In this document: one piece after another, positions 1 to 64,000 of the stretch | Layout: each line of letters starts with the position of its first letter | Position numbering within the stretch: the first letter of the stretch is position 1 | From: Pseudomonadales bacterium | GTDB taxonomy: Bacteria; Pseudomonadota; Gammaproteobacteria; Pseudomonadales; Azotimanducaceae | Assembly (NCBI GenBank): GCA_028285415.1 | Contig: JANQPF010000008.1 | Span: 62,001-126,000 of the forward strand | Reading direction: 5' to 3' | DNA length: 64,000 nt | Position numbers and translations under genes: made by a program | Notes under the pieces: model-generated | The model's input: only the letters and a program-made list of their open reading frames with translations | Databases searched by the model: none | What the model was told of the DNA's origin: nothing

Positions 1-168
1 ATTCACGACTTCGTCAGGTTCGACCATATTGTGCCGCTCATCGTCGTCCTCTCGTCTCAGAGTGACGATCGCCTTGCCCTGATTGAGACATTCAATCGCC
101 GAGGCGATAAAATCGCAGCTATTGGTTGCGACAATCCCGGTGACCGAATTCCCGATACGAGCAGCCAT
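1..168 (-). CDS. N-terminal part of a probable AMP-dependent synthetase/ligase (runs off left edge)
   Basis: A minus-strand reading frame starts with ATG at 166-168 and stays open for 56 codons to base 1, so only the N-terminus is visible. It begins MAARIGNSVTGIVATNS and continues with an 'IECLNQGKAIVTLR' stretch, which resembles the start of acyl/aryl-CoA ligase-like AMP-binding enzymes found in polysaccharide loci. None of the diagnostic AMP-binding motifs are in view, so the family call is weak. A promoter-like element with a TATAAT box lies 39-92 nt upstream. The gene is divergent from the chain-length determinant. It could be another enzyme class; the coding call is firmer than the function. 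Confidence 0.45.
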   Translation of the reverse strand, partial: MAARIGNSVTGIVATNSCDFIASAIECLNQGKAIVTLRREDDDERHNMVEPDEVVN

Positions 169-206
169 GCAAGAACCTTAATAACAAAACAGGAAGGGGT
201 GACTGC

Positions 207-260
207 ATTATAGCGAGGCAGGGCGTTCTAGAAGTGTCGAAAATACATTGTTAACACAAG
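207..260 (-). promoter_or_regulatory. Putative promoter with shared upstream element
   Basis: Read on the minus strand: CTTGT (256-260), 7 nt, ATGTA (244-248), then 31 nt, then a perfect TATAAT (207-212), with the start codon at 168. No good -35 hexamer lies 17 nt upstream of the TATAAT, which would suit an activator-dependent promoter. The same architecture recurs at 19000-19052 and 21710-21762. The element was found by eye; its role is inference. Confidence 0.45.
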
Positions 261-381
261 ATCCCATATTATCCTGCACCGAGAGGGTTAACATGACGCG
301 GTCGGGTTTTGAGCGCGCGTTTGAGCGCGCGCAAGTACGCTGTCCAATGAGCTGTCTAATGAATAGTTGCAAAGTAAATTC

Positions 382-1944
382 ATGAACGATCTGTTGAACG
401 AAATCCTGGGTTTGCTGAAGAAAGCATGGCGCTTTCGGTGGTGGGGTTTGGCCGCTGCTTGGGCATTTTGTATGGTCGGCTGGGCCGTTGTGAGCATGCA
501 GCAACCGGTTTACGAGGCCTCCGCGCGAGTCTACGTAGATACCAAATCTATGCTGCGAGCACTGTTGGATGAGCAAATTGTCGATACAACCCTGGACGAA
601 CAGCTGGGCTTCGTACGTGAAGCCATGCTGGGATCTACGCAACTCGAAGTCATTGCCCGCGAGGTAGGATTCATCGATCAAACATCAACGTCGAATGAAA
701 TAGTCAGCGTAGTCGGCTCGCTACAGAGGACGATCCGGATATCAAGCCTCAACGATTCGCTGCCACCAGGTCTTCGTCTTGCGCGTGCTCCCGCAGACGA
801 TACTTACACGATCAGCTACGAAAACAACAACCCCGAAGTCGCAGCTGCCGTCGTGAAGAAGTTGCTCGAGGCTTTCGAGCGAGATGCAATCACCGGCAAG
901 CGGACGAGTTCTGAACGGGCAGGGCAGTTTCTGCGTGAGCAAATCGCAACGTATGAAAGTCGCCTACGTGACGCTGAGACGAAGCTGGCGGCTTTCAATC
1001 AAGAGTACTACGACCGACTACCTAATCTGCAGGGCGGCTATTTCGCTGAGTTGCAAACGAAGACAGAAGAGTTGGCAGACGCACGTAAGAGTCTCAGTCT
1101 GGTGGAGTCGCGATTAAGCAACATAGAGCGTCAACTTCGGGGTGAAGCATGGGTAGTAGGCAGTAGTGCCGAGATTGATCCGGCAAGCACCGAGGGCAGA
1201 ATTCGAACCGCGCGAGCAAATCTCGACGAACTTCTTCTCCGATTCACCGATAGTCATCCTGACGTAAGGGCCCTGCGAGAAAACCTGGCAATCCTGGAAG
1301 AGAAGAAAATCAGGGAACTCGAGATGATAGGAGAGGGTGACGCAAACGTTCTCTCCAACAATCCCGTCTATCAAGCACTGCAGATCTCTAAAAACGAGGC
1401 AGAAGCGGAGATTGCGACTTTGCGTGCGGATGTTGGGGTCAGAGAAGCACGCCTTAACCACCTGCAGGGACTTATCAACGAAATGCCCAAAGTGGAGGCA
1501 GAACGTTCACAGCTGAATCGGGACTACGAAGTGATCAAAAGTCACTATCAGTCGCTACTGAATAACCTGGAACGGGAAAGATTGAGCAGTGAAGTTGTTG
1601 CCAGCGACGAAATCGAATTTCGCGTCATTGACCCGCCAGTTGCGCCGACCTCGCCAGTATCTGTCTTGCCGCATCTGCTCCATGCCGCTGTATTCATGGC
1701 CGGATTGGGCGGCGCCGTTGCACTAGCCATTCTGCTCGCCCATCTGAGGCCGGTCGTTTCTTCGTTGAGCGAATTGACTCAGATCATCGATGCACCTGTT
1801 CTGGGAGCGATCTCTCGCACTTCCACTGCATCGGTAGGGCTTCGAAACTCATGGTTCTATTTTTCTTCCGGATGTCTTGGGTTCGCATTCTTCGGGGTCC
1901 TTTACGCGGAAACGGCAGGAATGGGTCTGCGTGAAGTCTTCTAA
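382..1944 (+). CDS. Polysaccharide chain-length determinant (Wzz/GNVR, XrtA/PEP-CTERM-locus type)
   Basis: This inner-membrane polysaccharide co-polymerase is expected to set exopolysaccharide chain length and couple polymerisation to export. The protein is 520 aa from the ATG at 382; a TTG at 367 is a less likely start five codons earlier. It has the family layout: a short cytoplasmic N-terminus, TM1 at about residues 21-39 followed by 'PVYEASARVYVDT', a long heptad-rich periplasmic region (about 160-400), a proline-rich segment ('DPPVAPTSPVSVLP'), TM2 near 435-455 and a further hydrophobic tail. The length and tail fit the TIGR03007-like subfamily of exosortase-associated loci. No Walker motif is present, so any partner tyrosine kinase is encoded elsewhere. 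It is the first plus-strand gene of the locus. Confidence 0.85.
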   Translation: MNDLLNEILGLLKKAWRFRWWGLAAAWAFCMVGWAVVSMQQPVYEASARVYVDTKSMLRALLDEQIVDTTLDEQLGFVREAMLGSTQLEVIAREVGFIDQTSTSNEIVSVVGSLQRTIRISSLNDSLPPGLRLARAPADDTYTISYENNNPEVAAAVVKKLLEAFERDAITGKRTSSERAGQFLREQIATYESRLRDAETKLAAFNQEYYDRLPNLQGGYFAELQTKTEELADARKSLSLVESRLSNIERQLRGEAWVVGSSAEIDPASTEGRIRTARANLDELLLRFTDSHPDVRALRENLAILEEKKIRELEMIGEGDANVLSNNPVYQALQISKNEAEAEIATLRADVGVREARLNHLQGLINEMPKVEAERSQLNRDYEVIKSHYQSLLNNLERERLSSEVVASDEIEFRVIDPPVAPTSPVSVLPHLLHAAVFMAGLGGAVALAILLAHLRPVVSSLSELTQIIDAPVLGAISRTSTASVGLRNSWFYFSSGCLGFAFFGVLYAETAGMGLREVF

Positions 1945-2076
1945 ACCAGCAACCTGCAACTGGTCAGCGAGTGAATCAGCACCCCATAAATCGTTCGGGA
2001 CTTCCTGCAAGCATTTTTCTGCCGGTCTATGCGTACGCCCTCTAACAGTCCGATCAACGGTCAACGTAACTAGCAA

Positions 2077-2766
2077 GTGATAGATCGATACCTGGCAAAG
2101 CAGAGCCTTCGAGCGGCGCGAATCCGTCCGCTCCTGGAAACAATCGAAGCGGTGCATGCTGTGAAGGGCAGGGTTTCGATTATCGACGTCGGAGGCTCCG
2201 GTAACTATTGGAAGCTTGTACCACCCGCGTTTCTCGACGAGCACGAAGTGCAGATTACGCTGGTAAACCTGCTGCCTCAGGGTTCACAGGGCACAGCTGA
2301 CACTGATCGAATTGAACACGTGGTTGGTGATGGATGTAACCTCTCGATGTATGCTGACGGCTCATTCGATATCGCCCATTCGAATTCTGTGCTCGAACAC
2401 GTGGGTAACTGGGACAGGATGGTGCAATTTTCGCACGAGCTGGCCAGAGTTGGGGTCAACTACTTCGTGCAAACACCAAACTTCTGGTTTCCAATCGAGC
2501 CTCACTTTCTACTGCCGTTCTTTCACTGGTTGCCAGCGCCAACCCGCATTTGGTTAGTATCAAACTTTACCCTGGGCGGCCGCTGGAAATTGAGCGCCAA
2601 AAACATGGATGAGGCTGTGCGCCTTGTCGAAAGCGCAAACCTGCTGAGCCGAAAAATGTTTGCCGATCTGTTTAAAGATGGCGAGATCATTACCGAGCGG
2701 TTCTATTTGTTACCAAAGTCCTTCATTGCGGTCCGTAGCCCTCAGACTCGCACTAGAAAGGAATAA
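2077..2766 (+). CDS. Class I SAM-dependent methyltransferase
   Basis: A 229-aa protein with a GTG start and no strong ribosome-binding site. The SAM-binding glycine loop 'IIDVGGSGNYW' is at about residues 36-46. A 'GDGCNL' acidic loop and 'FDIAHSNSVLEHVGNW' (about 98-113) follow, matching the Methyltransf_11-type fold. The C-terminal half carries aromatic, hydrophobic segments ('HFLLPFFHWLPAP') that could contact a lipid-linked or membrane substrate. It sits between the chain-length regulator and the polymerase, so it probably methylates a sugar or an intermediate of the polymer. The acceptor cannot be told from sequence. Confidence 0.75.
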   Translation: MIDRYLAKQSLRAARIRPLLETIEAVHAVKGRVSIIDVGGSGNYWKLVPPAFLDEHEVQITLVNLLPQGSQGTADTDRIEHVVGDGCNLSMYADGSFDIAHSNSVLEHVGNWDRMVQFSHELARVGVNYFVQTPNFWFPIEPHFLLPFFHWLPAPTRIWLVSNFTLGGRWKLSAKNMDEAVRLVESANLLSRKMFADLFKDGEIITERFYLLPKSFIAVRSPQTRTRKE

Positions 2767-2769
2767 CAC

Positions 2770-2868
2770 GTGTATTCCACGCAGCAGCATATTCATGTCG
2801 CTACTGGATTCCACAAGATCGAGAACGCAGGCATCGAAATGCTGCAAGATAAGATAGCCCCATTCTGA
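2770..2868 (+). CDS. Possible 32-aa small protein
   Basis: A GTG-initiated frame of 32 codons lies between the methyltransferase (3 nt after its stop) and the polymerase gene (28 nt before its start). It contains 'HVATGFHKIENAGIEMLQDK'. It has no recognised family and could be chance. It is noted because it tiles the otherwise empty 130-nt spacer in an operon-like position. Confidence 0.2.
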   Translation: MYSTQQHIHVATGFHKIENAGIEMLQDKIAPF

Positions 2869-2896
2869 TAGACAATGGCATTCTGAAGCTGCACTG

Positions 2897-4432
2897 ATGG
2901 ATAAACTTCTCGCTTTCTCATATCTTAGCCTGGCGATTTTTGCAGCCTACCTGCTGGCTTTGGCGTGTTTCCCCAACGAAAAATCGAGCATTACACGCGT
3001 AGGTGCCGCCTGGTGGCTTGTCACATGCTTTACTCTATTTGTTCCCCATCCGGGGTTGTGGCTTTTACTATGCGGAATCGCGTTGCTGGCACTGGCCCCA
3101 AAGGGATATACGAATCGCCTGATGTTTTATTGCGCGGTTCTGCTCGCAGCACCCCTGATATTCGGATGGGTAATTACATTGCCCGGAATCGGGTACTTCT
3201 TCACCCTGAAGTACCCGGCGTTCCTAAATTTGATCTTATTGCTGCCACTTCTGTTTGTGACGGATGAACAGGGCAAGCAGATTGTCGCTACGACCTGGCA
3301 GCGAAACGTCGTTGCCTGCGCGATAGCCTATACAGTTCTCACTTCGATTCTCGACTTTCGAGATACAACCTTCACCAACGGCATGCGTTATGCAGTCAAC
3401 CACATTCTGACCACCGGATTGGTCATTCTGGTATTCGCGCGCGCACGTGACTACGAGGACGCCGCGAAAAAGATAGTTTTCGGCCTATTCTTAGGCGGAG
3501 CGATGCTGGTATTCGTCGGAATGATGCAGAACTTCCAAGGTTGGTACCTCTATAGCGCTGCACCTGACTCGCTCGTGTTCGGTAATCTGAATCACCGGAG
3601 CTTGCTGGCTTGGCGGGAAGGAAGCATGCGGATTCCGGGCACGATGAATGCCATTCCTTACGGAACTTACATGGCGCTCTGTTTCATCATCTCAATCTAC
3701 TATGCGACCAGAGAATCCGCCTCTAAGCTGATCTGGTTGTTTTCTTTCTTGTTCCTTTCGTACGGCGTGTTCGGGTCAGGCTCCAGGGGTGCGCTGTTGA
3801 TGCTCTTCCTGGCGTTCGGTATTCATTTCTTCCTATTTGGAACAAAAGTCTGGTTGCGCCGACTAACCGTCATGGGCGCGGCACTCGTGTCTATCCTACT
3901 GCTCACAACCAACCTAATGGACGTGATTCTCAAAGCCGACGAGCATGGAACGCTCGGCTACCGGGTGGAACTTCTGGTCAGGTCCATCGAGACTATTAAG
4001 AGCAATCCACTTTTTGGCGACGTCAATTTCACGGAGAGAGAAGAGCTACAGGCGCTGAATTGGGGAATCGTGGACGTTGTCAATTCTTATCTGCAAGTCG
4101 CATTGAGATACGGGCTCAGCGGCCTCGTCCTATTCTGCTTGCCCGTGTTCTACGCGATACGGCACGCTCTCAAGAGCCAGCAGAGTCTAAGCGCGGCGCA
4201 AAACGACCAGGACCAACAGCTGTATCGTGTGACGGTGACGATCCTTCTATCGTTCGCGTTGGCGATTTTGAATGTTAGTCTGATGGACCGGTTACCGCAG
4301 TACTTCTGGATTCTCACGTTCGTTTGCTGTGGCCTGCACGCCAACGCCACACTCGCAAATATGGGCGCTCGAAAGAAAAAGCCCATCGTTCTGAATCAGG
4401 CAAAAACAAGCTTGGATCAGTCCGGAACCTGA
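2897..4432 (+). CDS. O-antigen ligase/polymerase family membrane protein (Wzy-like)
   Basis: A 511-aa polytopic membrane protein with about 11-12 predicted hydrophobic helices starting at the N-terminus ('LLAFSYLSLAIFAAYLLAL'). A large periplasmic loop (about 210-255) and the 'GSGSRGALLMLF' motif (about residues 293-304) are typical of the Wzy_C/O-antigen ligase superfamily. It is expected to polymerise undecaprenyl-diphosphate-linked repeat units in the periplasm. Its 3' end overlaps the convergent SGNH hydrolase gene by 16 nt. Polymerase is preferred over WaaL-type ligase because of the chain-length regulator and the flippase in the same locus, but sequence alone does not separate the two. 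Confidence 0.8.
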   Translation: MDKLLAFSYLSLAIFAAYLLALACFPNEKSSITRVGAAWWLVTCFTLFVPHPGLWLLLCGIALLALAPKGYTNRLMFYCAVLLAAPLIFGWVITLPGIGYFFTLKYPAFLNLILLLPLLFVTDEQGKQIVATTWQRNVVACAIAYTVLTSILDFRDTTFTNGMRYAVNHILTTGLVILVFARARDYEDAAKKIVFGLFLGGAMLVFVGMMQNFQGWYLYSAAPDSLVFGNLNHRSLLAWREGSMRIPGTMNAIPYGTYMALCFIISIYYATRESASKLIWLFSFLFLSYGVFGSGSRGALLMLFLAFGIHFFLFGTKVWLRRLTVMGAALVSILLLTTNLMDVILKADEHGTLGYRVELLVRSIETIKSNPLFGDVNFTEREELQALNWGIVDVVNSYLQVALRYGLSGLVLFCLPVFYAIRHALKSQQSLSAAQNDQDQQLYRVTVTILLSFALAILNVSLMDRLPQYFWILTFVCCGLHANATLANMGARKKKPIVLNQAKTSLDQSGT

Positions 4433-5682
4433 TCCTGCGATTGCAACCACTCGGCTATCCGTTCAGCAGCGATCCGATGACCCAGGACATTCCAATGGGT
4501 ATCTCCGTAGAACCAAGGTAGATCCATGCCAGCCACCTCACCCAGAGGTTTGGTAAGATCGATAACAGGGATGCCTGTCTGTTGGCTCCAACTCAGCATC
4601 CTCTCGCGTAACTCACCGTATTGTTGAGCATAGTCGCTTATCAGGCTTTTTTGCGGAAAATCGCAGAGAGGCCCAAGGACGCGGATCTTCGCCGGGACAA
4701 AGACGACGGCAAAAGAACCACCGGACCCGCGAATCTTCTCGGCAAAAGAATCGAGAGAATCCGTGATTCTCTCGATCTCGTCTTCGAGGCCGAGATAAGA
4801 TGACTGTGTCCAACCGAAAGCCACGAACTGATTGTCCACGTCACACGATTTCAGCGCTGCTTCTCCCGCAACGGGCTGGGTGATCTTCTGCAACAGCACC
4901 AGAAGGCGGTTAAGTAGGGATCGGTATTTCGTGAAATTTTGTGCGCCATTGTCCTCACTGGCTGGTCTTTCCTTCGTCGCAGAGTCCAACAGATCATTGC
5001 CTTCAAAAACGAATTGCAACACCACAGAATCGTCCAAAGGTAGGTTCAAGCCCGCGAACTTTCGCTGCATCTCCTGGGGTGCTTTGTCAATCAGCGCAAC
5101 TTGCATGACCCGCTTGTTTATCATCGATTCTAGCTGCTGTGAAACCGTTTCCTCATTCGAGACTAACGGTCCGAGAACGATCGAGTCACCGACGATGTAG
5201 ACGTCCGCACTCTCGCGATCCTGGCTGTTTCGATAACCAGCTTTGTCCGTCCGGAAATGAAACTCAATCGGTTCTGACGTCATGCCCCAGCCCGATACGA
5301 TGTCCTGATAGCTTGTCACTTGCGTGTCCATTCGCGCCATGGGAGTTACACCGAGGTGGCTGGACTCAGTCGCAAGAAGCTTCTTTACATCGATGATGCC
5401 CGAGAGTGCCAGCCCCTCAATGACCGCAACTGGAAAGGCAACGCTGACGACTATCAGGAGATAGTTGGCCATCGAACGCGGGAAAAACCCCAGCCAGACG
5501 ATAGAGGCACCTACAAAAAGACCCATCGAACATAGAAGGAAAGGCAGTCCGTCCCAGAGACCGAAGAGTTTTCTACCCGGTTCGAGAGCGTCGTTGCTCG
5601 TCGCGTAGAATGAGAACATGGCGCCTAAGCAAAGCAGAACGCCAAGACCCACAAGATATGGTTGAACACGCAAATTGAACAT
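4417..5682 (-). CDS. Membrane-anchored SGNH/GDSL-type hydrolase or acetyltransferase-like protein
   Basis: 421 aa. Three hydrophobic helices occupy about residues 8-95 ('VGLGVLLCLGAMFSFY', 'GLPFLLCSMGLFVGASIVWLG', 'YLLIVVSVAFPVAVIEGLAL'), followed by an extracytoplasmic SGNH domain. The GDS nucleophile block 'YIVGDSIVLG' is near residue 160. The C-terminal 'GDTHWNVLGHRIAAE' (about 390-405) supplies the Asp-x-x-His part of the catalytic site. In AlgX/AlgJ-like and related proteins this layout acts in O-acetylation or deacetylation of polysaccharide outside the membrane. It is the last gene of the minus-strand group sulfotransferase-SxtJ-DUF5989-carbamoyltransferase, 28 nt after the latter. Confidence 0.75.
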   Translation of the reverse strand: MFNLRVQPYLVGLGVLLCLGAMFSFYATSNDALEPGRKLFGLWDGLPFLLCSMGLFVGASIVWLGFFPRSMANYLLIVVSVAFPVAVIEGLALSGIIDVKKLLATESSHLGVTPMARMDTQVTSYQDIVSGWGMTSEPIEFHFRTDKAGYRNSQDRESADVYIVGDSIVLGPLVSNEETVSQQLESMINKRVMQVALIDKAPQEMQRKFAGLNLPLDDSVVLQFVFEGNDLLDSATKERPASEDNGAQNFTKYRSLLNRLLVLLQKITQPVAGEAALKSCDVDNQFVAFGWTQSSYLGLEDEIERITDSLDSFAEKIRGSGGSFAVVFVPAKIRVLGPLCDFPQKSLISDYAQQYGELRERMLSWSQQTGIPVIDLTKPLGEVAGMDLPWFYGDTHWNVLGHRIAAERIAEWLQSQDQVPD

Positions 5683-5710
5683 CCAGCTTGAATTTCATTC
5701 GATCATTGAT

Positions 5711-7552
5711 TCAGTCGAGCTCAAACGCGTCCTTGTAGTCGGTTTTCAACGCCGGGTCTTGATCACCTTTGTGCAACACACAGTTACCCACGACTAGTAC
5801 GTCCATATCGGTACCCATGAAACAATGGAAGGCGTCTTCCGGCGAGCACACTGGCGGCTCGCCACGAACGTTAAAAGAAGTATTTATCAGCGCACCGCAG
5901 CCGGTTTGCGCACGAAATTTCTCGAGGAGCTCATAATACCGGGGGTTGGTGTCCTCATGTACGGTTTGCACTCTGGCGGTGTAATCGACATGGGTTATTG
6001 CCGGTAGCTCGGAACGCTTGACGTTGAGCTTGTCAATGCCGAAGAGATTTCCCTCTTGCTCCGTCATTTCACGGCATATCTCCGGACGCACTTTGTCGAC
6101 CAACAGCATATATGGACTGTCTATATCCATCTCGAAGTATTTCGCGGTGTCCTCGCGAAGCACGGACGGTGCAAACGGGCGGAAACTTTCGCGGTACTTA
6201 ATCTTCAAATTCATCGTTTTTTGCAAATTGGTCGACCGCGGGTCGCCCAGAATCGACCTGGCACCCAGAGCGCGGGGACCGAACTCCATGCGACCCTGAC
6301 ACCAGCCAACAACTTTTTCTTGTGCCAACTCGGCTACCGCCGCATCCGATGTTTCGCTGCTGTCCGCATACGATTTGAAAACCGCGCCACATTTGGTCAG
6401 CCTTTGCTCGACCTCTTCCTGAGAGTACTCAGGGCCAAGGTAGGAGCCATTCATAGCGTCTAAAGAGTCTTTGCAGACGTGACGTTCGTTGCCGTGATAG
6501 TAATAGTAGGCCAACAGCGCAGCACCCAGCGCACCGCCCGCATCACCTGCCGCCGGTTGGATCCAGATGTCTTCGATCAGACCGTCGCGAACAAGTTTAC
6601 CGTTTGCAACACAATTCAAAGCAACACCACCGGCAAGACAAAGTTTCTTGATGCCGGTTTCTTGAACCAGCGACTTGACGAGCCTCGAGACGATTTCTTC
6701 GGTAACAGCCTGGACCGATGCCGCCATGTCCATGTGAAATTGTTCTAGCTGTGCTTCTTCCGAGCGGACCGGTCGACCGAACAGATCATCGAATTTGTCG
6801 TTCGTCATTGTCAGGCCGGTACAGTAGTTGAAGTATTCCATATTCAACCGGAACGACCCGTCTTCTTTGAGGTCCATGAGCTTCGATAGCATCAGATCTT
6901 TATAAACTGGCTCGCCGTATGGGGCCAATCCCATGACTTTGTATTCGCCTGAATTAACCTTGAACCCGATGTAGTAAGTAACCGCTGAATACAGCAGGCC
7001 AATGGAATGCGGAAAGTGGATTTCCTTGTATATGCGCAGGTCGTTGCCCGATCCGATGGCCGCGGATGTTGTGGTCCACTCACCCACACCATCCATGGTG
7101 AGTACCAACGCTTCTTCGAACGGAGATGGATAGAATGCACTGGCTGCGTGACTGAGATGGTGTTCGGAGAAAAGCAGTTTTTCCGACCAATCCACCTCGC
7201 TGGGAAATTTCTTGAACTCTTTTCTCAGCAGCGTTTTTTGAAAGAGCTTGTCCTTTATCCAGATCGGCATGGACATGCTGAAAGATTTGAAGCCTCGCGG
7301 TGCGTATGCCAGGTAAGTTTCGAGCAGCCGCTCGAACTTCAACAAAGGCTTGTCATAAAAGACCACATAGTCCAAATCGCCCATCGTCAACTTGCCGATG
7401 TCCAGGCAGTATTCGATGGCGTTTACCGGGAACGAAGAATCGTGTTTCTTCCGTGTAAACCGCTCCTCCTGCACAGCCGCGACAATCTTGCCGTTGTCGA
7501 TCAGTGCCGCCGCACTGTCATGATAGAACGCAGAGACGCCCAGAACTTTCAT
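5711..7552 (-). CDS. Carbamoyltransferase, NodU/TobZ family
   Basis: 613 aa, the usual length for this family, which moves a carbamoyl group from carbamoyl phosphate to a hydroxyl via carbamoyl-AMP. The N-terminal Kae1-like domain starts with 'GVSAFYHDSAAALI' and has the metal-binding block 'HHLSHAASAFYPSPF' (about residues 131-145) and a 'TMDGVGEW' acidic loop. 'GGVALNCVANGKL' and 'PAAGDAGGALGAA' follow, and the YrdC-like C-terminal half contains 'EFGPRALGARSILGDPR' and 'NTSFNVRGEPPVCSPEDA'. It forms a tight group with DUF5989 (10 nt gap) and SxtJ. The acceptor is probably a sugar of the polysaccharide, although cassettes like this also modify secondary metabolites. Confidence 0.92.
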   Translation of the reverse strand: MKVLGVSAFYHDSAAALIDNGKIVAAVQEERFTRKKHDSSFPVNAIEYCLDIGKLTMGDLDYVVFYDKPLLKFERLLETYLAYAPRGFKSFSMSMPIWIKDKLFQKTLLRKEFKKFPSEVDWSEKLLFSEHHLSHAASAFYPSPFEEALVLTMDGVGEWTTTSAAIGSGNDLRIYKEIHFPHSIGLLYSAVTYYIGFKVNSGEYKVMGLAPYGEPVYKDLMLSKLMDLKEDGSFRLNMEYFNYCTGLTMTNDKFDDLFGRPVRSEEAQLEQFHMDMAASVQAVTEEIVSRLVKSLVQETGIKKLCLAGGVALNCVANGKLVRDGLIEDIWIQPAAGDAGGALGAALLAYYYYHGNERHVCKDSLDAMNGSYLGPEYSQEEVEQRLTKCGAVFKSYADSSETSDAAVAELAQEKVVGWCQGRMEFGPRALGARSILGDPRSTNLQKTMNLKIKYRESFRPFAPSVLREDTAKYFEMDIDSPYMLLVDKVRPEICREMTEQEGNLFGIDKLNVKRSELPAITHVDYTARVQTVHEDTNPRYYELLEKFRAQTGCGALINTSFNVRGEPPVCSPEDAFHCFMGTDMDVLVVGNCVLHKGDQDPALKTDYKDAFELD

Positions 7553-7562
7553 GCAGCGTTGC

Positions 7563-7706
7563 CTAAAACAGTGTGTAAATAAACGGCGCGACCGCAGAGC
7601 CTTGCGCCAGTACGAGCAAACCGCCTAGTGTTCCCATTACCATGAGGATAGGCAGCAGCCAGAACTTCTTCCGCACCCTCATAAACTTCCAAAGATCTCT
7701 GATCAT
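7563..7706 (-). CDS. DUF5989-type small membrane protein
   Basis: A 47-aa protein with an ATG start at 7704-7706 and TAG stop at 7563-7565. It has a basic N-terminus (MIRDLWKFMRVRKKFWLLP) followed by one hydrophobic helix ('ILMVMGTLGGLLVLAQGSAVA') and ends 'PFIYTLF'. This is the pattern of the short DUF5989 proteins encoded between SxtJ-like proteins and NodU-type carbamoyltransferases. It lies 14 nt downstream of sxtJ and 10 nt upstream of the carbamoyltransferase start, so it is very likely co-translated. The function is unknown; a membrane anchor or adaptor for the carbamoyltransferase is a guess from context. Confidence 0.8.
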   Translation of the reverse strand: MIRDLWKFMRVRKKFWLLPILMVMGTLGGLLVLAQGSAVAPFIYTLF

Positions 7707-7720
7707 ATTCGATTCTCAGC

Positions 7721-8131
7721 CTAAAATATTTCTTCAAGTGATTCGGGGTCGGGTCCGGGAGGGGTTCGTTCGATCCAGTATGTCGGTTCATCTTTTGCGA
7801 AACGCAGCCTCAGCAGATCCTTGCCCGAAAGTCGCAAAATCAATGCAATCGGTACGACCGAGATCACATAGATCACCAGCATGACTAGGGGATTGATAAA
7901 GCGGGCGAGGAACATACCGAATTTGAACCACAGCACATTCAGCGGCCGCAGTATTTTCGGAATGAACAAGGCCACACCCAGCAAAGCACCCGCGATAGCC
8001 AAACTCCACCAACGCGGCTCGTTATCGTTGATGAGCGGGTAAAGACCGATAATCCCGAACACAACGGTAAAGACAACGCCAAAAGACCGATCTGATCCGA
8101 CTTCGTGTTCAGATTCATGTGATGGTTCCAA
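7721..8131 (-). CDS. SxtJ family membrane protein
   Basis: 136 aa, initiated at a TTG with a strong ribosome-binding site (GGAGAGG, 5 nt upstream), which decides the start. It has about three to four hydrophobic segments: 'FGVVFTVVFGIIGLYPLI' (about 17-34), 'SLAIAGALLGVALFIP' and 'FINPLVMLVIYVISVVPIALIL' (about 78-99). The family is named after SxtJ of the saxitoxin cluster, which sits beside the carbamoyltransferase SxtI; the same pairing is seen here. Biochemical role unknown. Confidence 0.8.
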   Translation of the reverse strand: MEPSHESEHEVGSDRSFGVVFTVVFGIIGLYPLINDNEPRWWSLAIAGALLGVALFIPKILRPLNVLWFKFGMFLARFINPLVMLVIYVISVVPIALILRLSGKDLLRLRFAKDEPTYWIERTPPGPDPESLEEIF

Positions 8132-8194
8132 CGCAGCCTCTCCGTGGTTTGTTTGCTAACAGCGCGACGATGAGAAGTACGGCAATCCTTCACT

Positions 8195-8218
8195 CAGGTC
8201 CGCATCCAGGTCCGCATC
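8195..8218. repeat. 12-bp perfect tandem duplication
   Basis: CAGGTCCGCATC occurs twice head to tail in the 206-bp spacer between the sulfotransferase stop and the sxtJ start. No gene was recognised in this spacer. It is a short local duplication with no known role. Confidence 0.6.
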
Positions 8219-8337
8219 TTCGACCGCTGGGAAATTTATCAGATCGGAGCCTGTCGACTGTACAGTTTTGTAAGCGAACTTTTCACCTTCGCCAGGTTAT
8301 CCGAGACCAGCGTCTCCAGTATCGATTGACCCGCTAC

Positions 8338-9273
8338 CTAGAGGCGCCACGCGGACAAATCTCTTGACAAAAAGGCTTCGAGCTCCCTTGTCGACTCGTC
8401 CAGAGCATCTACTAATTGTGTACGAGTTTCATCCGCAAAACCCGGTAACTTCTCTCGGTGCTTCAGTGCCATGTGTTTCGCCACGAAACTGTCGTTCAAG
8501 GCTTCAGACACGTTCGATACAATCTTCCGGCGCGCGCTTGCGGGTGTGAGCCTCGCCAGGCTACGGGAAAGCAGGGAGCGACGGAAACGAGCCATCCATG
8601 CATTAATTCGGTGCGACGAGTATCCCGCACCCGATGGATTTGATCGCATGGATTGCTTCCCGAGTTCAACGACCTCGATACCGAGGAATCGCTGGACCCT
8701 GGACAACTCCTTTTCTGGATCCTGCTCGAAGTCGTCTAGAATGATGAACAGCATCTGCTCTCTGGAGAATACGTCGAGGTATCTCTTGATATGGTCAATG
8801 TATTTGCTCGTTTCAACGATAGTTTTGTGACGGACCAGAGCCTCCTCAAACGAAATCAAAGGCTCGTACTGCATCATGAACCCATAGTGCGAGTAGGCTC
8901 GATCAACCGGATGTCGTAAAACGTAGATGAGCTTCACGTTGGGATTGGCTGAAGCAATTCTCTCAGGGGCACGCAGATAGCTGACCCATTCAGGAGGCGA
9001 TACCCCAATACGATACTCCTCGAACCGGGAGTAGGATGTTGAAGCTTCGCCGCAGAGCTGGCTGGGCTGCGCGTCCGCAAACGTTTGCCGGTACCAGTTC
9101 TCACCCCGAGCAAATACCTCATCATCAGAAAAGAAGCTCGGCTCCTTGTTCTCGCTCATGAATATACGGGGGTGTTGGCACAAGTACTCATACAGAGTGG
9201 TCGTACCGCACTTCATTCCCCCGATGACTAAAAAGTCAGGTAAACATCGGCTGGGATGAGAATTATTGTCCAT
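8338..9273 (-). CDS. Sulfotransferase (PAPS-dependent, heparan-sulfate type fold)
   Basis: 311 aa from the ATG at 9271-9273; an in-frame GTG at 9297 would add eight residues. The 5'-phosphosulfate loop 'FLVIGGMKCGTTTLYEYL' is at about residues 14-31 with the catalytic Lys at position 21. The 3'-phosphate loop is 'KLIYVLRHPVDRAYSHYG' (about 120-137). These two motifs define the Sulfotransfer_1/3 superfamily. The enzyme should transfer sulfate from PAPS to a hydroxyl of a sugar or lipid in the cytoplasm. It is the first gene of the minus-strand group leading to sxtJ and the carbamoyltransferase. A sulfated polymer would fit a marine organism, but that is only suggestive. Confidence 0.85.
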   Translation of the reverse strand: MDNNSHPSRCLPDFLVIGGMKCGTTTLYEYLCQHPRIFMSENKEPSFFSDDEVFARGENWYRQTFADAQPSQLCGEASTSYSRFEEYRIGVSPPEWVSYLRAPERIASANPNVKLIYVLRHPVDRAYSHYGFMMQYEPLISFEEALVRHKTIVETSKYIDHIKRYLDVFSREQMLFIILDDFEQDPEKELSRVQRFLGIEVVELGKQSMRSNPSGAGYSSHRINAWMARFRRSLLSRSLARLTPASARRKIVSNVSEALNDSFVAKHMALKHREKLPGFADETRTQLVDALDESTRELEAFLSRDLSAWRL

Positions 9274-9326
9274 AATCGCTAAATATGACTCGTGCACAAG
9301 GACGACAATCCAGTGCAGTCCGCAAG

Positions 9327-9375
9327 CTTGTTAGATGTAGGTTCGATCGGCCCTATTACAATTCGAAAATAGTAT
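9327..9375 (+). promoter_or_regulatory. Weak candidate promoter, variant of the shared element
   Basis: On the plus strand CTTGT (9327-9331) and ATGTA (9335-9339) are separated by 3 nt rather than 7, and exactly 30 nt later comes TAGTAT (9370-9375), 52 nt before the deacetylase ATG. The spacing to the -10-like box matches the better copies, but the element itself is degenerate. Confidence 0.2.
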
Positions 9376-9427
9376 CCGGTCCGAATAAAGGCTACGCTGC
9401 AAAAACCTTGCAAATACACAGTTGAGA

Positions 9428-10315
9428 ATGAGCCCCCATTCTAGCAGCTCTATGTTGACGAGTATTCGAAGTACGTCTCGGTGGTACGCCAAAAAGGTCG
9501 CTAGATTTTCGTTCGCGGCGGCAGCCCCGTTGATTGAGCCTTTCAGTCAAAATCAGGCAAACGAGCCCTGTGTCCGAGTGCTCACGTATCACCGTTTCGG
9601 AAACAACCCAAAAGATCCATTCTGCGTCACTCCTGAGGACTTCGAGGCGCAGATGTCGCTCCTGGCTTCGGAGCGTCGAGCGGTCTCTCTCTCACAAGTT
9701 TTGAGCTTCATGAACGAATCTGAGTCGATACCTGCAAACGCTTGCCTGGTGACAATCGACGACGGCATGCGCAGCACGCTTACGGAAGCATCGCCAATCC
9801 TGCAAAAATACAATATACCGGCAGTGGCGTTCGTCAGTTCCAATCTGGTAGGGCGGGAACTCGAGGACCTTCCTGAAGCTTATCTGAACCAAGAAGAACT
9901 CAGAACGTTAAACGAGTGTCCTCAAGTGACGATCGGCTCCCATGCCCACACACACCGATCGATGGGCGAACTGAGCATCACAGAAATGAGCGAAGAAGCC
10001 ACCAGGTCGAAGGCCCTGCTGACCGAATACGTCGGTACCACGGTCAACGCTTTCGCTTATCCCTTTGGCATGCAGAGAGATTTCAATGCAGAAACCGATG
10101 CCGCGCTACGCGCCGCCGGATATGACATTGCGTTCACCTCAATGCACGGACCCGTTACCAGGCACATGGAGCCGATCAGCCTGCCCCGGGTAAAAATTGA
10201 AGGCGGGGAGTCGCTGGCCATGTTTGCAAAGATCTCTTGCGGGGCCATGGACAACTGGCGTCTGATTGATGACCACATGTGGCGTGTCCAGCGCGTTCGC
10301 CGCGAGATTTCCTGA
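9428..10315 (+). CDS. Polysaccharide deacetylase (NodB homology domain)
   Basis: 295 aa from the ATG at 9428; a TTG two codons earlier is possible. A basic, hydrophobic N-terminus may be a membrane anchor. The NodB domain starts at 'RVLTYHRFG' (about residue 51). The metal/catalytic motif 'TIDDG' places Asp111-Asp112, and 'SHAHTH' gives His172 and His176 as metal ligands. 'FAYPFG' and 'SLPRVKIEGG' are later family blocks. It should remove N- or O-acetyl groups from a glycan as a CE4-type metalloesterase. It starts the plus-strand group deacetylase-asnB-glycosyltransferase, with asnB 17 nt downstream. Confidence 0.88.
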   Translation: MSPHSSSSMLTSIRSTSRWYAKKVARFSFAAAAPLIEPFSQNQANEPCVRVLTYHRFGNNPKDPFCVTPEDFEAQMSLLASERRAVSLSQVLSFMNESESIPANACLVTIDDGMRSTLTEASPILQKYNIPAVAFVSSNLVGRELEDLPEAYLNQEELRTLNECPQVTIGSHAHTHRSMGELSITEMSEEATRSKALLTEYVGTTVNAFAYPFGMQRDFNAETDAALRAAGYDIAFTSMHGPVTRHMEPISLPRVKIEGGESLAMFAKISCGAMDNWRLIDDHMWRVQRVRREIS

Positions 10316-10332
10316 AGACAAGGTCAAGACCA

Positions 10333-12255
10333 ATGTGCGGTATTGCAGGTGCACTCGGAGGCACGAAAAACGACTCAATCCAGTCGGTAAAGCGCATGTT
10401 GAATGCAATGGAGCATCGCGGACCGGACCAGGACGGTCTTTGGTTTTGCGCTTCTCACAACACCGTGTTGGGGCACCGCAGATTATCTATCATCGATTTG
10501 AGCGAAGCGGGTCGGCAGCCGATGGTCGACGAATCGACCGGCGTCAGCATGACCTTCAACGGCGAGTGCTACAACTACCAGGAGCTGCGCGCTGACCTGG
10601 TGCGCGCCGGACATGATTTCCGCTCGACATCGGATACCGAAGTTGTTTTGAAAGCGTACATAGAGTGGGGTGGCTCGTTTGTATCTCGTATGCGCGGCAT
10701 GTTTGCGCTCGCCATTTGGGACCCCAAGATTCAGGAAACGCTCCTCGTCAGAGACCGGATGGGTATCAAGCCTCTTTACTACTCACAGCTTCACGACAAG
10801 TTACTTTTCGCCTCCGAAGTTCGCGCGTTACTCAACACGAATGAAATCAAACGCAATTTGGATAGCAGGGCGGTTGCAAGTTACCTCTGGCAGGGATTCG
10901 TTCCAGGACCGGATACCATTGTGGAGGACATCAAGCGCCTCAATCCTGGAAGCCTTCTGCGAGTTGACGCCGAAGGGCGGATAATCGAAGAGAGAGCCTA
11001 CTGGCAATTACCCTCTCGATCGCCGAGCGGGATATCGGCCAACGACGCGATCGAAGCCTGCCGTGCTGAGCTGAATCGGGCTACAGCCGAACATATGGTT
11101 AGCGACGTTCCGTTGGGTGTGTTCCTGAGCGGCGGCGTCGACTCCTCTGTCATTGCAGCGATGGCACAGCGAGCTTCATCAATACCTGTGACAACGTACA
11201 ACATACGTTTTGAGGAAACCCAGTACGACGAATCCCGCTACGCTCGACAAGTCGCAAGAACTCTTGGCACCAACCACCAGGAGCTCACGCTCACTGAGTC
11301 GAAGTTTCGGGATCAGCTTGAACATGCCATTGGTGCTCTCGATCAACCAACTTTCGATGCAGTAAACACCTACTTCGTGAGTCGGGCTGTTAAAGAAGCT
11401 GGCATCACGGTGGCATTAGCCGGTACCGGTGGCGATGAGCTATTTGGTGGATACTCGAGCTTCGAAGAATTACCGAAAGCCCGATCTCTTGCGCGCGCGT
11501 TAGGATTTCTGCCGGGAACGTCACGCTCACTCCTAGCCAGGGCAGCGGGAATGGTCGTAGCAAATCCCAGTGGCGAGGTACGACCACAGATTCGGTGGGG
11601 TAAGCTCGGTGACCTGCTCGAAACCAAAGGCGATCTGCTAGGTCTATATCAGGTTTCGTACGCTCTGTTCAGCAAGGACCTTCAACACAACCTATTGTGT
11701 TTACCGCAGCCCCAGCGGTCCTGCGGTCTGGCGCCGGAACACGCCGCGCGCTTACGGGCCGAACTCAAACACGATGGAAGTATTCTAGAGTCTATCTCAC
11801 GACTTGAAATGGCGAACTTTCTTGGCGAAAGGCTGCTACCGGACACCGACGCTGCGAGCATGGCGGTCTCCATGGAAGTACGCGTACCGCTACTTGACCA
11901 CCAGTTCGTGGAATCGCTCCAATTCCTGACCCCGGAACAACGCTACGAGCCCCTTGGCCGCAAAACATTCTTGAAGTCAGCCATAGCCAATGAGGTGGAT
12001 CCTGCCGTTTTTGATCGTCCCAAAGCCGGATTTGAGTTACCGCTGGAGAAGTGGTGTCGGAATTTATTAGCCCCTGAACTAGACGCAACGTTCAGGGACA
12101 TCAATCTTGCCCATTCCGTCGGTTTGGATGCTGAGTGCGTATCTCGCTTGTGGAGGGCGTTTACAGATGGCGCACCAGGACTTTATTGGTCACGGATATG
12201 GAGTCTGTTTGTATTGATGACGTGGTGTAAGCGCTACAACGTTAGGATTGCATAA
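10333..12255 (+). CDS. asnB: Asparagine synthase (glutamine-hydrolysing) family amidotransferase
   Basis: 640 aa. The start is fixed by 'MCGIAG', since Cys2 must become the N-terminal nucleophile of the class II glutaminase domain (about residues 2-210, with 'RGPDQDG' and 'NGECYNY'). The synthase domain carries the pyrophosphate loop 'SGGVDSS' starting at Ser266 and a 'GTGGDELFGGY' block. Members of this length are common in exopolysaccharide and exosortase-type loci, where they may amidate a uronic acid or other acid rather than make free asparagine. The next gene begins 2 nt after the stop, so the two are very likely cotranscribed. Confidence 0.9.
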   Translation: MCGIAGALGGTKNDSIQSVKRMLNAMEHRGPDQDGLWFCASHNTVLGHRRLSIIDLSEAGRQPMVDESTGVSMTFNGECYNYQELRADLVRAGHDFRSTSDTEVVLKAYIEWGGSFVSRMRGMFALAIWDPKIQETLLVRDRMGIKPLYYSQLHDKLLFASEVRALLNTNEIKRNLDSRAVASYLWQGFVPGPDTIVEDIKRLNPGSLLRVDAEGRIIEERAYWQLPSRSPSGISANDAIEACRAELNRATAEHMVSDVPLGVFLSGGVDSSVIAAMAQRASSIPVTTYNIRFEETQYDESRYARQVARTLGTNHQELTLTESKFRDQLEHAIGALDQPTFDAVNTYFVSRAVKEAGITVALAGTGGDELFGGYSSFEELPKARSLARALGFLPGTSRSLLARAAGMVVANPSGEVRPQIRWGKLGDLLETKGDLLGLYQVSYALFSKDLQHNLLCLPQPQRSCGLAPEHAARLRAELKHDGSILESISRLEMANFLGERLLPDTDAASMAVSMEVRVPLLDHQFVESLQFLTPEQRYEPLGRKTFLKSAIANEVDPAVFDRPKAGFELPLEKWCRNLLAPELDATFRDINLAHSVGLDAECVSRLWRAFTDGAPGLYWSRIWSLFVLMTWCKRYNVRIA

Positions 12256-12257
12256 CA

Positions 12258-13229
12258 ATGAACCGCCAACAACGACATATACAGGAGCGCATTTCCGAAC
12301 GCTCGCACCGCCGCTATCTACTGGTCACACCGTGTCGCAACGAGGCAAAGTATATTCGTACCACCCTCGAGACAACGTGCTCCCAAACGGTACAACCAGC
12401 GCTGTGGATTATCGTCGATGACGGTTCTACTGATGAGACGGGTAAAATCCTCGAAGAGTACGCGAATCAGTTCGATTTCATTAAGGTGATTAGACGTTCT
12501 GATCGCGGCCAGCGCGCTGTTGGTCCCGGTGTGATCGAAGCGTTTTACGACGGCCTGCGCAATGCAAACCTGGAAGAATTCGATTATGTCGTCAAGTTTG
12601 ACGCAGATCTGGAACTGCCGCATCGCTACTTTGAGAGAACGATGGAGCTGATGGAAGAAGATCCCCACCTGGGCAATCTCTCCGGCAAGCTCTTCGAACG
12701 ACGTCCTGACGGTTCTTTTTTCGAAGAGCGAACGGGCGATGAAAACGCGGTTGGGCCAGTCAAGTTTTACCGCGTTGAGTGCTTCAAGGACATTGGTGGT
12801 TTCGTCCGGGAGGTAGCCTGGGACGGCATTGACGGTCACATCTGCAGGATGCGCGGCTGGATTGCGCGATCTGTTGACGACCCAGAGATGAGAATTATTC
12901 ACCTGCGACCGATGGGTAGTTCGCAAAAGAACATTCTGGTTGGCCGCGTACGCTGGGGACGCGGCAAGTACTTCATGGGATCAGCCTGGTACTACGTTCT
13001 CGCATCCGCGCTTTACCGAGCCATTGAGCCACCGTACATCGTTGGTGGTATTGCGCTTTTCTATGGCTATTTGAAGGCGTTACTCACCGGACATCAACGA
13101 TACGACAATCCCAAGTATCGCCGCTATCTCAGGCGTTTCGAACGCGCGCAACTCTTACGAGGCAAGCGGACCGCGCTTAGCCTGGAAAACGAACGAGTTT
13201 ATCGGGAACATGCCAAAGGGGATCGGTGA
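12258..13229 (+). CDS. Glycosyltransferase family 2
   Basis: 323 aa. A GT-A nucleotide-sugar fold starts with 'YLLVTPCRNEAKYIRTTLE' (about residues 20-38), has the nucleotide-binding 'IIVDDGSTDETG', and the metal-binding DXD as 'FDADLEL' at about 115-117. A C-terminal hydrophobic segment ('YIVGGIALFYGYLKALL') suggests membrane association. It most likely adds a sugar to a lipid-linked repeat unit. Donor and acceptor are not predictable. It ends 52 nt before the convergent glycosyltransferase. Confidence 0.88.
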   Translation: MNRQQRHIQERISERSHRRYLLVTPCRNEAKYIRTTLETTCSQTVQPALWIIVDDGSTDETGKILEEYANQFDFIKVIRRSDRGQRAVGPGVIEAFYDGLRNANLEEFDYVVKFDADLELPHRYFERTMELMEEDPHLGNLSGKLFERRPDGSFFEERTGDENAVGPVKFYRVECFKDIGGFVREVAWDGIDGHICRMRGWIARSVDDPEMRIIHLRPMGSSQKNILVGRVRWGRGKYFMGSAWYYVLASALYRAIEPPYIVGGIALFYGYLKALLTGHQRYDNPKYRRYLRRFERAQLLRGKRTALSLENERVYREHAKGDR

Positions 13230-13281
13230 GGACTGCACCGGCGGCGAGCGGGTTCGCTTGGCTGAGACTTGGTAAGACAGC

Positions 13282-14256
13282 CTACTTGTACTCTATCAAT
13301 TGAGTTCGCCCAGTCCTGACGTCCCCCAGGAATTGCAACTGACCCATCAGCTCTGGGATTCGAGACAACACGCTGAAATAAGCTCGCCAGAATCTGTCGC
13401 GCAACTTCCCCGGAAAGCGGAGCATGAGCCGCACTACTTGTATTGGATATATGGTCAGGACCAATAACGACGCAACACCAACGCTCCAAAAGAGAACCAG
13501 GACGAGCATTGGCGGGCCCACCCCCCAAATCCACGCCCGCAAACATTGCTTGACCCAGAAACGTTCCTCAGTGCGCCCGTGCAGCCACGCGCCTGCCGCA
13601 AACGCATAACCACTCCGTTTGGTCCGATTCCACCATTGCCCAAAACGTGTCATGGCTGCGTCATGTCGCGTCATCTCATCGGCAAGCACGTGAATTTTCC
13701 ATCCTGCGAATCGCAACCGCACGCAAAGTTCGGGCTCTTCTCCTGCGATCATCGAGTCTCGATAGCCGTTAGCCTCAAGCAGTGCGTCTGCGCGCATCAT
13801 GACGTCTCCTCCGCAGTACTTTGCAGGTCCGGCCGGCACTGACCATTCCCAGTCACACAACTGATTGTAGATAGACCGCTCAGGAAATCGTTCACGCCGC
13901 TGTCCGCAAACAGCAGCAACACGAGGGTTGTTATCCAGGAAACTCGAAGCCCGCGCGATCCACTCAGAATGTAGCCGGCAGTCGCCGTCGACGAACTGCA
14001 CATATTTGACGTCCGGGCGTAGCTCCATCGCTTTGTGGAAACCACAGTTACGTGCTCTTGCGGCAGTGAACGGAACGGCCGGGTCAAGCACAACGACGTG
14101 AGCTCCCGCGTTTTCCGCGTACTCTACGGACCCGTCATTAGAACCGGAATCCACATAAACGACCGTGTCTGCCTGGCTGAGCGCGGAAGCCAGACATGCC
14201 TTCAAACGATCACCTTCGTTGCGCCCGATCGCCACTATGATCAAGTCTTGTACCAT
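13282..14256 (-). CDS. Glycosyltransferase family 2 with C-terminal membrane segment
   Basis: 324 aa. The GT-A fold begins 'DLIIVAIGRNEGDRLKACL', with 'VVYVDSGSNDGSVEYA' and the metal-binding 'QFVDGDCRLHSEWI' near residue 90. 'IAGEEPELCVRLRFAGW' (about 165-180) is the acceptor/catalytic ED block. The C-terminal 'GPPMLVLVLFWSVGVASLLVL' spans the membrane. It lies 50 nt downstream of the NRPS gene on the same strand and is probably cotranscribed with it, linking the NRPS transcript directly to glycan assembly. Confidence 0.87.
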   Translation of the reverse strand: MVQDLIIVAIGRNEGDRLKACLASALSQADTVVYVDSGSNDGSVEYAENAGAHVVVLDPAVPFTAARARNCGFHKAMELRPDVKYVQFVDGDCRLHSEWIARASSFLDNNPRVAAVCGQRRERFPERSIYNQLCDWEWSVPAGPAKYCGGDVMMRADALLEANGYRDSMIAGEEPELCVRLRFAGWKIHVLADEMTRHDAAMTRFGQWWNRTKRSGYAFAAGAWLHGRTEERFWVKQCLRAWIWGVGPPMLVLVLFWSVGVASLLVLTIYPIQVVRLMLRFPGKLRDRFWRAYFSVLSRIPELMGQLQFLGDVRTGRTQLIEYK

Positions 14257-14306
14257 CAGGACAACGTGAAGACGCTGAGATAATGACCGAATGCGTCAGT
14301 GACGAG

Positions 14307-17300
14307 TTAGGACACGCGGCGGCGTCTCAGCGCCCGACGCTGCTCCCCGCGACTCACACTTTGTTTAACACTTCGATCATCGGCCCCACTCGTCAAGTAT
14401 TCCGCCAGAGACTTGATCGTCGTGTACTGGTACAGATCTGTCAGTGAGATCGGTCGATCAATGGATTCTTTCAGCAATCCATGTAGCTGGACTACGAGCA
14501 GCGAGTGACCACCCAGATCGAAAAAGTTTTCTTCCAACCCAACCGCATCCAGCTTCAACACCGTGCGCCAAGATTCAGCCACGACTTTCTCCAAGTCCGT
14601 CTTAGGCGCAGCACCTTCATCAATCGTGCGAACAACCGTTGGCTGCATCTGAACGAGCGCCTTGCGATCAAGCTTTCCATTTGCGGTCCGAGGCATGAGA
14701 TCGAGCTGTACAAACTCGTTGGGTATCATGTAGTCGGGTAGCGTCCGCCGCAGCAAAGTCCGCAATTCAGTCACATCAAACGTAGCGCCGGAGGTAACGG
14801 TCACATAGGCGACGAGCCTTTCATCTCCAACATCTTCAGTGCGAACGACGACCGCCGCCTCCGCAACGGCATCCGCATCCTCGAGTTCCGCCTCGATCTC
14901 TCCCGGCTCGATCCGGTAGCCTCGGACCTTGACTTGGAAGTCTGTCCGTCCGAGATAGTCAAGTGTGCCGTCCGCCCGGAACGCCGCCAGGTCGCCCGTT
15001 GCATACATTCGTGCGCCGATTGCTGAGGCAAATGGATCAGCAACGAACCGCTCTTCCGTCAATTCCGGTCGGTTCAGGTAGCCACGGGCAACGCCATCGC
15101 CGGCAATATGGAGCTCACCCGGGACGCCAACCGGAAGCGGCTTGAGGTGCTGATCGAGCACGTAGACTTGTGTGTTCGCAACAGGTTTACCAATCGAGAT
15201 GCCATCCTCAACGCCGTGCACAGCGCTAGTCAGGGACCAAATCGTGGTCTCAGTTGGACCATACATATTTGTCAACGTCCCTTGCCCCAGATTCTTAACC
15301 TCAGATGCAAGCGAAGTTGGCAATGCCTCGCCACCCAGGAGAATGTGCTGGATATTACCGAACGCTTGGCGAGTATCGGTATCGGCGATATACATCCGGG
15401 CTGTCGAAGGCGTACATTGCAGATGCGACACCGCATGCGCTTGTACCAGATCAGCGAACGAATGGCCTTTCTCATCTTCCTTGCTCTGAGACGCGAGTTT
15501 GATCATGTCGTCCCGCAGCGTCTTCAGTCTCGGCAAACTCTCCATAACAGCTGTGGTTTCAACGCCAAAGTCCATAAGACAGGCAATTTCGTCCACGCCA
15601 GCTTCGGCACAACGTGCTAACACCCGAAGACAAGTTTCGTGATCCCCAAATAGTCCGCTATCCACAAAATAGCGTTCGAACGCAAAATTCAAGATGGTAT
15701 CGACTTCGTCGTCGCTCAGAGATTTGAGATCGACGTCCTCTGGCTTGGTCGCATCCCCACCCGGGCGCTTGAATGCGGGAAAGGACCAGGCATAGTCCAT
15801 AGCAAGGCTCATGGAACTGGACAGATAGTCTTTCATCGGCTCACGCACGATTTCCCGCACACTGTCGTTGTCCGCACCCACGAAGGTGTGCAGCATCAGG
15901 GCAACTCGTCCCGCATCCGGATCAAAGCCTGCTTCTTTTCGGGCATCTCTGTACAAACGGATCTTACCGGCCACCTCATCGACTGATTGTCCCAGCAGGT
16001 GGGTCAGGACATTCATCCCCTTGCGCCCGGCCTCGATCCAGGTTTCGGGATTTCCAGCGGTGGTAATCCAGCAGGGGAGTTCGGGCTGGACTGGCCGAGG
16101 CAAAGACTCCACCTCAACCTCACCCAATGGACCAGGGAACGAAACTTTCTCTCCCCGCCACAGCTGGCGAACTTGCTCCAGCTGGTCGTACATGACGCGC
16201 TTGTTTTCGGCGTGGTTTTCAGGGCGCAGTACAAAATCGTTTGGATTCCAGCCGGAGGCAGCCGCTATCTCAACTCGACCGTTCGAAAGATTGTCAACTA
16301 CACTCCACTCTTCGGCGATTCGCACCGGATGATGCAGCGGCACGACGCAGCTCCCAGCACGAATTTTCACATTTTCGGTAACCGCAGCAACTGCAGCTCC
16401 CGTAACAGCAGGATTCGGATACGGTCCACCGAACGCGTGGAAGTGCCGTTCCGGCGTCCAAACCGCGGAGAAACCGTTTTGATCGAAAAACTTCGCTCCT
16501 TCCATCAAGAGCGTGTATTTGGCAGGACCAGGAGCGTCGTCATTACCCCACATGAACAACCCCATATCGAGGATGCGCCTGGGGCGTTCCTGGGCGGCCG
16601 AATCGACCAGGCGCGTGGCACCTTCATCGTAAATTACAACCTTGAAGCCGCGGTTCAGCGTCCAGAAAAGCTCGAGGACAGAGATGTCAAAAGACAAACT
16701 AGTAACCGCGAGCCACGTTCGATCTGGCATGTCCGCACCCGGCACGGCAGCGTCCATGGCCGTGTAGAAATTCACCACGTTCCTGTGTTCCAACATGACG
16801 CCTTTGGGCTTCCCGGTCGAACCAGAGGTATAAATCACGTAGGCAAGATTGCTCGCGGTGGCGGAGCAGGGCGAGTCCACGACCGAGATTGGCATGCTGC
16901 CGTAAGAATCAATTTCGACCACTGTGGTACTGACGTCAGGCAGATCACGCTTGAGCGCGCTTTGCGTAACGACCATCGGCATCGCCGAGTCTTCGATCAT
17001 GAACGCAACTCTATCTACCGGGAAAGCCGGATCGAGGGGTACGTAGGCTGCACCGGCTTTGAGTATCCCCAGGGTGGCGATCATGAGTTCGATAGATCTC
17101 GAGACATAAACGCCAATCAATGTATCTGCGCTCGCACCCGCGTCTCGCAGATCTGCAGCGAGTTGATTCGCCCGATTATTAAGTTCCCCGTAAGTTATGC
17201 TCCGACCGCTCGCCACAACGGCGATGGCATCCGGAGTTGCCAATGCTAACTCTTCGAATTGGGTCTGCATCAGCGAGTCTTGCGCATAGTCGACCTGGGT

Positions 17301-18956
17301 TTGATTCAGCTCGACGAGTAATCTCTGGCGCTCCTCGGCTGTCAGCAGATCCAGATCACATGCGCGACTATCGGGCGATTGGCTGATCGCGCCAAGCCAA
17401 CTCGCGAAATGCCCGCAGAGTCGGTCTATAGCCTCATTCGAGTAAGCTGACGGCACAAACGCCAGAACGGCTGTACCAGGCGCTTTCAAACGCAGCGTGA
17501 GTTCGGCACCAGGCCCGTACCCATCGCCAATCACCACCGCCAAGGGGAGAGGTGCATCCGTCGCGAATAAATGGTTCGCACGGACCGAAGGCTGGCGGGC
17601 AATCAGATCGTTGAGCCACGGCGCTCTCGCAAGCGTATCAGTGATGTCCCGCGTGGCGGATGCAACCTGGCTTGCGATTGAACTGGATTGATCGAGTTCG
17701 AACGTTGAAAATCCATAGGTCGCCAGTAGAGGTGGAAACGCATTGGCACTCCCGCTCAAGTCATGTCCGGCAACTGCGAGACTCACCTTTTCACTACCCG
17801 TTATGCGTGCCACAAATGCAGCGAAAGCCCCGGCAACATACTCAGGCGAAGCGGATCGCATCCCCTCGGGTAAGGCAAGATCTCGCTCTTCAACCTGATC
17901 ACCAGTAACCTTGGCCGCAACGTGCCGGTAAGGCAGCGTTGTCGACTGCGCGCGGCTCAGACGTTTCGTCCAGAAAGTTTCGTCTTTCGCTACGTTGGCA
18001 GACACCTCATCGTTCGCACTATCACACAATCGAGCATTCAGGAGATTGTCACCCGGTTGCATTCCCAAGCTTCCGATATCTACAAGAGATCCTCGGATGC
18101 TTTCAAGGCGCGTTACCTCCAGTACCCCCTCACCGCATGCAACCTCAAACTGACTGTTACCCACGGAAAGCACTTCTCCAGGAGTTGGCGAAGTCATGTC
18201 CGCGCGGACGATTGCGCTCTCGACAATATATACCTGATTATCGATTACCACCTTGGCCGCACCCAAGGCGTTTTCATAGCGTCCCGTGTTTAGAGCGCGG
18301 ACGATGCGATCCAGGTCCTTTGCGGATTCACGCCAATCGAGCAAACCAAGGTTCCGGGGGCGGTCCTTCCGACCGTAGTAGGTACGCTCTGTAAGGTCCT
18401 GGGATTCCGGCGTGACTGCATCGCTTGCAAGCTGCTCCAACAGACGCGGAAACGAATCGAGCGCCGCCGTGAAACACTTGGTATTCAGAGATACCGCAGT
18501 GTCATCTTCAGCGATTGTGACAGGTTCGCGCAGAAGCACGTCACCGGTATCGATCCCGGGAGCGACCATATGCCACGTTATCCCGTAGTTCCGTTCACCG
18601 TTGATAATTGCCCACATCGGCGTGTTCAGACCTGCGTACGCCGGCAGCGGACCATCGTGAAAGTTGATCGCCCCGCGCGTGGCGCTTTCCAACGCGGCGT
18701 CCGGAATAAGCGCGAGATGCGTGATTGCCAATAAGTAGTCGAAATCACAGGACTGCAGTTCGCTGACGTAGGCATCGTCGGCTGGCACAGCTTGGATCTC
18801 ATGGCCTTGCGCCCACGACTGAATTGCAGGGGAGTCTGTAATGACTTTCTGAATGACATGACCGGCGGCGAGCAGCATTTCGCCACACTGGGACAACAAT
18901 GTGTCACCGCCGATCAAGCAGACACTGAGATTATTCGTTGGGGTTCCGGCGGACAT
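14307..18956 (-). CDS. Hybrid NRPS: formyltransferase - partial condensation - adenylation with inserted luciferase-like monooxygenase - carrier
   Basis: 1549 aa from the ATG at 18954-18956. That start has AGGAG 10 nt upstream and lies just below a -10-like box at 19000-19005; an upstream ATG at 19001 overlaps that box. Domains: N10-formyl-THF-dependent formyltransferase (about 8-290) with the Asn-x-His...Asp catalytic set at N98, H100 and D136; a remnant or C-lobe condensation-like region (about 330-530) in which I see no HHxxxDG; and adenylation core A1-A4 (about 540-770, 'YTSGSTGKPKG' near 707). A roughly 360-aa LLM domain ('DMGLFMWG', 'SAVWTPERHFHAFGG', 'AAASGWNPNDF') occupies about 797-1155, followed by A5-A10 ('NMYGPTETT', 'GYRIEPGEIE', 'NGKLDRKAL') and a carrier domain with Ser1485 in 'DLGGHSLL'. 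The LLM insertion is of the MupA/Atu3671 type. The specificity code read by eye is DILQLGMIWK, which points to glycine. No thioesterase is present. Confidence 0.9.
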   Translation of the reverse strand: MSAGTPTNNLSVCLIGGDTLLSQCGEMLLAAGHVIQKVITDSPAIQSWAQGHEIQAVPADDAYVSELQSCDFDYLLAITHLALIPDAALESATRGAINFHDGPLPAYAGLNTPMWAIINGERNYGITWHMVAPGIDTGDVLLREPVTIAEDDTAVSLNTKCFTAALDSFPRLLEQLASDAVTPESQDLTERTYYGRKDRPRNLGLLDWRESAKDLDRIVRALNTGRYENALGAAKVVIDNQVYIVESAIVRADMTSPTPGEVLSVGNSQFEVACGEGVLEVTRLESIRGSLVDIGSLGMQPGDNLLNARLCDSANDEVSANVAKDETFWTKRLSRAQSTTLPYRHVAAKVTGDQVEERDLALPEGMRSASPEYVAGAFAAFVARITGSEKVSLAVAGHDLSGSANAFPPLLATYGFSTFELDQSSSIASQVASATRDITDTLARAPWLNDLIARQPSVRANHLFATDAPLPLAVVIGDGYGPGAELTLRLKAPGTAVLAFVPSAYSNEAIDRLCGHFASWLGAISQSPDSRACDLDLLTAEERQRLLVELNQTQVDYAQDSLMQTQFEELALATPDAIAVVASGRSITYGELNNRANQLAADLRDAGASADTLIGVYVSRSIELMIATLGILKAGAAYVPLDPAFPVDRVAFMIEDSAMPMVVTQSALKRDLPDVSTTVVEIDSYGSMPISVVDSPCSATASNLAYVIYTSGSTGKPKGVMLEHRNVVNFYTAMDAAVPGADMPDRTWLAVTSLSFDISVLELFWTLNRGFKVVIYDEGATRLVDSAAQERPRRILDMGLFMWGNDDAPGPAKYTLLMEGAKFFDQNGFSAVWTPERHFHAFGGPYPNPAVTGAAVAAVTENVKIRAGSCVVPLHHPVRIAEEWSVVDNLSNGRVEIAAASGWNPNDFVLRPENHAENKRVMYDQLEQVRQLWRGEKVSFPGPLGEVEVESLPRPVQPELPCWITTAGNPETWIEAGRKGMNVLTHLLGQSVDEVAGKIRLYRDARKEAGFDPDAGRVALMLHTFVGADNDSVREIVREPMKDYLSSSMSLAMDYAWSFPAFKRPGGDATKPEDVDLKSLSDDEVDTILNFAFERYFVDSGLFGDHETCLRVLARCAEAGVDEIACLMDFGVETTAVMESLPRLKTLRDDMIKLASQSKEDEKGHSFADLVQAHAVSHLQCTPSTARMYIADTDTRQAFGNIQHILLGGEALPTSLASEVKNLGQGTLTNMYGPTETTIWSLTSAVHGVEDGISIGKPVANTQVYVLDQHLKPLPVGVPGELHIAGDGVARGYLNRPELTEERFVADPFASAIGARMYATGDLAAFRADGTLDYLGRTDFQVKVRGYRIEPGEIEAELEDADAVAEAAVVVRTEDVGDERLVAYVTVTSGATFDVTELRTLLRRTLPDYMIPNEFVQLDLMPRTANGKLDRKALVQMQPTVVRTIDEGAAPKTDLEKVVAESWRTVLKLDAVGLEENFFDLGGHSLLVVQLHGLLKESIDRPISLTDLYQYTTIKSLAEYLTSGADDRSVKQSVSRGEQRRALRRRRVS

Positions 18957-18999
18957 TATTTGCGGGCTCCTTTTCGATCTGTCCCTTAAATCCGTATAC

Positions 19000-19052
19000 A
19001 TTATGCACCGAGCATTTGAGAGACGTGAGCGACTTTACATACTTAGTACAAG
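19000..19052 (-). promoter_or_regulatory. Putative NRPS promoter with shared upstream element
   Basis: Read on the minus strand: CTTGT, 7 nt, ATGTA (19036-19040) then AAGTCGC, and 30 nt after ATGTA a CATAAT box (19000-19005). The expected transcription start near 18993 gives a leader of about 37 nt to the ATG at 18956. Both the 12-bp core (plus strand GCGACTTTACAT, 19029-19040) and the downstream ACATTATGCA (18998-19007) recur with identical 31-nt spacing at 21708-21750. Confidence 0.5.
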
Positions 19053-19136
19053 GTCAAAACGAGCGTGAACTCACAGGAATTGGAACGGTGTCGAGTATGT
19101 GGCTGCTTCGTCGTGGCATACCTGCGATAAGCTCCA

Positions 19137-20291
19137 CTAGAGCGGATTGACAAAGAAATTCGGTTGCCTTGTTTCTGTACGGTCATGTGAGATGAAAGTT
19201 GCTGCGGCATCCAGTGCTTCGCGAATCGTGACGTCCATATCCAAGTATCTGTAAGTCCCTAGTCGGCCAATGAATGAAACATTCGCCTGCTGTTTGGCCA
19301 GTTCAACGTACTTGCCCAGCAATTCCTTTTCTGAAACCAGCCGGATGGGGTAGAAAGGGATATCACCCACCTCGAACAGGCGACTAAATTCCTTAAAGTA
19401 TATGGTGCCTTCCCGTTCTTCCCACGGTGAAAAGTGTTTGTGTTCGGTAATCCGGGTCCATGGCGTGTCTGCATCGCAGTAGTTGATGACCGCATTACCC
19501 TGAAAGTCACCCTCTGCCCGGTGCGCTTCAAATTCTAACGTGCGGTACCCAAGGACTCCGAGCGAATAGTCAAAATACCCATCGAGCGGGCCGGTATAAA
19601 ACGTGTGATGGAAATCGGACACCAGATCCCGGCTGAAGCTTGTCGACAAGTGTGTTGTTATTAAATCATGGTCCAGAATATTCCCGACGAGCCTGGTGTA
19701 CCCGTGCGTTGGCATTCCTTGATGAGGATGATTGAAGTAATTGTCGTCGTAGTTGAATCGAAGGGGCAGGCGTTTCAGCAAGTCCGCCGGGAGCTCCGAC
19801 GGCGCAACACCCCATTGTTTCTGCGTGTACCCTTTAAAGAACGCTTCGTACAACTCACTACCAACGAACCGCATTGCCTGATCTTCGAAGCTAACCGGGC
19901 TGGCGATCGTGCGATCCGCTTTTGTATCTATGAGCGCTCGCGCTTCCACCGGACTTAAGCAAGTACCAAAGAACTGATTGATCGTGTGGAGATTGATGGG
20001 TAGCGAATAAACCTTGTTTTGGACGACGGCCTTGACCCGGTTCACGTAGGGTTCGAACGTCGAAAACTGGTTTACATAAGCCCAAACCTCTTCGTCCGCC
20101 GTGTGGAATATGTGCGGTCCGTACGCGTGCACCAGCACATCAGTGAGCTCATCGCGAAACGTATGGCAGTTCCCCGCGATGTGATCTCTGGCTTCAAAGA
20201 TAGTCACTGTGTAGCCGGCTCTCGCCAGTTCTCGCGCTACTACCGCGCCGGAAAAGCCCGCGCCTACAATTGCGATATCACCTGTCGGCAT
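19137..20291 (-). CDS. glf: UDP-galactopyranose mutase
   Basis: 384 aa, the usual family length, from the ATG at 20289-20291. That start is chosen because it follows an AGGA-rich ribosome-binding region and directly precedes the FAD Rossmann motif 'IAIVGAGFSGAVVAREL'; the frame is open upstream but looks non-family. The signature 'YGPHIFHT' and 'FFKGYTQKQWG' are present, as is the C-terminal 'RLGTYRYLDMDV'. It converts UDP-galactopyranose to UDP-galactofuranose with reduced FAD, so galactofuranose is a likely component of the polymer. It overlaps the upstream glycosyltransferase gene by 14 nt, implying translational coupling. Confidence 0.95.
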   Translation of the reverse strand: MPTGDIAIVGAGFSGAVVARELARAGYTVTIFEARDHIAGNCHTFRDELTDVLVHAYGPHIFHTADEEVWAYVNQFSTFEPYVNRVKAVVQNKVYSLPINLHTINQFFGTCLSPVEARALIDTKADRTIASPVSFEDQAMRFVGSELYEAFFKGYTQKQWGVAPSELPADLLKRLPLRFNYDDNYFNHPHQGMPTHGYTRLVGNILDHDLITTHLSTSFSRDLVSDFHHTFYTGPLDGYFDYSLGVLGYRTLEFEAHRAEGDFQGNAVINYCDADTPWTRITEHKHFSPWEEREGTIYFKEFSRLFEVGDIPFYPIRLVSEKELLGKYVELAKQQANVSFIGRLGTYRYLDMDVTIREALDAAATFISHDRTETRQPNFFVNPL

Positions 20292-21489
20292 ATTTCCTAT
20301 CCTTTCCTGTGTTCTCTTCGATGCGAGGGACTCGCACACGTCCCCGTTCGAGCAGCCAGATGAAATCGTGAATGACCTGTCGATTGCCGTAGTAGTCACT
20401 CATCCGCGCAAGCGCAAGCTGCCGCATTTGCTCCATCCGCTCGGGATCCTCGAGCAACGCTGTGACGACATCACCCAGATCCGACAGATCCCAACGGATC
20501 GGCTCGTACGTCTCGTGCTCGGTGAATATGTTCGGCTTTGTTTTGATGTGAGCAACGGAAGGTTTAACCAGCACGCAACCACAGAGAACTGCCTCAAAGT
20601 CGCGCCAACAGAGCTCCCCGAATCCCAGGGGACTGACGCAGATCTTGCTATTGAGCATCTCTTGAAAATAGGTTTGCTGTGGTACCCGGGCTGCAGGCGT
20701 CAAGACATTGAATTGCGGACTGAGGCGGTTGAGCGCTTCTACGATCGGGTGACGAAACGGGTAGATCCATAAGTCTTCGCTACAGAACGCGCGGCTACAA
20801 ACATCAACCTCGCGCGTCGTAATCGGGTCGCGCGTGGCGTCCGGACTCTCCTCAAACAGATCAACAATCTTGTCATCCAGGCCAATGTTCCAACCAAGTT
20901 CGATTTTGCCCATCAGATGTTCGGGAATGGCTTGAATGCTCGGAATGGGATCATCTTCAAACGAAATGCCGTGCACGCTTGAGACGTATTCCGTCAAGTT
21001 ACTTTTCCCAACGCGGGGCCGCCCATATTCGTCCGGATCTGCGAACACATGCTTTTTGACATACAAGTCAACTTGGTTCACTACCTCCGGCCATTGGATG
21101 CAAACGTCGTCGTCACCGTCGAAGTAAATCATCCTGGCATCGGGCCGCAACCTGGATCTGATGGTTTTAATGTCTCGAACGACAGCATGTTGTTCCTGTA
21201 AGAAGCTGTACTTGATCAGCACCACGTCAAATGCACGAAGCGCCAGTGAGGGAAGTCTGGCGAGATCATGCACATATAGATGTGTTAGACGAATGTCATA
21301 TTCATCGCGCAATTCAGCCGCGTGACGCAGCAGAGGCGCAAACTGTTGTTCCGATGTGTACTGGCTCAGATCGCTCGCCAGCAATACATGGACCGACGAA
21401 GCGCGATCAGAGTTTCTGAGGAGGTCCGTGAGGTGTTTCAGGGGTGATTTCAAACGGTATTTAATACCGGCTTTGATTCCAAGCTTCAT
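20278..21489 (-). CDS. GT-B-type glycosyltransferase
   Basis: 403 aa. The N-terminal half is Rossmann-like ('VHVLLASDLSQYTSEQQ', 'FDVVLIKYSFLQ', 'DARMIYFDGDDDVCIQWPEV'). The C-terminal half carries a donor-site-like block 'SPLGFGELCWRDFEAVLCGCVLVKP' (about 296-320, where an E/D-rich site is expected), then 'ERMEQMRQLALARM'. This fits glycosyltransferase family 1-like enzymes. Because the next gene is glf, overlapping by 14 nt, a galactofuranosyltransferase role is plausible but unproven. A promoter-like element lies at 21710-21762, leaving a leader of more than 200 nt. Confidence 0.72.
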   Translation of the reverse strand: MKLGIKAGIKYRLKSPLKHLTDLLRNSDRASSVHVLLASDLSQYTSEQQFAPLLRHAAELRDEYDIRLTHLYVHDLARLPSLALRAFDVVLIKYSFLQEQHAVVRDIKTIRSRLRPDARMIYFDGDDDVCIQWPEVVNQVDLYVKKHVFADPDEYGRPRVGKSNLTEYVSSVHGISFEDDPIPSIQAIPEHLMGKIELGWNIGLDDKIVDLFEESPDATRDPITTREVDVCSRAFCSEDLWIYPFRHPIVEALNRLSPQFNVLTPAARVPQQTYFQEMLNSKICVSPLGFGELCWRDFEAVLCGCVLVKPSVAHIKTKPNIFTEHETYEPIRWDLSDLGDVVTALLEDPERMEQMRQLALARMSDYYGNRQVIHDFIWLLERGRVRVPRIEENTGKDRKYADR

Positions 21490-21658
21490 GCCGCAGACAT
21501 TCCTGTTTGTTGCTTACCAAACCCTTAAGTGACCATCCCAACGTAAGCGACGGGATATCGCACACCAGTGGCGCCTTTGCGACATCCGTCTGGAATTCGG
21601 GCATCTGTTGACTTGCGGAAGACGTATCGAGCAGCTGGGCTGAACGCAGTGCTGACAT
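21461..21658 (-). CDS. Possible 65-aa leader peptide or small protein
   Basis: A frame beginning MSALRSAQLLDTS at the ATG 21656-21658 ends at 21461, overlapping the glycosyltransferase start by 29 nt. It would fill most of the long untranslated leader predicted from the promoter at 21710-21762, about 45 nt after the expected transcription start. It contains 'PLVCDIPSLTLGWSLKGL' and no family I recognise. The ribosome-binding site is weak. It could be chance. Confidence 0.25.
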   Translation of the reverse strand: MSALRSAQLLDTSSASQQMPEFQTDVAKAPLVCDIPSLTLGWSLKGLVSNKQECLRHEAWNQSRY

Positions 21659-21924
21659 GAACCCGCGATGGCAAATTTGTTGCCTTGTTATCACCCTCAA
21701 GGAGGGCACATTATGCATGCTACCGAAGTGATCGGCTCGCGACTTTACATTTCTGGAACAAGGCTACATATCTGAACGAATATTGGCGTAACCAGACCCA
21801 CCTTCGCTGCCTGGAATATCAAACACAGTTCAAGTGTCAGCGATGAATCAGATAACATTTTCATCACAGTTCCATAGAATCTGTTGGGTTAGAATCGCCG
21901 CGTCACACACCGCTGGAATTCCGC
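21490..21924. other. Divergent intergenic region upstream of glycosyltransferase and PKS genes
   Basis: 435 bp between the minus-strand glycosyltransferase and the plus-strand PKS gene. It contains the putative minus-strand promoter (21710-21762), a possible leader ORF and, close to the PKS, a TAGAAT box (21890-21895) that could be its -10 with a leader of about 25 nt. No RNA gene, terminator or insertion remnant was recognised. Confidence 0.5.
21710..21762 (-). promoter_or_regulatory. Putative promoter with shared upstream element
   Basis: Read on the minus strand: CTTGT, 7 nt, ATGTA (21746-21750) then AAGTCGC, then 30 nt and CATAAT (21710-21715). The outer blocks and their spacing are identical to those upstream of the NRPS, while the 21 nt between them differ. 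It points away from the PKS toward the glycosyltransferase-glf pair. Confidence 0.45.
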
Positions 21925-24900
21925 TTGGCTATCGATCCATCTCTACTGGACAACGGTATTGCAATCGTCGGCATGTCTGCACGCTTGCCCGGCGCACCAG
22001 ACCTCGACACCTTCTGGGCAAACTTGCGCGCGGGCGTCGAATCACTTGTGCCGCAGTCCGATGAAGAACTGCTCGAGCGTGGTGTCTCACCGCAAACGTT
22101 AAAAGATCCAAACTACGTCAAAGTATCCGGAAGCCTCAGCGACGTTCCGATGTTCGACGCGGGTTACTTTGGCTTGTCACCTAAAGACGCAGCCATCACT
22201 GATCCTCAGCACCGACACTTCCTTGAATGTGCCGTCGAAGCGTTCGAAAACGCTGGTCATTCGACGCACCGGTTTGAGGGCTCAATCGGAGTGTTTGCCG
22301 GTTGTGGCATGAACTCGTACTTCGTGAATAACCTGCTTACGAATCCTGAAATGATCCGCACCGTTGGTGCATTCCTGTTGCGCCATACCGGGAACGACAG
22401 GGATTTTCTGCCGACGACCGTTTCCTACAAGCTGGATCTGCGCGGTCCGAGCATGGCCATTCAAACTGCTTGCTCCACATCGTTGGTCGCGGTACACGCA
22501 GCCTGCCAGAGTCTCCTGGGCGGCGAGTGTGAGATGGCCTTGGCGGGCGGTAGCACGATCTTAGTCCCCAACGGCCACGGATACTTTTATCGAGAAAACG
22601 AACCTGTCTCTCCCGATGGACATTGCAGGGCTTTCGAAGCCAACTCCGCTGGGACGGTCTTGACCAGCGGCACTGGAGTGGTCGTTCTGCGACGGCTCGA
22701 AGACGCCCTGGAAGACAACGATACAATCCATGCGATCATTCGGGGCTCCGCTGTCAACAACGACGGTGCAGGTAAGGTCGGCTATCTTGCGCCCAGCGTT
22801 GAAGGCCATGCCGGTGCGGTGGCAGAGGCTCTGGCCGTCGCCGACGTGACCGCAGATACGATCAGCTACGTTGAAGCGCACGGTACCGGTACCCGCGTCG
22901 GTGACCCCATAGAAGTTTCGGCCCTGACCAGAGCATTTCGAACGTCAACGGACCAAAATCAGTTCTGTCGTATCGGCTCGGTCAAAACGAACATCGGCCA
23001 TCTAGACACCGCGGCCGGGATCGCAAGCCTGCTCAAAGTCGTCAAGTCGATGCAAGCCAAAGAACTGGCGCCAACGTTACACTTCGAAAATCCCAATCCT
23101 GAAATCGACTTTGCTTCCACGCCGTTCATCGTGAATGCAGATCTGCGACCCTGGGAAGCAGGTGACACTCCCCGCAGAGCAGGCGTGTCGTCACTAGGTA
23201 TAGGTGGCACGAACGCACACGTCATTTTGGAAGAAGCGCCGCCTCTCCCGACTACAGATCCCGGGGCTCGCGCACATCAGGTGCTCACACTTTCGGCCAA
23301 AACTCGCACCGCCCTGGATGCTGCGTCAACCAACCTCGCAGAGTGGCTCCGAAACAACCCGCACGCGGATTTAGCAGACATTGCGTTCACCTTGCAGGAC
23401 GGGCGCGACTACTGGGACCACCGTCTCGTGGTCACGGCATCGAGCGTCGGCGAAGCCGAAGCTGCGCTGGCAGAGAAACACCCCGTCAAGGTTTCCTCGA
23501 ACAAAATTGGGGGAAAAGCCAGCGGTGTGGCGTTCATGTTCTCCGGCGCCGGTGGCCAGTACCCCAATATGGGACGCGATCTGTACGAGAGTGAACCTGT
23601 CTTTCGCGATGCCATGGATCGCTGCCTGGGTCTGTTGCAAGACATGATCGACTTCGATCTCAAAGCGCTCATGTACCCGGCCAAAGGCGACGAAGAAACG
23701 GCGGACGCAGAACTGCAGATACCATCCCGCCTCTGTCCCGCAGTTGTTGCGACAGAGTGGTCGCTTGCTCAACTGTGGAAATCCTGGAACATAGAGCCTG
23801 CAGGGATGATTGGTCACAGCCTGGGCGAGTACGTTGTTGCGTGCCTGGCCGAGGTCTTGACGCTGAGGGACATGTTGACCCTCGTCGTGTTGCGCGGAAA
23901 CCTCATTGACAGCTTGAGCGGAGGCGCGATGCTGTCGCTACCGCTCTCAGAGGAAGAAGCGCTGGAGTTCATCGGCGACGATCTTGATCTGGCTGCCGTA
24001 AACAGTCCGGGACTTTGCGTGGCATCTGGTCCGTTGGCAGATGTCGAAGCGCTTGATCGCCGGCTCGCTGATCGAGATATCGAGGCCCGAATGGTGCCCG
24101 TCAATGCAGCCGGACACTCCCGTCACCTGGATCCAATTCTCGAAGACTTTCGCCAAGGGGCGTCAAAGGTAGCGCTGTCCGCCCCGAAGGTACCCTATAT
24201 CTCAAACGTGACCGGTACCTGGGCACGGGAAGAAGATGTGACAGACCCGGACTACTGGGTACGACATCTGCGCGGAACCGTGCGGTTTGCGGACGGCCTG
24301 AAAGTCCTCATCGAAGGAAACGACCGGGTGTTACTCGAAGTCGGGCCGGGGCAGGGCCTCTGTACCTTCGCTCGCCAACAGGCAACCAAGGCGCTCGGGA
24401 CCGTTGCGTCCCTGCGTAAGCCATCCGATAACATCGCAGACCACGAATTTGCGTTGGGCGCATTCGGCAAACTATGGGCCTGTGGGTATGAGGTGGAATG
24501 GCAGACTTTGCGCGGTCAAAACGAGCGACGCCGACGTATTCCCTTACCCACCTATCCATTTGAACACAAGCCTTATTGGATCGAGGCCGGGGCCGCGATG
24601 GACATCGCTGAATCAGCGCCAGTCACACTCTCGAAACTCGACGAATTCGATGACTGGTTTCAGCGTCTGAGCTGGCAGGAAGCACCGTTGGCAGCAAGCA
24701 CGGGCGGTACCGAAGCAGTGCACTGGCTGATTTTCCTCGACACTACAGGTGTTGGGAAGGATCTGGTTGAGCGGTTGCGCGCCGCAGGTCACCAGGTGAC
24801 CACGGTATCCACGGCAGATACGTTTTTCCACATTGGCCACAATGAATACGCACTGGCACCGGAGCTTGGCCTGGAAGGGTATGAGCAACTGGTAGCAGCG

Positions 24901-27900
24901 CTTGCCGAAGCAGGTGAACTTCCGCAAAAGGTATTGCACCTGTGGGGTTTGACCCCGGAAGAATCGTTCCGACCGGGTTCCAGCTTCCTGGATCGGAATC
25001 AGGAGTGCGGGTTCTACAGCTTGTTATTCCTCATGCAAGCGCTCAGTAGTGCGGGAGAATCTGTAGCAGAGATCAGCGTTGTCACCAACGGCATGGTCTG
25101 CGTCAGCGAGGACGAAAAGGTCCTGTACCCCGAAAAAGCGACCATTCTCGGACCAATCAGGGTGATTCCACGCGAGTATCCCGATACGAAATGCCGCTGC
25201 ATTGACGTTGCATTGCCGACAACCCAGCCAGGTGGACTAATGAGTTGGGTGGGCTTGGAATCCAGTCGGGTCGACGAATCAGTCGTGCAGGCGCTATCGA
25301 ACCGTCTCTTCAGCGAACTGAACACGGATCCTGTCGCAAGTGTTGTGGCATGGCGCGGTGATCGACGCTTCGAAGAAACGCTCGAACGCAAATTGCCCAC
25401 GCCATCCGGCCTCCAACCCGGATTCCAGGAAAATGGCGTATATCTAGTCACAGGTGGCCTGGGTGGGTTGGGTTTTGCCCTGGCCGAGCGCGTCGCCAAA
25501 CGACACCAAGCCCGAATGGTGCTGATCAGTAGAACGGAGTTCCCGGCCGAAGAAGCGTGGGACGATTGGCTGTCCAACCACGGTGAGCGCGATGGGATCG
25601 CTCGCAAAATCAGAGCAATCCGAGCCGTTCGCGAGAGTGGTGGTGAACTATGGCCCGTCGCCGCAGATGTAACGGACGTTGAAAGCATGCGCCGCGTCAT
25701 CGACGAAACAGAAAATCGGTTTGGACCGTTGAATGGCGTGTTACACGCGGCAGCTTCCATCTCAGATGGAGTTTTGCAGACCAAAACAAAGGATGGGGCA
25801 GAGCAAGTATTCTCGACCAAACTCTACGGTACCTTGGTGCTCGACGAACTGTTGGCATCCAAGCCTCTGGATTTCTTCGCGGTATTCTCTTCGACGAGTG
25901 CTGTGGTGGGATTGCCCGGACAGGTGGACTATGCCGGTGCCAATGCATTCTTGAATGCCTTCGCCGAGCAGCGTAACCGTACAGGCAAACGAACGCTGGC
26001 GCTCGACTGGGGAATTTGGAACGACGTCGGCGGTGCAACGGAAATTGCCAGACAGATGCGCGACGAACCCGCCATACCAGACTACGTGCGTTCTACAGGA
26101 CACCCTCTTCTGGGTGAGTGCACGCTCGAAAGTGCGGATCATTGGCGCTGGGAAGCACAGTGGGAGCCAAAAGAGATCTGGGTCCTCGACGAACATCGGA
26201 ACGAAGAGCAAGTTCCGTTGCTACCCGGGACCGGTTACCTCGAGATTGCACGCGCTGCTTTCCACGACGCATTTGGAACGAGTGCTTGCCGCATCGAAAA
26301 CGCAGCTTTCCTGCAACCACTTGTCGTGGACGAAGAAGGCGTCAATTCCGTAAGCATGGATCTGGTGCGTACAGGAAATTCGTACGAGTTCAACGTGTCG
26401 AGTCATGCGAATGGCACCGGACAGGTAGAGCACGCAACTCTGATACTAAAGCCTCTTTCAGAAGCCGCAAATACCATCGACGTTGCAGACATCGCAGCGC
26501 GCTGCACGCGAAATCGAGAGATTGCCGCCGGTGAGGCGCCTTTGCCTAGTTCACAAGAAGCACAACTCGGATTCGGGCCACGTTGGTCATCTCTGCGTTC
26601 GATAGGATTTGGCGATCACGAAGCTTTTGCGGAAATGCGAGTGGATAAGCAATTCGAAACGGACTTCGAAACCTTCGGACTACATCCCGGATTACTCGAT
26701 ATCGCGACCAGCTTCGGCATTCCTCTCATTGAGGGCTGGCAAAGCGGCGAATCCATCTACGTACCGCTAGCTTATGGAGCCGTTCGGGTCAGCCGTCCCC
26801 TGCAATCCAGGATTTTTACTCATATTGTCAGCAACGCCAGGAATTCCTTCACCAAAGATGTTGCTACTTTCAACATCACGATTACCGATCCGCACGGTGA
26901 GGTACTCGTCGAAATCGACGATTACCAGATGCGTAAGCTGGAGGCGAAGTCAGGCTTCGGTTCACCCGCAGCCAAGAGTGCACCCACATCGGACACGAGA
27001 CGTGAACCTACCCCCATCGAAGCGGTCTTTCTTGAATCCTACGAGAGCGGCATATTGCTGGATGAAGGAACCAAAGCGCTGGAGAAAAGTCTGCAGGAGC
27101 TCGCAGGTGGCGTAACGGTTGTCAGCCCAATCAACATGGAAGATTGGCGCACGCGCATCGACAAGGCGTGTGACTCAAACTCTGAAACGGTAGGGGTCAC
27201 TTTCGCTCGACCGGACCTCGAAAGCGAGTACGAGGCGCCGCGCGACAAATTTGAAACCGAACTTGTAAAGATCTGGCAGGAGTTTCTCGGCGTAGATCAG
27301 ATTGGCATTCACGATGACTTCTTCGATCTCGGTGGACATTCGCTGATTGCCGTTAGATTGTTTGCCAAATTGAAGAAGCAATGGGGTGTCGATTGGCCCA
27401 TCTCGGTATTGTTCGACGCTCCCAACATCGGCCAGTTTGCTGATCTACTACGTAGCGAAGTCGGCGACGCTGACGAATCCGACGCTACATCTGAGGGTGT
27501 TGCACAAAAACGGCACCGCTTTCTCGTTGCCATGAATCGAACGAAGAATACGACTAGAACACCTCTGTTTCTGGTTGCGGGTATGTTCGGAAACGTACTT
27601 AACCTACGGCATCTGGCAACACACCTCGGCGAGGATCAGCCTGTCTATGCGCTACAGGCAAAAGGTTTGTATGGCGAAGACGAACCGCACCTGACTTTCG
27701 TGGATGCGGCACGGGATTACATTGCAGAGATCCGCGAGGTGCAGCCAACCGGACCTTACATGGTTGGAGGCTTTTCCGGTGGTGGCGTAACCGCGTTTGA
27801 GATTGCACATCAGCTGCTGCAGGCCGGTGAAGAGGTGTCCGCGCTGGTCATGCTGGACTCTATCCCCCCGCATCCAGCTTGGCCTGAAACGACCACCGTC

Positions 27901-28434
27901 GATCGTCTGCGCATCCGCGGTCAGTTATTGCGCAGGGAAATCCTGCACAATCCTTTGGGTTCGTTGAAACGGCGCCTCCGGTTTGAGTTGCAGAAGCGCA
28001 GTAAGCAAGGCAACGCACCGGAACGGACTCCCGCAGAATTCCGCTCCGACCAAATTGAAATAGCATTCAGAACTTCGCTCGCGAACTACGAAATGCGCGT
28101 GTTGCCGACTGACATCTCTCTCTTCCGACCGCCACTGGACGCCACCTATGACCTGGGTAACGGTCGTTGCGCCAACGTAGATGGTCTGCTCATGGAAGAT
28201 CGGAACTGGTGGGCACCATGGACGAGCGGCAGGGTAGATGTAGAAATTGTACCCGGCAACCATGACAGTATGGTTCTAGAACCTAATGTCAAAGTACTGG
28301 CAGCGCGTGTACGCAACGTACTCGACGATGCCCAGCAGTCCGGCGCTAAGCCGATCGGGATACGGACTGACGACAATGAACAAGTTGGAACCCAAGCAAA
28401 CACAGAGCAAGGAGTAAGGCGATATGCCAGCTAA
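21925..28434 (+). CDS. Type I polyketide synthase, KS-AT-KR-DH-ACP-TE
   Basis: 2169 aa, TTG start with GGAA about 7 nt upstream; no ATG or GTG lies between the preceding in-frame stop and the KS. KS about 12-430: triad Cys183 ('TACSTSL'), His319 ('EAHGTGT') and His359. AT about 530-840: Ser632 in GHSLGE, and 'NAAGHS' with His731 at the extender-selecting position. KR about 1170-1390: 'TGGLGGLG' with Lys1299, Ser1323 and Tyr1336. A DH-like double hotdog follows the KR (about 1410-1650): His1424 in 'LDEHRNEEQVPLLPG' and Asp1592 in 'LHPGLLD', with Glu replacing the usual Gly of HxxxGxxxxP. ACP Ser1806 in 'DLGGHSL'. TE about 1850-2140: Ser1951 in 'GFSGG', Asp1978, His2113. The KR-before-DH order is unusual for a type I module. 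The gene overlaps the next one, encoding a carboxylase/reductase, by 11 nt. Confidence 0.93.
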   Translation: MAIDPSLLDNGIAIVGMSARLPGAPDLDTFWANLRAGVESLVPQSDEELLERGVSPQTLKDPNYVKVSGSLSDVPMFDAGYFGLSPKDAAITDPQHRHFLECAVEAFENAGHSTHRFEGSIGVFAGCGMNSYFVNNLLTNPEMIRTVGAFLLRHTGNDRDFLPTTVSYKLDLRGPSMAIQTACSTSLVAVHAACQSLLGGECEMALAGGSTILVPNGHGYFYRENEPVSPDGHCRAFEANSAGTVLTSGTGVVVLRRLEDALEDNDTIHAIIRGSAVNNDGAGKVGYLAPSVEGHAGAVAEALAVADVTADTISYVEAHGTGTRVGDPIEVSALTRAFRTSTDQNQFCRIGSVKTNIGHLDTAAGIASLLKVVKSMQAKELAPTLHFENPNPEIDFASTPFIVNADLRPWEAGDTPRRAGVSSLGIGGTNAHVILEEAPPLPTTDPGARAHQVLTLSAKTRTALDAASTNLAEWLRNNPHADLADIAFTLQDGRDYWDHRLVVTASSVGEAEAALAEKHPVKVSSNKIGGKASGVAFMFSGAGGQYPNMGRDLYESEPVFRDAMDRCLGLLQDMIDFDLKALMYPAKGDEETADAELQIPSRLCPAVVATEWSLAQLWKSWNIEPAGMIGHSLGEYVVACLAEVLTLRDMLTLVVLRGNLIDSLSGGAMLSLPLSEEEALEFIGDDLDLAAVNSPGLCVASGPLADVEALDRRLADRDIEARMVPVNAAGHSRHLDPILEDFRQGASKVALSAPKVPYISNVTGTWAREEDVTDPDYWVRHLRGTVRFADGLKVLIEGNDRVLLEVGPGQGLCTFARQQATKALGTVASLRKPSDNIADHEFALGAFGKLWACGYEVEWQTLRGQNERRRRIPLPTYPFEHKPYWIEAGAAMDIAESAPVTLSKLDEFDDWFQRLSWQEAPLAASTGGTEAVHWLIFLDTTGVGKDLVERLRAAGHQVTTVSTADTFFHIGHNEYALAPELGLEGYEQLVAALAEAGELPQKVLHLWGLTPEESFRPGSSFLDRNQECGFYSLLFLMQALSSAGESVAEISVVTNGMVCVSEDEKVLYPEKATILGPIRVIPREYPDTKCRCIDVALPTTQPGGLMSWVGLESSRVDESVVQALSNRLFSELNTDPVASVVAWRGDRRFEETLERKLPTPSGLQPGFQENGVYLVTGGLGGLGFALAERVAKRHQARMVLISRTEFPAEEAWDDWLSNHGERDGIARKIRAIRAVRESGGELWPVAADVTDVESMRRVIDETENRFGPLNGVLHAAASISDGVLQTKTKDGAEQVFSTKLYGTLVLDELLASKPLDFFAVFSSTSAVVGLPGQVDYAGANAFLNAFAEQRNRTGKRTLALDWGIWNDVGGATEIARQMRDEPAIPDYVRSTGHPLLGECTLESADHWRWEAQWEPKEIWVLDEHRNEEQVPLLPGTGYLEIARAAFHDAFGTSACRIENAAFLQPLVVDEEGVNSVSMDLVRTGNSYEFNVSSHANGTGQVEHATLILKPLSEAANTIDVADIAARCTRNREIAAGEAPLPSSQEAQLGFGPRWSSLRSIGFGDHEAFAEMRVDKQFETDFETFGLHPGLLDIATSFGIPLIEGWQSGESIYVPLAYGAVRVSRPLQSRIFTHIVSNARNSFTKDVATFNITITDPHGEVLVEIDDYQMRKLEAKSGFGSPAAKSAPTSDTRREPTPIEAVFLESYESGILLDEGTKALEKSLQELAGGVTVVSPINMEDWRTRIDKACDSNSETVGVTFARPDLESEYEAPRDKFETELVKIWQEFLGVDQIGIHDDFFDLGGHSLIAVRLFAKLKKQWGVDWPISVLFDAPNIGQFADLLRSEVGDADESDATSEGVAQKRHRFLVAMNRTKNTTRTPLFLVAGMFGNVLNLRHLATHLGEDQPVYALQAKGLYGEDEPHLTFVDAARDYIAEIREVQPTGPYMVGGFSGGGVTAFEIAHQLLQAGEEVSALVMLDSIPPHPAWPETTTVDRLRIRGQLLRREILHNPLGSLKRRLRFELQKRSKQGNAPERTPAEFRSDQIEIAFRTSLANYEMRVLPTDISLFRPPLDATYDLGNGRCANVDGLLMEDRNWWAPWTSGRVDVEIVPGNHDSMVLEPNVKVLAARVRNVLDDAQQSGAKPIGIRTDDNEQVGTQANTEQGVRRYAS

Positions 28435-29674
28435 GAAGGATCTATATGAGTTGGGCGAAATCCCACCACTTGGACACGTTCCCGAAAAGATGTATGCGTC
28501 AGTGCTACGCCCTTGTCGCTACGGCGCTCCAGCAACAGCGTATGAGATGGAGGTCATGGACGTGCCGGAGCTGGGCCCTCGGCAGGTGATGATCAATGTC
28601 ATGGCCGCCGGTGTGAACTACAACGGAGTATGGACGTCGCTGGCTAAGCCCATCGACATGATTGCAGCGCGTCAGAAGTATGGTGACCCCCATGACTTCC
28701 ATATCGGCGGCTCAGAAGGTTCTGGGGTTGTGTGGGCCGTAGGCTCGGAAGTCAAAGACCTGCAAGTCGGCGATCATGTCATGGTTTCGCCATGCCACTG
28801 GGATGAACACGCATACGACATACGTATGGGTATAGATCCGATTGCCTCAAAGTCGACAAAAGTCTGGGGGTTTGAGGACAACTTCGGCTGTTTCGCACAG
28901 TTCTCTGTCGTCGATGATTTCCAGTGTTTTCGCAAACCCGAAAATCTGACCTTCGAGCAGGCTGCGAGCGTGTTCGTAAGCTTCGCGACCGCCTACCGCC
29001 AACTTACGGGTTGGGCTCCTCATGTCGTACGACCCGGCGATCCGATACTGATCTGGGGTGGCGCTGGCGGACTGGGAACCGCCGCAATTCAAATCGTTCG
29101 CGAGTTTGGAGGTCGTGGCATTGCAGTGGTTTCAAGCCCAGAAAAGGCCGACTTTTGCATGTCTCTCGGCGCAGCAGGCACCATAGATCGGCGTGACTTC
29201 AATCACTGGGGGCGGATGCCGGAAGTCGGGGGTGAAGGATTTGACGAATGGCAAAGAGGTGTCCGCGATTTTGGCAAGGCGTTCTGGGAAGTATTGGGAG
29301 CGAAGCAGAACCCATGGATCGTGTTTGAGCATTCAGGGCAAGACACAATGCCAACTTCTATTTTCATATGCGAAAACGGCGGAATGATTGTCACATGCGG
29401 GGCCACGTCTGGTTACAACTTGGACATCGATGCTCGTGTCTTGTGGATGCGCCTCAAACGCCTGCAAGGCTCCCACTTCGCCAGCCTTAGACAATGTCAG
29501 GAGGTCGTCAATCTGCTCGGACAGGAGCGGCTGGATCCGTTGTTGGCAAAGACGTGGGATTTCCCGGAAATAGGTCAGGCGCATCAGGTCATGCACGACA
29601 ATGCACACCCCCCCGGCAATATGGCGGTGGTTGTCAACGCACCAGAACGCGCCCTCAAACAACTCAAGGTTTAG
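28424..29674 (+). CDS. ccr: Crotonyl-CoA carboxylase/reductase (alkylmalonyl-CoA-forming)
   Basis: 416 aa. A medium-chain dehydrogenase fold with the NADPH motif 'WGGAGGLGTAAIQ' (211-223). The positions known to hold CO2 in this family are all visible: Asn in 'GVNYNGVW' (N67), Phe-Glu in 'GFEDNFG' (F150, E151) and His in 'LQGSHF' (H351). That separates it from plain enoyl reductases. It reductively carboxylates an alpha,beta-unsaturated acyl-CoA to an alkylmalonyl-CoA such as ethylmalonyl-CoA. Its start lies inside the 3' end of the PKS gene, so it most likely supplies that PKS with its extender unit rather than serving central C2 assimilation. Confidence 0.93.
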   Translation: MPAKKDLYELGEIPPLGHVPEKMYASVLRPCRYGAPATAYEMEVMDVPELGPRQVMINVMAAGVNYNGVWTSLAKPIDMIAARQKYGDPHDFHIGGSEGSGVVWAVGSEVKDLQVGDHVMVSPCHWDEHAYDIRMGIDPIASKSTKVWGFEDNFGCFAQFSVVDDFQCFRKPENLTFEQAASVFVSFATAYRQLTGWAPHVVRPGDPILIWGGAGGLGTAAIQIVREFGGRGIAVVSSPEKADFCMSLGAAGTIDRRDFNHWGRMPEVGGEGFDEWQRGVRDFGKAFWEVLGAKQNPWIVFEHSGQDTMPTSIFICENGGMIVTCGATSGYNLDIDARVLWMRLKRLQGSHFASLRQCQEVVNLLGQERLDPLLAKTWDFPEIGQAHQVMHDNAHPPGNMAVVVNAPERALKQLKV

Positions 29675-29710
29675 CAATTCTGCTTCAGAACAAAAAAGCG
29701 AGACTAATCG

Positions 29711-30703
29711 ATGAGCGAGCAGCCCTTGGTTGTGGCCGTAGTCCTGACATGGAATGACACGGAATTTACAACGCGTTGTATCGAGTCGCTATACGCGAGC
29801 ACTTACCAGAATCTCCGCATCGTTCTCGTCGACAATGGTTCTGTGCCCGCTCGCGGCCCGGAGCTCAAAGCCGCATTTCCGGATGTTGAGCTCGTCCAGT
29901 TGGATGAAAATCAGGGCTTTTCCGGAGGCGCTAACCGCGGCATGGAAAAAGCGCTCGCGATGGACGCCGAGTATGTCCACTTGATCGGCAACGATTCGAC
30001 TTTGGCGCCGAACGTCACGGAACGTCTTGTCGAAGAATTCGAGGCGAGGCCAGAGGTTGGCGCCGCTACGCCACTCCTTCTGTTTTCGGGCGATGAACCG
30101 ATCGTGCAGTTCTATCGGGCGACATACGATCGAGACATGGTCATGCACACGCATTTCAACGTAAGCGAGCCATACGAACCTGATGCCTGGCCGACCATCG
30201 AGAGTGAATTTATCCCATGCGTAGCTTTGTGTTTCCGTGCGGCCGCACTGCGCGAGGTTGGTTTATTCGATGAAATCTTCGGCACCTGCTGGGAAGATTT
30301 TGACATCTGTCTTCGATTTCATGACAAAGGTTGGAAATATTTGACGGTCGGAGACGCGACCGCGGTGCATTTCGGTAGTTTCACAACGGGCAGAGAATCC
30401 CCTTACATAACATACTACACAACGCGAAACCGGCTCATCTGTATCAATCGATACTCACCCAGGTGGATCTGGCTGCGCCGGGGACCATCTCTCCTACTGT
30501 CGTTTTGGCGGAATCAGGTCAAGTTATACGGACTCAGGAACTGGGCTTGTCACCGCGCGTTCATCAGGGGAGTATTCGATTACGCGTTTGACGTGCATGG
30601 CGAAAGAACTCAATCGGAGAAGGGGAGAATACCGGGTGAAAACCATCGGATTGACGGCATCCCAGACTACCTTCTACCGTCCGATCGCAAGGTCGAATCC
30701 TGA
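29711..30703 (+). CDS. Glycosyltransferase family 2 (rhamnosyltransferase-like)
   Basis: 330 aa. 'VAVVLTWNDTEFTTRCIESL' starts the GT-A fold, followed by 'IVLVDNGS' and 'NQGFSGGANRGMEKAL' (about 65-80), the block typical of RfbN/WbbL-type enzymes. The metal site is 'LIGNDSTL' near 94-96, with Ser where many relatives have a second Asp. The acceptor block 'GTCWEDFDICLRFHDKGW' is near 196-213. It starts 36 nt after the ccr stop on the same strand and may belong to the PKS transcript. It adds a sugar to the repeat unit or, less likely, glycosylates the PKS product. Confidence 0.85.
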   Translation: MSEQPLVVAVVLTWNDTEFTTRCIESLYASTYQNLRIVLVDNGSVPARGPELKAAFPDVELVQLDENQGFSGGANRGMEKALAMDAEYVHLIGNDSTLAPNVTERLVEEFEARPEVGAATPLLLFSGDEPIVQFYRATYDRDMVMHTHFNVSEPYEPDAWPTIESEFIPCVALCFRAAALREVGLFDEIFGTCWEDFDICLRFHDKGWKYLTVGDATAVHFGSFTTGRESPYITYYTTRNRLICINRYSPRWIWLRRGPSLLLSFWRNQVKLYGLRNWACHRAFIRGVFDYAFDVHGERTQSEKGRIPGENHRIDGIPDYLLPSDRKVES

Positions 30704-30721
30704 CACGGGATAGACCGTTTT

Positions 30722-31765
30722 TCAGAAATTTCCTTCATCCATGGCCTGGAGAAACGTTTCCGGGTGCAGCTCAAAATCAGCGGCGTCCATGGCTTTGACG
30801 TTGCCACTTTCTTCAACCGCAGCAGCAAACTCGCTTGTGACCTTTCCGCGGCAGCACATCCATCGACCACCAACGATTGCGCTCGTTTTGCGGAAAATAT
30901 CCGCCACGAGGCCCGGAGAAAAAATCTCGAGTAACTGGAAATCTGCACCGTTCTCGACACCCGCTTTGGCGCTCAAGTAGCCCAAGGCGGCGCCGTGCGT
31001 AGCCACAATGTAGGAGGCGTCGCGTATCAATGCCCATTGTTGGGCGAGTGGGATATCCTCAAAGTAAAATCGCTCATAGCCACGCTCTTCCAGTATCGGC
31101 CAGATTTCGTCTTCGTTTGAAATCTTGCGAGACGTACTACGGGAAACGAACAACTTCTCGACACCACCACGCTCGACACCTTCCGGCTCAAGTTCCGGAA
31201 TGAAGGGAATCAGAGAATAGGTCTGCAATTCAAAGTCGAGTGCCACTTGTAGCAAATTCCCTCTGACAGCACGATTGGTCTCTATCGTTTCGAACCCGAG
31301 AAAATCAAAATACCGGTGGGCCATCTGCGACGTACCTTTTCCAAGTACAACGGTACAGTCGCTTGGCTCGACGCCCAGATAGCGCTTTGCAAATCCAAGG
31401 TTAGCGGTGTGATTACCCAACAAGTGCGCAATATTGTCGTTAAACACATACCGCGCGTCGTACAGGAGTGACTCACCCAGATCGAGAACGCGCCCGTGAC
31501 GGAAGGTTTCAACGGCCAGGTGGAGCTTGGCTCTCTTTCCCTCGGGTCTGTAACTAAGAAAGGTCCCGGTCGTTCCAGGGCGAATGCTGGCGGTGATCGT
31601 CTGGTCCTTGAGACGTTCTTCCTCGAGAAGAATCCTCTCTGTGGTCGGCTGCCAAATATTCTTGAACCGGGAGGGGTGACCAAACATGACGGACTCGGGA
31701 ATTATCGCTCCTGGCAAGAACTCTGAGTGGCTGGAAATTTCTCGCTCCGAGACCTGTTGATTCAT
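30722..31765 (-). CDS. Glycosyltransferase family 61-like protein
   Basis: 347 aa from the ATG at 31763-31765, preferred because it follows a GGA 7 nt upstream; the frame is open for another 49 codons without family-like sequence. The DUF563/GT61 signature is clear: 'YVFNDNIAHLLGNHTANLGF' (about 115-134), 'LFVSRSTSRKISNEDEI' (about 215-231) and the C-terminal 'IVATHGAALGYLSAKAG' (about 269-285). Relatives transfer xylose, GlcNAc or other sugars; bacterial members occur in capsule and exopolysaccharide loci. It is convergent with the preceding GT2 gene and divergent from rfbF. Confidence 0.72.
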   Translation of the reverse strand: MNQQVSEREISSHSEFLPGAIIPESVMFGHPSRFKNIWQPTTERILLEEERLKDQTITASIRPGTTGTFLSYRPEGKRAKLHLAVETFRHGRVLDLGESLLYDARYVFNDNIAHLLGNHTANLGFAKRYLGVEPSDCTVVLGKGTSQMAHRYFDFLGFETIETNRAVRGNLLQVALDFELQTYSLIPFIPELEPEGVERGGVEKLFVSRSTSRKISNEDEIWPILEERGYERFYFEDIPLAQQWALIRDASYIVATHGAALGYLSAKAGVENGADFQLLEIFSPGLVADIFRKTSAIVGGRWMCCRGKVTSEFAAAVEESGNVKAMDAADFELHPETFLQAMDEGNF

Positions 31766-31896
31766 ATGTGGTCCTACCATTTTTTGATGACGCATTCTCC
31801 CTGAGTGGAGTAGCAATATCCAAGCTGACCTTAGAAACATATTCATGGTCGAGGGGTCCGTGTGCAAGTTCGAAGGCTTGATCCCGCACACTTTTT

Positions 31897-31913
31897 TACA
31901 TCGTGAGCACAAG
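31897..31913 (-). promoter_or_regulatory. Copy of the CTTGT-N7-ATGTA element without an obvious -10 box
   Basis: Read on the minus strand it is CTTGT, 7 nt, ATGTA, then a run of A. It lies 132 nt upstream of the GT61 start and points toward it. No ATAAT-like box is found 30-31 nt downstream, unlike the other three copies, so it may be non-functional or coincidental. Confidence 0.3.
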
Positions 31914-31998
31914 ATGAAGTATGTTTGTGGCCGCGATTCCCTTAGGCTGCCCCTCGAACGGGAACAAGCCCTGAAACAGACAAATTGGGACCAGCAGG

Positions 31999-32796
31999 AT
32001 GCATGACAAATCGTCCGTACCAGTGTTTATACTTTGCGGCGGACTAGGCACACGCCTCAAGGAAGAGACCGGATCACGGCCGAAGCCAATGGTGCCGATC
32101 GGAGATAAACCGATCTTATGGCATCTCATGCGTTGTTACGCGAGCTTTGGTTTTCGCCGGTTCGTTTTATGTCTGGGTTACAAGTCGGAAGTCATCAAGT
32201 CCTACTTCCTGAACTACCATTCTCTGAACTCAGACTTTACGGTGTCCCTAAAATCCAATGACCTTACGGTTCACTCCGTTGATCACGACCAGGACTGGGA
32301 AGTCACCCTCGCGTTTACCGGTGAGCTGAACATGACAGGCAGTCGAATCGCGCAGGCAACGTCAAAGTATCTGGGCGAAAGCGCGCACTTTGCGGTCACT
32401 TACGGGGATGGTCTGACCGATGCAGATCTAGCAGAAGAATTCGATTTTCATCTGTCTCATGACCGTATCGGAACCGTCCTGGGCGCCAATCCACCATCCC
32501 GTTTCGGTGAACTCAAGCTGGATGACGACAAAGTAGTTGCGTTTAGCGAGAAACCCGAACTCACAGCAAACTGGATAAATGCCGGTTTCTTCTTTTTTCG
32601 TCGAGACTTCGTAGACTATGTCGACAACGACCCAGCCTGCGTCCTGGAACAGGCGCCACTGGTGCGACTCGCGGAAGACAATCAACTGTCAATCTACAAA
32701 CATAGTGGCTTCTGGCAGTGTATGGATACGGTCCGTGACTTGGAGTACTTGGACTCATTGTGGGCAAACGGCAACGCACCGTGGCTGCCGGCCTGA
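31999..32796 (+). CDS. rfbF: Glucose-1-phosphate cytidylyltransferase (RfbF-like)
   Basis: 265 aa, normal family length. The nucleotidyltransferase signature 'FILCGGLGTRLKEET' is at about residues 10-24, followed by 'RPKPMVPIGDKPILWHLM'. The metal-binding 'VTYGDGLTDADL' (about 134-145) and 'FGELKLDDDKVVAFSEKP' are as in RfbF. It makes CDP-glucose from CTP and glucose 1-phosphate. It heads a nucleotide-sugar cluster (epimerase, RmlC-like, SDR), but no obvious CDP-glucose 4,6-dehydratase (RfbG) is encoded here. Either that step is elsewhere or one of the two SDR proteins performs it. Confidence 0.88.
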   Translation: MHDKSSVPVFILCGGLGTRLKEETGSRPKPMVPIGDKPILWHLMRCYASFGFRRFVLCLGYKSEVIKSYFLNYHSLNSDFTVSLKSNDLTVHSVDHDQDWEVTLAFTGELNMTGSRIAQATSKYLGESAHFAVTYGDGLTDADLAEEFDFHLSHDRIGTVLGANPPSRFGELKLDDDKVVAFSEKPELTANWINAGFFFFRRDFVDYVDNDPACVLEQAPLVRLAEDNQLSIYKHSGFWQCMDTVRDLEYLDSLWANGNAPWLPA

Positions 32797-32822
32797 CATC
32801 TAACCATCTTCGGAGTACATCG

Positions 32823-33845
32823 ATGAAAGTTTTCGTTACCGGACACAAAGGTTACATAGGCGCTCACCTGGTCGAGTTGCTCAAACAGGCAGGACACACG
32901 GTTACAGGTTGCGATCTCGGGCTCTTTGACGGATGTGAGTGGGAGCCCTGTCTTCCAGCCGACCAGGAACTCCGTAAGGACACTCGTGCTATCACAGCCG
33001 AAGATCTTGAAGGGCATGATTGCGTTCTGCATCTAGCGGCTATTTCCAATGACCCGATGGGCGATCTGGATCCGAACATTACTGTCGACATCAATCAGAA
33101 CGCCTCCGTCAGGCTGGCGCAGATCAGTAAGCAAGTCGGGATTCCTCGGTTTGTCTTCTTCGGCAGCTGTTCCGTCTACGGGCAGGGTGAGAAGCTGGAC
33201 CTGGAAGAACACGATCCACTGAACCCAATCACGCCTTACGCATCATCCAAGATAGATTCGGAACGCTTGATCAGCGCACTCGCAGACAACACGTTCTCAC
33301 CAGTTTACATGCGCAATGCAACCGCCTATGGATTCTCCAAAATGCTGCGCACGGATCTGGTCGTGAACAATCTGCTCGGCAGCGCTCTGGCATACAACGA
33401 GATTCGTATCATGAGTGATGGTTCGCCCTGGCGGCCGCTCATCCACTGCCACGACATTGCTCGAGCCGCCATCGCCTTTATGGAGGCGCCTCGAGATCGG
33501 GTCCACAATCTTGCAGTGAATGTCGGCGGAAACAGCGAGAACTACCAGGTCAAAGACGTTGCAGATCAAGTGAAGCGCCTGATGCCCGCTGCTGAGATTA
33601 CGTTCACAGGAGAAGTTGGTGCCGATCCGCGTAACTACCGGGTCAACTTCGACCTGCTATCCAAGGTGCTCCCGGACTTTGAGCTCGCGTACAATCTCGA
33701 ATCGGGCATGGAGGAGTTGTATCGAAAAATGGTCGCACACGGATTTGGCGCAAGCGACTTCGAGGGTGACAAGTTCGTACGCCTGCGTACGCTTTCTGCC
33801 CGCATGGACAGGCTGGGAGTGGGGCAGGTTGCGATATCAGGTTAA
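32823..33845 (+). CDS. NAD-dependent epimerase/dehydratase (extended SDR)
   Basis: 340 aa from the ATG at 32823, just ahead of the Rossmann motif 'MKVFVTGHKGYIGAHLVELL'. It has the extended-SDR catalytic set: 'FVFFGSCSVYGQG' (Ser, about 113-125) and 'YASSK' (about 140-144). 'DGSPWRPLIHCHDIARA' (about 200-216) is typical of nucleotide-sugar epimerases and dehydratases. It lies 26 nt after rfbF and 15 nt before the RmlC-like gene, so it should act on the CDP-activated sugar or its keto-derivative. The exact reaction (4,6-dehydration, epimerisation or reduction) is not decided by sequence. Confidence 0.8.
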   Translation: MKVFVTGHKGYIGAHLVELLKQAGHTVTGCDLGLFDGCEWEPCLPADQELRKDTRAITAEDLEGHDCVLHLAAISNDPMGDLDPNITVDINQNASVRLAQISKQVGIPRFVFFGSCSVYGQGEKLDLEEHDPLNPITPYASSKIDSERLISALADNTFSPVYMRNATAYGFSKMLRTDLVVNNLLGSALAYNEIRIMSDGSPWRPLIHCHDIARAAIAFMEAPRDRVHNLAVNVGGNSENYQVKDVADQVKRLMPAAEITFTGEVGADPRNYRVNFDLLSKVLPDFELAYNLESGMEELYRKMVAHGFGASDFEGDKFVRLRTLSARMDRLGVGQVAISG

Positions 33846-33860
33846 GAATTGGGGCGATAA

Positions 33861-34415
33861 ATGATATTTACAGAAACGCCGCTTGCCGGGGCGTATCTGA
33901 TTGATCTCGAGCGTCGTGGCGACGGGCGTGGTTTTTTTTCCAGGGTGTTCTGTAGCAACGAGTTTGCTGAACTCAACCTGGCTACAAACTTCGTACAGGT
34001 CAACAACTCCCTTTCATCGAATCGCGGCACATTGCGAGGCATGCACTACCAGCTACCTCCTCATGCAGAAACCAAGATCGTTCGCTGCATTCAAGGTGCA
34101 CTGTGCGATACGATCATAGACATCCGCAAAGAATCCCCGACGTTCGGCCAGCACTATCAAGTCGAGCTGACGGCTGAGAACCGGCGCATGCTCTACGTGC
34201 CAAAGGGATTCGCGCATGGCTTCATTACGCTGACCGACGATACCGAAGCTTTTTACTTCACAGACGAGTTTTACTCGCCCGACTCGGAACGAGGTATACG
34301 CTGGAACGATCCAACTTTCGGCATCACGTGGCCGATCGAACCCACCGAAATCTCGGACAAAGACGCGGAGCATCGGGATTTCGATCCCTCGTTTCATCTT
34401 CCCACGCAAAGCTAA
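33861..34415 (+). CDS. RmlC-like NDP-4-keto-6-deoxyhexose 3,5- (or 3-) epimerase
   Basis: 184 aa, family length. The cupin fold shows 'DGRGFFSRVFCSNEF' near the N-terminus, 'NNSLSSNRGTLRGMHYQ' with the catalytic His (about 58), 'KIVRCIQGALCDTIIDIR' (about 73-90) and 'MLYVPKGFAHGFITL' (about 112-126), closely matching dTDP-4-dehydrorhamnose 3,5-epimerases. Because the preceding activating enzyme is a cytidylyltransferase, the substrate may be a CDP-linked keto-sugar rather than dTDP. No RmlA, RmlB or RmlD homologue was recognised nearby. Confidence 0.88.
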   Translation: MIFTETPLAGAYLIDLERRGDGRGFFSRVFCSNEFAELNLATNFVQVNNSLSSNRGTLRGMHYQLPPHAETKIVRCIQGALCDTIIDIRKESPTFGQHYQVELTAENRRMLYVPKGFAHGFITLTDDTEAFYFTDEFYSPDSERGIRWNDPTFGITWPIEPTEISDKDAEHRDFDPSFHLPTQS

Positions 34416-34424
34416 CAAGACCAG

Positions 34425-35378
34425 ATGCGGATACTGTTGACCGGCGCAAGTTCATTTACCGGATACTGGTTCGCAAGCGAGCTGGCAAAAGCCGGGCACG
34501 ACGTTGTCGCGACTTTTCAGGGTAAAGCCGAATCCTACGAAGGCGTTCGACAGGCCAGGCTGGGGGCAGTTGCGGATCTCTGTACAACCGTTTACGAATG
34601 TTCCTTCGGCACCAAACGCTTCATAGATCTAGTGCGAAGTGAAAGCGCCTGGGACGCACTCTGTCACCATGCCGCGAACGTGCACAACTACCGTAGCCCT
34701 GACTTCGACATCAACGCAGCCTTGGCTGGTAACACCCATAATATGCGCGAAGTGTTGGAAGATATGGCGCAACGAGGCTGCAAACGGGTGATCCACACTG
34801 GGTCCGTTTTCGAAAAAGGAGAGGGTGCGGGATCCGCCGATTTACCCTCATTTTCGCCGTATGCGGTTTCTAAATCTCTGTCAGCCGAGATAATCAATTA
34901 CTACGCCGGTGAGTACGGTCTGCACTCTGGGAAATTTGTCATCCCCAACCCGTTCGGCCCATACGAAGAGCCACGATTCACGCACTACCTGATGCAAACA
35001 TGGGCGCGCGGTGAGGTCGCATCCGTCAATACCCCAGCATATGTACGGGACAACATTCACGTCAGTTTGCTCGCTGGTGCCTATGTGGACTTCGTCCAGA
35101 ATACTCCTGCAACAGCTGGCACAAGCAGAACAAACCCAAGCGGCTACATCGAGAGCCAGGGACAATTCGCCGAACGTTGTGCGCAGATCATGCGTTCAAA
35201 AACAGGCTTTGACTGTGGCTTGCAACTTAAACAGCAGACCACGTTCGACGAACCACTGATTCGGATCAACACCGAGCCTGCATCGACAAGAGTGTCGTCG
35301 TGGTCTGAATCCAACGCGTGGGATCAGATGGCTGACTACTACGCATCGATGTTTTCCGCGTCTGCAGACCCGATCTGA
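34425..35378 (+). CDS. NAD-dependent epimerase/reductase (SDR)
   Basis: 317 aa. The N-terminal Rossmann motif is 'MRILLTGASSFTGYWFASEL'. 'VIHTGSVFEKGEG' and 'YAVSKSLSAEIINYY' (Tyr-x3-Lys, about 145-150) give the SDR catalytic residues, and 'FVIPNPFGPYEEPR' is typical of sugar-nucleotide SDRs. It starts 9 nt after the RmlC-like gene and ends 2 nt before the Alg14-like gene, so the whole block is one operon. It could be the final 4-keto-reductase of the deoxysugar pathway. Confidence 0.8.
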   Translation: MRILLTGASSFTGYWFASELAKAGHDVVATFQGKAESYEGVRQARLGAVADLCTTVYECSFGTKRFIDLVRSESAWDALCHHAANVHNYRSPDFDINAALAGNTHNMREVLEDMAQRGCKRVIHTGSVFEKGEGAGSADLPSFSPYAVSKSLSAEIINYYAGEYGLHSGKFVIPNPFGPYEEPRFTHYLMQTWARGEVASVNTPAYVRDNIHVSLLAGAYVDFVQNTPATAGTSRTNPSGYIESQGQFAERCAQIMRSKTGFDCGLQLKQQTTFDEPLIRINTEPASTRVSSWSESNAWDQMADYYASMFSASADPI

Positions 35379-35380
35379 TC

Positions 35381-35824
35381 ATGCGAATCCTCGCCGTTTC
35401 TTCAGGTGGCGGCCACTGGGTTGAATTACTGCGATTGTTGCCTGCGTTCGAACAACACGAGCTGCAGTTCGTCACGGTGAACGCAACTTACCGGCATGAG
35501 GTCGAGGCACATGCATTCCAAGTCGTGCGCGACGCGACACGTTGGAACCCAATGGGTTTAGTCGTTGTCGCTGCGCAGCTCTCACGTATCGTTCTGAAAA
35601 CACGACCCGACATTGTCATTACGACCGGCGCTGCGCCAGGATTGTTGGCGCTGGCGATCGGCAAATTGGCAGGCGCAAAAACCATCTGGTTGGACAGCAT
35701 AGCGAATGTCGACGAGCTCTCAGGCTCTGGACGCCTGGCGAAATGGTGCGCTGATTTATGGTTAACTCAATGGGAGCATCTCGCTAAAGATGGTGGACCG
35801 GAATACGCGGGTAGAGTTTTATGA
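35381..35824 (+). CDS. Alg14/PssD-like membrane-anchor subunit of a split glycosyltransferase
   Basis: 147 aa, beginning 'MRILAVSSGGGHWVELLRLLP', the hallmark start of Alg14-type proteins. A hydrophobic segment 'GLLALAIGKLAGAKTIWLDS' follows. In this family the subunit provides the acceptor-binding half and recruits the catalytic Alg13-type partner to the membrane. The partner starts within its stop codon (ATGA overlap, 35821-35824), a typical coupled arrangement. Confidence 0.88.
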   Translation: MRILAVSSGGGHWVELLRLLPAFEQHELQFVTVNATYRHEVEAHAFQVVRDATRWNPMGLVVVAAQLSRIVLKTRPDIVITTGAAPGLLALAIGKLAGAKTIWLDSIANVDELSGSGRLAKWCADLWLTQWEHLAKDGGPEYAGRVL

Positions 35825-36321
35825 TCTTCGTGACGGTGGGTCACCAGACGCCGTTTGACCGCCTCATTCACGCAGTCGACATGTGGGCTGCTGCAAATCC
35901 AGGCATCAGTATTTTCGGTCAAATTGGAGACGGCAGCTATGAACCGGAAGCCTTCCCGTTCTCTCGCTGGTTGAGTTCGGAGGACTTCGGAACACGAATA
36001 GCCGCCTCCACTGCAATCGTATCCCATGCTGGCACAGGAACAATTCTGCAGGTCTTGATGGCAGACAAACCGCTCCTGGTTCTACCTCGCCAGGCCGCAC
36101 AGAACGAAACTCGCAACGACCACCAAATCGGCACGGCCAGATACTTTTCGGAAGCTGGGCTGATCTTGTCCATCGAGGACGAAACTGAGATAGCCGGTGG
36201 CATTTCGCACCTGCTGAGTTGGCGCCCGAGCACAACAATCTCCGCGAATGCATCTCCACAACTGATCAATCGCTTGACTAGTTACATCCAACTGCAGTCA
36301 CCCGGAAAAACACGTCCATAA
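35821..36321 (+). CDS. Alg13/PssE-like donor-binding subunit of a split glycosyltransferase
   Basis: 166 aa: 'MIFVTVGHQTPFDRLIHAVD' at the N-terminus and the glycosyltransferase family 28 C-terminal block 'AIVSHAGTGTILQVLMADKPLLVLPR' (broken here as ...SHAGTGT... then ...KPLLVLPR..., about 66-91), followed by 'NDHQIGTARYF'. This is the UDP-sugar-binding half. With the Alg14-like protein it forms one GT-B enzyme, likely transferring GlcNAc, GlcA or a related sugar to a lipid-linked acceptor. Confidence 0.88.
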   Translation: MIFVTVGHQTPFDRLIHAVDMWAAANPGISIFGQIGDGSYEPEAFPFSRWLSSEDFGTRIAASTAIVSHAGTGTILQVLMADKPLLVLPRQAAQNETRNDHQIGTARYFSEAGLILSIEDETEIAGGISHLLSWRPSTTISANASPQLINRLTSYIQLQSPGKTRP

Positions 36322-36330
36322 TTCACAAGT

Positions 36331-36372
36331 TTGTAAATGCCAGCATAGGCCGCACCTGAATTGCTTTATACT
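36331..36372 (+). promoter_or_regulatory. Candidate promoter for the 36.4-41.5 kb cassette
   Basis: A TATACT box (36367-36372) lies 27 nt upstream of the ATG at 36400. TTGTA, the start of TTGTAAATG, lies 31 nt further upstream (36331-36335), echoing the ATGTAAA plus 30-31 nt plus -10 layout of the minus-strand promoters. The CTTGT half of the element is missing. The -10 box is reasonable; the link to the shared element is weak. Confidence 0.35.
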
Positions 36373-36399
36373 CATCCCGCCCAGGGTTGACATCGCAGT

Positions 36400-37527
36400 A
36401 TGGCTATCGAAGTTGTTCCCCATTCCCGAGAATTCTCGTCCGCCGTGGAGGCGTTCAACCTGCGGATGCGCGCAGGCGGATCAGAGTGGGGGTTTTACGT
36501 CGACTCGACGCCGGATTGGATACCATTCAAAGAAGGCGCACGAACGTGGCGTGAGTACCATCTCGCCGTTGAAGATCAAAAAGTTGTCAGAGGCGCTTAT
36601 GCGCTGAAGCCTCAAGAGTGGCTAGTAAACGGAGAAGTTCATTGGTTAGCCGACTGGCAGGGTCCTTTCACCGAGGCTGAAATCAACACGAAGTACAGTC
36701 CCTTGATGTTGCGCCTGGCACGGGCGGCTGAAAAACAATACCAACTGCTTTTCAGCCTGGGGCACAAGCCGGACGATGCAAGGACGCTGCAAAAGATGGG
36801 TTGGGGATTGTATGGCACCCCGTTCTGTTTTCAGGTCATCAAACCTCTCAGATTTCTCCTCAAGAACAAGTACCTGCGAACGACAAAGCTCCGTCGGTTC
36901 GCGCTGGATCTGTTCGCGTATTCCTTCGTCGGCCCGTTCGCAATGAAAACAGCAACGGCACTACTTAGGTTGTCCAACTCACGGAAGGCGCAAGAAACGC
37001 ATGTCGAGGTAGTTGACTCGTTCGGAGACTGGGCGGACGAAATATGGAAAGCTAACAAATCAGCATACGGAACCATCGCCTTCAGAGACAAAGAAGCGAT
37101 GAATACGCTGCTGCCGGCTACTGGATGGCCTCAGGGAGCGACCCGATTGAAAGTTAGTGCCGATGGGCGACCCATCGGGTGGAGCGTCGTTTTCGTCAAA
37201 CAGATGGTGGACGACAGTCGGTTCGGCTCCTTGAAAGTAGGCCTCGTGGCCGACTGCTTCGCCCACCCCGACGACGCGTTGAACGTCCTGCGCCCAACAC
37301 ATGAGTACTTGAAATCATGCGACGTGGACCTGATATGTTCGAACATGTCGCATCCAGATTGGATAAGTGGCCTGAGGAGTTTGGGCTACATCATTCTTGA
37401 AAACAGGCGCTTGTACGCGTTTTCTCCAAAGTTGAAGCGTTTGCTCGACCCTCTTAGTGAATCTGCTTGCGGCCTACATCTGACCAATCTGGACGGCCAC
37501 GGACCGCACGGGTTCGAAGCAGACTGA
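36400..37527 (+). CDS. GNAT/FemAB-like acyltransferase, function unknown
   Basis: 375 aa. I see no textbook signature, but the pattern resembles proteins with two GNAT-like lobes found in polysaccharide and PEP-CTERM loci: 'GAYALKPQEWLVNGEVHWLADW' (about 67-88), 'LLFSLGHKPDDARTLQKMGW' (about 115-134) and, in the second half, 'DGRPIGWSVVFVKQM' and 'LRSLGYIILENRRLYAFS' near the C-terminus. It likely binds an acyl-CoA or acyl/aminoacyl carrier. Its stop overlaps the start of the flavin monooxygenase by 1 nt, so it belongs to the A-domain/AurF cassette and is a candidate for moving that cassette's product onto an acceptor. Low certainty on function. Confidence 0.55.
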   Translation: MAIEVVPHSREFSSAVEAFNLRMRAGGSEWGFYVDSTPDWIPFKEGARTWREYHLAVEDQKVVRGAYALKPQEWLVNGEVHWLADWQGPFTEAEINTKYSPLMLRLARAAEKQYQLLFSLGHKPDDARTLQKMGWGLYGTPFCFQVIKPLRFLLKNKYLRTTKLRRFALDLFAYSFVGPFAMKTATALLRLSNSRKAQETHVEVVDSFGDWADEIWKANKSAYGTIAFRDKEAMNTLLPATGWPQGATRLKVSADGRPIGWSVVFVKQMVDDSRFGSLKVGLVADCFAHPDDALNVLRPTHEYLKSCDVDLICSNMSHPDWISGLRSLGYIILENRRLYAFSPKLKRLLDPLSESACGLHLTNLDGHGPHGFEAD

Positions 37528-38666
37528 TGGCTCACCCCAGTCACATCGAGCTAGATGATGCATTGATTGTCGGCGCAGGACTCGCCGGCTCTCTCCTTGC
37601 CGGAGTGCTGCGGGGGAGAGGTACCAGAGTTGATGTGATAGACAACGCGCAAACGTTCGACGAACGGGCTGGCGCCGGCATTCTCATCACCGGAAATGGT
37701 ACACGCGCACTGACCACTTTAGGCATACGTGAGCTCGACACTGCGGCCGCGCGTATCACCCAAGTGGAAATCTGCGATCAGGATGAGGGACATCTCGGCA
37801 CGGTAGACTGTACACGACCTGGCTGGCCACCATTCTTGAGCTTCCGCCACTCGCTATTGCGCCGTCTGCTGCTCCAAGATTGCCAAGTACGACATGGACT
37901 GACCGTGGACTCGATTAATCATGAGCGCCGCACGTCTGTGACGTTCTCAGATGGCTCAACTCAATCATACGATCTGGTCGTCGGGGCAGATGGGGTGCAC
38001 TCGCGCGTCCGACGCCTTTTATTTGGACAGGACTTATTGAATGACCTGGACCAATACAGCGGATACCGGTTTGTTGCTGACCTAGGATTTTGCCTCCCGC
38101 ACCCTACGACTTACATCGGCAATGGTTTAACCCTTCTGCTCGTGCCGCTTCCCAACGGAGAAACATATTGCGGAGCGGGACCGATTGTCAGCGACTGTCT
38201 GAAAGAGAGGGGGAGTGCCGTAACTACACTGAAGGAGACATTCCGTCATTTTTCGGGAGCGGCGGCAAGAGCCATCGCTTCAATAGATACCACTACCAAT
38301 CTAATCCCGAGTAAATTTTGGAACCTGCAGCAACCGACCTGGGTCAAGGGTTGTTGTTTGCTGATTGGTGATGCTGCCCACGCAATGCCCCCGACGATCT
38401 CTCAGGGCGGGTCGATGGCCTTTGAAGATGTATTGGTGTTGTTGACCTGCATTGAGCAGAACGACGACATAAGCCGCGCTCTGCTTGACTACGAATCACG
38501 ACGACGCCCGCGAGTAGAATTCGTACAACATCACTCGCTACAGCGGATCGGTGCCAACGACTACGTTTCGCCGCGAGCGGAAACCGCTCGGCGCTTCGCA
38601 ATGACCTCATTTGCCGCAGATGCTCTCGGCGACATTTGGGACAAGCTAGCTAATGAATCTCCTTGA
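37527..38666 (+). CDS. FAD-dependent monooxygenase (p-hydroxybenzoate hydroxylase fold)
   Basis: 379 aa. The ATG at 37527 overlaps the previous stop, and is chosen because the FAD dinucleotide motif 'DALIVGAGLAGSLLAGVL' begins ten residues later. The DG motif 'GADGVHSRVRRLL' (about 155-167) and the GD motif 'LLIGDAAHAMPPTISQGG' (about 278-295) complete the class A flavoprotein hydroxylase signature. It probably hydroxylates or oxidises the acyl/aminoacyl intermediate of the cassette using NAD(P)H and O2. It lies 18 nt before the adenylation gene. Confidence 0.85.
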   Translation: MAHPSHIELDDALIVGAGLAGSLLAGVLRGRGTRVDVIDNAQTFDERAGAGILITGNGTRALTTLGIRELDTAAARITQVEICDQDEGHLGTVDCTRPGWPPFLSFRHSLLRRLLLQDCQVRHGLTVDSINHERRTSVTFSDGSTQSYDLVVGADGVHSRVRRLLFGQDLLNDLDQYSGYRFVADLGFCLPHPTTYIGNGLTLLLVPLPNGETYCGAGPIVSDCLKERGSAVTTLKETFRHFSGAAARAIASIDTTTNLIPSKFWNLQQPTWVKGCCLLIGDAAHAMPPTISQGGSMAFEDVLVLLTCIEQNDDISRALLDYESRRRPRVEFVQHHSLQRIGANDYVSPRAETARRFAMTSFAADALGDIWDKLANESP

Positions 38667-38684
38667 GGAGATCGGGTACTAAAC

Positions 38685-40208
38685 ATGGTTCACCTCATCC
38701 AAGAATACCTCACAAACTCAGTTAAAAATTACCCTGACGAAATAGCGGTGTCCTGTAGAGAGGACAGTATCACCTATCGAGAACTGGACGAGCAGACAAA
38801 CATGATCGCGCACGAGTTTAAGACACTCGAGATCACCCGTGGTCAATTCGTACCTATCTTCATTCACAAAAGCATCAACTCTCTGCTGGCAATCTTTGCC
38901 ATTCTGAAGTCAGATTGTGCGTACGTGCCGATCGACACGGAATCCCCGGCCGACAGGATCTGTCAGATACTCGAAGCAACCAACGCAGACACCGTGGTCG
39001 TAGACAATGAAACCGCATCGCTGTTCGAGTCCCTCTTCGCGGACGCGGCCGTACCGGTAAACGTGCTCAACATTGACGAGATTCATGGGGCTCGTACGGA
39101 CGCCCTCGAATACGAGAATCTCTCGATAGACGTCGCCTATGCACTCTTTACCTCCGGTTCGACCGGAGCACCCAAAGGGGTCATGATCAGCCACCAGATG
39201 ATTGTGGACTATATCGATTGGTGCGTGGACACATACGGCATCAAGCAGCAGGATCGAGTCGCGAATCACGCGCCGCTGTATTTCGACAATTCCACCTTCG
39301 ATATCTATGTGGCACTCAGTACCGGCGCCCAACTCCATCTGGTACACGATGAACTCAACCAGATCATGCCCAAGCTGATAACGTGGTTACAGGACAGGAA
39401 GATCACCGTATTTTTCTGCGTTCCTAGCGTGCTTTCCATACTTAAGCGTACCAAACGGGTCACCCGGGACCGCCTCGGATCTCTTCGACACGTTATTGCG
39501 GCAGGTGAGGTACTACCACCGGAGGTTGTCAGCTTCTGGATGGAACAGTTGCCGGAAGCCCAATTCACCAACATGTACGGACCCACAGAGATAACCGTAG
39601 ACTGTACCTTTCACGTTCTGAATGCCGTTCCGGGCGAAGAGGGCGTGCCTATCGGGAAGTCACGAAGGAACATGGAGGTGTTTGTCCGCGTTGCAGACGG
39701 TTCGCTGACGAACGCACCCGGCGCTGAAGGGGAAATAGCCGTTCGCGGTAAATCAGTTTCATACGGCTATCTGAACAATCCAGAAAAAACAGCAGGGTCT
39801 TTCGTTCAGAATCCAGATCATGACCTCTATCACGATCCAATCTATCTGACTGGAGATTACGGTCGTTTCGCCGAGGATGCCGTCCTGTTCTACCTCGGAC
39901 GGATCGATCAACAGATCAAATACATGGGCAATCGAATCGAATTAGGTGAAATCGAAGCTGCAATTCGAAAGATTGACGGTGTAGTTGATACCGCAGTCGT
40001 TTTCCACGACGACCCTAACCTCGATGACAAGTTTATTGGCGCACTTGTTGTCGCAGAGGAAGTTTCAGTCGAAGAGATTGGTGCGTTCCTGCAGAATCAT
40101 TTGCCGGTTTATATGGTCCCTAAGAAAATTAACACGGTGGCGGACCTTCCACGTACAGCAAACGGTAAAACCGACCGGAAGAGGGCACTGAGCATCCTGG
40201 TGGGCTAA
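38685..40208 (+). CDS. Stand-alone amino acid adenylation enzyme (DltA/NRPS A-domain type)
   Basis: 507 aa, a complete A domain without carrier. Core motifs: A3 'LFTSGSTGAPKGVMISH' (about 155-171), A4 'LYFDNSTFDIYVAL' with the Asp that binds an alpha-amino group, A5 'NMYGPTEITVD', A7 'YLTGDYGRFAEDAVLFYLGR', A8 'YMGNRIELGEIEAAI' and A10 'PRTANGKTDRK'. It should activate an amino acid as aminoacyl-AMP and load the separate carrier protein at 41215. The specificity residues read by eye are DNFFIAMVDK, which match no code I can name. Its position directly before AurF and a carrier suggests oxygenation of a carrier-bound amino acid. Confidence 0.9.
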   Translation: MVHLIQEYLTNSVKNYPDEIAVSCREDSITYRELDEQTNMIAHEFKTLEITRGQFVPIFIHKSINSLLAIFAILKSDCAYVPIDTESPADRICQILEATNADTVVVDNETASLFESLFADAAVPVNVLNIDEIHGARTDALEYENLSIDVAYALFTSGSTGAPKGVMISHQMIVDYIDWCVDTYGIKQQDRVANHAPLYFDNSTFDIYVALSTGAQLHLVHDELNQIMPKLITWLQDRKITVFFCVPSVLSILKRTKRVTRDRLGSLRHVIAAGEVLPPEVVSFWMEQLPEAQFTNMYGPTEITVDCTFHVLNAVPGEEGVPIGKSRRNMEVFVRVADGSLTNAPGAEGEIAVRGKSVSYGYLNNPEKTAGSFVQNPDHDLYHDPIYLTGDYGRFAEDAVLFYLGRIDQQIKYMGNRIELGEIEAAIRKIDGVVDTAVVFHDDPNLDDKFIGALVVAEEVSVEEIGAFLQNHLPVYMVPKKINTVADLPRTANGKTDRKRALSILVG

Positions 40209-40250
40209 CCAAGGCTGCCCGCCCGGGACGTTACAAAGCGCTAACATAGC

Positions 40251-41189
40251 GTGCGTAATCCTCAACTGAAACCGATAAAAACGCGTTATCATAGCGAATC
40301 ATTTTGCGGAGCATTCCACGTGCCACATTCTGCTGCAGAGCTGGTTGACCGATTGGGGGCGATGTCCATCGAACGGGCATGGGATCCGTACACCAGTTTC
40401 GACTGGCCAGAAAGTCTGGATCCGGAGGCCGAGTACTACATGAGCCCGGAGCTCATGTCGCTATATGGCACCGAAGCCTATGAAGCGCTGAACGAGACGG
40501 ATCGAAAACGTTTGAGCTTCTACGAAATAAACAACTTTTTCAGTTTTGTGTTGCTTGGCGAACGCCCGGTCGTCGGCGGGATGACGGAAAGGATGTACCG
40601 CAAAGACACCATGGGGCCCATTACCGACTATCTTCATCATTTCATCGACGAAGAAAACAAGCACATGGTGATGTTCAGCCTGTTCTGCAACCGGTACCTC
40701 GGGCGTATTTACCCCGAGAAAAAACTTGCAATCGATCGTGAAATGGCTCCGGGCGAAGAAGACCTCGTTTTCTATTGCCGAGTTCTCATCGTCGAAGAAC
40801 TCGGCGACGTTTATAACAGAAAAATGCAAGAAGATTCACGGATCAACGAGCTGGTACGTCAGATCAACGAGTTCCATCACAGGGACGAAGCCCGCCACCT
40901 CGCCTTTGGCAGGGCGTGGGCCGCTGAGTTGTTTGAGCGACATACCCAAGATTGGTCGCCGGCCCAGCTCGAGCGTTTTCAGGATTGGCTGGCGCGGTAT
41001 TTCGCTTCCTCCTGGACGGACTTCTACAACCCCTCCGTGTACCGTGACGCGGGACTGGCTGGCGGCTATCAGCTGCGCCAGGAGGCTATTGCCCATCCCA
41101 AGCAGCGGGCTTTCAGAGCCGAAGCATCAGACAAACTCGTGAGATTCTTTTTGAAACATGGGTTCCTCAAAGAAGCTCCCGCGCTTTAG
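40251..41189 (+). CDS. AurF-family diiron N-oxygenase
   Basis: 312 aa with a GTG start and no clear ribosome-binding site; the N-terminal edge is uncertain. A full set of diiron ligands can be read: Glu92 ('YEINNF'), Glu135-x2-His138 ('EENKH'), Glu182 ('VEELGD'), His209 ('EFHHRD'), Glu213 and His216 ('DEARH'). The spacing of the last four equals that of the reference enzyme AurF. Such enzymes oxidise amines to hydroxylamine, nitroso or nitro groups; CmlI acts on an aminoaryl precursor and some relatives act on carrier-bound substrates. Here it is flanked by a stand-alone A domain and a carrier, so N-oxygenation of a tethered amino acid is the leading idea. Confidence 0.88.
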   Translation: MRNPQLKPIKTRYHSESFCGAFHVPHSAAELVDRLGAMSIERAWDPYTSFDWPESLDPEAEYYMSPELMSLYGTEAYEALNETDRKRLSFYEINNFFSFVLLGERPVVGGMTERMYRKDTMGPITDYLHHFIDEENKHMVMFSLFCNRYLGRIYPEKKLAIDREMAPGEEDLVFYCRVLIVEELGDVYNRKMQEDSRINELVRQINEFHHRDEARHLAFGRAWAAELFERHTQDWSPAQLERFQDWLARYFASSWTDFYNPSVYRDAGLAGGYQLRQEAIAHPKQRAFRAEASDKLVRFFLKHGFLKEAPAL

Positions 41190-41214
41190 AACTTAGTTAT
41201 TTCGAGACAGTAAA

Positions 41215-41484
41215 GTGACAAACAATGACATCCCACACGTGCTATCGAATTGGATTCTCGATAGAGCAAACGTCACCGACCGTGAGTTCTTTGACTCTCA
41301 AACCAAGATTATCGACGATGGCCTACTGACTTCCTTGGACGTGGTTGAACTGATTCTCTTCATCGAAGATCTGAGAGGTGAAGAGGTTGACATCGATGCG
41401 CTCGAACCCGAGTCGTTCGCGAACATTGAGACCCTTGTTGAAACTTTTTTCCCATCAGTGTCACGAGATTCCCAGATCGCATAA
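41215..41484 (+). CDS. Acyl/peptidyl carrier protein
   Basis: 89 aa, GTG start 25 nt after the AurF-like gene. The carrier fold is short and acidic; the phosphopantetheine site is Ser40 in 'DDGLLTSLDVVEL', followed by 'LILFIEDLRGEEVDID'. It is the natural partner for the adenylation enzyme at 38685 and the substrate presenter for the AurF-like and FAD enzymes. No phosphopantetheinyl transferase gene was seen in the window, so a housekeeping or Sfp-type enzyme elsewhere must activate it. Confidence 0.88.
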   Translation: MTNNDIPHVLSNWILDRANVTDREFFDSQTKIIDDGLLTSLDVVELILFIEDLRGEEVDIDALEPESFANIETLVETFFPSVSRDSQIA

Positions 41485-41603
41485 GTGCAGTTTCTTGATC
41501 AAGCTCACCTATCGATCTTCCATCAGCCAGCAGCGCGGTGTTTTTCAATGACGGATTGACCATGCTCATAACAGTCATTTTGTAGGACGCAAACGCGACA
41601 ACC

Positions 41604-43013
41604 ATGCAGATCTCGAAAAGTAGGCACCTAAAGCAACTCTTGAGAACGCAAGATGTTTCGATAAGCGTCCTTTGCTATTTAGTGGCTGTGAATGCTGCAT
41701 GGTGGGTCGGTCTGCTGAACGCAACCAGTGTCGGAAATCACCTCCTTCTGAGTCCGGTTGTTTTTCTATTCAGCCTTGTTGCGTCCACTTTTGAATTGCC
41801 CGGGTTGCAGGGTAAGCGGATGCTGGTCGTTGCATTTCTGGCCACCCGATACGCAGCTATCGTTGTCATTTGCATGTTGGCAATAGCGTATTTCGGCAAA
41901 TTCGAGTTCGTGAGCCGTTATGCGATACTACTTTTTGGAGCCCTGCTCGTCACGGCTATCGTGAGCAACCGCCTGTTCCTCCGCTGGTGGTATTTCACCG
42001 GACGACGCGAACACCCGGACAACTTTCTCCAAGTGCTGGTCGTCGGCACAGGTAGCCGCGCTCGCCGCCTCATGCACGTTTACCAGAACAACTCGGATTG
42101 GGGCATCAACATAGTCGGTATGCTGGACCCTCTCACCGACGAAGGGATTGGGGAAAGTGAAGATGTTCCGATTCTCGGCAACATCCGGGAGATCAAGAAG
42201 ATATTGAAAGAATCCGTCGTAGATGAGGTCATCATATGTCTACCGCGCAGCCTGCTCGACGACGTCGGCGCCGTCGTCGAGGTGTGTGCAGAACAGGCAG
42301 TCTGCGTGAAGTTTCTCGCAGATATCTACGAAATCGAAGGAGGGCAATTCAATCTGGAGCGCATAGGCACGTGGCCGGTGCTGAGCCTCAACCCGATTTC
42401 GCGCGATGAGGGCTCGTTGATCGTTAAGCGAATCGTCGATCTGCTCATCACCGTTCCGGCTCTTCTGGTTCTTTCTCCATTGTTTTTGTTGACCGCTTTG
42501 GCAATCAAGCTTGAATCGCCGGGGCCCGTTTTCTTCAGGCAGGTCCGCGTCGGCTTGAACAAACGAAAATTCAGAATGATAAAGTTTCGCAGTATGTACC
42601 AGGACGCTGAACGGCGATTAGCGGAAATTGAACATCTAAATGAAGCCGATGGTCCGATCTTCAAGATGAAGAACGATCCGCGAGTGACCAAAGTTGGCAA
42701 GCTAATCAGACGAGCAAGCGTCGACGAACTCCCTCAACTGTTCAACGTCCTGTTTGGACAAATGAGCCTCGTGGGACCCAGACCAATGTCGACCAGGGAC
42801 GTCGATCTTTTCAGCAAAGGCATACAAAGAAAGCGATTCAGCGTCCGCCCTGGATTGGCGTGTTTGCGCGAAGTTTCAGGTCGTAGCGCTTTATCTTTCG
42901 ATCAGTGGTTGGCGCTGGATCTGAAGTACATCGACGAGTGGTCTTTGTGGCTTGATATCAAGATTTTGTTCAAATTGGTCCCCGCCGTGGTCATGGGGGA
43001 TGGCGCGGTGTAG
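41604..43013 (+). CDS. Polyprenyl-phosphate hexose-1-phosphate transferase (WbaP/WcaJ type)
   Basis: 469 aa. Four hydrophobic helices in the first 115 residues, then a CoA-binding-like cytoplasmic domain ('VLVVGTGSRARRLMHVY', 'DEVIICLPRSLL'), a membrane hairpin ('LLITVPALLVLSPLFLL') and the catalytic bacterial sugar transferase domain: 'MIKFRSMYQDAERR', 'RRASVDELPQLFNVLFGQ' and 'MSLVGPRPMSTRDVD'. It starts a repeat unit by moving a sugar phosphate to undecaprenyl phosphate. It is the first of two such enzymes in the window, and this one has the lower-G+C composition of the accessory region. It is followed 16 nt later by an SGNH hydrolase. Confidence 0.9.
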   Translation: MQISKSRHLKQLLRTQDVSISVLCYLVAVNAAWWVGLLNATSVGNHLLLSPVVFLFSLVASTFELPGLQGKRMLVVAFLATRYAAIVVICMLAIAYFGKFEFVSRYAILLFGALLVTAIVSNRLFLRWWYFTGRREHPDNFLQVLVVGTGSRARRLMHVYQNNSDWGINIVGMLDPLTDEGIGESEDVPILGNIREIKKILKESVVDEVIICLPRSLLDDVGAVVEVCAEQAVCVKFLADIYEIEGGQFNLERIGTWPVLSLNPISRDEGSLIVKRIVDLLITVPALLVLSPLFLLTALAIKLESPGPVFFRQVRVGLNKRKFRMIKFRSMYQDAERRLAEIEHLNEADGPIFKMKNDPRVTKVGKLIRRASVDELPQLFNVLFGQMSLVGPRPMSTRDVDLFSKGIQRKRFSVRPGLACLREVSGRSALSFDQWLALDLKYIDEWSLWLDIKILFKLVPAVVMGDGAV

Positions 43014-43029
43014 CAGACGCGGATTTCGC

Positions 43030-44079
43030 ATGTCTTCCCGAGTAAAACGCGCATTGACACAATGGTCATTGACCATCCTACTGAGCCTGCTGCTCACAGC
43101 TGCTGCCGCCGAACTATTGTTGCGCACAGCCTTTCAAGCGGAGTTTTTCTTGGACCCGAAATTCGAACCATTCTGGATCGAACACAATCGGAGTCTGGAG
43201 AAGGGCGATACGCAGGGTAGGGGACGGGATACGATATACGATCCGCAGCTAGGATGGCGCATGAAGCCGCTATACGAAGCGGAAGGTGTCCTCCATGACG
43301 AATACGGCTTTAGAACGGTACCTGAAGAAAGCGCCCAGACAACCCGTAGCTTTCTCTTTGTCGGCGATTCTTTCACTTACGGACTCGGCGTTTCTCACAC
43401 CGAGACGTTCGCCGCAAGAATTGGCCGAAAGTACAATGTCAGAGCGATTAACGCAGGAGTCAACGCGTACGGCGCAGACCAATCGCTTCTAATGTTAGAA
43501 AAGGAGGGCCCTGGACTGAGTCCTTCTTATGTCGTGCTGGGGTACTTTGTCGACGACTTCTTCCGAAACGCGATGGCCATTCGAGATCGACCTAAACCCT
43601 CCTTCCAAGCTGGTGAAAATCGAGCTGACTACGAACTTGCAGGTGTGCCAGTTGAGCAGCGTTCAACCTTCCTGAGGAAACACGATGAGCGTTCGCATGG
43701 CGGTCTGCAGATAGCAAATTTGGCGGGCTGGGCAAAAAAGCGGATCTTGAGAAACCTGGGGTACGAGTCCAGCGTCGATTACCCAGAACACGCTCGACTC
43801 AATCACTATATCCTCAAGCGATACAAACAGACTGCAGATAAGCTCGGTAGTAATCTCATCGTGCTGGTTTTTGGATATTGCAAGCGAGACGTTCCTGACT
43901 ACGAGTATGCAGAAAGCCAAATTATGGCAGCGTGTGGAGATCTTGGGTTGAACTGTATCAACACAGCCAACGCAATGCGTACCCACAAGAATTACGACGA
44001 GATGTACGGGAACAACTGCCATTTCTCCCCAGAAGGCCATGAATACGTAACAGAGCTGGTTTCTGCTCGAATCCGCTGA
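43030..44079 (+). CDS. SGNH/GDSL-type hydrolase with N-terminal membrane anchor
   Basis: 349 aa from the ATG at 43030, which directly precedes a basic N-terminus and one hydrophobic helix ('LTILLSLLLTAAAAELLLR', about 12-30). The extracytoplasmic domain carries 'FLFVGDSFTYGLGV' (nucleophile Ser114) and a C-terminal 'NNCHFSPEGHEYV' with the catalytic His. It likely acts as an esterase or acyl-transfer enzyme on the polymer. It differs from the 4.4-kb SGNH protein in having one rather than three helices. Confidence 0.78.
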   Translation: MSSRVKRALTQWSLTILLSLLLTAAAAELLLRTAFQAEFFLDPKFEPFWIEHNRSLEKGDTQGRGRDTIYDPQLGWRMKPLYEAEGVLHDEYGFRTVPEESAQTTRSFLFVGDSFTYGLGVSHTETFAARIGRKYNVRAINAGVNAYGADQSLLMLEKEGPGLSPSYVVLGYFVDDFFRNAMAIRDRPKPSFQAGENRADYELAGVPVEQRSTFLRKHDERSHGGLQIANLAGWAKKRILRNLGYESSVDYPEHARLNHYILKRYKQTADKLGSNLIVLVFGYCKRDVPDYEYAESQIMAACGDLGLNCINTANAMRTHKNYDEMYGNNCHFSPEGHEYVTELVSARIR

Positions 44080-44106
44080 GCCTGTACCTCGCGCCCCTGA
44101 ATTGCG

Positions 44107-44122
44107 CATAATATATATTATG
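44107..44122. repeat. 16-bp perfect AT-rich palindrome
   Basis: CATAATATATATTATG reads the same on both strands. It lies 28 nt after the SGNH hydrolase stop. It could be a dimeric regulator site or simply an AT-rich promoter core, since it contains TATATT and TATTAT. The nearest downstream gene, the flippase, starts 342 nt away. Confidence 0.5.
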
Positions 44123-44203
44123 TTAAATTTTGAAAGTGACGCTCTCGGCGGACTTGGATCAATGGCTCAGAGGGACCCGCTTCCACCGTTGTTGATCCCC
44201 CCG

Positions 44204-44410
44204 CTAATCCGTGTTGCCCGTCCCTGCCGGCGCCAACTGCGTAAGTCTCATGCCAGATCCCGACGTCACCGTTTTGAACGCGTTCCACACTGGCAGATGC
44301 TCAGCGCTCTGAGCGGTTGCATACTCCTCCAAAGCGGCTGAGTCCCGAGTCCGACCCATTTTTACGTTGTCAACAAGGAATGCGCACAACGCTTTCCGAA
44401 ATACCCGCAC
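44204..44410 (-). CDS. Possible 68-aa ORF, unknown
   Basis: A minus-strand frame starting MRVFRKALCAFLVDN with fairly protein-like composition ('RDSAALEEYATAQSAEHL'). It has no recognised family and no clear ribosome-binding site. It may be a remnant of a longer gene lost at the region boundary, or chance. Confidence 0.2.
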   Translation of the reverse strand: MRVFRKALCAFLVDNVKMGRTRDSAALEEYATAQSAEHLPVWNAFKTVTSGSGMRLTQLAPAGTGNTD

Positions 44411-44463
44411 ATTGATAGGGTTTGGCTCATACCCTTGAAAACGTTGTCACGCCACGTCGTCAG

Positions 44464-45990
44464 ATGAGTCAGACCGGACACACCCAACTTTCCAGCAACG
44501 TCGCCGCGTCCGCGGTTGCGTTTGCCGTAGCGGTTGTGATCGGTTTCATCATGCCGCGCCTCATCTACGAATCGGTCGGACAAATCCCTTTAGGTTTATG
44601 GGACTTAGGATGGTCATTTCTAATCTATGTTAGCTTTTCCGGTATCGGCTTCGGGCCCGCGATCAGCTATTTCACGGCGAATCTGCGTGCTTCCGGGGAC
44701 TTCCGGGACGTGACCGTCTTCTGCGCAACCGGCGTGTGGTGTCAGCTCGTGTTTGCGCTGGCTCTGGCGCTGACTTTTGTCGGTGGTTTTTCGCTCATTG
44801 CCGGTTCTGCCACCCAGATTGGCGCCAATGACTCCGAACTCCTCGGACAAATTGGATTCTATCTGGGTTTAAGCGTCGGCTTTGTCGTATTCGGAGACTT
44901 CGCACAAGGGCTGCTGCTCGGCTCCCACAAGGCACGGGTTGCAGAGCTAATCAATACCGCGCATGACATTGCGCTCGCCGTCGCCATGATCATTGCACTG
45001 TTACTCGGTTACGGCATTGTGGGCCTGGCCGTGGTGACCGCGGTACTGCGCTTCGCAGCCGAAGCCGTACGCTTCAGCTACGCCACCAGCCACTGCATGG
45101 AATTCAGTGCGCATCCGGAGCTATTTCGCGTGAGCGCCGTGCGTAAGCTGGTCCGCTACGGGATAAAAACATCGGTCAGCGTCGTGCAGGAACTGGTCCT
45201 TTTTCAGATTGCGCGTCTGGTCCTCTTTTTCAGCGCCGGGCCGCTCGCGCTCGCCGCGTTCTCGCGCTATACCACGATTGCGAGACAGATCAATCGACTG
45301 GTCGACCGGCTCAGCATCTCGGTGCCGGCAATTGCCAGCGGCTATCTGGCCGAAGGGAATCAGAGCGCGATACGTGCTCTCTACCTGAACGGCGCCCAGG
45401 CAGGACTGCTGCTTACACTGCCGATAGTCTGTATTTTCGCCGTGTACGGCGATGCCATTGTCCAGCTATGGATGGGCGAAGAGTTTGTTGTTGCCAACGT
45501 TTCCAGCCTGCTTGCAGGCGCGTGTCTACTGCACTCGAACTACGCCATCAGCAATCGTACGCTGAGCGGCACCAATCAGCATGGACGCATCTCGCTGCTG
45601 TGTCTTTTTGCATCGGCTTTCGTCATGCTCGTCGCGGTTCAAATAACATTTCCATTGACGCAGGTCGAAGCGGCGGGAATCATCATGCTCGCCTCGATCA
45701 TCGCCGTGCAGCTGCCTTACATCGTGTTTGCGGGTTTCAAGCTACAGATCTCCGTTCACGACCTGGTCACACAGGCATACGGTAAGCCGCTCCTCGTGAA
45801 CACGCTGTTTCTGGCCGCCCTGCTCGGCACGCGCAACATGCTGGCCAACGGTTACCCGCTGTGGAGCTTCACCCTCGTTGTGGCAGCCTCGTTGGCGCTA
45901 CTGTATGTCTACTGGCGCTTCATTCTGAGCGCATCCAGCAAGCAGGCCATACGCGAGCTCAGAAACGTGGACCTCAGGATGGCCAGCTGA
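44464..45990 (+). CDS. Wzx-type polysaccharide flippase
   Basis: 508 aa from the ATG at 44464; a TTG at 44422 would add 14 residues. The MATE/Wzx-like layout has about 12-14 hydrophobic helices beginning 'VAASAVAFAVAVVIGFIMPRLIYE' (broken by MPR) and paired-helix repeats, with few charged residues inside the membrane. It should flip undecaprenyl-diphosphate-linked repeat units to the periplasm for the Wzy-type protein at 2897. It is G+C-rich, unlike the genes to its left, and ends 1 nt before the TIGR03013-like sugar transferase. Confidence 0.85.
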   Translation: MSQTGHTQLSSNVAASAVAFAVAVVIGFIMPRLIYESVGQIPLGLWDLGWSFLIYVSFSGIGFGPAISYFTANLRASGDFRDVTVFCATGVWCQLVFALALALTFVGGFSLIAGSATQIGANDSELLGQIGFYLGLSVGFVVFGDFAQGLLLGSHKARVAELINTAHDIALAVAMIIALLLGYGIVGLAVVTAVLRFAAEAVRFSYATSHCMEFSAHPELFRVSAVRKLVRYGIKTSVSVVQELVLFQIARLVLFFSAGPLALAAFSRYTTIARQINRLVDRLSISVPAIASGYLAEGNQSAIRALYLNGAQAGLLLTLPIVCIFAVYGDAIVQLWMGEEFVVANVSSLLAGACLLHSNYAISNRTLSGTNQHGRISLLCLFASAFVMLVAVQITFPLTQVEAAGIIMLASIIAVQLPYIVFAGFKLQISVHDLVTQAYGKPLLVNTLFLAALLGTRNMLANGYPLWSFTLVVAASLALLYVYWRFILSASSKQAIRELRNVDLRMAS

Positions 45991-45991
45991 C

Positions 45992-47407
45992 ATGGCACAC
46001 ATACGCATCCTGAGGCACTATATACATACGCCGTTCCTCATTACCGCGGCGCTCGAATCGATTGCCATCGGATTCGCCGCATATACCGGCTTCTTTACGC
46101 GTTACGGTGAGTTCCCCGTTTTCTACGAGCATTTACCGTTTGCCGTTTCATTCGGCTTGATGCTCACCTTTTTCATGGCGGCCATGGGCGTGTACGAAGC
46201 GCGTCTGCGCGAGGGCTACGTAGGTGTACTCCTGCGCACCGCAGTTGCGATGTTCCTGCTCGGCACGCTGGGCATGGCTGTGCTGCTCTATCTGGCTACC
46301 GGTCTATCAGAGGGCCGCGGCGTCCTCCTCTTTGCCACGATCGAGGCGTTCATTTTCGTCGCGTTTCTACGCTGGCTGACATCAAACCTCATCGGCGACG
46401 ATTTCATGAAACGTCGGGTTTGCGTGCTCGGAGCCGGTAACCGCGCAATCAAAATTGCCAGCCGGATGCGCCGCCGATCCGATCAGCGCGCGTTTATCCT
46501 CACTGGGTTTCTGCGCCAGGCGGGCACCGACGATGTGGTGTCTGAGTACGGCGCGAGCGTCATGGACTATCCGAAACATGGGCTCCTCAACTTCTGTGTT
46601 GACCAGGACGTCGACGAGATTGTGGTCGCTGCGGACGACCGCCGGGCGGATTCGACCAATACCCCCCTACCCTTCGATGAGCTGATGGACTGCCGCCTGT
46701 CCGGCATTGAAGTCTGCGAGGTGCAGAACTTCATCGAACGTGAGGCGTGTAAGCTCGACGTCGACCTGCTGCAGCGATCCTGGCTCGTCTATTCGGACGG
46801 ATTCTCGACGGGCTGGTGGCGCGCGTTCACCAAGCGCACCTTCGACATTCTGGCGGCTATCGGGCTACTACTGGTCTTTGCGCCGATCATCCTGCTCACG
46901 GCGCTGGCCGTAGCCATCTGCGACCGCTTCCGTGGTCCCATCCTCTACCGTCAGGAACGCGTCGGTCTCGACGGCGAAATCATCCAGGTCATGAAGTTTC
47001 GTACCATGCGGGTCAACGCAGAGGAAGACGGCGCCGTCTGGGCCGATCGCAACGATCCGCGTCTGACTCGCATCGGCGGTTTCCTGCGCCGCGCCCATCT
47101 GGATGAGCTGCCGCAGCTCTTCAGCGTTCTTTCCGGTAAGATGAGCATGGTCGGCCCGCGCCCGGAACGGCCGGTATTCGTCGATAGCCTGCAGGCTCAG
47201 CTGCCCTATTACGAGCAGCGTCATCGTGTCAAACCCGGCGTCACCGGCTGGGCGCAGCTGTGCTATCCGTATGGCGCTTCGGTGCAGGATGCCAAAGAAA
47301 AGCTGCAGTACGATCTCTACTATCTGAAAAACCACAGCGTGCTCCTCGACCTCATCATCCTCCTACAGACCGTCGAGGTTGTGCTCGTCGGGGAAGGGTC
47401 ACGATGA
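45992..47407 (+). CDS. Initiating sugar transferase, XrtA/PEP-CTERM-associated (TIGR03013-like)
   Basis: 471 aa. N-terminal helices (about 15-125), a Rossmann-like middle region ('VCVLGAGNRAIKIASRM'), a characteristic 'VDLLQRSWLVYSDGF' (about 255-270), then the catalytic domain: 'PILYRQERVGLDGE', 'MKFRTMRVNAEEDG', 'RRAHLDELPQLFSVLSGK', 'MSMVGPRPERPVF' and 'RVKPGVTGWAQL'. The middle motif and the length match the exosortase-system subfamily. It is a second polyprenyl-phosphate sugar transferase beside the one at 41604, so the region may initiate two different repeat units or one may be redundant. Confidence 0.88.
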   Translation: MAHIRILRHYIHTPFLITAALESIAIGFAAYTGFFTRYGEFPVFYEHLPFAVSFGLMLTFFMAAMGVYEARLREGYVGVLLRTAVAMFLLGTLGMAVLLYLATGLSEGRGVLLFATIEAFIFVAFLRWLTSNLIGDDFMKRRVCVLGAGNRAIKIASRMRRRSDQRAFILTGFLRQAGTDDVVSEYGASVMDYPKHGLLNFCVDQDVDEIVVAADDRRADSTNTPLPFDELMDCRLSGIEVCEVQNFIEREACKLDVDLLQRSWLVYSDGFSTGWWRAFTKRTFDILAAIGLLLVFAPIILLTALAVAICDRFRGPILYRQERVGLDGEIIQVMKFRTMRVNAEEDGAVWADRNDPRLTRIGGFLRRAHLDELPQLFSVLSGKMSMVGPRPERPVFVDSLQAQLPYYEQRHRVKPGVTGWAQLCYPYGASVQDAKEKLQYDLYYLKNHSVLLDLIILLQTVEVVLVGEGSR

Positions 47408-47420
47408 GGTGTACCTCGTC

Positions 47421-47861
47421 ATGAGCGAACAATCCGGCGACGACGCCGCCGACAGCAGCGACCAGTCCCGCCTGACGCTCGTCTGGGACGTCATCGTCTT
47501 CCAATTCAAGCTCGCAGCTGATGGATTGCGGGATCTCGCATTGGTCCCCATTTCTCTGGTTGCGGCGCTGGCCGGTCTCCTCGTCGGCGGCAGCCGACCG
47601 GCGCGCTATTTCCACCAGGTGCTGAAATTCGGCAGGCGCACCGAATACTGGATCAATCTCTTCGGCTACCGGCGTCGCGGCGCCACCTCCGACGACATTC
47701 TCCGGCCGATTCAGGACCGGGTATTCGAAGAGGCGGAAAACAACCCCTGGTTGCAGAAAGCCGGGACGAAAATCGACAAAACGCTGGACAATGTCGGTCA
47801 GGCGATCGTCCGCGGCGCCAGTGAAAAGTCGCCGGAGCAAAAGTCCGGCGAGGACGTCTGA
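47421..47861 (+). CDS. Conserved hypothetical membrane-associated protein
   Basis: 146 aa from the ATG at 47421, 13 nt after the sugar transferase stop; the frame is open upstream into the preceding gene. An acidic N-terminus is followed by 'VWDVIVFQFKLAADGLRDLALVPISLVAALAGLL' (a single amphipathic/hydrophobic region broken by charged residues, about 17-50), then 'RTEYWINLFGYRRRG' and a helical, charged C-terminus. I do not recognise a named family. The position suggests a role with the Wzx-type flippase/sugar transferase pair. Confidence 0.65.
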   Translation: MSEQSGDDAADSSDQSRLTLVWDVIVFQFKLAADGLRDLALVPISLVAALAGLLVGGSRPARYFHQVLKFGRRTEYWINLFGYRRRGATSDDILRPIQDRVFEEAENNPWLQKAGTKIDKTLDNVGQAIVRGASEKSPEQKSGEDV

Positions 47862-47929
47862 CCCTATTCGACAACCTGCCGATTGCCTTCTACTTTTAGA
47901 GTAGCCAATCACGAATCTGCAGGGCTCAA

Positions 47930-48142
47930 GTGAAAGGACTCATCCCTCTAGGTTGCGCCGCCATCCTGGCCCTTGCCGGTTGCGGCAACAAAAAATTCGA
48001 AGCGATACCGGATCAGGATCTGGCCGACTCCATGCACGAGTGCCGCATGTCACAGGACCAGAGCCCCGGCATGGCCATCCGCTGCGACAACGTCGAGCGT
48101 GAGTGTAAGCGGCGCCGCAACGACGGACGCTACGTGTGCTGA
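47930..48142 (+). CDS. Small lipoprotein
   Basis: 70 aa with a GTG start. Signal peptide with lipobox 'ILALAGC' gives a lipidated Cys18, followed by a charged mature part with three further cysteines ('HECRMSQ', 'IRCDNVERECKRRR') and a C-terminal Cys. The even number of non-lipidated cysteines suggests disulfides in the periplasm. Its stop overlaps the start of the next gene, so the two are coupled. Function unknown. Confidence 0.7.
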   Translation: MKGLIPLGCAAILALAGCGNKKFEAIPDQDLADSMHECRMSQDQSPGMAIRCDNVERECKRRRNDGRYVC

Positions 48143-49200
48143 AGAGACCACTGGCCTGGGCCGCAATCTGGCTGGTGTCCCTGCCTGTGCCGGGACAGGC
48201 GGCCACCGCGGAGATGCCCATCTACGGCGGCCTCGGCCTCACTCTGAGCAAGGTCCTGCCCGACGAGCAGACCGGCGCAGAGATCACCAACCCACCTGGC
48301 GCAGCGTTACCCGACAACCGATCCATGGCGCTACCGCCGATCGAGCCCGGCGGCCTGCATCCCTGGCATCACCTCATCGAGCCGCAACTGCCGCGGCTCT
48401 ACCGGGACAGCCCGCACGAAGCCTATGTCATGCTGAACGCCAACAAAGAGGTGATGCGTGTGGTTGCACACGTGGACAATCCGGACTGCGGCGACAGCTT
48501 CGACTGGCTCAAGCGCACGATCAGCAAGAAGTACGAGGTCGAAGGCGACGCTGAGTACACCAACGCCGCCGGAGAGCGGGCCCTGCGCGTGGTGTTCAGC
48601 AGCCGCCAGATTGACGTGAGCTGCGGCAAACGGCTGACCATGGATTACCTGGATGCCACCATGATTGGCATCTGGGCGGAAACCCAGACACGGCGCTACG
48701 CCGCGCACGAGCGCGAAATCGCCAAGCTCGACAAGCGCAAGTTGGTCCTCGAGCGACGCAAGCAGGTGCGCTTTGCCGACACGTTTACGCTGGGGGATCA
48801 GTACCGCCTGGAAGGCGCCTTCGGCATCCGTTTCGAACGTCCCTTCGCCCGCAATTCAACCCAGCAGTTCCCCATCGACCAGCCGTTTTATGCCGTACTG
48901 CCCGTCATGCCGGATCCCTTCGTCAACGGCGACGTGGAGCTGACCATATCGCCCGCGAAGCATCCCATTGTCATTCGCGGGCGCTTCCACAACGTCGAGT
49001 TCGACACGATTGCCGAGGCGCTGCGGGCGAAATACGGCCTGCCGATGAAGTCGTCGTCACGCCACATCATTCACAAGGTGAACGGCGACCACGTCATTCT
49101 CAAACGTCTGGACAACGAGGTTGAGCTTGCGTTCATCGACAACAGCGAGCAGCTGGCTCAGCGCGAGCGCCTGTGGGAAAAAGAAAGCGAGGGACTGTGA
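48136..49200 (+). CDS. Exported protein of unknown function
   Basis: 354 aa, GTG start inside the 3' end of the lipoprotein gene. A cleavable signal peptide is evident ('LAWAAIWLVSLPVPGQAATA'). The mature part is charged and without membrane segments, with a basic helical stretch ('EREIAKLDKRKLVLERRKQ', about 191-209) and 'MDYLDATMIGIWAE'. No family was recognised. With the lipoprotein it may form a small periplasmic pair. Confidence 0.68.
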   Translation: MLKRPLAWAAIWLVSLPVPGQAATAEMPIYGGLGLTLSKVLPDEQTGAEITNPPGAALPDNRSMALPPIEPGGLHPWHHLIEPQLPRLYRDSPHEAYVMLNANKEVMRVVAHVDNPDCGDSFDWLKRTISKKYEVEGDAEYTNAAGERALRVVFSSRQIDVSCGKRLTMDYLDATMIGIWAETQTRRYAAHEREIAKLDKRKLVLERRKQVRFADTFTLGDQYRLEGAFGIRFERPFARNSTQQFPIDQPFYAVLPVMPDPFVNGDVELTISPAKHPIVIRGRFHNVEFDTIAEALRAKYGLPMKSSSRHIIHKVNGDHVILKRLDNEVELAFIDNSEQLAQRERLWEKESEGL

Positions 49201-49351
49201 ACGGAACACCGTGCCGTGCCGCCCCACCCCGCCGTGACCGCCGCGTGCTGCGCGACCGTCGTCGTCGCAGCAGCACCATTCAACACGCCGACAGGCGTCG
49301 CGGCGAGCGCCGCGCGACGGTCTTACAGGCGTATCTCTGGTCTGCCGGACG

Positions 49352-49375
49352 CGCCTGAGAGAATTTTCTCAGGCG
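49352..49375. terminator. Inverted repeat between convergent genes
   Basis: CGCCTGAGA, a 6-nt loop, and TCTCAGGCG form a perfect 9-bp stem that overlaps the stop codon of the minus-strand DUF1631-like gene. No T-tract follows on either strand, so it is not a canonical intrinsic terminator. The position between convergent genes makes a 3'-end role plausible. A second GC-rich hairpin lies near 49295-49319. Confidence 0.35.
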
Positions 49376-49983
49376 GTAGATACCGACAGCTGATCGAGCT
49401 CAGCCATCGTGTAGTAGCCGGCATCCTCCAGATCCGTGTTGATCCGGCCGTAGACACCGCCCAGGCGATCCAGCACAAAGCGGGCGAAGAGGCTCTGCAC
49501 GGTCGCAATGGAGTACTTGTCGAACTGCACGCTGCGGCAGGTCATGACAAAGTGAAACGCCACTTCTTCCGGGCTTACCGGCAGTAATCGGCGATCCACC
49601 TCACGATGCGTGGCGTGTGCCGTGCGCTCGGCAATGCTCTGCATGACCGGCCCGAAATGCGCTGCGCACTTGGCCGCCATCTCGTTGGCAAGCAGCCGCT
49701 CCTCGATGCGATCGGCGCTCTGATCAGGCGCGCTCAGCCAGTGCTGGCCGGCCGACTTCACCCGTTTGGCAAAGGTTTTCAGCAGATGTTGACGGCGGAA
49801 CCGGAGTTCGCGCATGAGCTCTACCACACGTCGCTGCTGCACCTGATCGTCGTTGGCGTACGCAAGCTCAAACAAACCGTCTTCGATGTTGGAATAGAAG
49901 CCTTCCATCAGCTGCATGAGCTCGCCCGTCACGTGTGTGTGAATGGCTCCGAACAGTGATTTAGGATCTCCCGACTGCTGCAT
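49369..49983 (-). CDS. DUF1631-like protein (short form)
   Basis: 204 aa. A mostly helical, soluble protein with 'MEGFYSNIEDGLFELAYANDD' broken around residues 26-46 and 'RRVVELMRELRFRRQHLLKTF' (about 51-71), resembling the N-terminal region of DUF1631 proteins, which are usually several hundred residues. It ends 'YYTMAELDQLSVSTA'. It could be a truncated or compact member of that family. It lies 156 nt downstream of gspM on the same strand. Confidence 0.5.
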   Translation of the reverse strand: MQQSGDPKSLFGAIHTHVTGELMQLMEGFYSNIEDGLFELAYANDDQVQQRRVVELMRELRFRRQHLLKTFAKRVKSAGQHWLSAPDQSADRIEERLLANEMAAKCAAHFGPVMQSIAERTAHATHREVDRRLLPVSPEEVAFHFVMTCRSVQFDKYSIATVQSLFARFVLDRLGGVYGRINTDLEDAGYYTMAELDQLSVSTA

Positions 49984-50139
49984 CCCGTCCCTCTAGTCTC
50001 TCGTCGAATGAAGGTCAGTTTATGACCTGGAGGGGCAAATTCGTTGATCAGAGTCCGCGAGCAGCGAGAACCACGTCTCGCATTGGCATGATCGGACTGA
50101 AGAACCCGCGCTTTCTGCCGAGCGGATTGACCCTCAGCG

Positions 50140-50646
50140 TCAGTTCAGACGCAGTTGAGCGTTGACGTAGCCGGGTGCGTCTTCACTGTCGAAGCTGGCT
50201 CGTTCGACAGAAATTCCATTGTTTTCCTCGAGTTGGGACACCCAACTGACAATCTGGTTGAACGACTGCTGCTGCAGGATCACGCTGACGACCCCGTTGG
50301 ACTCGGGCTGCAGGCGCTTCAACGTCAAGTCGTGCGCCGACGCGGCGCGATCGATCACGGACACCGAGTTCGGACGCTGGCCGCGGGGCCGGCTTGCGGC
50401 GGCGCTTCGAGCGGCCTGCTCATTGGCACGCATCCAGTCGAGAAGCCGCTGAGCGTTCTCCTGCCGTTGCTTCTCGATCACCTGCCAGTCGGATACCGGC
50501 TTCCACACCGCCACCCAGACAACGGCCAGCAGCACCAGAGCGGCAAGCCCGGCGATGATCCACTGCTCGTTGCGTTCACGGCCGTAGAACCAGCGTCCGA
50601 CGCCGGAATTGCGGAAGCCGGAGCGAATGGTATCGAGACGACTCAT
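50140..50646 (-). CDS. gspM: Type II secretion system protein M
   Basis: 168 aa. One TM helix after a short basic N-terminus ('WIIAGLAALVLLAVVWVAVW', about 29-48), then a periplasmic ferredoxin-like domain with 'LKRLQPESNGVVSVILQQQSFNQIVSW'-type sequence (about 108-135). This is the inner-membrane assembly-platform partner of GspL, whose gene overlaps it by 4 nt (ATGA). Last gene of the gspE-M operon; no gspN follows. Confidence 0.85.
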   Translation of the reverse strand: MSRLDTIRSGFRNSGVGRWFYGRERNEQWIIAGLAALVLLAVVWVAVWKPVSDWQVIEKQRQENAQRLLDWMRANEQAARSAAASRPRGQRPNSVSVIDRAASAHDLTLKRLQPESNGVVSVILQQQSFNQIVSWVSQLEENNGISVERASFDSEDAPGYVNAQLRLN

Positions 50647-51893
50647 TGGCGGTACCTCAATCGCATGCGCGAGCGGACCTGATCGCCGTCGCGTTCCAGG
50701 CTCGTCGATTCCGCATCGATGCCCGCACTGCTCAACTTCTTCTCAAGCTCTTCCGACGCCTGGAAGCTCGCCAGCATGACCTCAACGGTCAACTCCTCAC
50801 GCTGGCCCTGATAATTCATGGACTGGACCCGACTGTTCGCATCCGCCGCGTTGGCAAAGTGCGCGGCGAGGCCTACGAAGGCGCTGGCGCCACCGGCCGT
50901 CGTTTTCTGTCCGATCTTGGCGCCCATCCGCCGGCGCAGCTGATCGACGCCAACGGGTTGGCTTTCCTGGGGAAACAGCTCCTTGTAGAGCGCAAAACTC
51001 TCTTCCTGCAGACGGTCCGCTTCGGAGCTGGCCCACCAGCCCTGAATGATCAGCCCGAGAAAGCCGATGACAATCCATACCGCCGCCAGCGCCGCTATGC
51101 TGCGCCAGCGCGTGGCGTTGGGATTAACCCGGCGGACGGGACGGTACTCGCTCTGCAGGAGGTTGATGCAGCTTGCGCTGTCGAACTGATCGGCCAGGTA
51201 ATCGATGACGCCGTGCTCGGACGTGGCAATGGTGTCAACGTCCGGATTGCCTTCGAGCTGGCCCCGTTCGAGATCGGCAATTTCACCGTTCACCGCCACA
51301 ATCTGCTCAGCCGCCAGCGTGTTGAGCGCAAACAGCAGATTGCCGCGGTCCACGGTTGCGGCCTGATCGCTGCTGGCAATCAGCACGGTATCCCCTTCAA
51401 ACAACGCGGAGACCTGCCCCGCGCCGCGCGGCAGCACCTCGGCGTCGACGACAAAATGTCCGGGCGTGACCTGCAGCGAATTGAAACAAGCCAGCCAGTT
51501 GGTCATCAGCTCGTGGGCAACTATGTTGCACAGTACCGGATTGCCCGGGCGTATCGTGCCGTGGGCGATGTGCATCGATTCAATGTCGGAGGCGACAAAC
51601 TCTTCGGCTGCGAATGGCAGCGCCCGGCGTATCTGGGCGGCGCTGCGCCCGGGGACTTCACAGTTGGCCATGAGCACAAACTGGCTCGGAAGAATGACCA
51701 CCGTATTATCCGGGTCGCCCAGCCAGTCCACGTTGGGATCCGCGACGTCGGCGAGCCCCCGATAGTCGGTGACGCCACTGCCGCGCACGCTGCCATCCGA
51801 TTCTTTGATCAGCCATTCAACGCCGATATCGAAGCCCTCCCCTTCCGGCAGGGGCTGCGCTTCCGACAAAACTCTCAGGAAGAGGCGCGGCAT
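50643..51893 (-). CDS. gspL: Type II secretion system protein L
   Basis: 416 aa. A cytoplasmic actin-like domain (about 1-250) with 'VILPSQFVLMANCEVPGRSAAQIRRALPF' in its middle (two short blocks), one TM helix at about 262-282 ('IAALAAVWIVIGFLGLIIQGW') and a periplasmic C-terminal domain. It links the GspE ATPase to the inner-membrane platform. Its stop overlaps the gspM start, and it starts directly after gspK. Confidence 0.88.
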   Translation of the reverse strand: MPRLFLRVLSEAQPLPEGEGFDIGVEWLIKESDGSVRGSGVTDYRGLADVADPNVDWLGDPDNTVVILPSQFVLMANCEVPGRSAAQIRRALPFAAEEFVASDIESMHIAHGTIRPGNPVLCNIVAHELMTNWLACFNSLQVTPGHFVVDAEVLPRGAGQVSALFEGDTVLIASSDQAATVDRGNLLFALNTLAAEQIVAVNGEIADLERGQLEGNPDVDTIATSEHGVIDYLADQFDSASCINLLQSEYRPVRRVNPNATRWRSIAALAAVWIVIGFLGLIIQGWWASSEADRLQEESFALYKELFPQESQPVGVDQLRRRMGAKIGQKTTAGGASAFVGLAAHFANAADANSRVQSMNYQGQREELTVEVMLASFQASEELEKKLSSAGIDAESTSLERDGDQVRSRMRLRYRQ

Positions 51894-52889
51894 TCAGGTT
51901 TCCTCGACGTCGGCCGTCAATTGCGAGCGGAAGAGTTTACCAAAATCACGCTGTAAGACGGTGACGAAACCCGTACCCACGTCACGCTGTAGCAAACTCT
52001 GCAACGTGACGGTGCTGCCACCGACCTGCGCCTGGGCGTGCAGCAGAAAGTACTGACTTTCGACCGAAAGCACGCCAGCCTGCTGCACCGGGCGAAAATC
52101 TTCGTTCTGCTGAATGAACTCATCCACCGAGGTGTAGGCGCGCTCTGTCGCGACAAGCGCCTCCGCCATGGCCAGCGTCACTTCCTCGTGCAACGCGGCA
52201 AGTGTCGGCGCGTTGGCCGTGTTGACGTTGATCTGCAGGCCTTCCTCGGGCAGCAGACACAGAAACGGCACCACCGGGTCGAGCTGCTCGCGCTCGACAT
52301 AAGGCATCAAGTAAATTTCCGAAAGATGCAGCACACGCTGGTTTGGCGTGCGAAACGGTGGCTGCTGGACGAGGTATTCCGAGTCTTCCGCACCGGAGCG
52401 GGTGATTTCGAGATCACCGTCGATCCAGTCTTTCCAGGCGTAGGCGAGATCCGAATTGACCCCGGCGTTGTCGAGCAACCGCCGGAAGCTGACGAGGCTG
52501 TCACCGGTATCCTGCTCCCGCGCTTCGCCATCGCCCTCCCGCACGCTTGCACCTGCCAGCGCGTTGAGGTTGAAACAGCCGTTCAAGTCCCTGAGCTGCG
52601 CTTCGAGATAACCGCCTTCGTCGAGTTCGAACGGCATGGTCGACTGGGCCCAGATTTCGCCGAGATGGTCTACCTCCTGACCCGAAATCTGGTGGTCTTC
52701 GTAGAGCGCCTGGCGGGCCAGCGTCTCCGCCCCCAGCGCATAGTGCAGCGCCTGATTCTGCTCGAACGTGTTCTGGTGCTGATTGATGACAAGATTGTGG
52801 TTTGCCATCAGCCGGCTGACGACGGCCAGCAGTATCGCAACGATGAGGAGCACGCTGACGAGCGCCACGCCGCGCTGACGGCTATACAC
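51894..52889 (-). CDS. gspK: Type II secretion system minor pseudopilin K
   Basis: 331 aa. Begins 'MYSRQRGVALVSVLLIVAILLAVVS', the type IV pilin-like leader with cleavage after Gly7 and, as usual for GspK, no Glu5 in the mature protein. A large periplasmic domain contains 'NGCFNLNAL' and two helix-hairpin-helix-like repeats ('QINVNTANAPTLAAL'). It caps the pseudopilus tip with GspI and GspJ. It overlaps gspJ by 8 nt. Confidence 0.9.
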   Translation of the reverse strand: MYSRQRGVALVSVLLIVAILLAVVSRLMANHNLVINQHQNTFEQNQALHYALGAETLARQALYEDHQISGQEVDHLGEIWAQSTMPFELDEGGYLEAQLRDLNGCFNLNALAGASVREGDGEAREQDTGDSLVSFRRLLDNAGVNSDLAYAWKDWIDGDLEITRSGAEDSEYLVQQPPFRTPNQRVLHLSEIYLMPYVEREQLDPVVPFLCLLPEEGLQINVNTANAPTLAALHEEVTLAMAEALVATERAYTSVDEFIQQNEDFRPVQQAGVLSVESQYFLLHAQAQVGGSTVTLQSLLQRDVGTGFVTVLQRDFGKLFRSQLTADVEET

Positions 52890-53487
52890 TCGGCACCTCC
52901 CAGACCCGCTCGATCACGCCATAGGGGCTCACTTCGATGCGCAGAATCAGCCCGACCAGCCTGCGCTCGAGGTCCGTCGGATCCGCGCCCGGCTGCGGCC
53001 AGTAGGTGTGCTCGTTGCCGGATGCGTCGAGCGCGTAAAACTCCACCTGCTCCACGTCCTCGAGCAGCGTCTGGTAAGCAGGCTCCGTATCCTGCGCGCG
53101 GTCGAGCACCGGCCAGTAACCTCGCATGAGCTTGTTGTCCTGCAGCAGATAACCCACGCGCTGCACTTCAGAGCGCGGCAGCTGCAGCGGATTGCGCCAG
53201 CCCACGCGGGAGAACTCTATGGCGCCGTCCGTGCCGATGATGAGCGGCTCGGCGCGGTCGCCGTACTCGTCACGGATCGGCCGGTCGGCCAGCTGCATGA
53301 CGTCACGCTGCAGGATCTGCATCGCGCGGTGCAGATCACCCAGCCGCTCACCGCGCTCCGATAGCTCCGCGTTGCGGGTAATTGTCTGACTCATGAGTTG
53401 GCTCGAGACGAGACCAATGATGGCGAAGATCAGAAAAGCCACCAGGACCTCGATGAGGGTGAACCCGCGTGTGCTCGATTGTCGCAT
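52882..53487 (-). CDS. gspJ: Type II secretion system minor pseudopilin J
   Basis: 201 aa. Prepilin leader 'RGFTLIEVLVAFLIFAIIG' with cleavage between Gly and Phe and Glu5 present. The middle has 'RAMQILQRDVMQLADRPIRD' and 'WRNPLQLPRSEVQRVGYLL', as in GspJ. It is a component of the pseudopilus tip. Overlaps gspI by 1 nt and gspK by 8 nt. Confidence 0.9.
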   Translation of the reverse strand: MRQSSTRGFTLIEVLVAFLIFAIIGLVSSQLMSQTITRNAELSERGERLGDLHRAMQILQRDVMQLADRPIRDEYGDRAEPLIIGTDGAIEFSRVGWRNPLQLPRSEVQRVGYLLQDNKLMRGYWPVLDRAQDTEPAYQTLLEDVEQVEFYALDASGNEHTYWPQPGADPTDLERRLVGLILRIEVSPYGVIERVWEVPSV

Positions 53488-53867
53488 CAGTACCGCCCCA
53501 CAAACGCCACCGCGGTATCAAACGGCCCGACTTCATCGCCGTCCTGCAGCTCAAAAACCTGCACTTCGATACGTCGTACCCAGGGATGATCGGTGGCCGT
53601 CACCTCGGTGCGTACCTGCCAGTTGCGTTCACCCATGTATATCCGCGTGGCGTCTTTGCCTTCAGGTAGAACCGCGGCCTCCCGCCGCAGTGAGATGCGC
53701 AGCTTGTGCAGCTGATTCTGCGCCACCCAATGCGCCATGGTGCGCCGTTCCAGCGAGAAGGTCTGGCTGGCAACGCCACCCACGGCGGAAGAGACGGTGA
53801 TGCCCACAACGGCGATGACCACCATGGCAAGCAGCATCTCCAGGAGCGTAAAACCGCTCTGTTTCAC
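53487..53867 (-). CDS. gspI: Type II secretion system minor pseudopilin I
   Basis: 126 aa. Starts 'MKQSGFTLLEMLLAMVVIAVVG' (prepilin cleavage after Gly5), followed by 'RRTMAHWVAQNQLHKLRIS', the GspI helical block. It is a component of the pseudopilus tip that nucleates assembly with GspJ and GspK. Its start overlaps the gspH stop by 4 nt. Confidence 0.9.
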   Translation of the reverse strand: MKQSGFTLLEMLLAMVVIAVVGITVSSAVGGVASQTFSLERRTMAHWVAQNQLHKLRISLRREAAVLPEGKDATRIYMGERNWQVRTEVTATDHPWVRRIEVQVFELQDGDEVGPFDTAVAFVGRY

Positions 53868-54391
53868 AACGCTGCCTCACCGCGGGTGAGCTCGGTGCGG
53901 GTGAAGCCGTCGGAGCTCAGATGCCACGGACGCGTTTCCCAGTCCACCGGATCGAGGGTAATGGTAAACGGCGTGGTTTCGCCGCTGGAAAAAAGCACCA
54001 CGTCCGGCAGGTCGTCTTCGTCCTCATCCGCCTCACCGAGCAGGAAGTCGAAGTCTTCGACATCAACTTCGATTTCGAGCTCGCTGTCGAAGCTTTCCGC
54101 GCTGAACGGACGTTCGCCGCGCGGGATCCACTCGGCGTTGATCTCGTCGAACTCGGCGAAACGCACGCCATTCTCGTCAACGTAGAAACCCCACTCCCGG
54201 TTGGCCTGCAGTGACTTGTCACGGGCCATCTCGATGCGCAGCGCCAGACGTTCCGCATAGCCGCGCAGCGCCTGCTCACGATCGGCGCCCGTGAACGACG
54301 CAACGACTACCCCCATGAGGATCGAAACGACAAGCACCACCACCAGGATTTCGATCAGGGTGAAACCGGCTGTACGGCGGGCGCCGGACAT
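53864..54391 (-). CDS. gspH: Type II secretion system minor pseudopilin H
   Basis: 175 aa. Prepilin leader 'MSGARRTAGFTLIEILVVVL' with cleavage before Phe10 and Glu14 as the mature Glu5. 'RLALRIEMARDKSLQANREWGFYV' (about 43-66, in two blocks) is the family helix/strand unit. An unusually acidic loop ('VDVEDFDFLLGEADEDEDD', about 110-128) is rich in Asp/Glu. It lies between gspG (7 nt gap) and gspI. Confidence 0.88.
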   Translation of the reverse strand: MSGARRTAGFTLIEILVVVLVVSILMGVVVASFTGADREQALRGYAERLALRIEMARDKSLQANREWGFYVDENGVRFAEFDEINAEWIPRGERPFSAESFDSELEIEVDVEDFDFLLGEADEDEDDLPDVVLFSSGETTPFTITLDPVDWETRPWHLSSDGFTRTELTRGEAAL

Positions 54392-54398
54392 CGTGAAC

Positions 54399-54833
54399 TC
54401 AGATGTCTGCGAAACGGATGTCCGAGTTCAGACCTTCACCGCCTTCAGCGCCGTCCGCGCCGAGGCTGAAGAGCCTGAAGCCACCGTCGGTGCGCTCATA
54501 CACGTAGGGTGAGCCCCACGGGTCCGACTGCAGCTTCTTGATGTAGCCATCGGGATTGTAGTTTTTCGGCTCCGGGAATCCGTTCGGGCGCTGCACCAGC
54601 GCCTCGAGCCCCTGTTCCGATGACGGGTACTGGAAGTTGTCAAGACGGTAGACGTCCAGGGCGCTGGCGAGGCTACGGATGTCGCTCTGCGCGGCCTGCA
54701 CGCGAGCGGTATCCGGCCGGCCGAGAATCTGCGGCACCACCACCGCGCCGAGGATGCCGAGGATGACCACGACAACCAGAATTTCGATGAGGGTAAATCC
54801 CCTCGCGGATTGGCGTTCGTTCAGCTGCTGCAT
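54399..54833 (-). CDS. gspG: Type II secretion system major pseudopilin G
   Basis: 144 aa. Leader 'ARGFTLIEILVVVVILGILG' with cleavage after Gly12. The conserved 'VVPQILGRPDTARVQAAQSD' and the C-terminal 'DPWGSPYVYERTDGGFRLFS' with the Ca-binding Asp region identify the major pseudopilin. It polymerises into the secretion pseudopilus. It is 51 nt downstream of gspF. Confidence 0.95.
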   Translation of the reverse strand: MQQLNERQSARGFTLIEILVVVVILGILGAVVVPQILGRPDTARVQAAQSDIRSLASALDVYRLDNFQYPSSEQGLEALVQRPNGFPEPKNYNPDGYIKKLQSDPWGSPYVYERTDGGFRLFSLGADGAEGGEGLNSDIRFADI

Positions 54834-54884
54834 GCCAAATACTCCTTCTAGATCATGTCCTGGCCCCGGCGCCTCGAATCCCGT

Positions 54885-56102
54885 CTATACCAGCTGATTC
54901 ATGCTGAGGATCGGCAACAACACGGCCATGACGATAAATAGTACAACGCCACCCATGATGAGGAGCATTGCCGGTTCAAATAATTTGACGATGGTGGCGA
55001 CAATCCGTTCCACCTCATCCTGCTGATAGGTGGCAACTCTGCCGAGCATGGCATCGAGCTCTCCGCTCTGCTCGCCGCTGCCCACCATGTGCAGCAGCAT
55101 GGGCGGAAACTGACCCACCTGCTCGAGCGCCACTTTCAGGCTCATGCCTTCACTCACGGTTTGCGTGGCGTCCTGCAGGCGGCGGCGTAAATACGTGTTG
55201 CCCACCACTTCGCTCGCAATGTTCATGGCTTCGACCAGCGGCACGCCGGCGCCCGTGAGAATGGCAAGCGTATTGGCGTAGCGCGCGGCACTTGCGCTGC
55301 GGCTGATGCGCCGCACGAGCGGCAGCGAGAATTTCTGCTGGTCCCAGCGCAGACGGATTGCCGGCTGCGCCAGCGCCCAGCGGATGCCCAGAACAATTGC
55401 CGCGATGCCAATCAGAATGGCCCACCAGTAATCCTGCAGCACGTTGGTGATGCCAATGAGCAGCACGGTAAACCAGGGCAGCGTCTGCCCCGTATCCTCG
55501 ATGACGGAGATCATGTCGGGTATCACGTAGACCATGAGCGCACCGACAATCGCAAACGCGAGGAGCAGCAGCGCCACCGGGTAGAAGAGCGCCATCTCGA
55601 CGTTCCGCGTCGAGTCGAACTGACGCTCCAGGTAGTCCGCCAGGTTTTCGAGCACCCGGTCGAGAAAGCCGGACTGCTCCCCGGCGGCGACAGAAGAGCA
55701 GTACAGATCGGAAAAACTGCCGGGATACTCACGCAGGCTGCTTGCCAGCGAATGGCCTTCGAGGACCTTGCTGCGGATGCCGAGAATCAAACCGCTGACG
55801 TGCTGACGTTCCGTCTGCTGTGCAACCGCCGCCAGTGCCTCCTCAATCGGCAGGCTCGACGCTATCAACGTTGCCAGCTGGCGGGTGAACAGCACCCTGT
55901 CGAGCGCCGACAGGCGTCGTCCCATGCTGAGCGAAAAGCCATCGGAGCTGCGTTTGGCACGTTCGGTTGCGGGTGCAACCTCCAGCGGCATGAGCCCGCG
56001 GTCGCGCAGCATCTGGCGCAGCTGACGGGCGCTGTCCGCTTCCATGACGCCTTTGTTCTGCTTGCCTTTGGCGTCGAGGACAACGTATTCGAACGCAGCC
56101 AT
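54885..56102 (-). CDS. gspF: Type II secretion system inner-membrane protein F
   Basis: 405 aa, typical length. Begins 'MAAFEYVVLDAKGKQNKGVM'. Two repeated T2SSF domains ('LDRVLFTRQLATLIASSLPIEEAL' about 67-90, and 'RSASAARYANTLAILTGAGVPLVEAM' about 270-295, each a family block) flank three TM helices, the last at the C-terminus ('AMLLIMGGVVLFIVMAVLLPI'). It forms the centre of the assembly platform. It lies 14 nt downstream of gspE. Confidence 0.93.
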   Translation of the reverse strand: MAAFEYVVLDAKGKQNKGVMEADSARQLRQMLRDRGLMPLEVAPATERAKRSSDGFSLSMGRRLSALDRVLFTRQLATLIASSLPIEEALAAVAQQTERQHVSGLILGIRSKVLEGHSLASSLREYPGSFSDLYCSSVAAGEQSGFLDRVLENLADYLERQFDSTRNVEMALFYPVALLLLAFAIVGALMVYVIPDMISVIEDTGQTLPWFTVLLIGITNVLQDYWWAILIGIAAIVLGIRWALAQPAIRLRWDQQKFSLPLVRRISRSASAARYANTLAILTGAGVPLVEAMNIASEVVGNTYLRRRLQDATQTVSEGMSLKVALEQVGQFPPMLLHMVGSGEQSGELDAMLGRVATYQQDEVERIVATIVKLFEPAMLLIMGGVVLFIVMAVLLPILSMNQLV

Positions 56103-56116
56103 GTCTCGGAGGTTCC

Positions 56117-57679
56117 TTAGTCTTCCAGGGTCACCCGCAGCACTTCCTGCACCGTGGTGGTGCCGTTCAGCACTTTGGCTTTGCCATCCTCTCTGATGCC
56201 CGGGGCAATGCGGCGGGCATAACCGGTCAATTCCTGCTCGCTCACCTGATCGTGGATGAGCTGGCGAATCGTGTCGTCGACCACCACCAGCTCGTAGATG
56301 CCGGTACGCCCGCGGTAACCCGTGTGACCACAGGCTTCACAACCGGCAGCGTCGAAGACGATTGCTGACTGCTCGCGTAGAAACTGCAGCTCTGCCGCGG
56401 TGGCTTCACGCTGGGTGCGACATTCCGGACAGAGCGTGCGCACCAGGCGCTGGGCAAGCACGCCCACCAGGCTCGATGACAGCAGGAAGGGCTCGACGCC
56501 CATGTCCATGAGGCGGGTGACCGCTCCCACCGCGGTATTGGTGTGCAGCGTCGACATGACGAGGTGACCGGTGAGACTCGCCTGCACGGCAATCTCCGCC
56601 GTTTCGAGATCGCGGATCTCGCCAACCATCACTACGTCCGGATCCTGACGCAGGATGGCGCGCAGCCCGCGGGCGAAGGTCATGTCGGCTTTCGTGTTGA
56701 CCTGCGTCTGACCGATGCCGGGCAGCTGATATTCGATCGGATCTTCGACCGTGAGAATATTGATCGTCTTGGCGCTGAGCTCGGCAAGCGACGCATAGAG
56801 CGTCGTCGTCTTACCCGAACCCGTCGGACCTGTGACGAGAAAAATGCCGTGGGGTTTGTGCACCACCGATTGCAGACGCGACAGCGTCTCGTCGTGCATG
56901 CCGAGATTCTGCAGCCTGAGGCGGCTGCCCTGCTTATCCAGCAGGCGCAACACCACCCGTTCGCCGGAGCTTGCCGGCATGGTGCTCACCCGCACGTCGA
57001 CTTCGCGTCCGCCAATCTTGAGACCAATGCGGCCGTCCTGCGGGATTCGCTTTTCCGCGATATCGAGCCGCGCCATGACTTTGATGCGCGATACGAGGAG
57101 CGGCGCAAGCTCGCGTTTGGGTCTGACCACTTCGCGCATGACACCGTCGACGCGGAAGCGCACCACCAGGTCTTTCTCGAACGTCTCGATGTGCACATCC
57201 GATGCGTTTTCGCGGATTGCTTCGGCGAGGAGCGCGTTGATGAGCCTGATGATCGGCGCATCGTCTTCCTGCTCGAGCAGATCCTCCGTTTCGGGGACCG
57301 ATTCGGCGAGGCTTGCAAGGTCCATTTCTTCGCCCAGATCTTCCACCATCTGGCGGGCCTGGGAGGAGTCGCGGGAGTAAGTGTCGGCCAGCAGCTGCTC
57401 GAACTCTTCGTCACCCACCATGCGCAGCTTAAGTTCACGCCGTGCCAGGCGTCGGACCTCAGCCAGGGTGGTCAGAGAGGGGTGTGATTTGCAGGCGACG
57501 TCACTCTTGTGGCCCGGCAGCACTTTGCCCGTGATGACAATGCTGAAACGGCGGGCAAAAGCGAACGGCAGCAGCGGGCTCGCCGCGTCAACAACGTCGG
57601 CTGCGCCATCCGGGGCGGCATCGAGCACTGCAGATTCGTCCAGGGTTTCCGTTGCCACTTCAGTCGCCACTTCGTTCAT
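56117..57679 (-). CDS. gspE: Type II secretion system ATPase E
   Basis: 520 aa. N-terminal GspE domains, then the AAA core: '[23 protein letters not shown]' (about 157-179), Walker A '[10 protein letters not shown]' near residue 288, Asp box and '[22 protein letters not shown]' with the Walker B/His box (about 352-373). A four-cysteine zinc site is complete ('CPECRTQ' and 'CEACGHTG'). It powers pseudopilus assembly. It is the first gene of the minus-strand gspE-F-G-H-I-J-K-L-M operon and is divergent from the ECF sigma gene. gspC and gspD are not in the window. Confidence 0.95.
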
Positions 57680-57925
57680 GTACCTTAGATGTCCTGTCCA
57701 GGTTCTTTTCCCGGAGCCGCAGAGCGCTCCGGACCTTGAATAGTATCAATAACTTAACGCAAACCCCACGGGCTTGGACCCAACTGGCGTCCAGACCACG
57801 CCGAATCTGCAGACTCGGTCACAATCACGCGCCGTTCGCGCCTCGTATCTGCCCTGCACATGTGCCATGAAGTTCTTTCAGTTTTATTACATCCGGTGCA
57901 TTTTCCAGAGTAAAATGCGCCTCTC

Positions 57926-58414
57926 ATGAGCCAGACCAAATCCGACTTCATCGCCGAACTCTTCGAACAGCAGTCTGCACCGCTGGTGAAATACCTGACT
58001 GCGCGGTTCAAAAACGTCGAAGAAGCCCGCGAGGTGGCCCAGGAAGCGTGGCTGCGCATCTATCGCCTGGATCATCCTGAGGAGTTGGAAAACGCCAAGG
58101 CGTTTTTGTTCCAGACGGCGTCAAACTTAAGCATAGACAGAATCCGCCGCGTTAATCTCGAACGCCGCCACAACGTCTTCGGAGACGATGCCACCCGCTC
58201 CGTCGAAGACACCGTGGATGCCCAGCAGACCCTGCATACCGTCGAGTCCGCGCTGTATGAGCTGCCGACGAAGTGCCGCCAGGCGTTTGTCATGCATCGG
58301 CGCAACAACCTGTCGTATCCCGTCATTGCGGAGCAGCTCGGCGTCAGCACCAGCATGGTCGAAAAGTACATCATTCAGGCTCTGAAGCACTTTCGAAACA
58401 AATTGGAACAATAA
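57926..58414 (+). CDS. ECF RNA polymerase sigma factor, FecI type
   Basis: 162 aa. Region 2 covers about residues 10-75 ('LVKYLTARFKNVEEAREVAQEAWLRIYR', then 'KAFLFQTASNLSIDRIRR') and region 4 about 105-155 ('YELPTKCRQAFVMHRRNNLSYPVIAEQLGVS', read in two blocks), the helix-turn-helix being 'YPVIAEQLGVSTSMVEKYI'. This fits FecI-like sigma factors. Together with the FecR-like gene 205 nt downstream and the STN-bearing receptor it forms a cell-surface signalling set, which would direct transcription of the receptor gene. Confidence 0.92.
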   Translation: MSQTKSDFIAELFEQQSAPLVKYLTARFKNVEEAREVAQEAWLRIYRLDHPEELENAKAFLFQTASNLSIDRIRRVNLERRHNVFGDDATRSVEDTVDAQQTLHTVESALYELPTKCRQAFVMHRRNNLSYPVIAEQLGVSTSMVEKYIIQALKHFRNKLEQ

Positions 58415-58498
58415 TCGGCTGAGGGATTGGCGCGCTGTTTCGTTTCATAGCCAAGAGGAAGGAATTGCGCGGTTGCAAAGCGGTCTGTTTCGCTTTTA

Positions 58499-58536
58499 AT
58501 GAATCGGTTTCCGATGAATAGGTTTCCGACGAATAG
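58499..58536. repeat. 15-bp tandem repeat, about 2.5 copies
   Basis: ATGAATCGGTTTCCG, ATGAATAGGTTTCCG and ACGAATAG follow head to tail in the 205-bp spacer between the sigma and fecR-like genes. The rest of the spacer holds no recognised gene. It could be a regulatory array or a slippage product. Confidence 0.6.
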
Positions 58537-58619
58537 ATAGACAGAACCCGCCCAAACCGTCAGCATCCCGATAAAGGATCCAGGCCTTTGCGTCGCCGAT
58601 GGCGTACCGGCCTGACATC

Positions 58620-59579
58620 ATGGCTTCTGACACAGCATCCGACATGGAAAGTTTCGACCAGCAGCAGCAAAAGCGATCAGACGAGGCCATTGAGTGGCTG
58701 GCGCGCTTACGTGCGTCCGACGTCACGGCAGCGGAGAAAGCCGATTTTGCCGCGTGGCTCGCTGAATCACCGCTCAACAAAGCTGCGTTCGATGATGCAA
58801 CCCGCCTCTGGCACGATCTCAACGAACTTCCCTTGCACACCGAGCTACCCCGCAAGCGGGCATTCAAGATGCACTGGCCACTCGCTGCGGCGGCCACCGT
58901 GGTGTTCGCCTGCGTCTTGCTGCTCACGCAGTTCAGCGCCGTCGAGTACGATACCGGTCACGGCGAGCAGGCGCGCGTGGTCCTCGAGGACGGCTCCATT
59001 GCGTATCTCAACACGAACTCGAGCATCAGCGTCGACTATGTGCGCGGTGCACGCCGCGTTGCCATCACCCGCGGCGAAGTCTGGTTCGACGTCGAACCGG
59101 ACCCGGCGCGCCCGTTTACCGTCACCGGCCAGTACGCGAGCGCACGCGCCGTCGGCACCGCATTCACGGTACGCGAGCACGCGGACTTCACGCGCGTCAA
59201 AGTCACCGAGGGGATCGTCGCGCTGATGCCACAGACCGTTGCGCTGCAGGCAGCCTCGGAACGTCTGACCGCCGGTGAACAGGGGACCGTAACACCCGGC
59301 CGCAGCGACGTTGATGCGTTCGCGGTAGACACCGAACTCGGCTGGCAGCGCGGTCAGCTCATCTACGACGACGTGCCCCTCGAGGACCTGCTGATCGACC
59401 TGAACCGCTACCTGCCGAAAGCGATGACCGTCAACGATCCAGCACTCTCCAGAACCCGCGTGAGCGCGGTGCTCACGCTCGACGATCAGGACGCCATGCT
59501 CGAAGCGTTGCGGCTGAGTCTCCCCATCCGTTGGAACACCGTCTCCGATTCGCTGATCATCATCAGTCCGACCCGCTGA
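58620..59579 (+). CDS. FecR-like transmembrane anti-sigma factor
   Basis: 319 aa from the ATG at 58620; an alternative start lies seven codons upstream. Cytoplasmic DUF4880-like N-terminus ('EAIEWLARLRASDVTAAEKADFAAWLAES', read in blocks, about 22-50), one TM helix at about 82-100 and the periplasmic FecR domain ('GEQARVVLEDGSIAYLNTNS', 'RGEVWFDV', 'VGTAFTVRE'). A secretin/TonB short N-terminal-like segment follows ('LEDLLIDLNRYLPKAM'). It should hold the ECF sigma at the membrane until the receptor signals substrate binding. Confidence 0.92.
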   Translation: MASDTASDMESFDQQQQKRSDEAIEWLARLRASDVTAAEKADFAAWLAESPLNKAAFDDATRLWHDLNELPLHTELPRKRAFKMHWPLAAAATVVFACVLLLTQFSAVEYDTGHGEQARVVLEDGSIAYLNTNSSISVDYVRGARRVAITRGEVWFDVEPDPARPFTVTGQYASARAVGTAFTVREHADFTRVKVTEGIVALMPQTVALQAASERLTAGEQGTVTPGRSDVDAFAVDTELGWQRGQLIYDDVPLEDLLIDLNRYLPKAMTVNDPALSRTRVSAVLTLDDQDAMLEALRLSLPIRWNTVSDSLIIISPTR

Positions 59580-59634
59580 CAAACGGCCCCGAAACCCTTT
59601 TGTAAAGCCCGCGCTTGTTGGCTAGCATGCGCGC

Positions 59635-62607
59635 ATGTCGGATCTGGCCCAATTTCAGGCTTCCTGGCGGCGTGGCGCTGCCCTGACGCTGACCTGCCTC
59701 GTGCTCTGGCTGCCGCGACCGGTAGTCGCCGATACGGCGCCGCGCTATCCCATCAGTCTCCCTGCCGGGGCGCTGCACGACGTGCTGCTGAAGCTCGCGA
59801 CGGAGCTGGAAGTCTCCCTCTTTTTTGCGCGCGAGACGGTCGCCGGGATCGAGGTGGAAGCTCTGGAGGGAGAGTTCACGCTGCCTGCACTCTTTGATGC
59901 GCTCCTGGCCGACGTCTGTCTGCAGCACGAGTTCGTGCGCGAGCGGCTGGTTGCCATCTCACCGGGGTGCCCGACCAGCGTCGCTGTCGAGCCGAGCGCA
60001 CCGGAGCCCGCGCCGGTGCCGGAGCCCGACCCCCTCGTGGAGGAGGTTCTGGTCCAGGAACGTTACGTGACCGGTTCGCGCATTCGCAATCCGGCATTCG
60101 GTCACGCGATGCCCCTCGACATCATCGATGCGACGGAGATTCGACTATCCGGCTATCAGGCCGTCGGTGAACTGCTGCGCTACGTCCCCGCGGTAGCAGG
60201 CAACAGCGCAAGCACGCTCATTTCCAACGGCGGTGACGGCACGGCAACCGTGACGCTGCGCGGTCTGCCTGCGAGCAATACGCTGGTGCTTTTGAACGGC
60301 CGGCGCCTGAATACCGATGCGCTGAAAGGCAGCGCCGTAGATCTCAACACGCTGCCGCTGGCGATGGTGGATGAGATTCAAATTCTGAAAGACGGGGTTT
60401 CCGCCATTTACGGCTCTGACGCGATCGCCGGCGTCGTCAACATCATCACCAAACAGGACATCGACGGCGTGGTGATTGATGTCTACTCCGGTCAATCCGC
60501 GGAAAACGACCTGCAGACGGAGAATTTCTCGATCCTTTTCGGCGGCGGCGGCAGCAGCTGGCGCTTCAGCGCCGGGCTCAACCGGTATGACCAGTCGGGT
60601 GTGCGCAGCGCCGACCGCCCGCTCTCGGCAAGCTCCGACGACCGCTCCCGCGGTGGTATCGATAAGCGCAGCAGCGCCACCGGACCGGCACGGTTTGGAC
60701 TGAATGGCACCTCATTGATCCTCGACGCCGGTCTGGCGGGAACCTCACCCGCGGATTTTCGCGCGGCAAACTCAGAAGACCGGTTCGAGTACCGCGACTT
60801 CACCTCGTCCATTGTGCCTTCGGAACGCATCAGCGCTTTCACCAACGCCACCTGGGATTTCAGCGATTCCTGGCAGGCGTACCTCGAAACCATGGCCACG
60901 CAGACGCGGGCCGAGACGCTGATGGCGCCGGTGCCGCTGTTTACGGCATTCGAGTCGATACCGCTGCTCGTCGAGGCCGGACAGACATACAACCCCTTTG
61001 GCGAAGACATCTACGACGTCCGCCGCCGTTTCACCGAACTCCCGGCACGGCGGCAGAGCAACAGTACCCGCACCTACCGGGCAATCGCGGGCGCGCGCCA
61101 TTTTGGTGATAACGTGAACGTTGATTTCGCGATGCAATACAACCGCACCCGGGCGCGGGAATCGTTCCGCCACGGTCTGGACATCGAGCGGATCGACGAG
61201 GCGTTGCGCGCCGGCTGCGTCGCACCCTGCGTCCCCCTGAATCTCTTCGGCCAAGTGGGTTCGATCACGCCGGAGATGCTGAATTTTGTCGGGACCTCAG
61301 CGCGCATCAAAGGGACGAGCGAGATGTTTGCGATGACGCTCGACACCGACTGGCTCTGGCGCGACACGATGATAGGCGACGTGGAACTGTCCTCCGGACT
61401 CGAATACAGGCGTGACAAACTCTCCACGGAACCCGATGACGTGCTACAGCGCAACGCGCTCGCCGCGGGCGGCAACCGCAGTGCGGTCAGCGGCTCGCGG
61501 GACATCGTGGAGGCGTATGCCGAGGCGTTCATCACGCTGCTCGAAGGCCGCCCCGCGGCCGAGCGTCTCGACATGCAGCTTGCCATGCGCGTTTCACGGT
61601 ACAGCGATTTCGGCGTTCAGGTGAACCCGCGGCTGGTCGTCAGCTGGCAGTTCCTGCCGGGTTTCACATGGCGCTCCAGCATCGCGCGGGGCTTCCGTGC
61701 GCCGACGTTGCAACAGCTTTACGGCGCTGAGCAGCAATCGTTCGAGCAGCTTAACGACCTCTGCTCGGTGGCCGACAACGTGGGGCTGTTCCGGGGTTGC
61801 AGCGTGCAATCCGACCCCAGCCTCACGCAGTTTCTCACGATCACCGGCGGTGAGGACGCGCTCGACCCGGAGCGTTCCCGCACGTTCAGCACCGGCATCA
61901 TCTGGCAGCGCAGGTGGGCGGGCAGCGAACTTGGACTCAGCATGGATTGGTACAACATCACGCAGGAAGACGTGGTGGATTCTTCCGCACAGTTCATCAT
62001 CAATCAAAACGCCCGTTACGACCGGTTCTCCGAACGCGTGACGCGCAACGCCGACGGCAATATCAGCCGCGTGCAGGCGACGCTGCAGAACATCGGCCAG
62101 CGGGAGGTCAACGGTCTCGACTTCACTGCGCACTATAGCCGCGATCACGAACGCTTCGGCCGTCTTACCGTTGCCCTGAACGCAACCCACATTGCCGAGT
62201 TCAAAGACAAGTTCGACCCCGACAGCCGGACCGAAGAAAAGGCCGGTACGTTCAGCGACGAAGCTTCCGGCGGCCTGGGTGCCCTGCCGGACTGGAAGTG
62301 GAATCTAGGCGTGAGCTGGCAGGCTGAGCACTGGCAGGCGCACTACAACATCTACCACGTCAGCGATCTCGAGGAAGAGGTTCCTTTGCTCGGCACCACC
62401 CGGACGATTGAATCGTGGACCACCCACAACGCCAATCTCAACTACCTCGGTCCCATGACCCGCTGGTTCCGGATCACCGCAGGTGTCAACAATCTCTTCG
62501 ATGAAGACCCACCCTTCTCTGCGGCCGCGTTCAACGACAGCTACGACGGGCGCACCTACGACATCACCGGGCGCTACTACTTTCTGAAGCTCGAAAAAAC
62601 GATCTAA
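59635..62607 (+). CDS. TonB-dependent receptor with N-terminal STN signalling domain
   Basis: 990 aa. Signal peptide (about 1-32), STN/secretin-TonB N-terminal domain (about 38-110: 'YPISLPAGALHDVLLKLATE'), a proline/glutamate-rich linker, the plug domain (about 142-275: 'TGSRIRN', 'TVTLRGLPASNTLVLLNGRR', 'VDEIQILKDGVSAIYGSDAIAG' in blocks) and a 22-strand barrel ending 'YDITGRYYFLKLEKTI'. The STN domain fits signalling to the FecR-like protein just upstream (55 nt gap). The ligand (siderophore, glycan or other) cannot be read from sequence. Confidence 0.94.
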   Translation: MSDLAQFQASWRRGAALTLTCLVLWLPRPVVADTAPRYPISLPAGALHDVLLKLATELEVSLFFARETVAGIEVEALEGEFTLPALFDALLADVCLQHEFVRERLVAISPGCPTSVAVEPSAPEPAPVPEPDPLVEEVLVQERYVTGSRIRNPAFGHAMPLDIIDATEIRLSGYQAVGELLRYVPAVAGNSASTLISNGGDGTATVTLRGLPASNTLVLLNGRRLNTDALKGSAVDLNTLPLAMVDEIQILKDGVSAIYGSDAIAGVVNIITKQDIDGVVIDVYSGQSAENDLQTENFSILFGGGGSSWRFSAGLNRYDQSGVRSADRPLSASSDDRSRGGIDKRSSATGPARFGLNGTSLILDAGLAGTSPADFRAANSEDRFEYRDFTSSIVPSERISAFTNATWDFSDSWQAYLETMATQTRAETLMAPVPLFTAFESIPLLVEAGQTYNPFGEDIYDVRRRFTELPARRQSNSTRTYRAIAGARHFGDNVNVDFAMQYNRTRARESFRHGLDIERIDEALRAGCVAPCVPLNLFGQVGSITPEMLNFVGTSARIKGTSEMFAMTLDTDWLWRDTMIGDVELSSGLEYRRDKLSTEPDDVLQRNALAAGGNRSAVSGSRDIVEAYAEAFITLLEGRPAAERLDMQLAMRVSRYSDFGVQVNPRLVVSWQFLPGFTWRSSIARGFRAPTLQQLYGAEQQSFEQLNDLCSVADNVGLFRGCSVQSDPSLTQFLTITGGEDALDPERSRTFSTGIIWQRRWAGSELGLSMDWYNITQEDVVDSSAQFIINQNARYDRFSERVTRNADGNISRVQATLQNIGQREVNGLDFTAHYSRDHERFGRLTVALNATHIAEFKDKFDPDSRTEEKAGTFSDEASGGLGALPDWKWNLGVSWQAEHWQAHYNIYHVSDLEEEVPLLGTTRTIESWTTHNANLNYLGPMTRWFRITAGVNNLFDEDPPFSAAAFNDSYDGRTYDITGRYYFLKLEKTI

Positions 62608-62624
62608 GGGCGTTACTTCGGGAT

Positions 62625-62651
62625 AAAAAAAGGGGCTGCAAAGCAGCCCCT
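62625..62651 (-). terminator. Intrinsic terminator for the minus-strand receptor gene
   Basis: A perfect 9-bp GC-rich stem (AGGGGCTGC / GCAGCCCCT, 62631-62639 and 62643-62651) with a 3-nt loop. Read on the minus strand it is followed by seven T, a classical rho-independent terminator 33 nt after the receptor stop codon. It may also act weakly on plus-strand transcripts from the converging receptor gene. Confidence 0.9.
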
Positions 62652-62683
62652 CAAATCGCTCGTATTATTGTTGTATCGAGCTA

Positions 62684-64000
62684 TTACAGGTTCGCACTCA
62701 GGCGAAGGAAGAAGTAACGACCAACCGGTGAGTACAGGAACAGGTCGGTGTTGTTACCCGAGCTGAACACGTACGGCGGGTCACGATCGAATACGTCGTT
62801 GACGCCGAATACCGCGGTGTACTGATCCCAGTTGTAACGCACACGCATGTCCCACTCGGTGTGAGACGGTACGTCTTCGTAACCGAAGATGTTGGTGTCT
62901 TCATCGAAGCTCGGATCGCTCATACCGTGGATGTAGCGACCGCGAACGATGAAGTCCCACTCGTTCCAGCTGACCTGGTTGTTCCAGATGCCTTTGATGC
63001 GCGGAATAGAGCCGCGATCGTCAGCACCGCCGGCACCCGGGAAGAACGTGTTTTCACGGACGTAGGTTGCCTGCAGCTCGGTGTTGAACAGAAGGTCGAA
63101 CGCTTCGAACTCGTACAGCAGACCCAGATCGTAACCGTCGGTCGTAACCTTGGTCAGGTTGGTCAGCTGGTTCGTGAAGTTCTGGAAGTTCAGACCTGCC
63201 GCGTTGACCACCGGCGTGAAGAGCGCACACTGCGGATCCGTGAGGCCAACCGCGCCATTGAAACAACCCTGCACAATCGAGTCAGACGTCGGACGGCTGA
63301 TCAAGCCTTCTACTTCGATATCCCAGTAGTCGACCGTCATCTGGAAACCTTCCAGGAAGCTCGGCGTGAATACGATACCGATGGTGGACGTATCCGCGGT
63401 TTCCGGTTCGAGGTTCGGGTTGCCACCGGCGAGAACCGCTGACTGCGCCGCAGCCAGAGGCGTGCCCAGCGGGATACCTGCGGCCGCACAGTTGGCGGCA
63501 GCATTGTCGACAGCGCCGGCCGCACACGGGTTGCTGAAGAAGTCGAAGCTGACCACACCGCCGCCGAAGAGGTCGGTGATCTGCGGCGCGCGGTAGGCGG
63601 TGCTCAAGGTGGCACGCACACGCACGTCGTCGATGATCTGCCAGTTGAGGCCAAAGCGCTCAACGGATTCTTCACCAAAGTTCGAGTAGTCGGAGTGACG
63701 GAACTGCAGGTTCAGGTCCAGATTCTGGAAACCCGGGGCATCTGCAAGCAGCGGAATGTCAATTTCCGCGAAGTACTCTTCCACGTCGAAGGAACCTTCG
63801 GTGGTGAATACCTGGTTGGCAACCGACTCACCCGCTTCGGTGATGGAGTCAGGCTTGGTGAAACCTTCGTCAGTGCGGGTTTCGAAACCGACAGCCATCT
63901 GTACTTCACCGGCCGGCAGCTCGAAGATCGGGCCTGACGCCACGCCGAAGAATCCAGTGGTCTGGAATTTCGCCTGTGCGGTCGCAACCTGACGCAGGTA
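62684..64000 (-). CDS. TonB-dependent receptor, C-terminal barrel (5' end beyond window)
   Basis: The frame is open from base 64000 to the TAA at 62684-62686, giving the last 438 residues. It is outer-membrane barrel sequence: alternating strands such as 'YFAEIDIPLL', 'LNLQFRHSDYSNFG', 'RVRATLSTAYRAPQITDLFGGG', the 'NLEPETADTSTIGIVF' block typical of large receptors with extracellular loops, and a C-terminal 'PVGRYYFLRLSANL'. A Cys-containing loop ('NPCAAGAVDNAAANC') is typical of receptors in marine gammaproteobacteria. Plug and signal peptide are outside the window. It is followed by a strong terminator. Confidence 0.92.
   Translation of the reverse strand, partial: YLRQVATAQAKFQTTGFFGVASGPIFELPAGEVQMAVGFETRTDEGFTKPDSITEAGESVANQVFTTEGSFDVEEYFAEIDIPLLADAPGFQNLDLNLQFRHSDYSNFGEESVERFGLNWQIIDDVRVRATLSTAYRAPQITDLFGGGVVSFDFFSNPCAAGAVDNAAANCAAAGIPLGTPLAAAQSAVLAGGNPNLEPETADTSTIGIVFTPSFLEGFQMTVDYWDIEVEGLISRPTSDSIVQGCFNGAVGLTDPQCALFTPVVNAAGLNFQNFTNQLTNLTKVTTDGYDLGLLYEFEAFDLLFNTELQATYVRENTFFPGAGGADDRGSIPRIKGIWNNQVSWNEWDFIVRGRYIHGMSDPSFDEDTNIFGYEDVPSHTEWDMRVRYNWDQYTAVFGVNDVFDRDPPYVFSSGNNTDLFLYSPVGRYFFLRLSANL

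Follow-up and report, generated by a model that had tools for sequence, protein, structure and literature searches.

What might five neighbouring genes, encoding an acyltransferase (hereafter ACT), a flavin monooxygenase, a stand-alone A enzyme, an AurF-type diiron enzyme and a carrier protein, be doing in a polysaccharide locus? The window, by which we mean the whole analysed stretch of 64,000 nucleotides, holds them between a split glycosyltransferase and an initiating sugar transferase (Table 1). All five open reading frames of the cassette proposed in the initial annotation were found where it had placed them, on the plus strand, as were both flanking genes, PssD/PssE being Alg14/Alg13-like. 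The close packing it described, from a 1-nt overlap to gaps of 42 nt, holds for the open reading frames as listed: ACT ends on the first nucleotide of the flavin enzyme's ATG (37527 for both), and gaps of 18 nt (38666/38685), 42 nt (40208/40251) and 25 nt (41189/41215) precede the A enzyme, AurF and the carrier, respectively. Comparison with relatives suggests, however, that AurF starts at GTG 40320 rather than at 40251, so that the gap between A enzyme and AurF would be 111 nt.

Table 1. Genes of the window considered here, with coordinates within the window.
Feature	Position	Strand	Basis or remark
Wzz-like gene	367-1944	+	left of polysaccharide locus
Wzy/ligase-like gene	2897-4432	+	left of polysaccharide locus
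NodU/CmcH-type carbamoyltransferase	5711-7552	-	
SxtJ	7721-8131		beside carbamoyltransferase
Sulfotransferase	8338-9297	-	PF00685, 1.2e-22
Polysaccharide N-deacetylase (PgaB/IcaB-like)	9422-10315	+	PF01522
NRPS: formyltransferase - A with inserted luciferase-like monooxygenase - carrier	14307-19001	-	
Type I PKS (KS-AT-DH-KR-ACP-TE)	21925-28434	+	
Crotonyl-CoA carboxylase/reductase	28424-29674	+	TIGR01751, 536 bits (cut-off 378.55)
PssD + PssE split glycosyltransferase	35381-36321	+	directly upstream of ACT
ACT, tandem-GNAT acyltransferase (putative aminoacyltransferase)	36400-37527	+	predicted fold
FAD monooxygenase, type 2-specific	37527-38666	+	PF01494, 8.7e-20
Stand-alone A enzyme, type 2	38685-40208	+	PF00501, TIGR01733
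AurF-type diiron N-oxygenase (putative)	40320-41189 (ORF listed from 40251)	+	PF11583, 2e-42; start from relatives
Stand-alone aminoacyl carrier protein	41215-41484	+	profile match to PltL; invariant Ser
Initiating polyprenyl-phosphate sugar transferase	41604-43013	+	TIGR03025, 386.3 bits (cut-off 295.55)

The reading that we favour, and hold to be moderately probable, is that the cassette encodes a carrier-protein pathway which makes an N-oxidised amino acid and passes it on to a glycan of the cell surface. The A enzyme would use ATP to activate a small amino acid, which it would load on the phosphopantetheine arm of the separate carrier protein; the AurF-type enzyme would oxidise the amino nitrogen of the bound residue to a hydroxylamine, or further to an oxime, nitroso or nitro group; and ACT would transfer the carrier-bound group to an amine, the likeliest being that of an amino sugar freed by the N-deacetylase. 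Type 1 cassettes would use an AlmE/DltA-like A enzyme, and type 2 cassettes, including that of the window, a different one together with the flavin monooxygenase, whose action on that substrate would come before or after loading. What we could show is the gene content, the assignment to families and folds, the conservation of active-site positions, the recurrence and the linkage of subtypes; the substrate, step order, oxidation state and acceptor we infer.

Recurrence was counted over 19 genomes or stretches with a type 1 (16) or type 2 (3) A enzyme, the window included, and the cassette is spread from Burkholderia relatives to myxobacteria, mostly adjoining sugar-polymer genes. The initial annotation had raised the question of whether the order A-AurF-carrier is found in other polysaccharide loci: the A enzyme, carrier, AurF and ACT do recur there as a set, but their order varies between genomes, and the flavin enzyme, which it had counted as a member, is not core (3/19 stretches, always with a type 2 A enzyme). 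The N-deacetylase, found in 10 of the 19 loci, lies 26 kb from ACT in the window and less than 1.2 kb from the A gene in nine other genomes; the window protein passes PF01522 and scores 72 bits against the poly-GlcNAc equivalog TIGR03938, below the cut-off of 321.9. Elsewhere PssD/PssE lie 8-19 kb from ACT (G025, G854, G960 and G1087a) or, in G101, less than 4 kb from carrier and A. A Wzx label in the window is tentative and belongs to a protein without a Pfam match. Against our reading, the deacetylase was seen in little more than half of the loci and is far from ACT in the window, and no glycosyltransferase, Wzx or Wzy match was found in G998 (12.7 kb), G980 (40 kb) or G1059 (34 kb).

The window locus also encodes an NRPS with formyltransferase and luciferase-like monooxygenase parts, a polyketide synthase and a crotonyl-CoA carboxylase/reductase, which the initial annotation had left unnamed and which leave room for a small-molecule role. 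The cassette might then serve this NRPS-PKS, supplying or capping an N-oxidised amino acid on a small metabolite that is secreted and perhaps bears sugar and carbamoyl groups, with the polysaccharide genes as mere neighbours. Matches to the PKS in 9/19 genomes, to the NRPS in eight (the one in G854 lacks the formyltransferase part) and to the reductase in six speak for this, as does G960, where PKS and NRPS flank AurF and A, with ACT and carrier at a distance of over 20 kb. We nonetheless think it unlikely, since no NRPS or PKS match was found near the cassette in G101 (58 + 17 kb), G1115 (40 kb), G980 (40 kb) or G1059 (34 kb), and in G101 the deacetylase and PssD/PssE remain with carrier and A. 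As a separate observation, the NRPS A domain that holds the luciferase-like insert may take glycine, judging by Ile236, Gly301 and Trp331 and a residue code that we assume to tie them to this amino acid.

For the proposed N-oxidation, the central enzyme is AurF, which scores 145.7 bits against PF11583 (curated cut-off 29.6). The complete 3-His/4-Glu diiron site noted in the initial annotation is borne out: the positions EEHEHEH, which we take to be the diiron ligands, are kept in 22/22 sequences, four of them from outside the cassette. A single-sequence search found no PDB relatives at 0.001, and those found by profile are weak (best 7.6e-4). AurF is present in all 19 genomes with a strong ACT match (the matches of G1119, 2.6e-9, and G1131, 6.8e-6, and a weak second match of G960 were dropped before counting), and in 17 of them it lies at most 0.7 kb from the carrier gene. 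Close relatives also occur without the cassette at L007, L009, L011 and L013 (ACT not seen), which means that action on this carrier is not a given for this AurF branch; these loci were left out of the counts, as were L015-L027 (short stretches, not widened).

The existence of AurF relatives without A and carrier, along with the nitro-sugars known in antibiotics, could be taken to mean that AurF acts on a sugar amine or other substrate while A, carrier and ACT perform plain aminoacylation as in the Alm and Dlt systems and leave the amino acid unoxidised; the constant company of AurF with ACT and its closeness to the carrier gene make this improbable. More improbable still is a carrier-dependent hydroxylase of C-H bonds in place of an N-oxygenase: PF11583 membership indicates a diiron scaffold, not a reaction, and carbon hydroxylation is also known among diiron enzymes, but all seven ligand positions are conserved. 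The AurF relative HamC weighs against the first alternative in being described as oxidising tethered valine, and against the second in that its in vitro activity on p-aminobenzoate is oxidation of the amino group (PMC5878181).

The carrier had no Pfam match at E 0.01 and as a single sequence matched only weak carrier models, but a profile of eight sequences matches the aminoacyl carrier PltL (2.5e-9) and the attachment Ser is invariant in 8/8. Alm and Dlt systems are marked by a free-standing A enzyme and a free-standing carrier that bears an attachment Ser, and the locus has both. PF00501 (6.4e-72) and PF13193 are the only domains of the window A enzyme, unlike the A-T-reductase arrangement of ham/pvf-type NRPSs; it passes TIGR01733 (366.3 bits, cut-off 317.4) and, as the only A enzyme scanned, falls short of the DltA equivalog TIGR01734 (315.8 vs 559.85 bits).

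At first the window A enzyme seemed displaced, with 32-34% identity to all nine other A enzymes then compared, and no type 1 enzyme was found elsewhere in its genome (best other match 186 bits). A one-off replacement was rejected when a Myxococcota search gave two relatives (G1115 and G980) with 54-58% identity, the same pocket and an adjoining flavin enzyme (37-40%); the window enzyme, 29-34% identical to type 1, is therefore a subtype. None of the 16 type 1 stretches had a relative of the flavin enzyme, and plasmid matches to either protein reached only 30-36% among the matches listed. Pocket positions follow GrsA numbering, with position 278 set by eye and possibly off by one; they read DNFC(I/L)AMVDK in all three type 2 enzymes, and the type 1 pocket, placed for 14 of 16 enzymes (G960 and G1215 left out), has a Leu and a Cys in common with AlmE and DltA. 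The best single-domain PDB relatives of type 1 are 8k4r (1.7e-115), which we take to be VinM, and 6akd (1.5e-108), and its profile matches include 4oxi (AlmE) and DltA structures. Glycine or alanine is the likely substrate of this AlmE/DltA-like type.

The GNAT-like label given earlier to ACT agrees with its predicted structure, two GNAT folds in tandem, whereas sequence searches gave it no support: ACT had no Pfam match at E 0.01 and no GNAT match in Pfam, NCBIfam, PHROG or PDB sequences, and 0/11 family members matched Pfam GNAT families at E up to 10 with HMMER filters on (only VpsR, G-patch and DUF166 were listed, for one member each). Profile comparison with PF13480 members from relatives gave probabilities of 0.1-10%. 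The predicted fold makes ACT a plausible N-acyltransferase, in keeping with the transfer step first suggested for it, but similarity of fold does not show function. No FemX-type aminoacyltransferase was among the 50 VIA matches listed, and no plasmid relatives were found. Two points tell against our reading: N-myristoyltransferase, which is among the nearest known systems but differs from ACT (9% identity), uses acyl-CoA and protein N-termini and no carrier, and ACT copies b and c of G1087 stand without AurF, carrier or either A type.

Bacteria are already known to attach amino acids to envelope polymers (Dlt, Alm), and N-oxidation of carrier-bound residues is known from small-molecule pathways (ham, pvf); we found no report in the open-licence literature that combines the two. 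If our model holds, hydroxylamine, nitroso or hydroxamate chemistry would occur on bacterial surface glycans, the ACT family would be a new carrier-dependent N-acyltransferase, and the two natural subtypes would make it easy to test which enzyme determines the amino acid. A bolder and rather unlikely extension is that amino sugars of the polysaccharide carry N-hydroxyamino acyl groups (hydroxamates after formylation), giving the cells a coat of covalently anchored, metal-binding or redox-active glycan, made by a modular cassette in which exchange of the A enzyme and its flavin partner alters the amino acid.

Among known systems, AlmE-AlmF-AlmG and DltA-DltC-DltB are described as placing glycine on lipid A in Vibrio cholerae and D-alanine on teichoic acid, and likewise join a stand-alone A enzyme, a stand-alone carrier and a transferase acting on an envelope polymer. 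The cassette differs in its built-in diiron oxygenase, its A enzyme below the DltA cut-off, and a tandem-GNAT transferase instead of LPLAT (AlmG) or MBOAT (DltB), neither of which was matched among 30 window proteins scanned with Pfam. The ham/pvf/mgo diazeniumdiolate clusters (HamC/PvfB) also pair an AurF-type enzyme with NRPS-type amino acid activation, but here the A enzyme is free-standing without a reductase domain, the locus is a glycan locus, and no HamA- or HamE-like family was assigned among the five genes. Stand-alone A enzymes of the VinM/IdnL7 type, the closest single-domain PDB relatives of type 1, accept Gly, L-Ala and L-Ser; they differ in a pocket Cys (IdnL7 C217) where type 1 has Leu, and in that the amino acid they attach to a beta-aminoacyl carrier serves as a protecting group. 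Rhizobial Nod factors are decorated by NodB, NodA, NodU and NodH, and the window locus follows the same logic with partly the same families: N-deacetylase, putative carrier-fed N-acyltransferase, carbamoyltransferase and sulfotransferase. Its donor would, however, be aminoacyl rather than fatty acyl, its carbamoyltransferase stays below the NodU equivalog cut-off (131.5 of 1000 bits), and it has polymer-assembly genes in place of an oligosaccharide pathway.

The five tightly packed open reading frames claimed by the initial annotation at 36400-41484 (+) are present with the spacing it described, and its flavin (FAD) monooxygenase, amino acid adenylation (A) enzyme and AurF protein matched those families in Pfam and NCBIfam. 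The first gene product (ACT, a predicted tandem-GNAT acyltransferase) and the carrier matched no Pfam family. The 5.97 Mb genome of the window (G000) encodes a second, 44% identical AurF outside the window, with no A or carrier matches nearby. In locus L013 (G000:C15, region 8833-10826) it comes immediately after a stand-alone TIGR04020 luciferase-like monooxygenase, with an RND pump gene adjacent.

AurF lay no more than 27 kb from an ACT in all 19 genomes (22 stretches) whose gene content we tabulated, a proximity not built into the selection of the 10 genomes that came from ACT searches only. The carrier occurred in 19 of the 22 stretches, an AlmE/DltA-like (type 1) A enzyme in 16 and an A enzyme like that of the window (type 2) in three; neither type was found in the remaining three, namely copies b and c of genome G1087 and contig C90 of G101, whose A and carrier sit on another contig. 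The initial annotation had proposed looking for the cassette in other polysaccharide loci, and the recurrence is borne out: 16/19 genomes had at least one match to a glycosyltransferase, Wzx, Wzy, sugar-phosphate transferase or sugar-nucleotide gene, although in G100 this was a single GT2. Such matches were lacking in G998 (12.7 kb), G980 (40 kb) and G1059 (34 kb), the latter two having only an N-deacetylase, a gene found in 10/19 genomes. Absences in this comparison are soft, given a partial similarity set for glycan genes and the shortness of several contigs.

At the thresholds used, PKS matched in nine of the 19 genomes, NRPS in eight and crotonyl-CoA carboxylase/reductase in six; NRPS and PKS matched together in eight, the window included. 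In G100 a PKS end on a short contig scored below threshold, and the G854 NRPS misses its formyltransferase part. In G960, PKS and NRPS flank AurF and A, with ACT and carrier more than 20 kb away. By contrast, ACT and AurF of G101 stand amid Wzx-type, GT4, RmlD and below-cut-off Wzy genes, and on another contig its carrier, A and deacetylase genes are grouped with PssD/PssE. Across these 58 + 17 kb neither NRPS nor PKS was matched, nor was either within 34-40 kb in G1115, G980 and G1059. The cassette is therefore tied more widely to glycan loci than to PKS, but the PKS link is real in nearly half of the genomes.

The locus in the window extends beyond the five cassette genes. It includes Wzz, Wzy, PssD/PssE, several glycosyltransferases, an initiating sugar-phosphate transferase and, by similarity, a second one, together with carbamoyltransferase, SxtJ, sulfotransferase, N-deacetylase and asparagine-synthase-like amidotransferase genes (see table). 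The NRPS, PKS and crotonyl-CoA carboxylase/reductase all lie within this polysaccharide locus. The SxtJ-carbamoyltransferase pair recurs in Burkholderiales loci and in loci of the window's own family, and synteny of the minus-strand block is kept in G025 and G854.

Features around the cassette in the window
Feature	Position	Strand	Remark
NodU-type carbamoyltransferase	5711-7552	-	
SxtJ-like protein	7721-8131		neighbour of NodU-type carbamoyltransferase
NRPS	14307-19001	-	formyltransferase, A domain (luciferase-like monooxygenase insert), carrier
One-module PKS	21925-28434	+	with thioesterase
Crotonyl-CoA carboxylase/reductase	28424-29674	+	
Candidate Wzx (tentative)	44422-45990		hydrophobic segments, place, similar gene in same place in G025 and G854; no Pfam match at E 0.001
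Minus-strand gene block	49369-57679	-	right of polysaccharide locus
T2SS protein L	50643-51893	-	within minus-strand block
TonB receptor	59635-62607	+	after minus-strand block

ACT is rare and scattered. Counting already known genomes, searches found it in 1/369 genomes of the window's class (its own), 3/206 of its family, 3/299 of the family of G097 and 12/329 of the phylum of G102 (10 of the 12 strong), while a second draw of 282 genomes from the phylum of G101 returned the same loci minus those of G102 and G1215. An AurF scan with one genome per species gave 10 loci, seven with ACT; none was found at L007, L009 and L011. At L007, too, AurF adjoins a stand-alone TIGR04020 monooxygenase. Named records with cassette genes are MAGs (Methylibium, Rhizobacter, Aquincola, Myxococcota, Deltaproteobacteria and one unclassified bacterium). 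G1087 carries two extra ACT copies without AurF (L115-L116 and L117-L118). Genes like Wzx, Wzy, GT2c and AsnB lie near one of them, and the other adjoins a different A enzyme (33%). ACT may serve other donors. Beside ACT in G960 (L107, 1560-7108) is a row of MBOAT/SGNH-like and acyl-CoA dehydrogenase-like genes, a further A enzyme and a possible carrier of 102 aa, labels assigned by eye from ORFs except for the A match (32%). The row is reminiscent of the PltF/PltL/PltE system for pyrrole-carboxyl loading.

Nine type 1 A enzymes compared are 52-94% alike, and the 14 of 16 whose pocket was placed have D-L-F/H-S-L-C-L/I-I-A-K (the last letter is missing from the incomplete L003 sequence). The window's A is 29-34% identical to type 1 enzymes; its counterparts in G1115 and G980 are nearer (54-58%) and share with it the pocket D-N-F-C-I/L-A-M-V-D-K. 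The flavin enzyme accompanied type 2 A in 3/3 stretches, transcribed immediately ahead of it, and type 1 A in 0/16 (Fisher p 0.001 if stretches count as independent, an assumption that related genomes violate). The window's AurF is nearer to 15 type 1 AurF proteins (49-61%) than to those of G1115 and G980 (45%; 66% to each other). Taken with the distribution above, flavin enzyme and A therefore appear to move as a pair. Distances among ACT, AurF, carrier and A genes correlate (r 0.83-0.97), which indicates joint inheritance, not function.

Beyond gene content, we infer a route in which the A enzyme would load the carrier, AurF would oxidise the amino nitrogen and ACT would transfer the acyl group onto an amine that a PgaB/IcaB-like deacetylase plausibly frees. 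Literature searches of open-licence papers found no report of AurF in a polysaccharide locus. The cassette is not a diazeniumdiolate (ham/pvf) cluster. It would work like the Alm/Dlt envelope aminoacylation systems, yet it misses two of their defining features, the transferase type and the DltA equivalog. A similar logic is seen in the decoration of Nod factors, which likewise combines a deacetylase, a carrier-fed acyltransferase, a carbamoyltransferase and a sulfotransferase.
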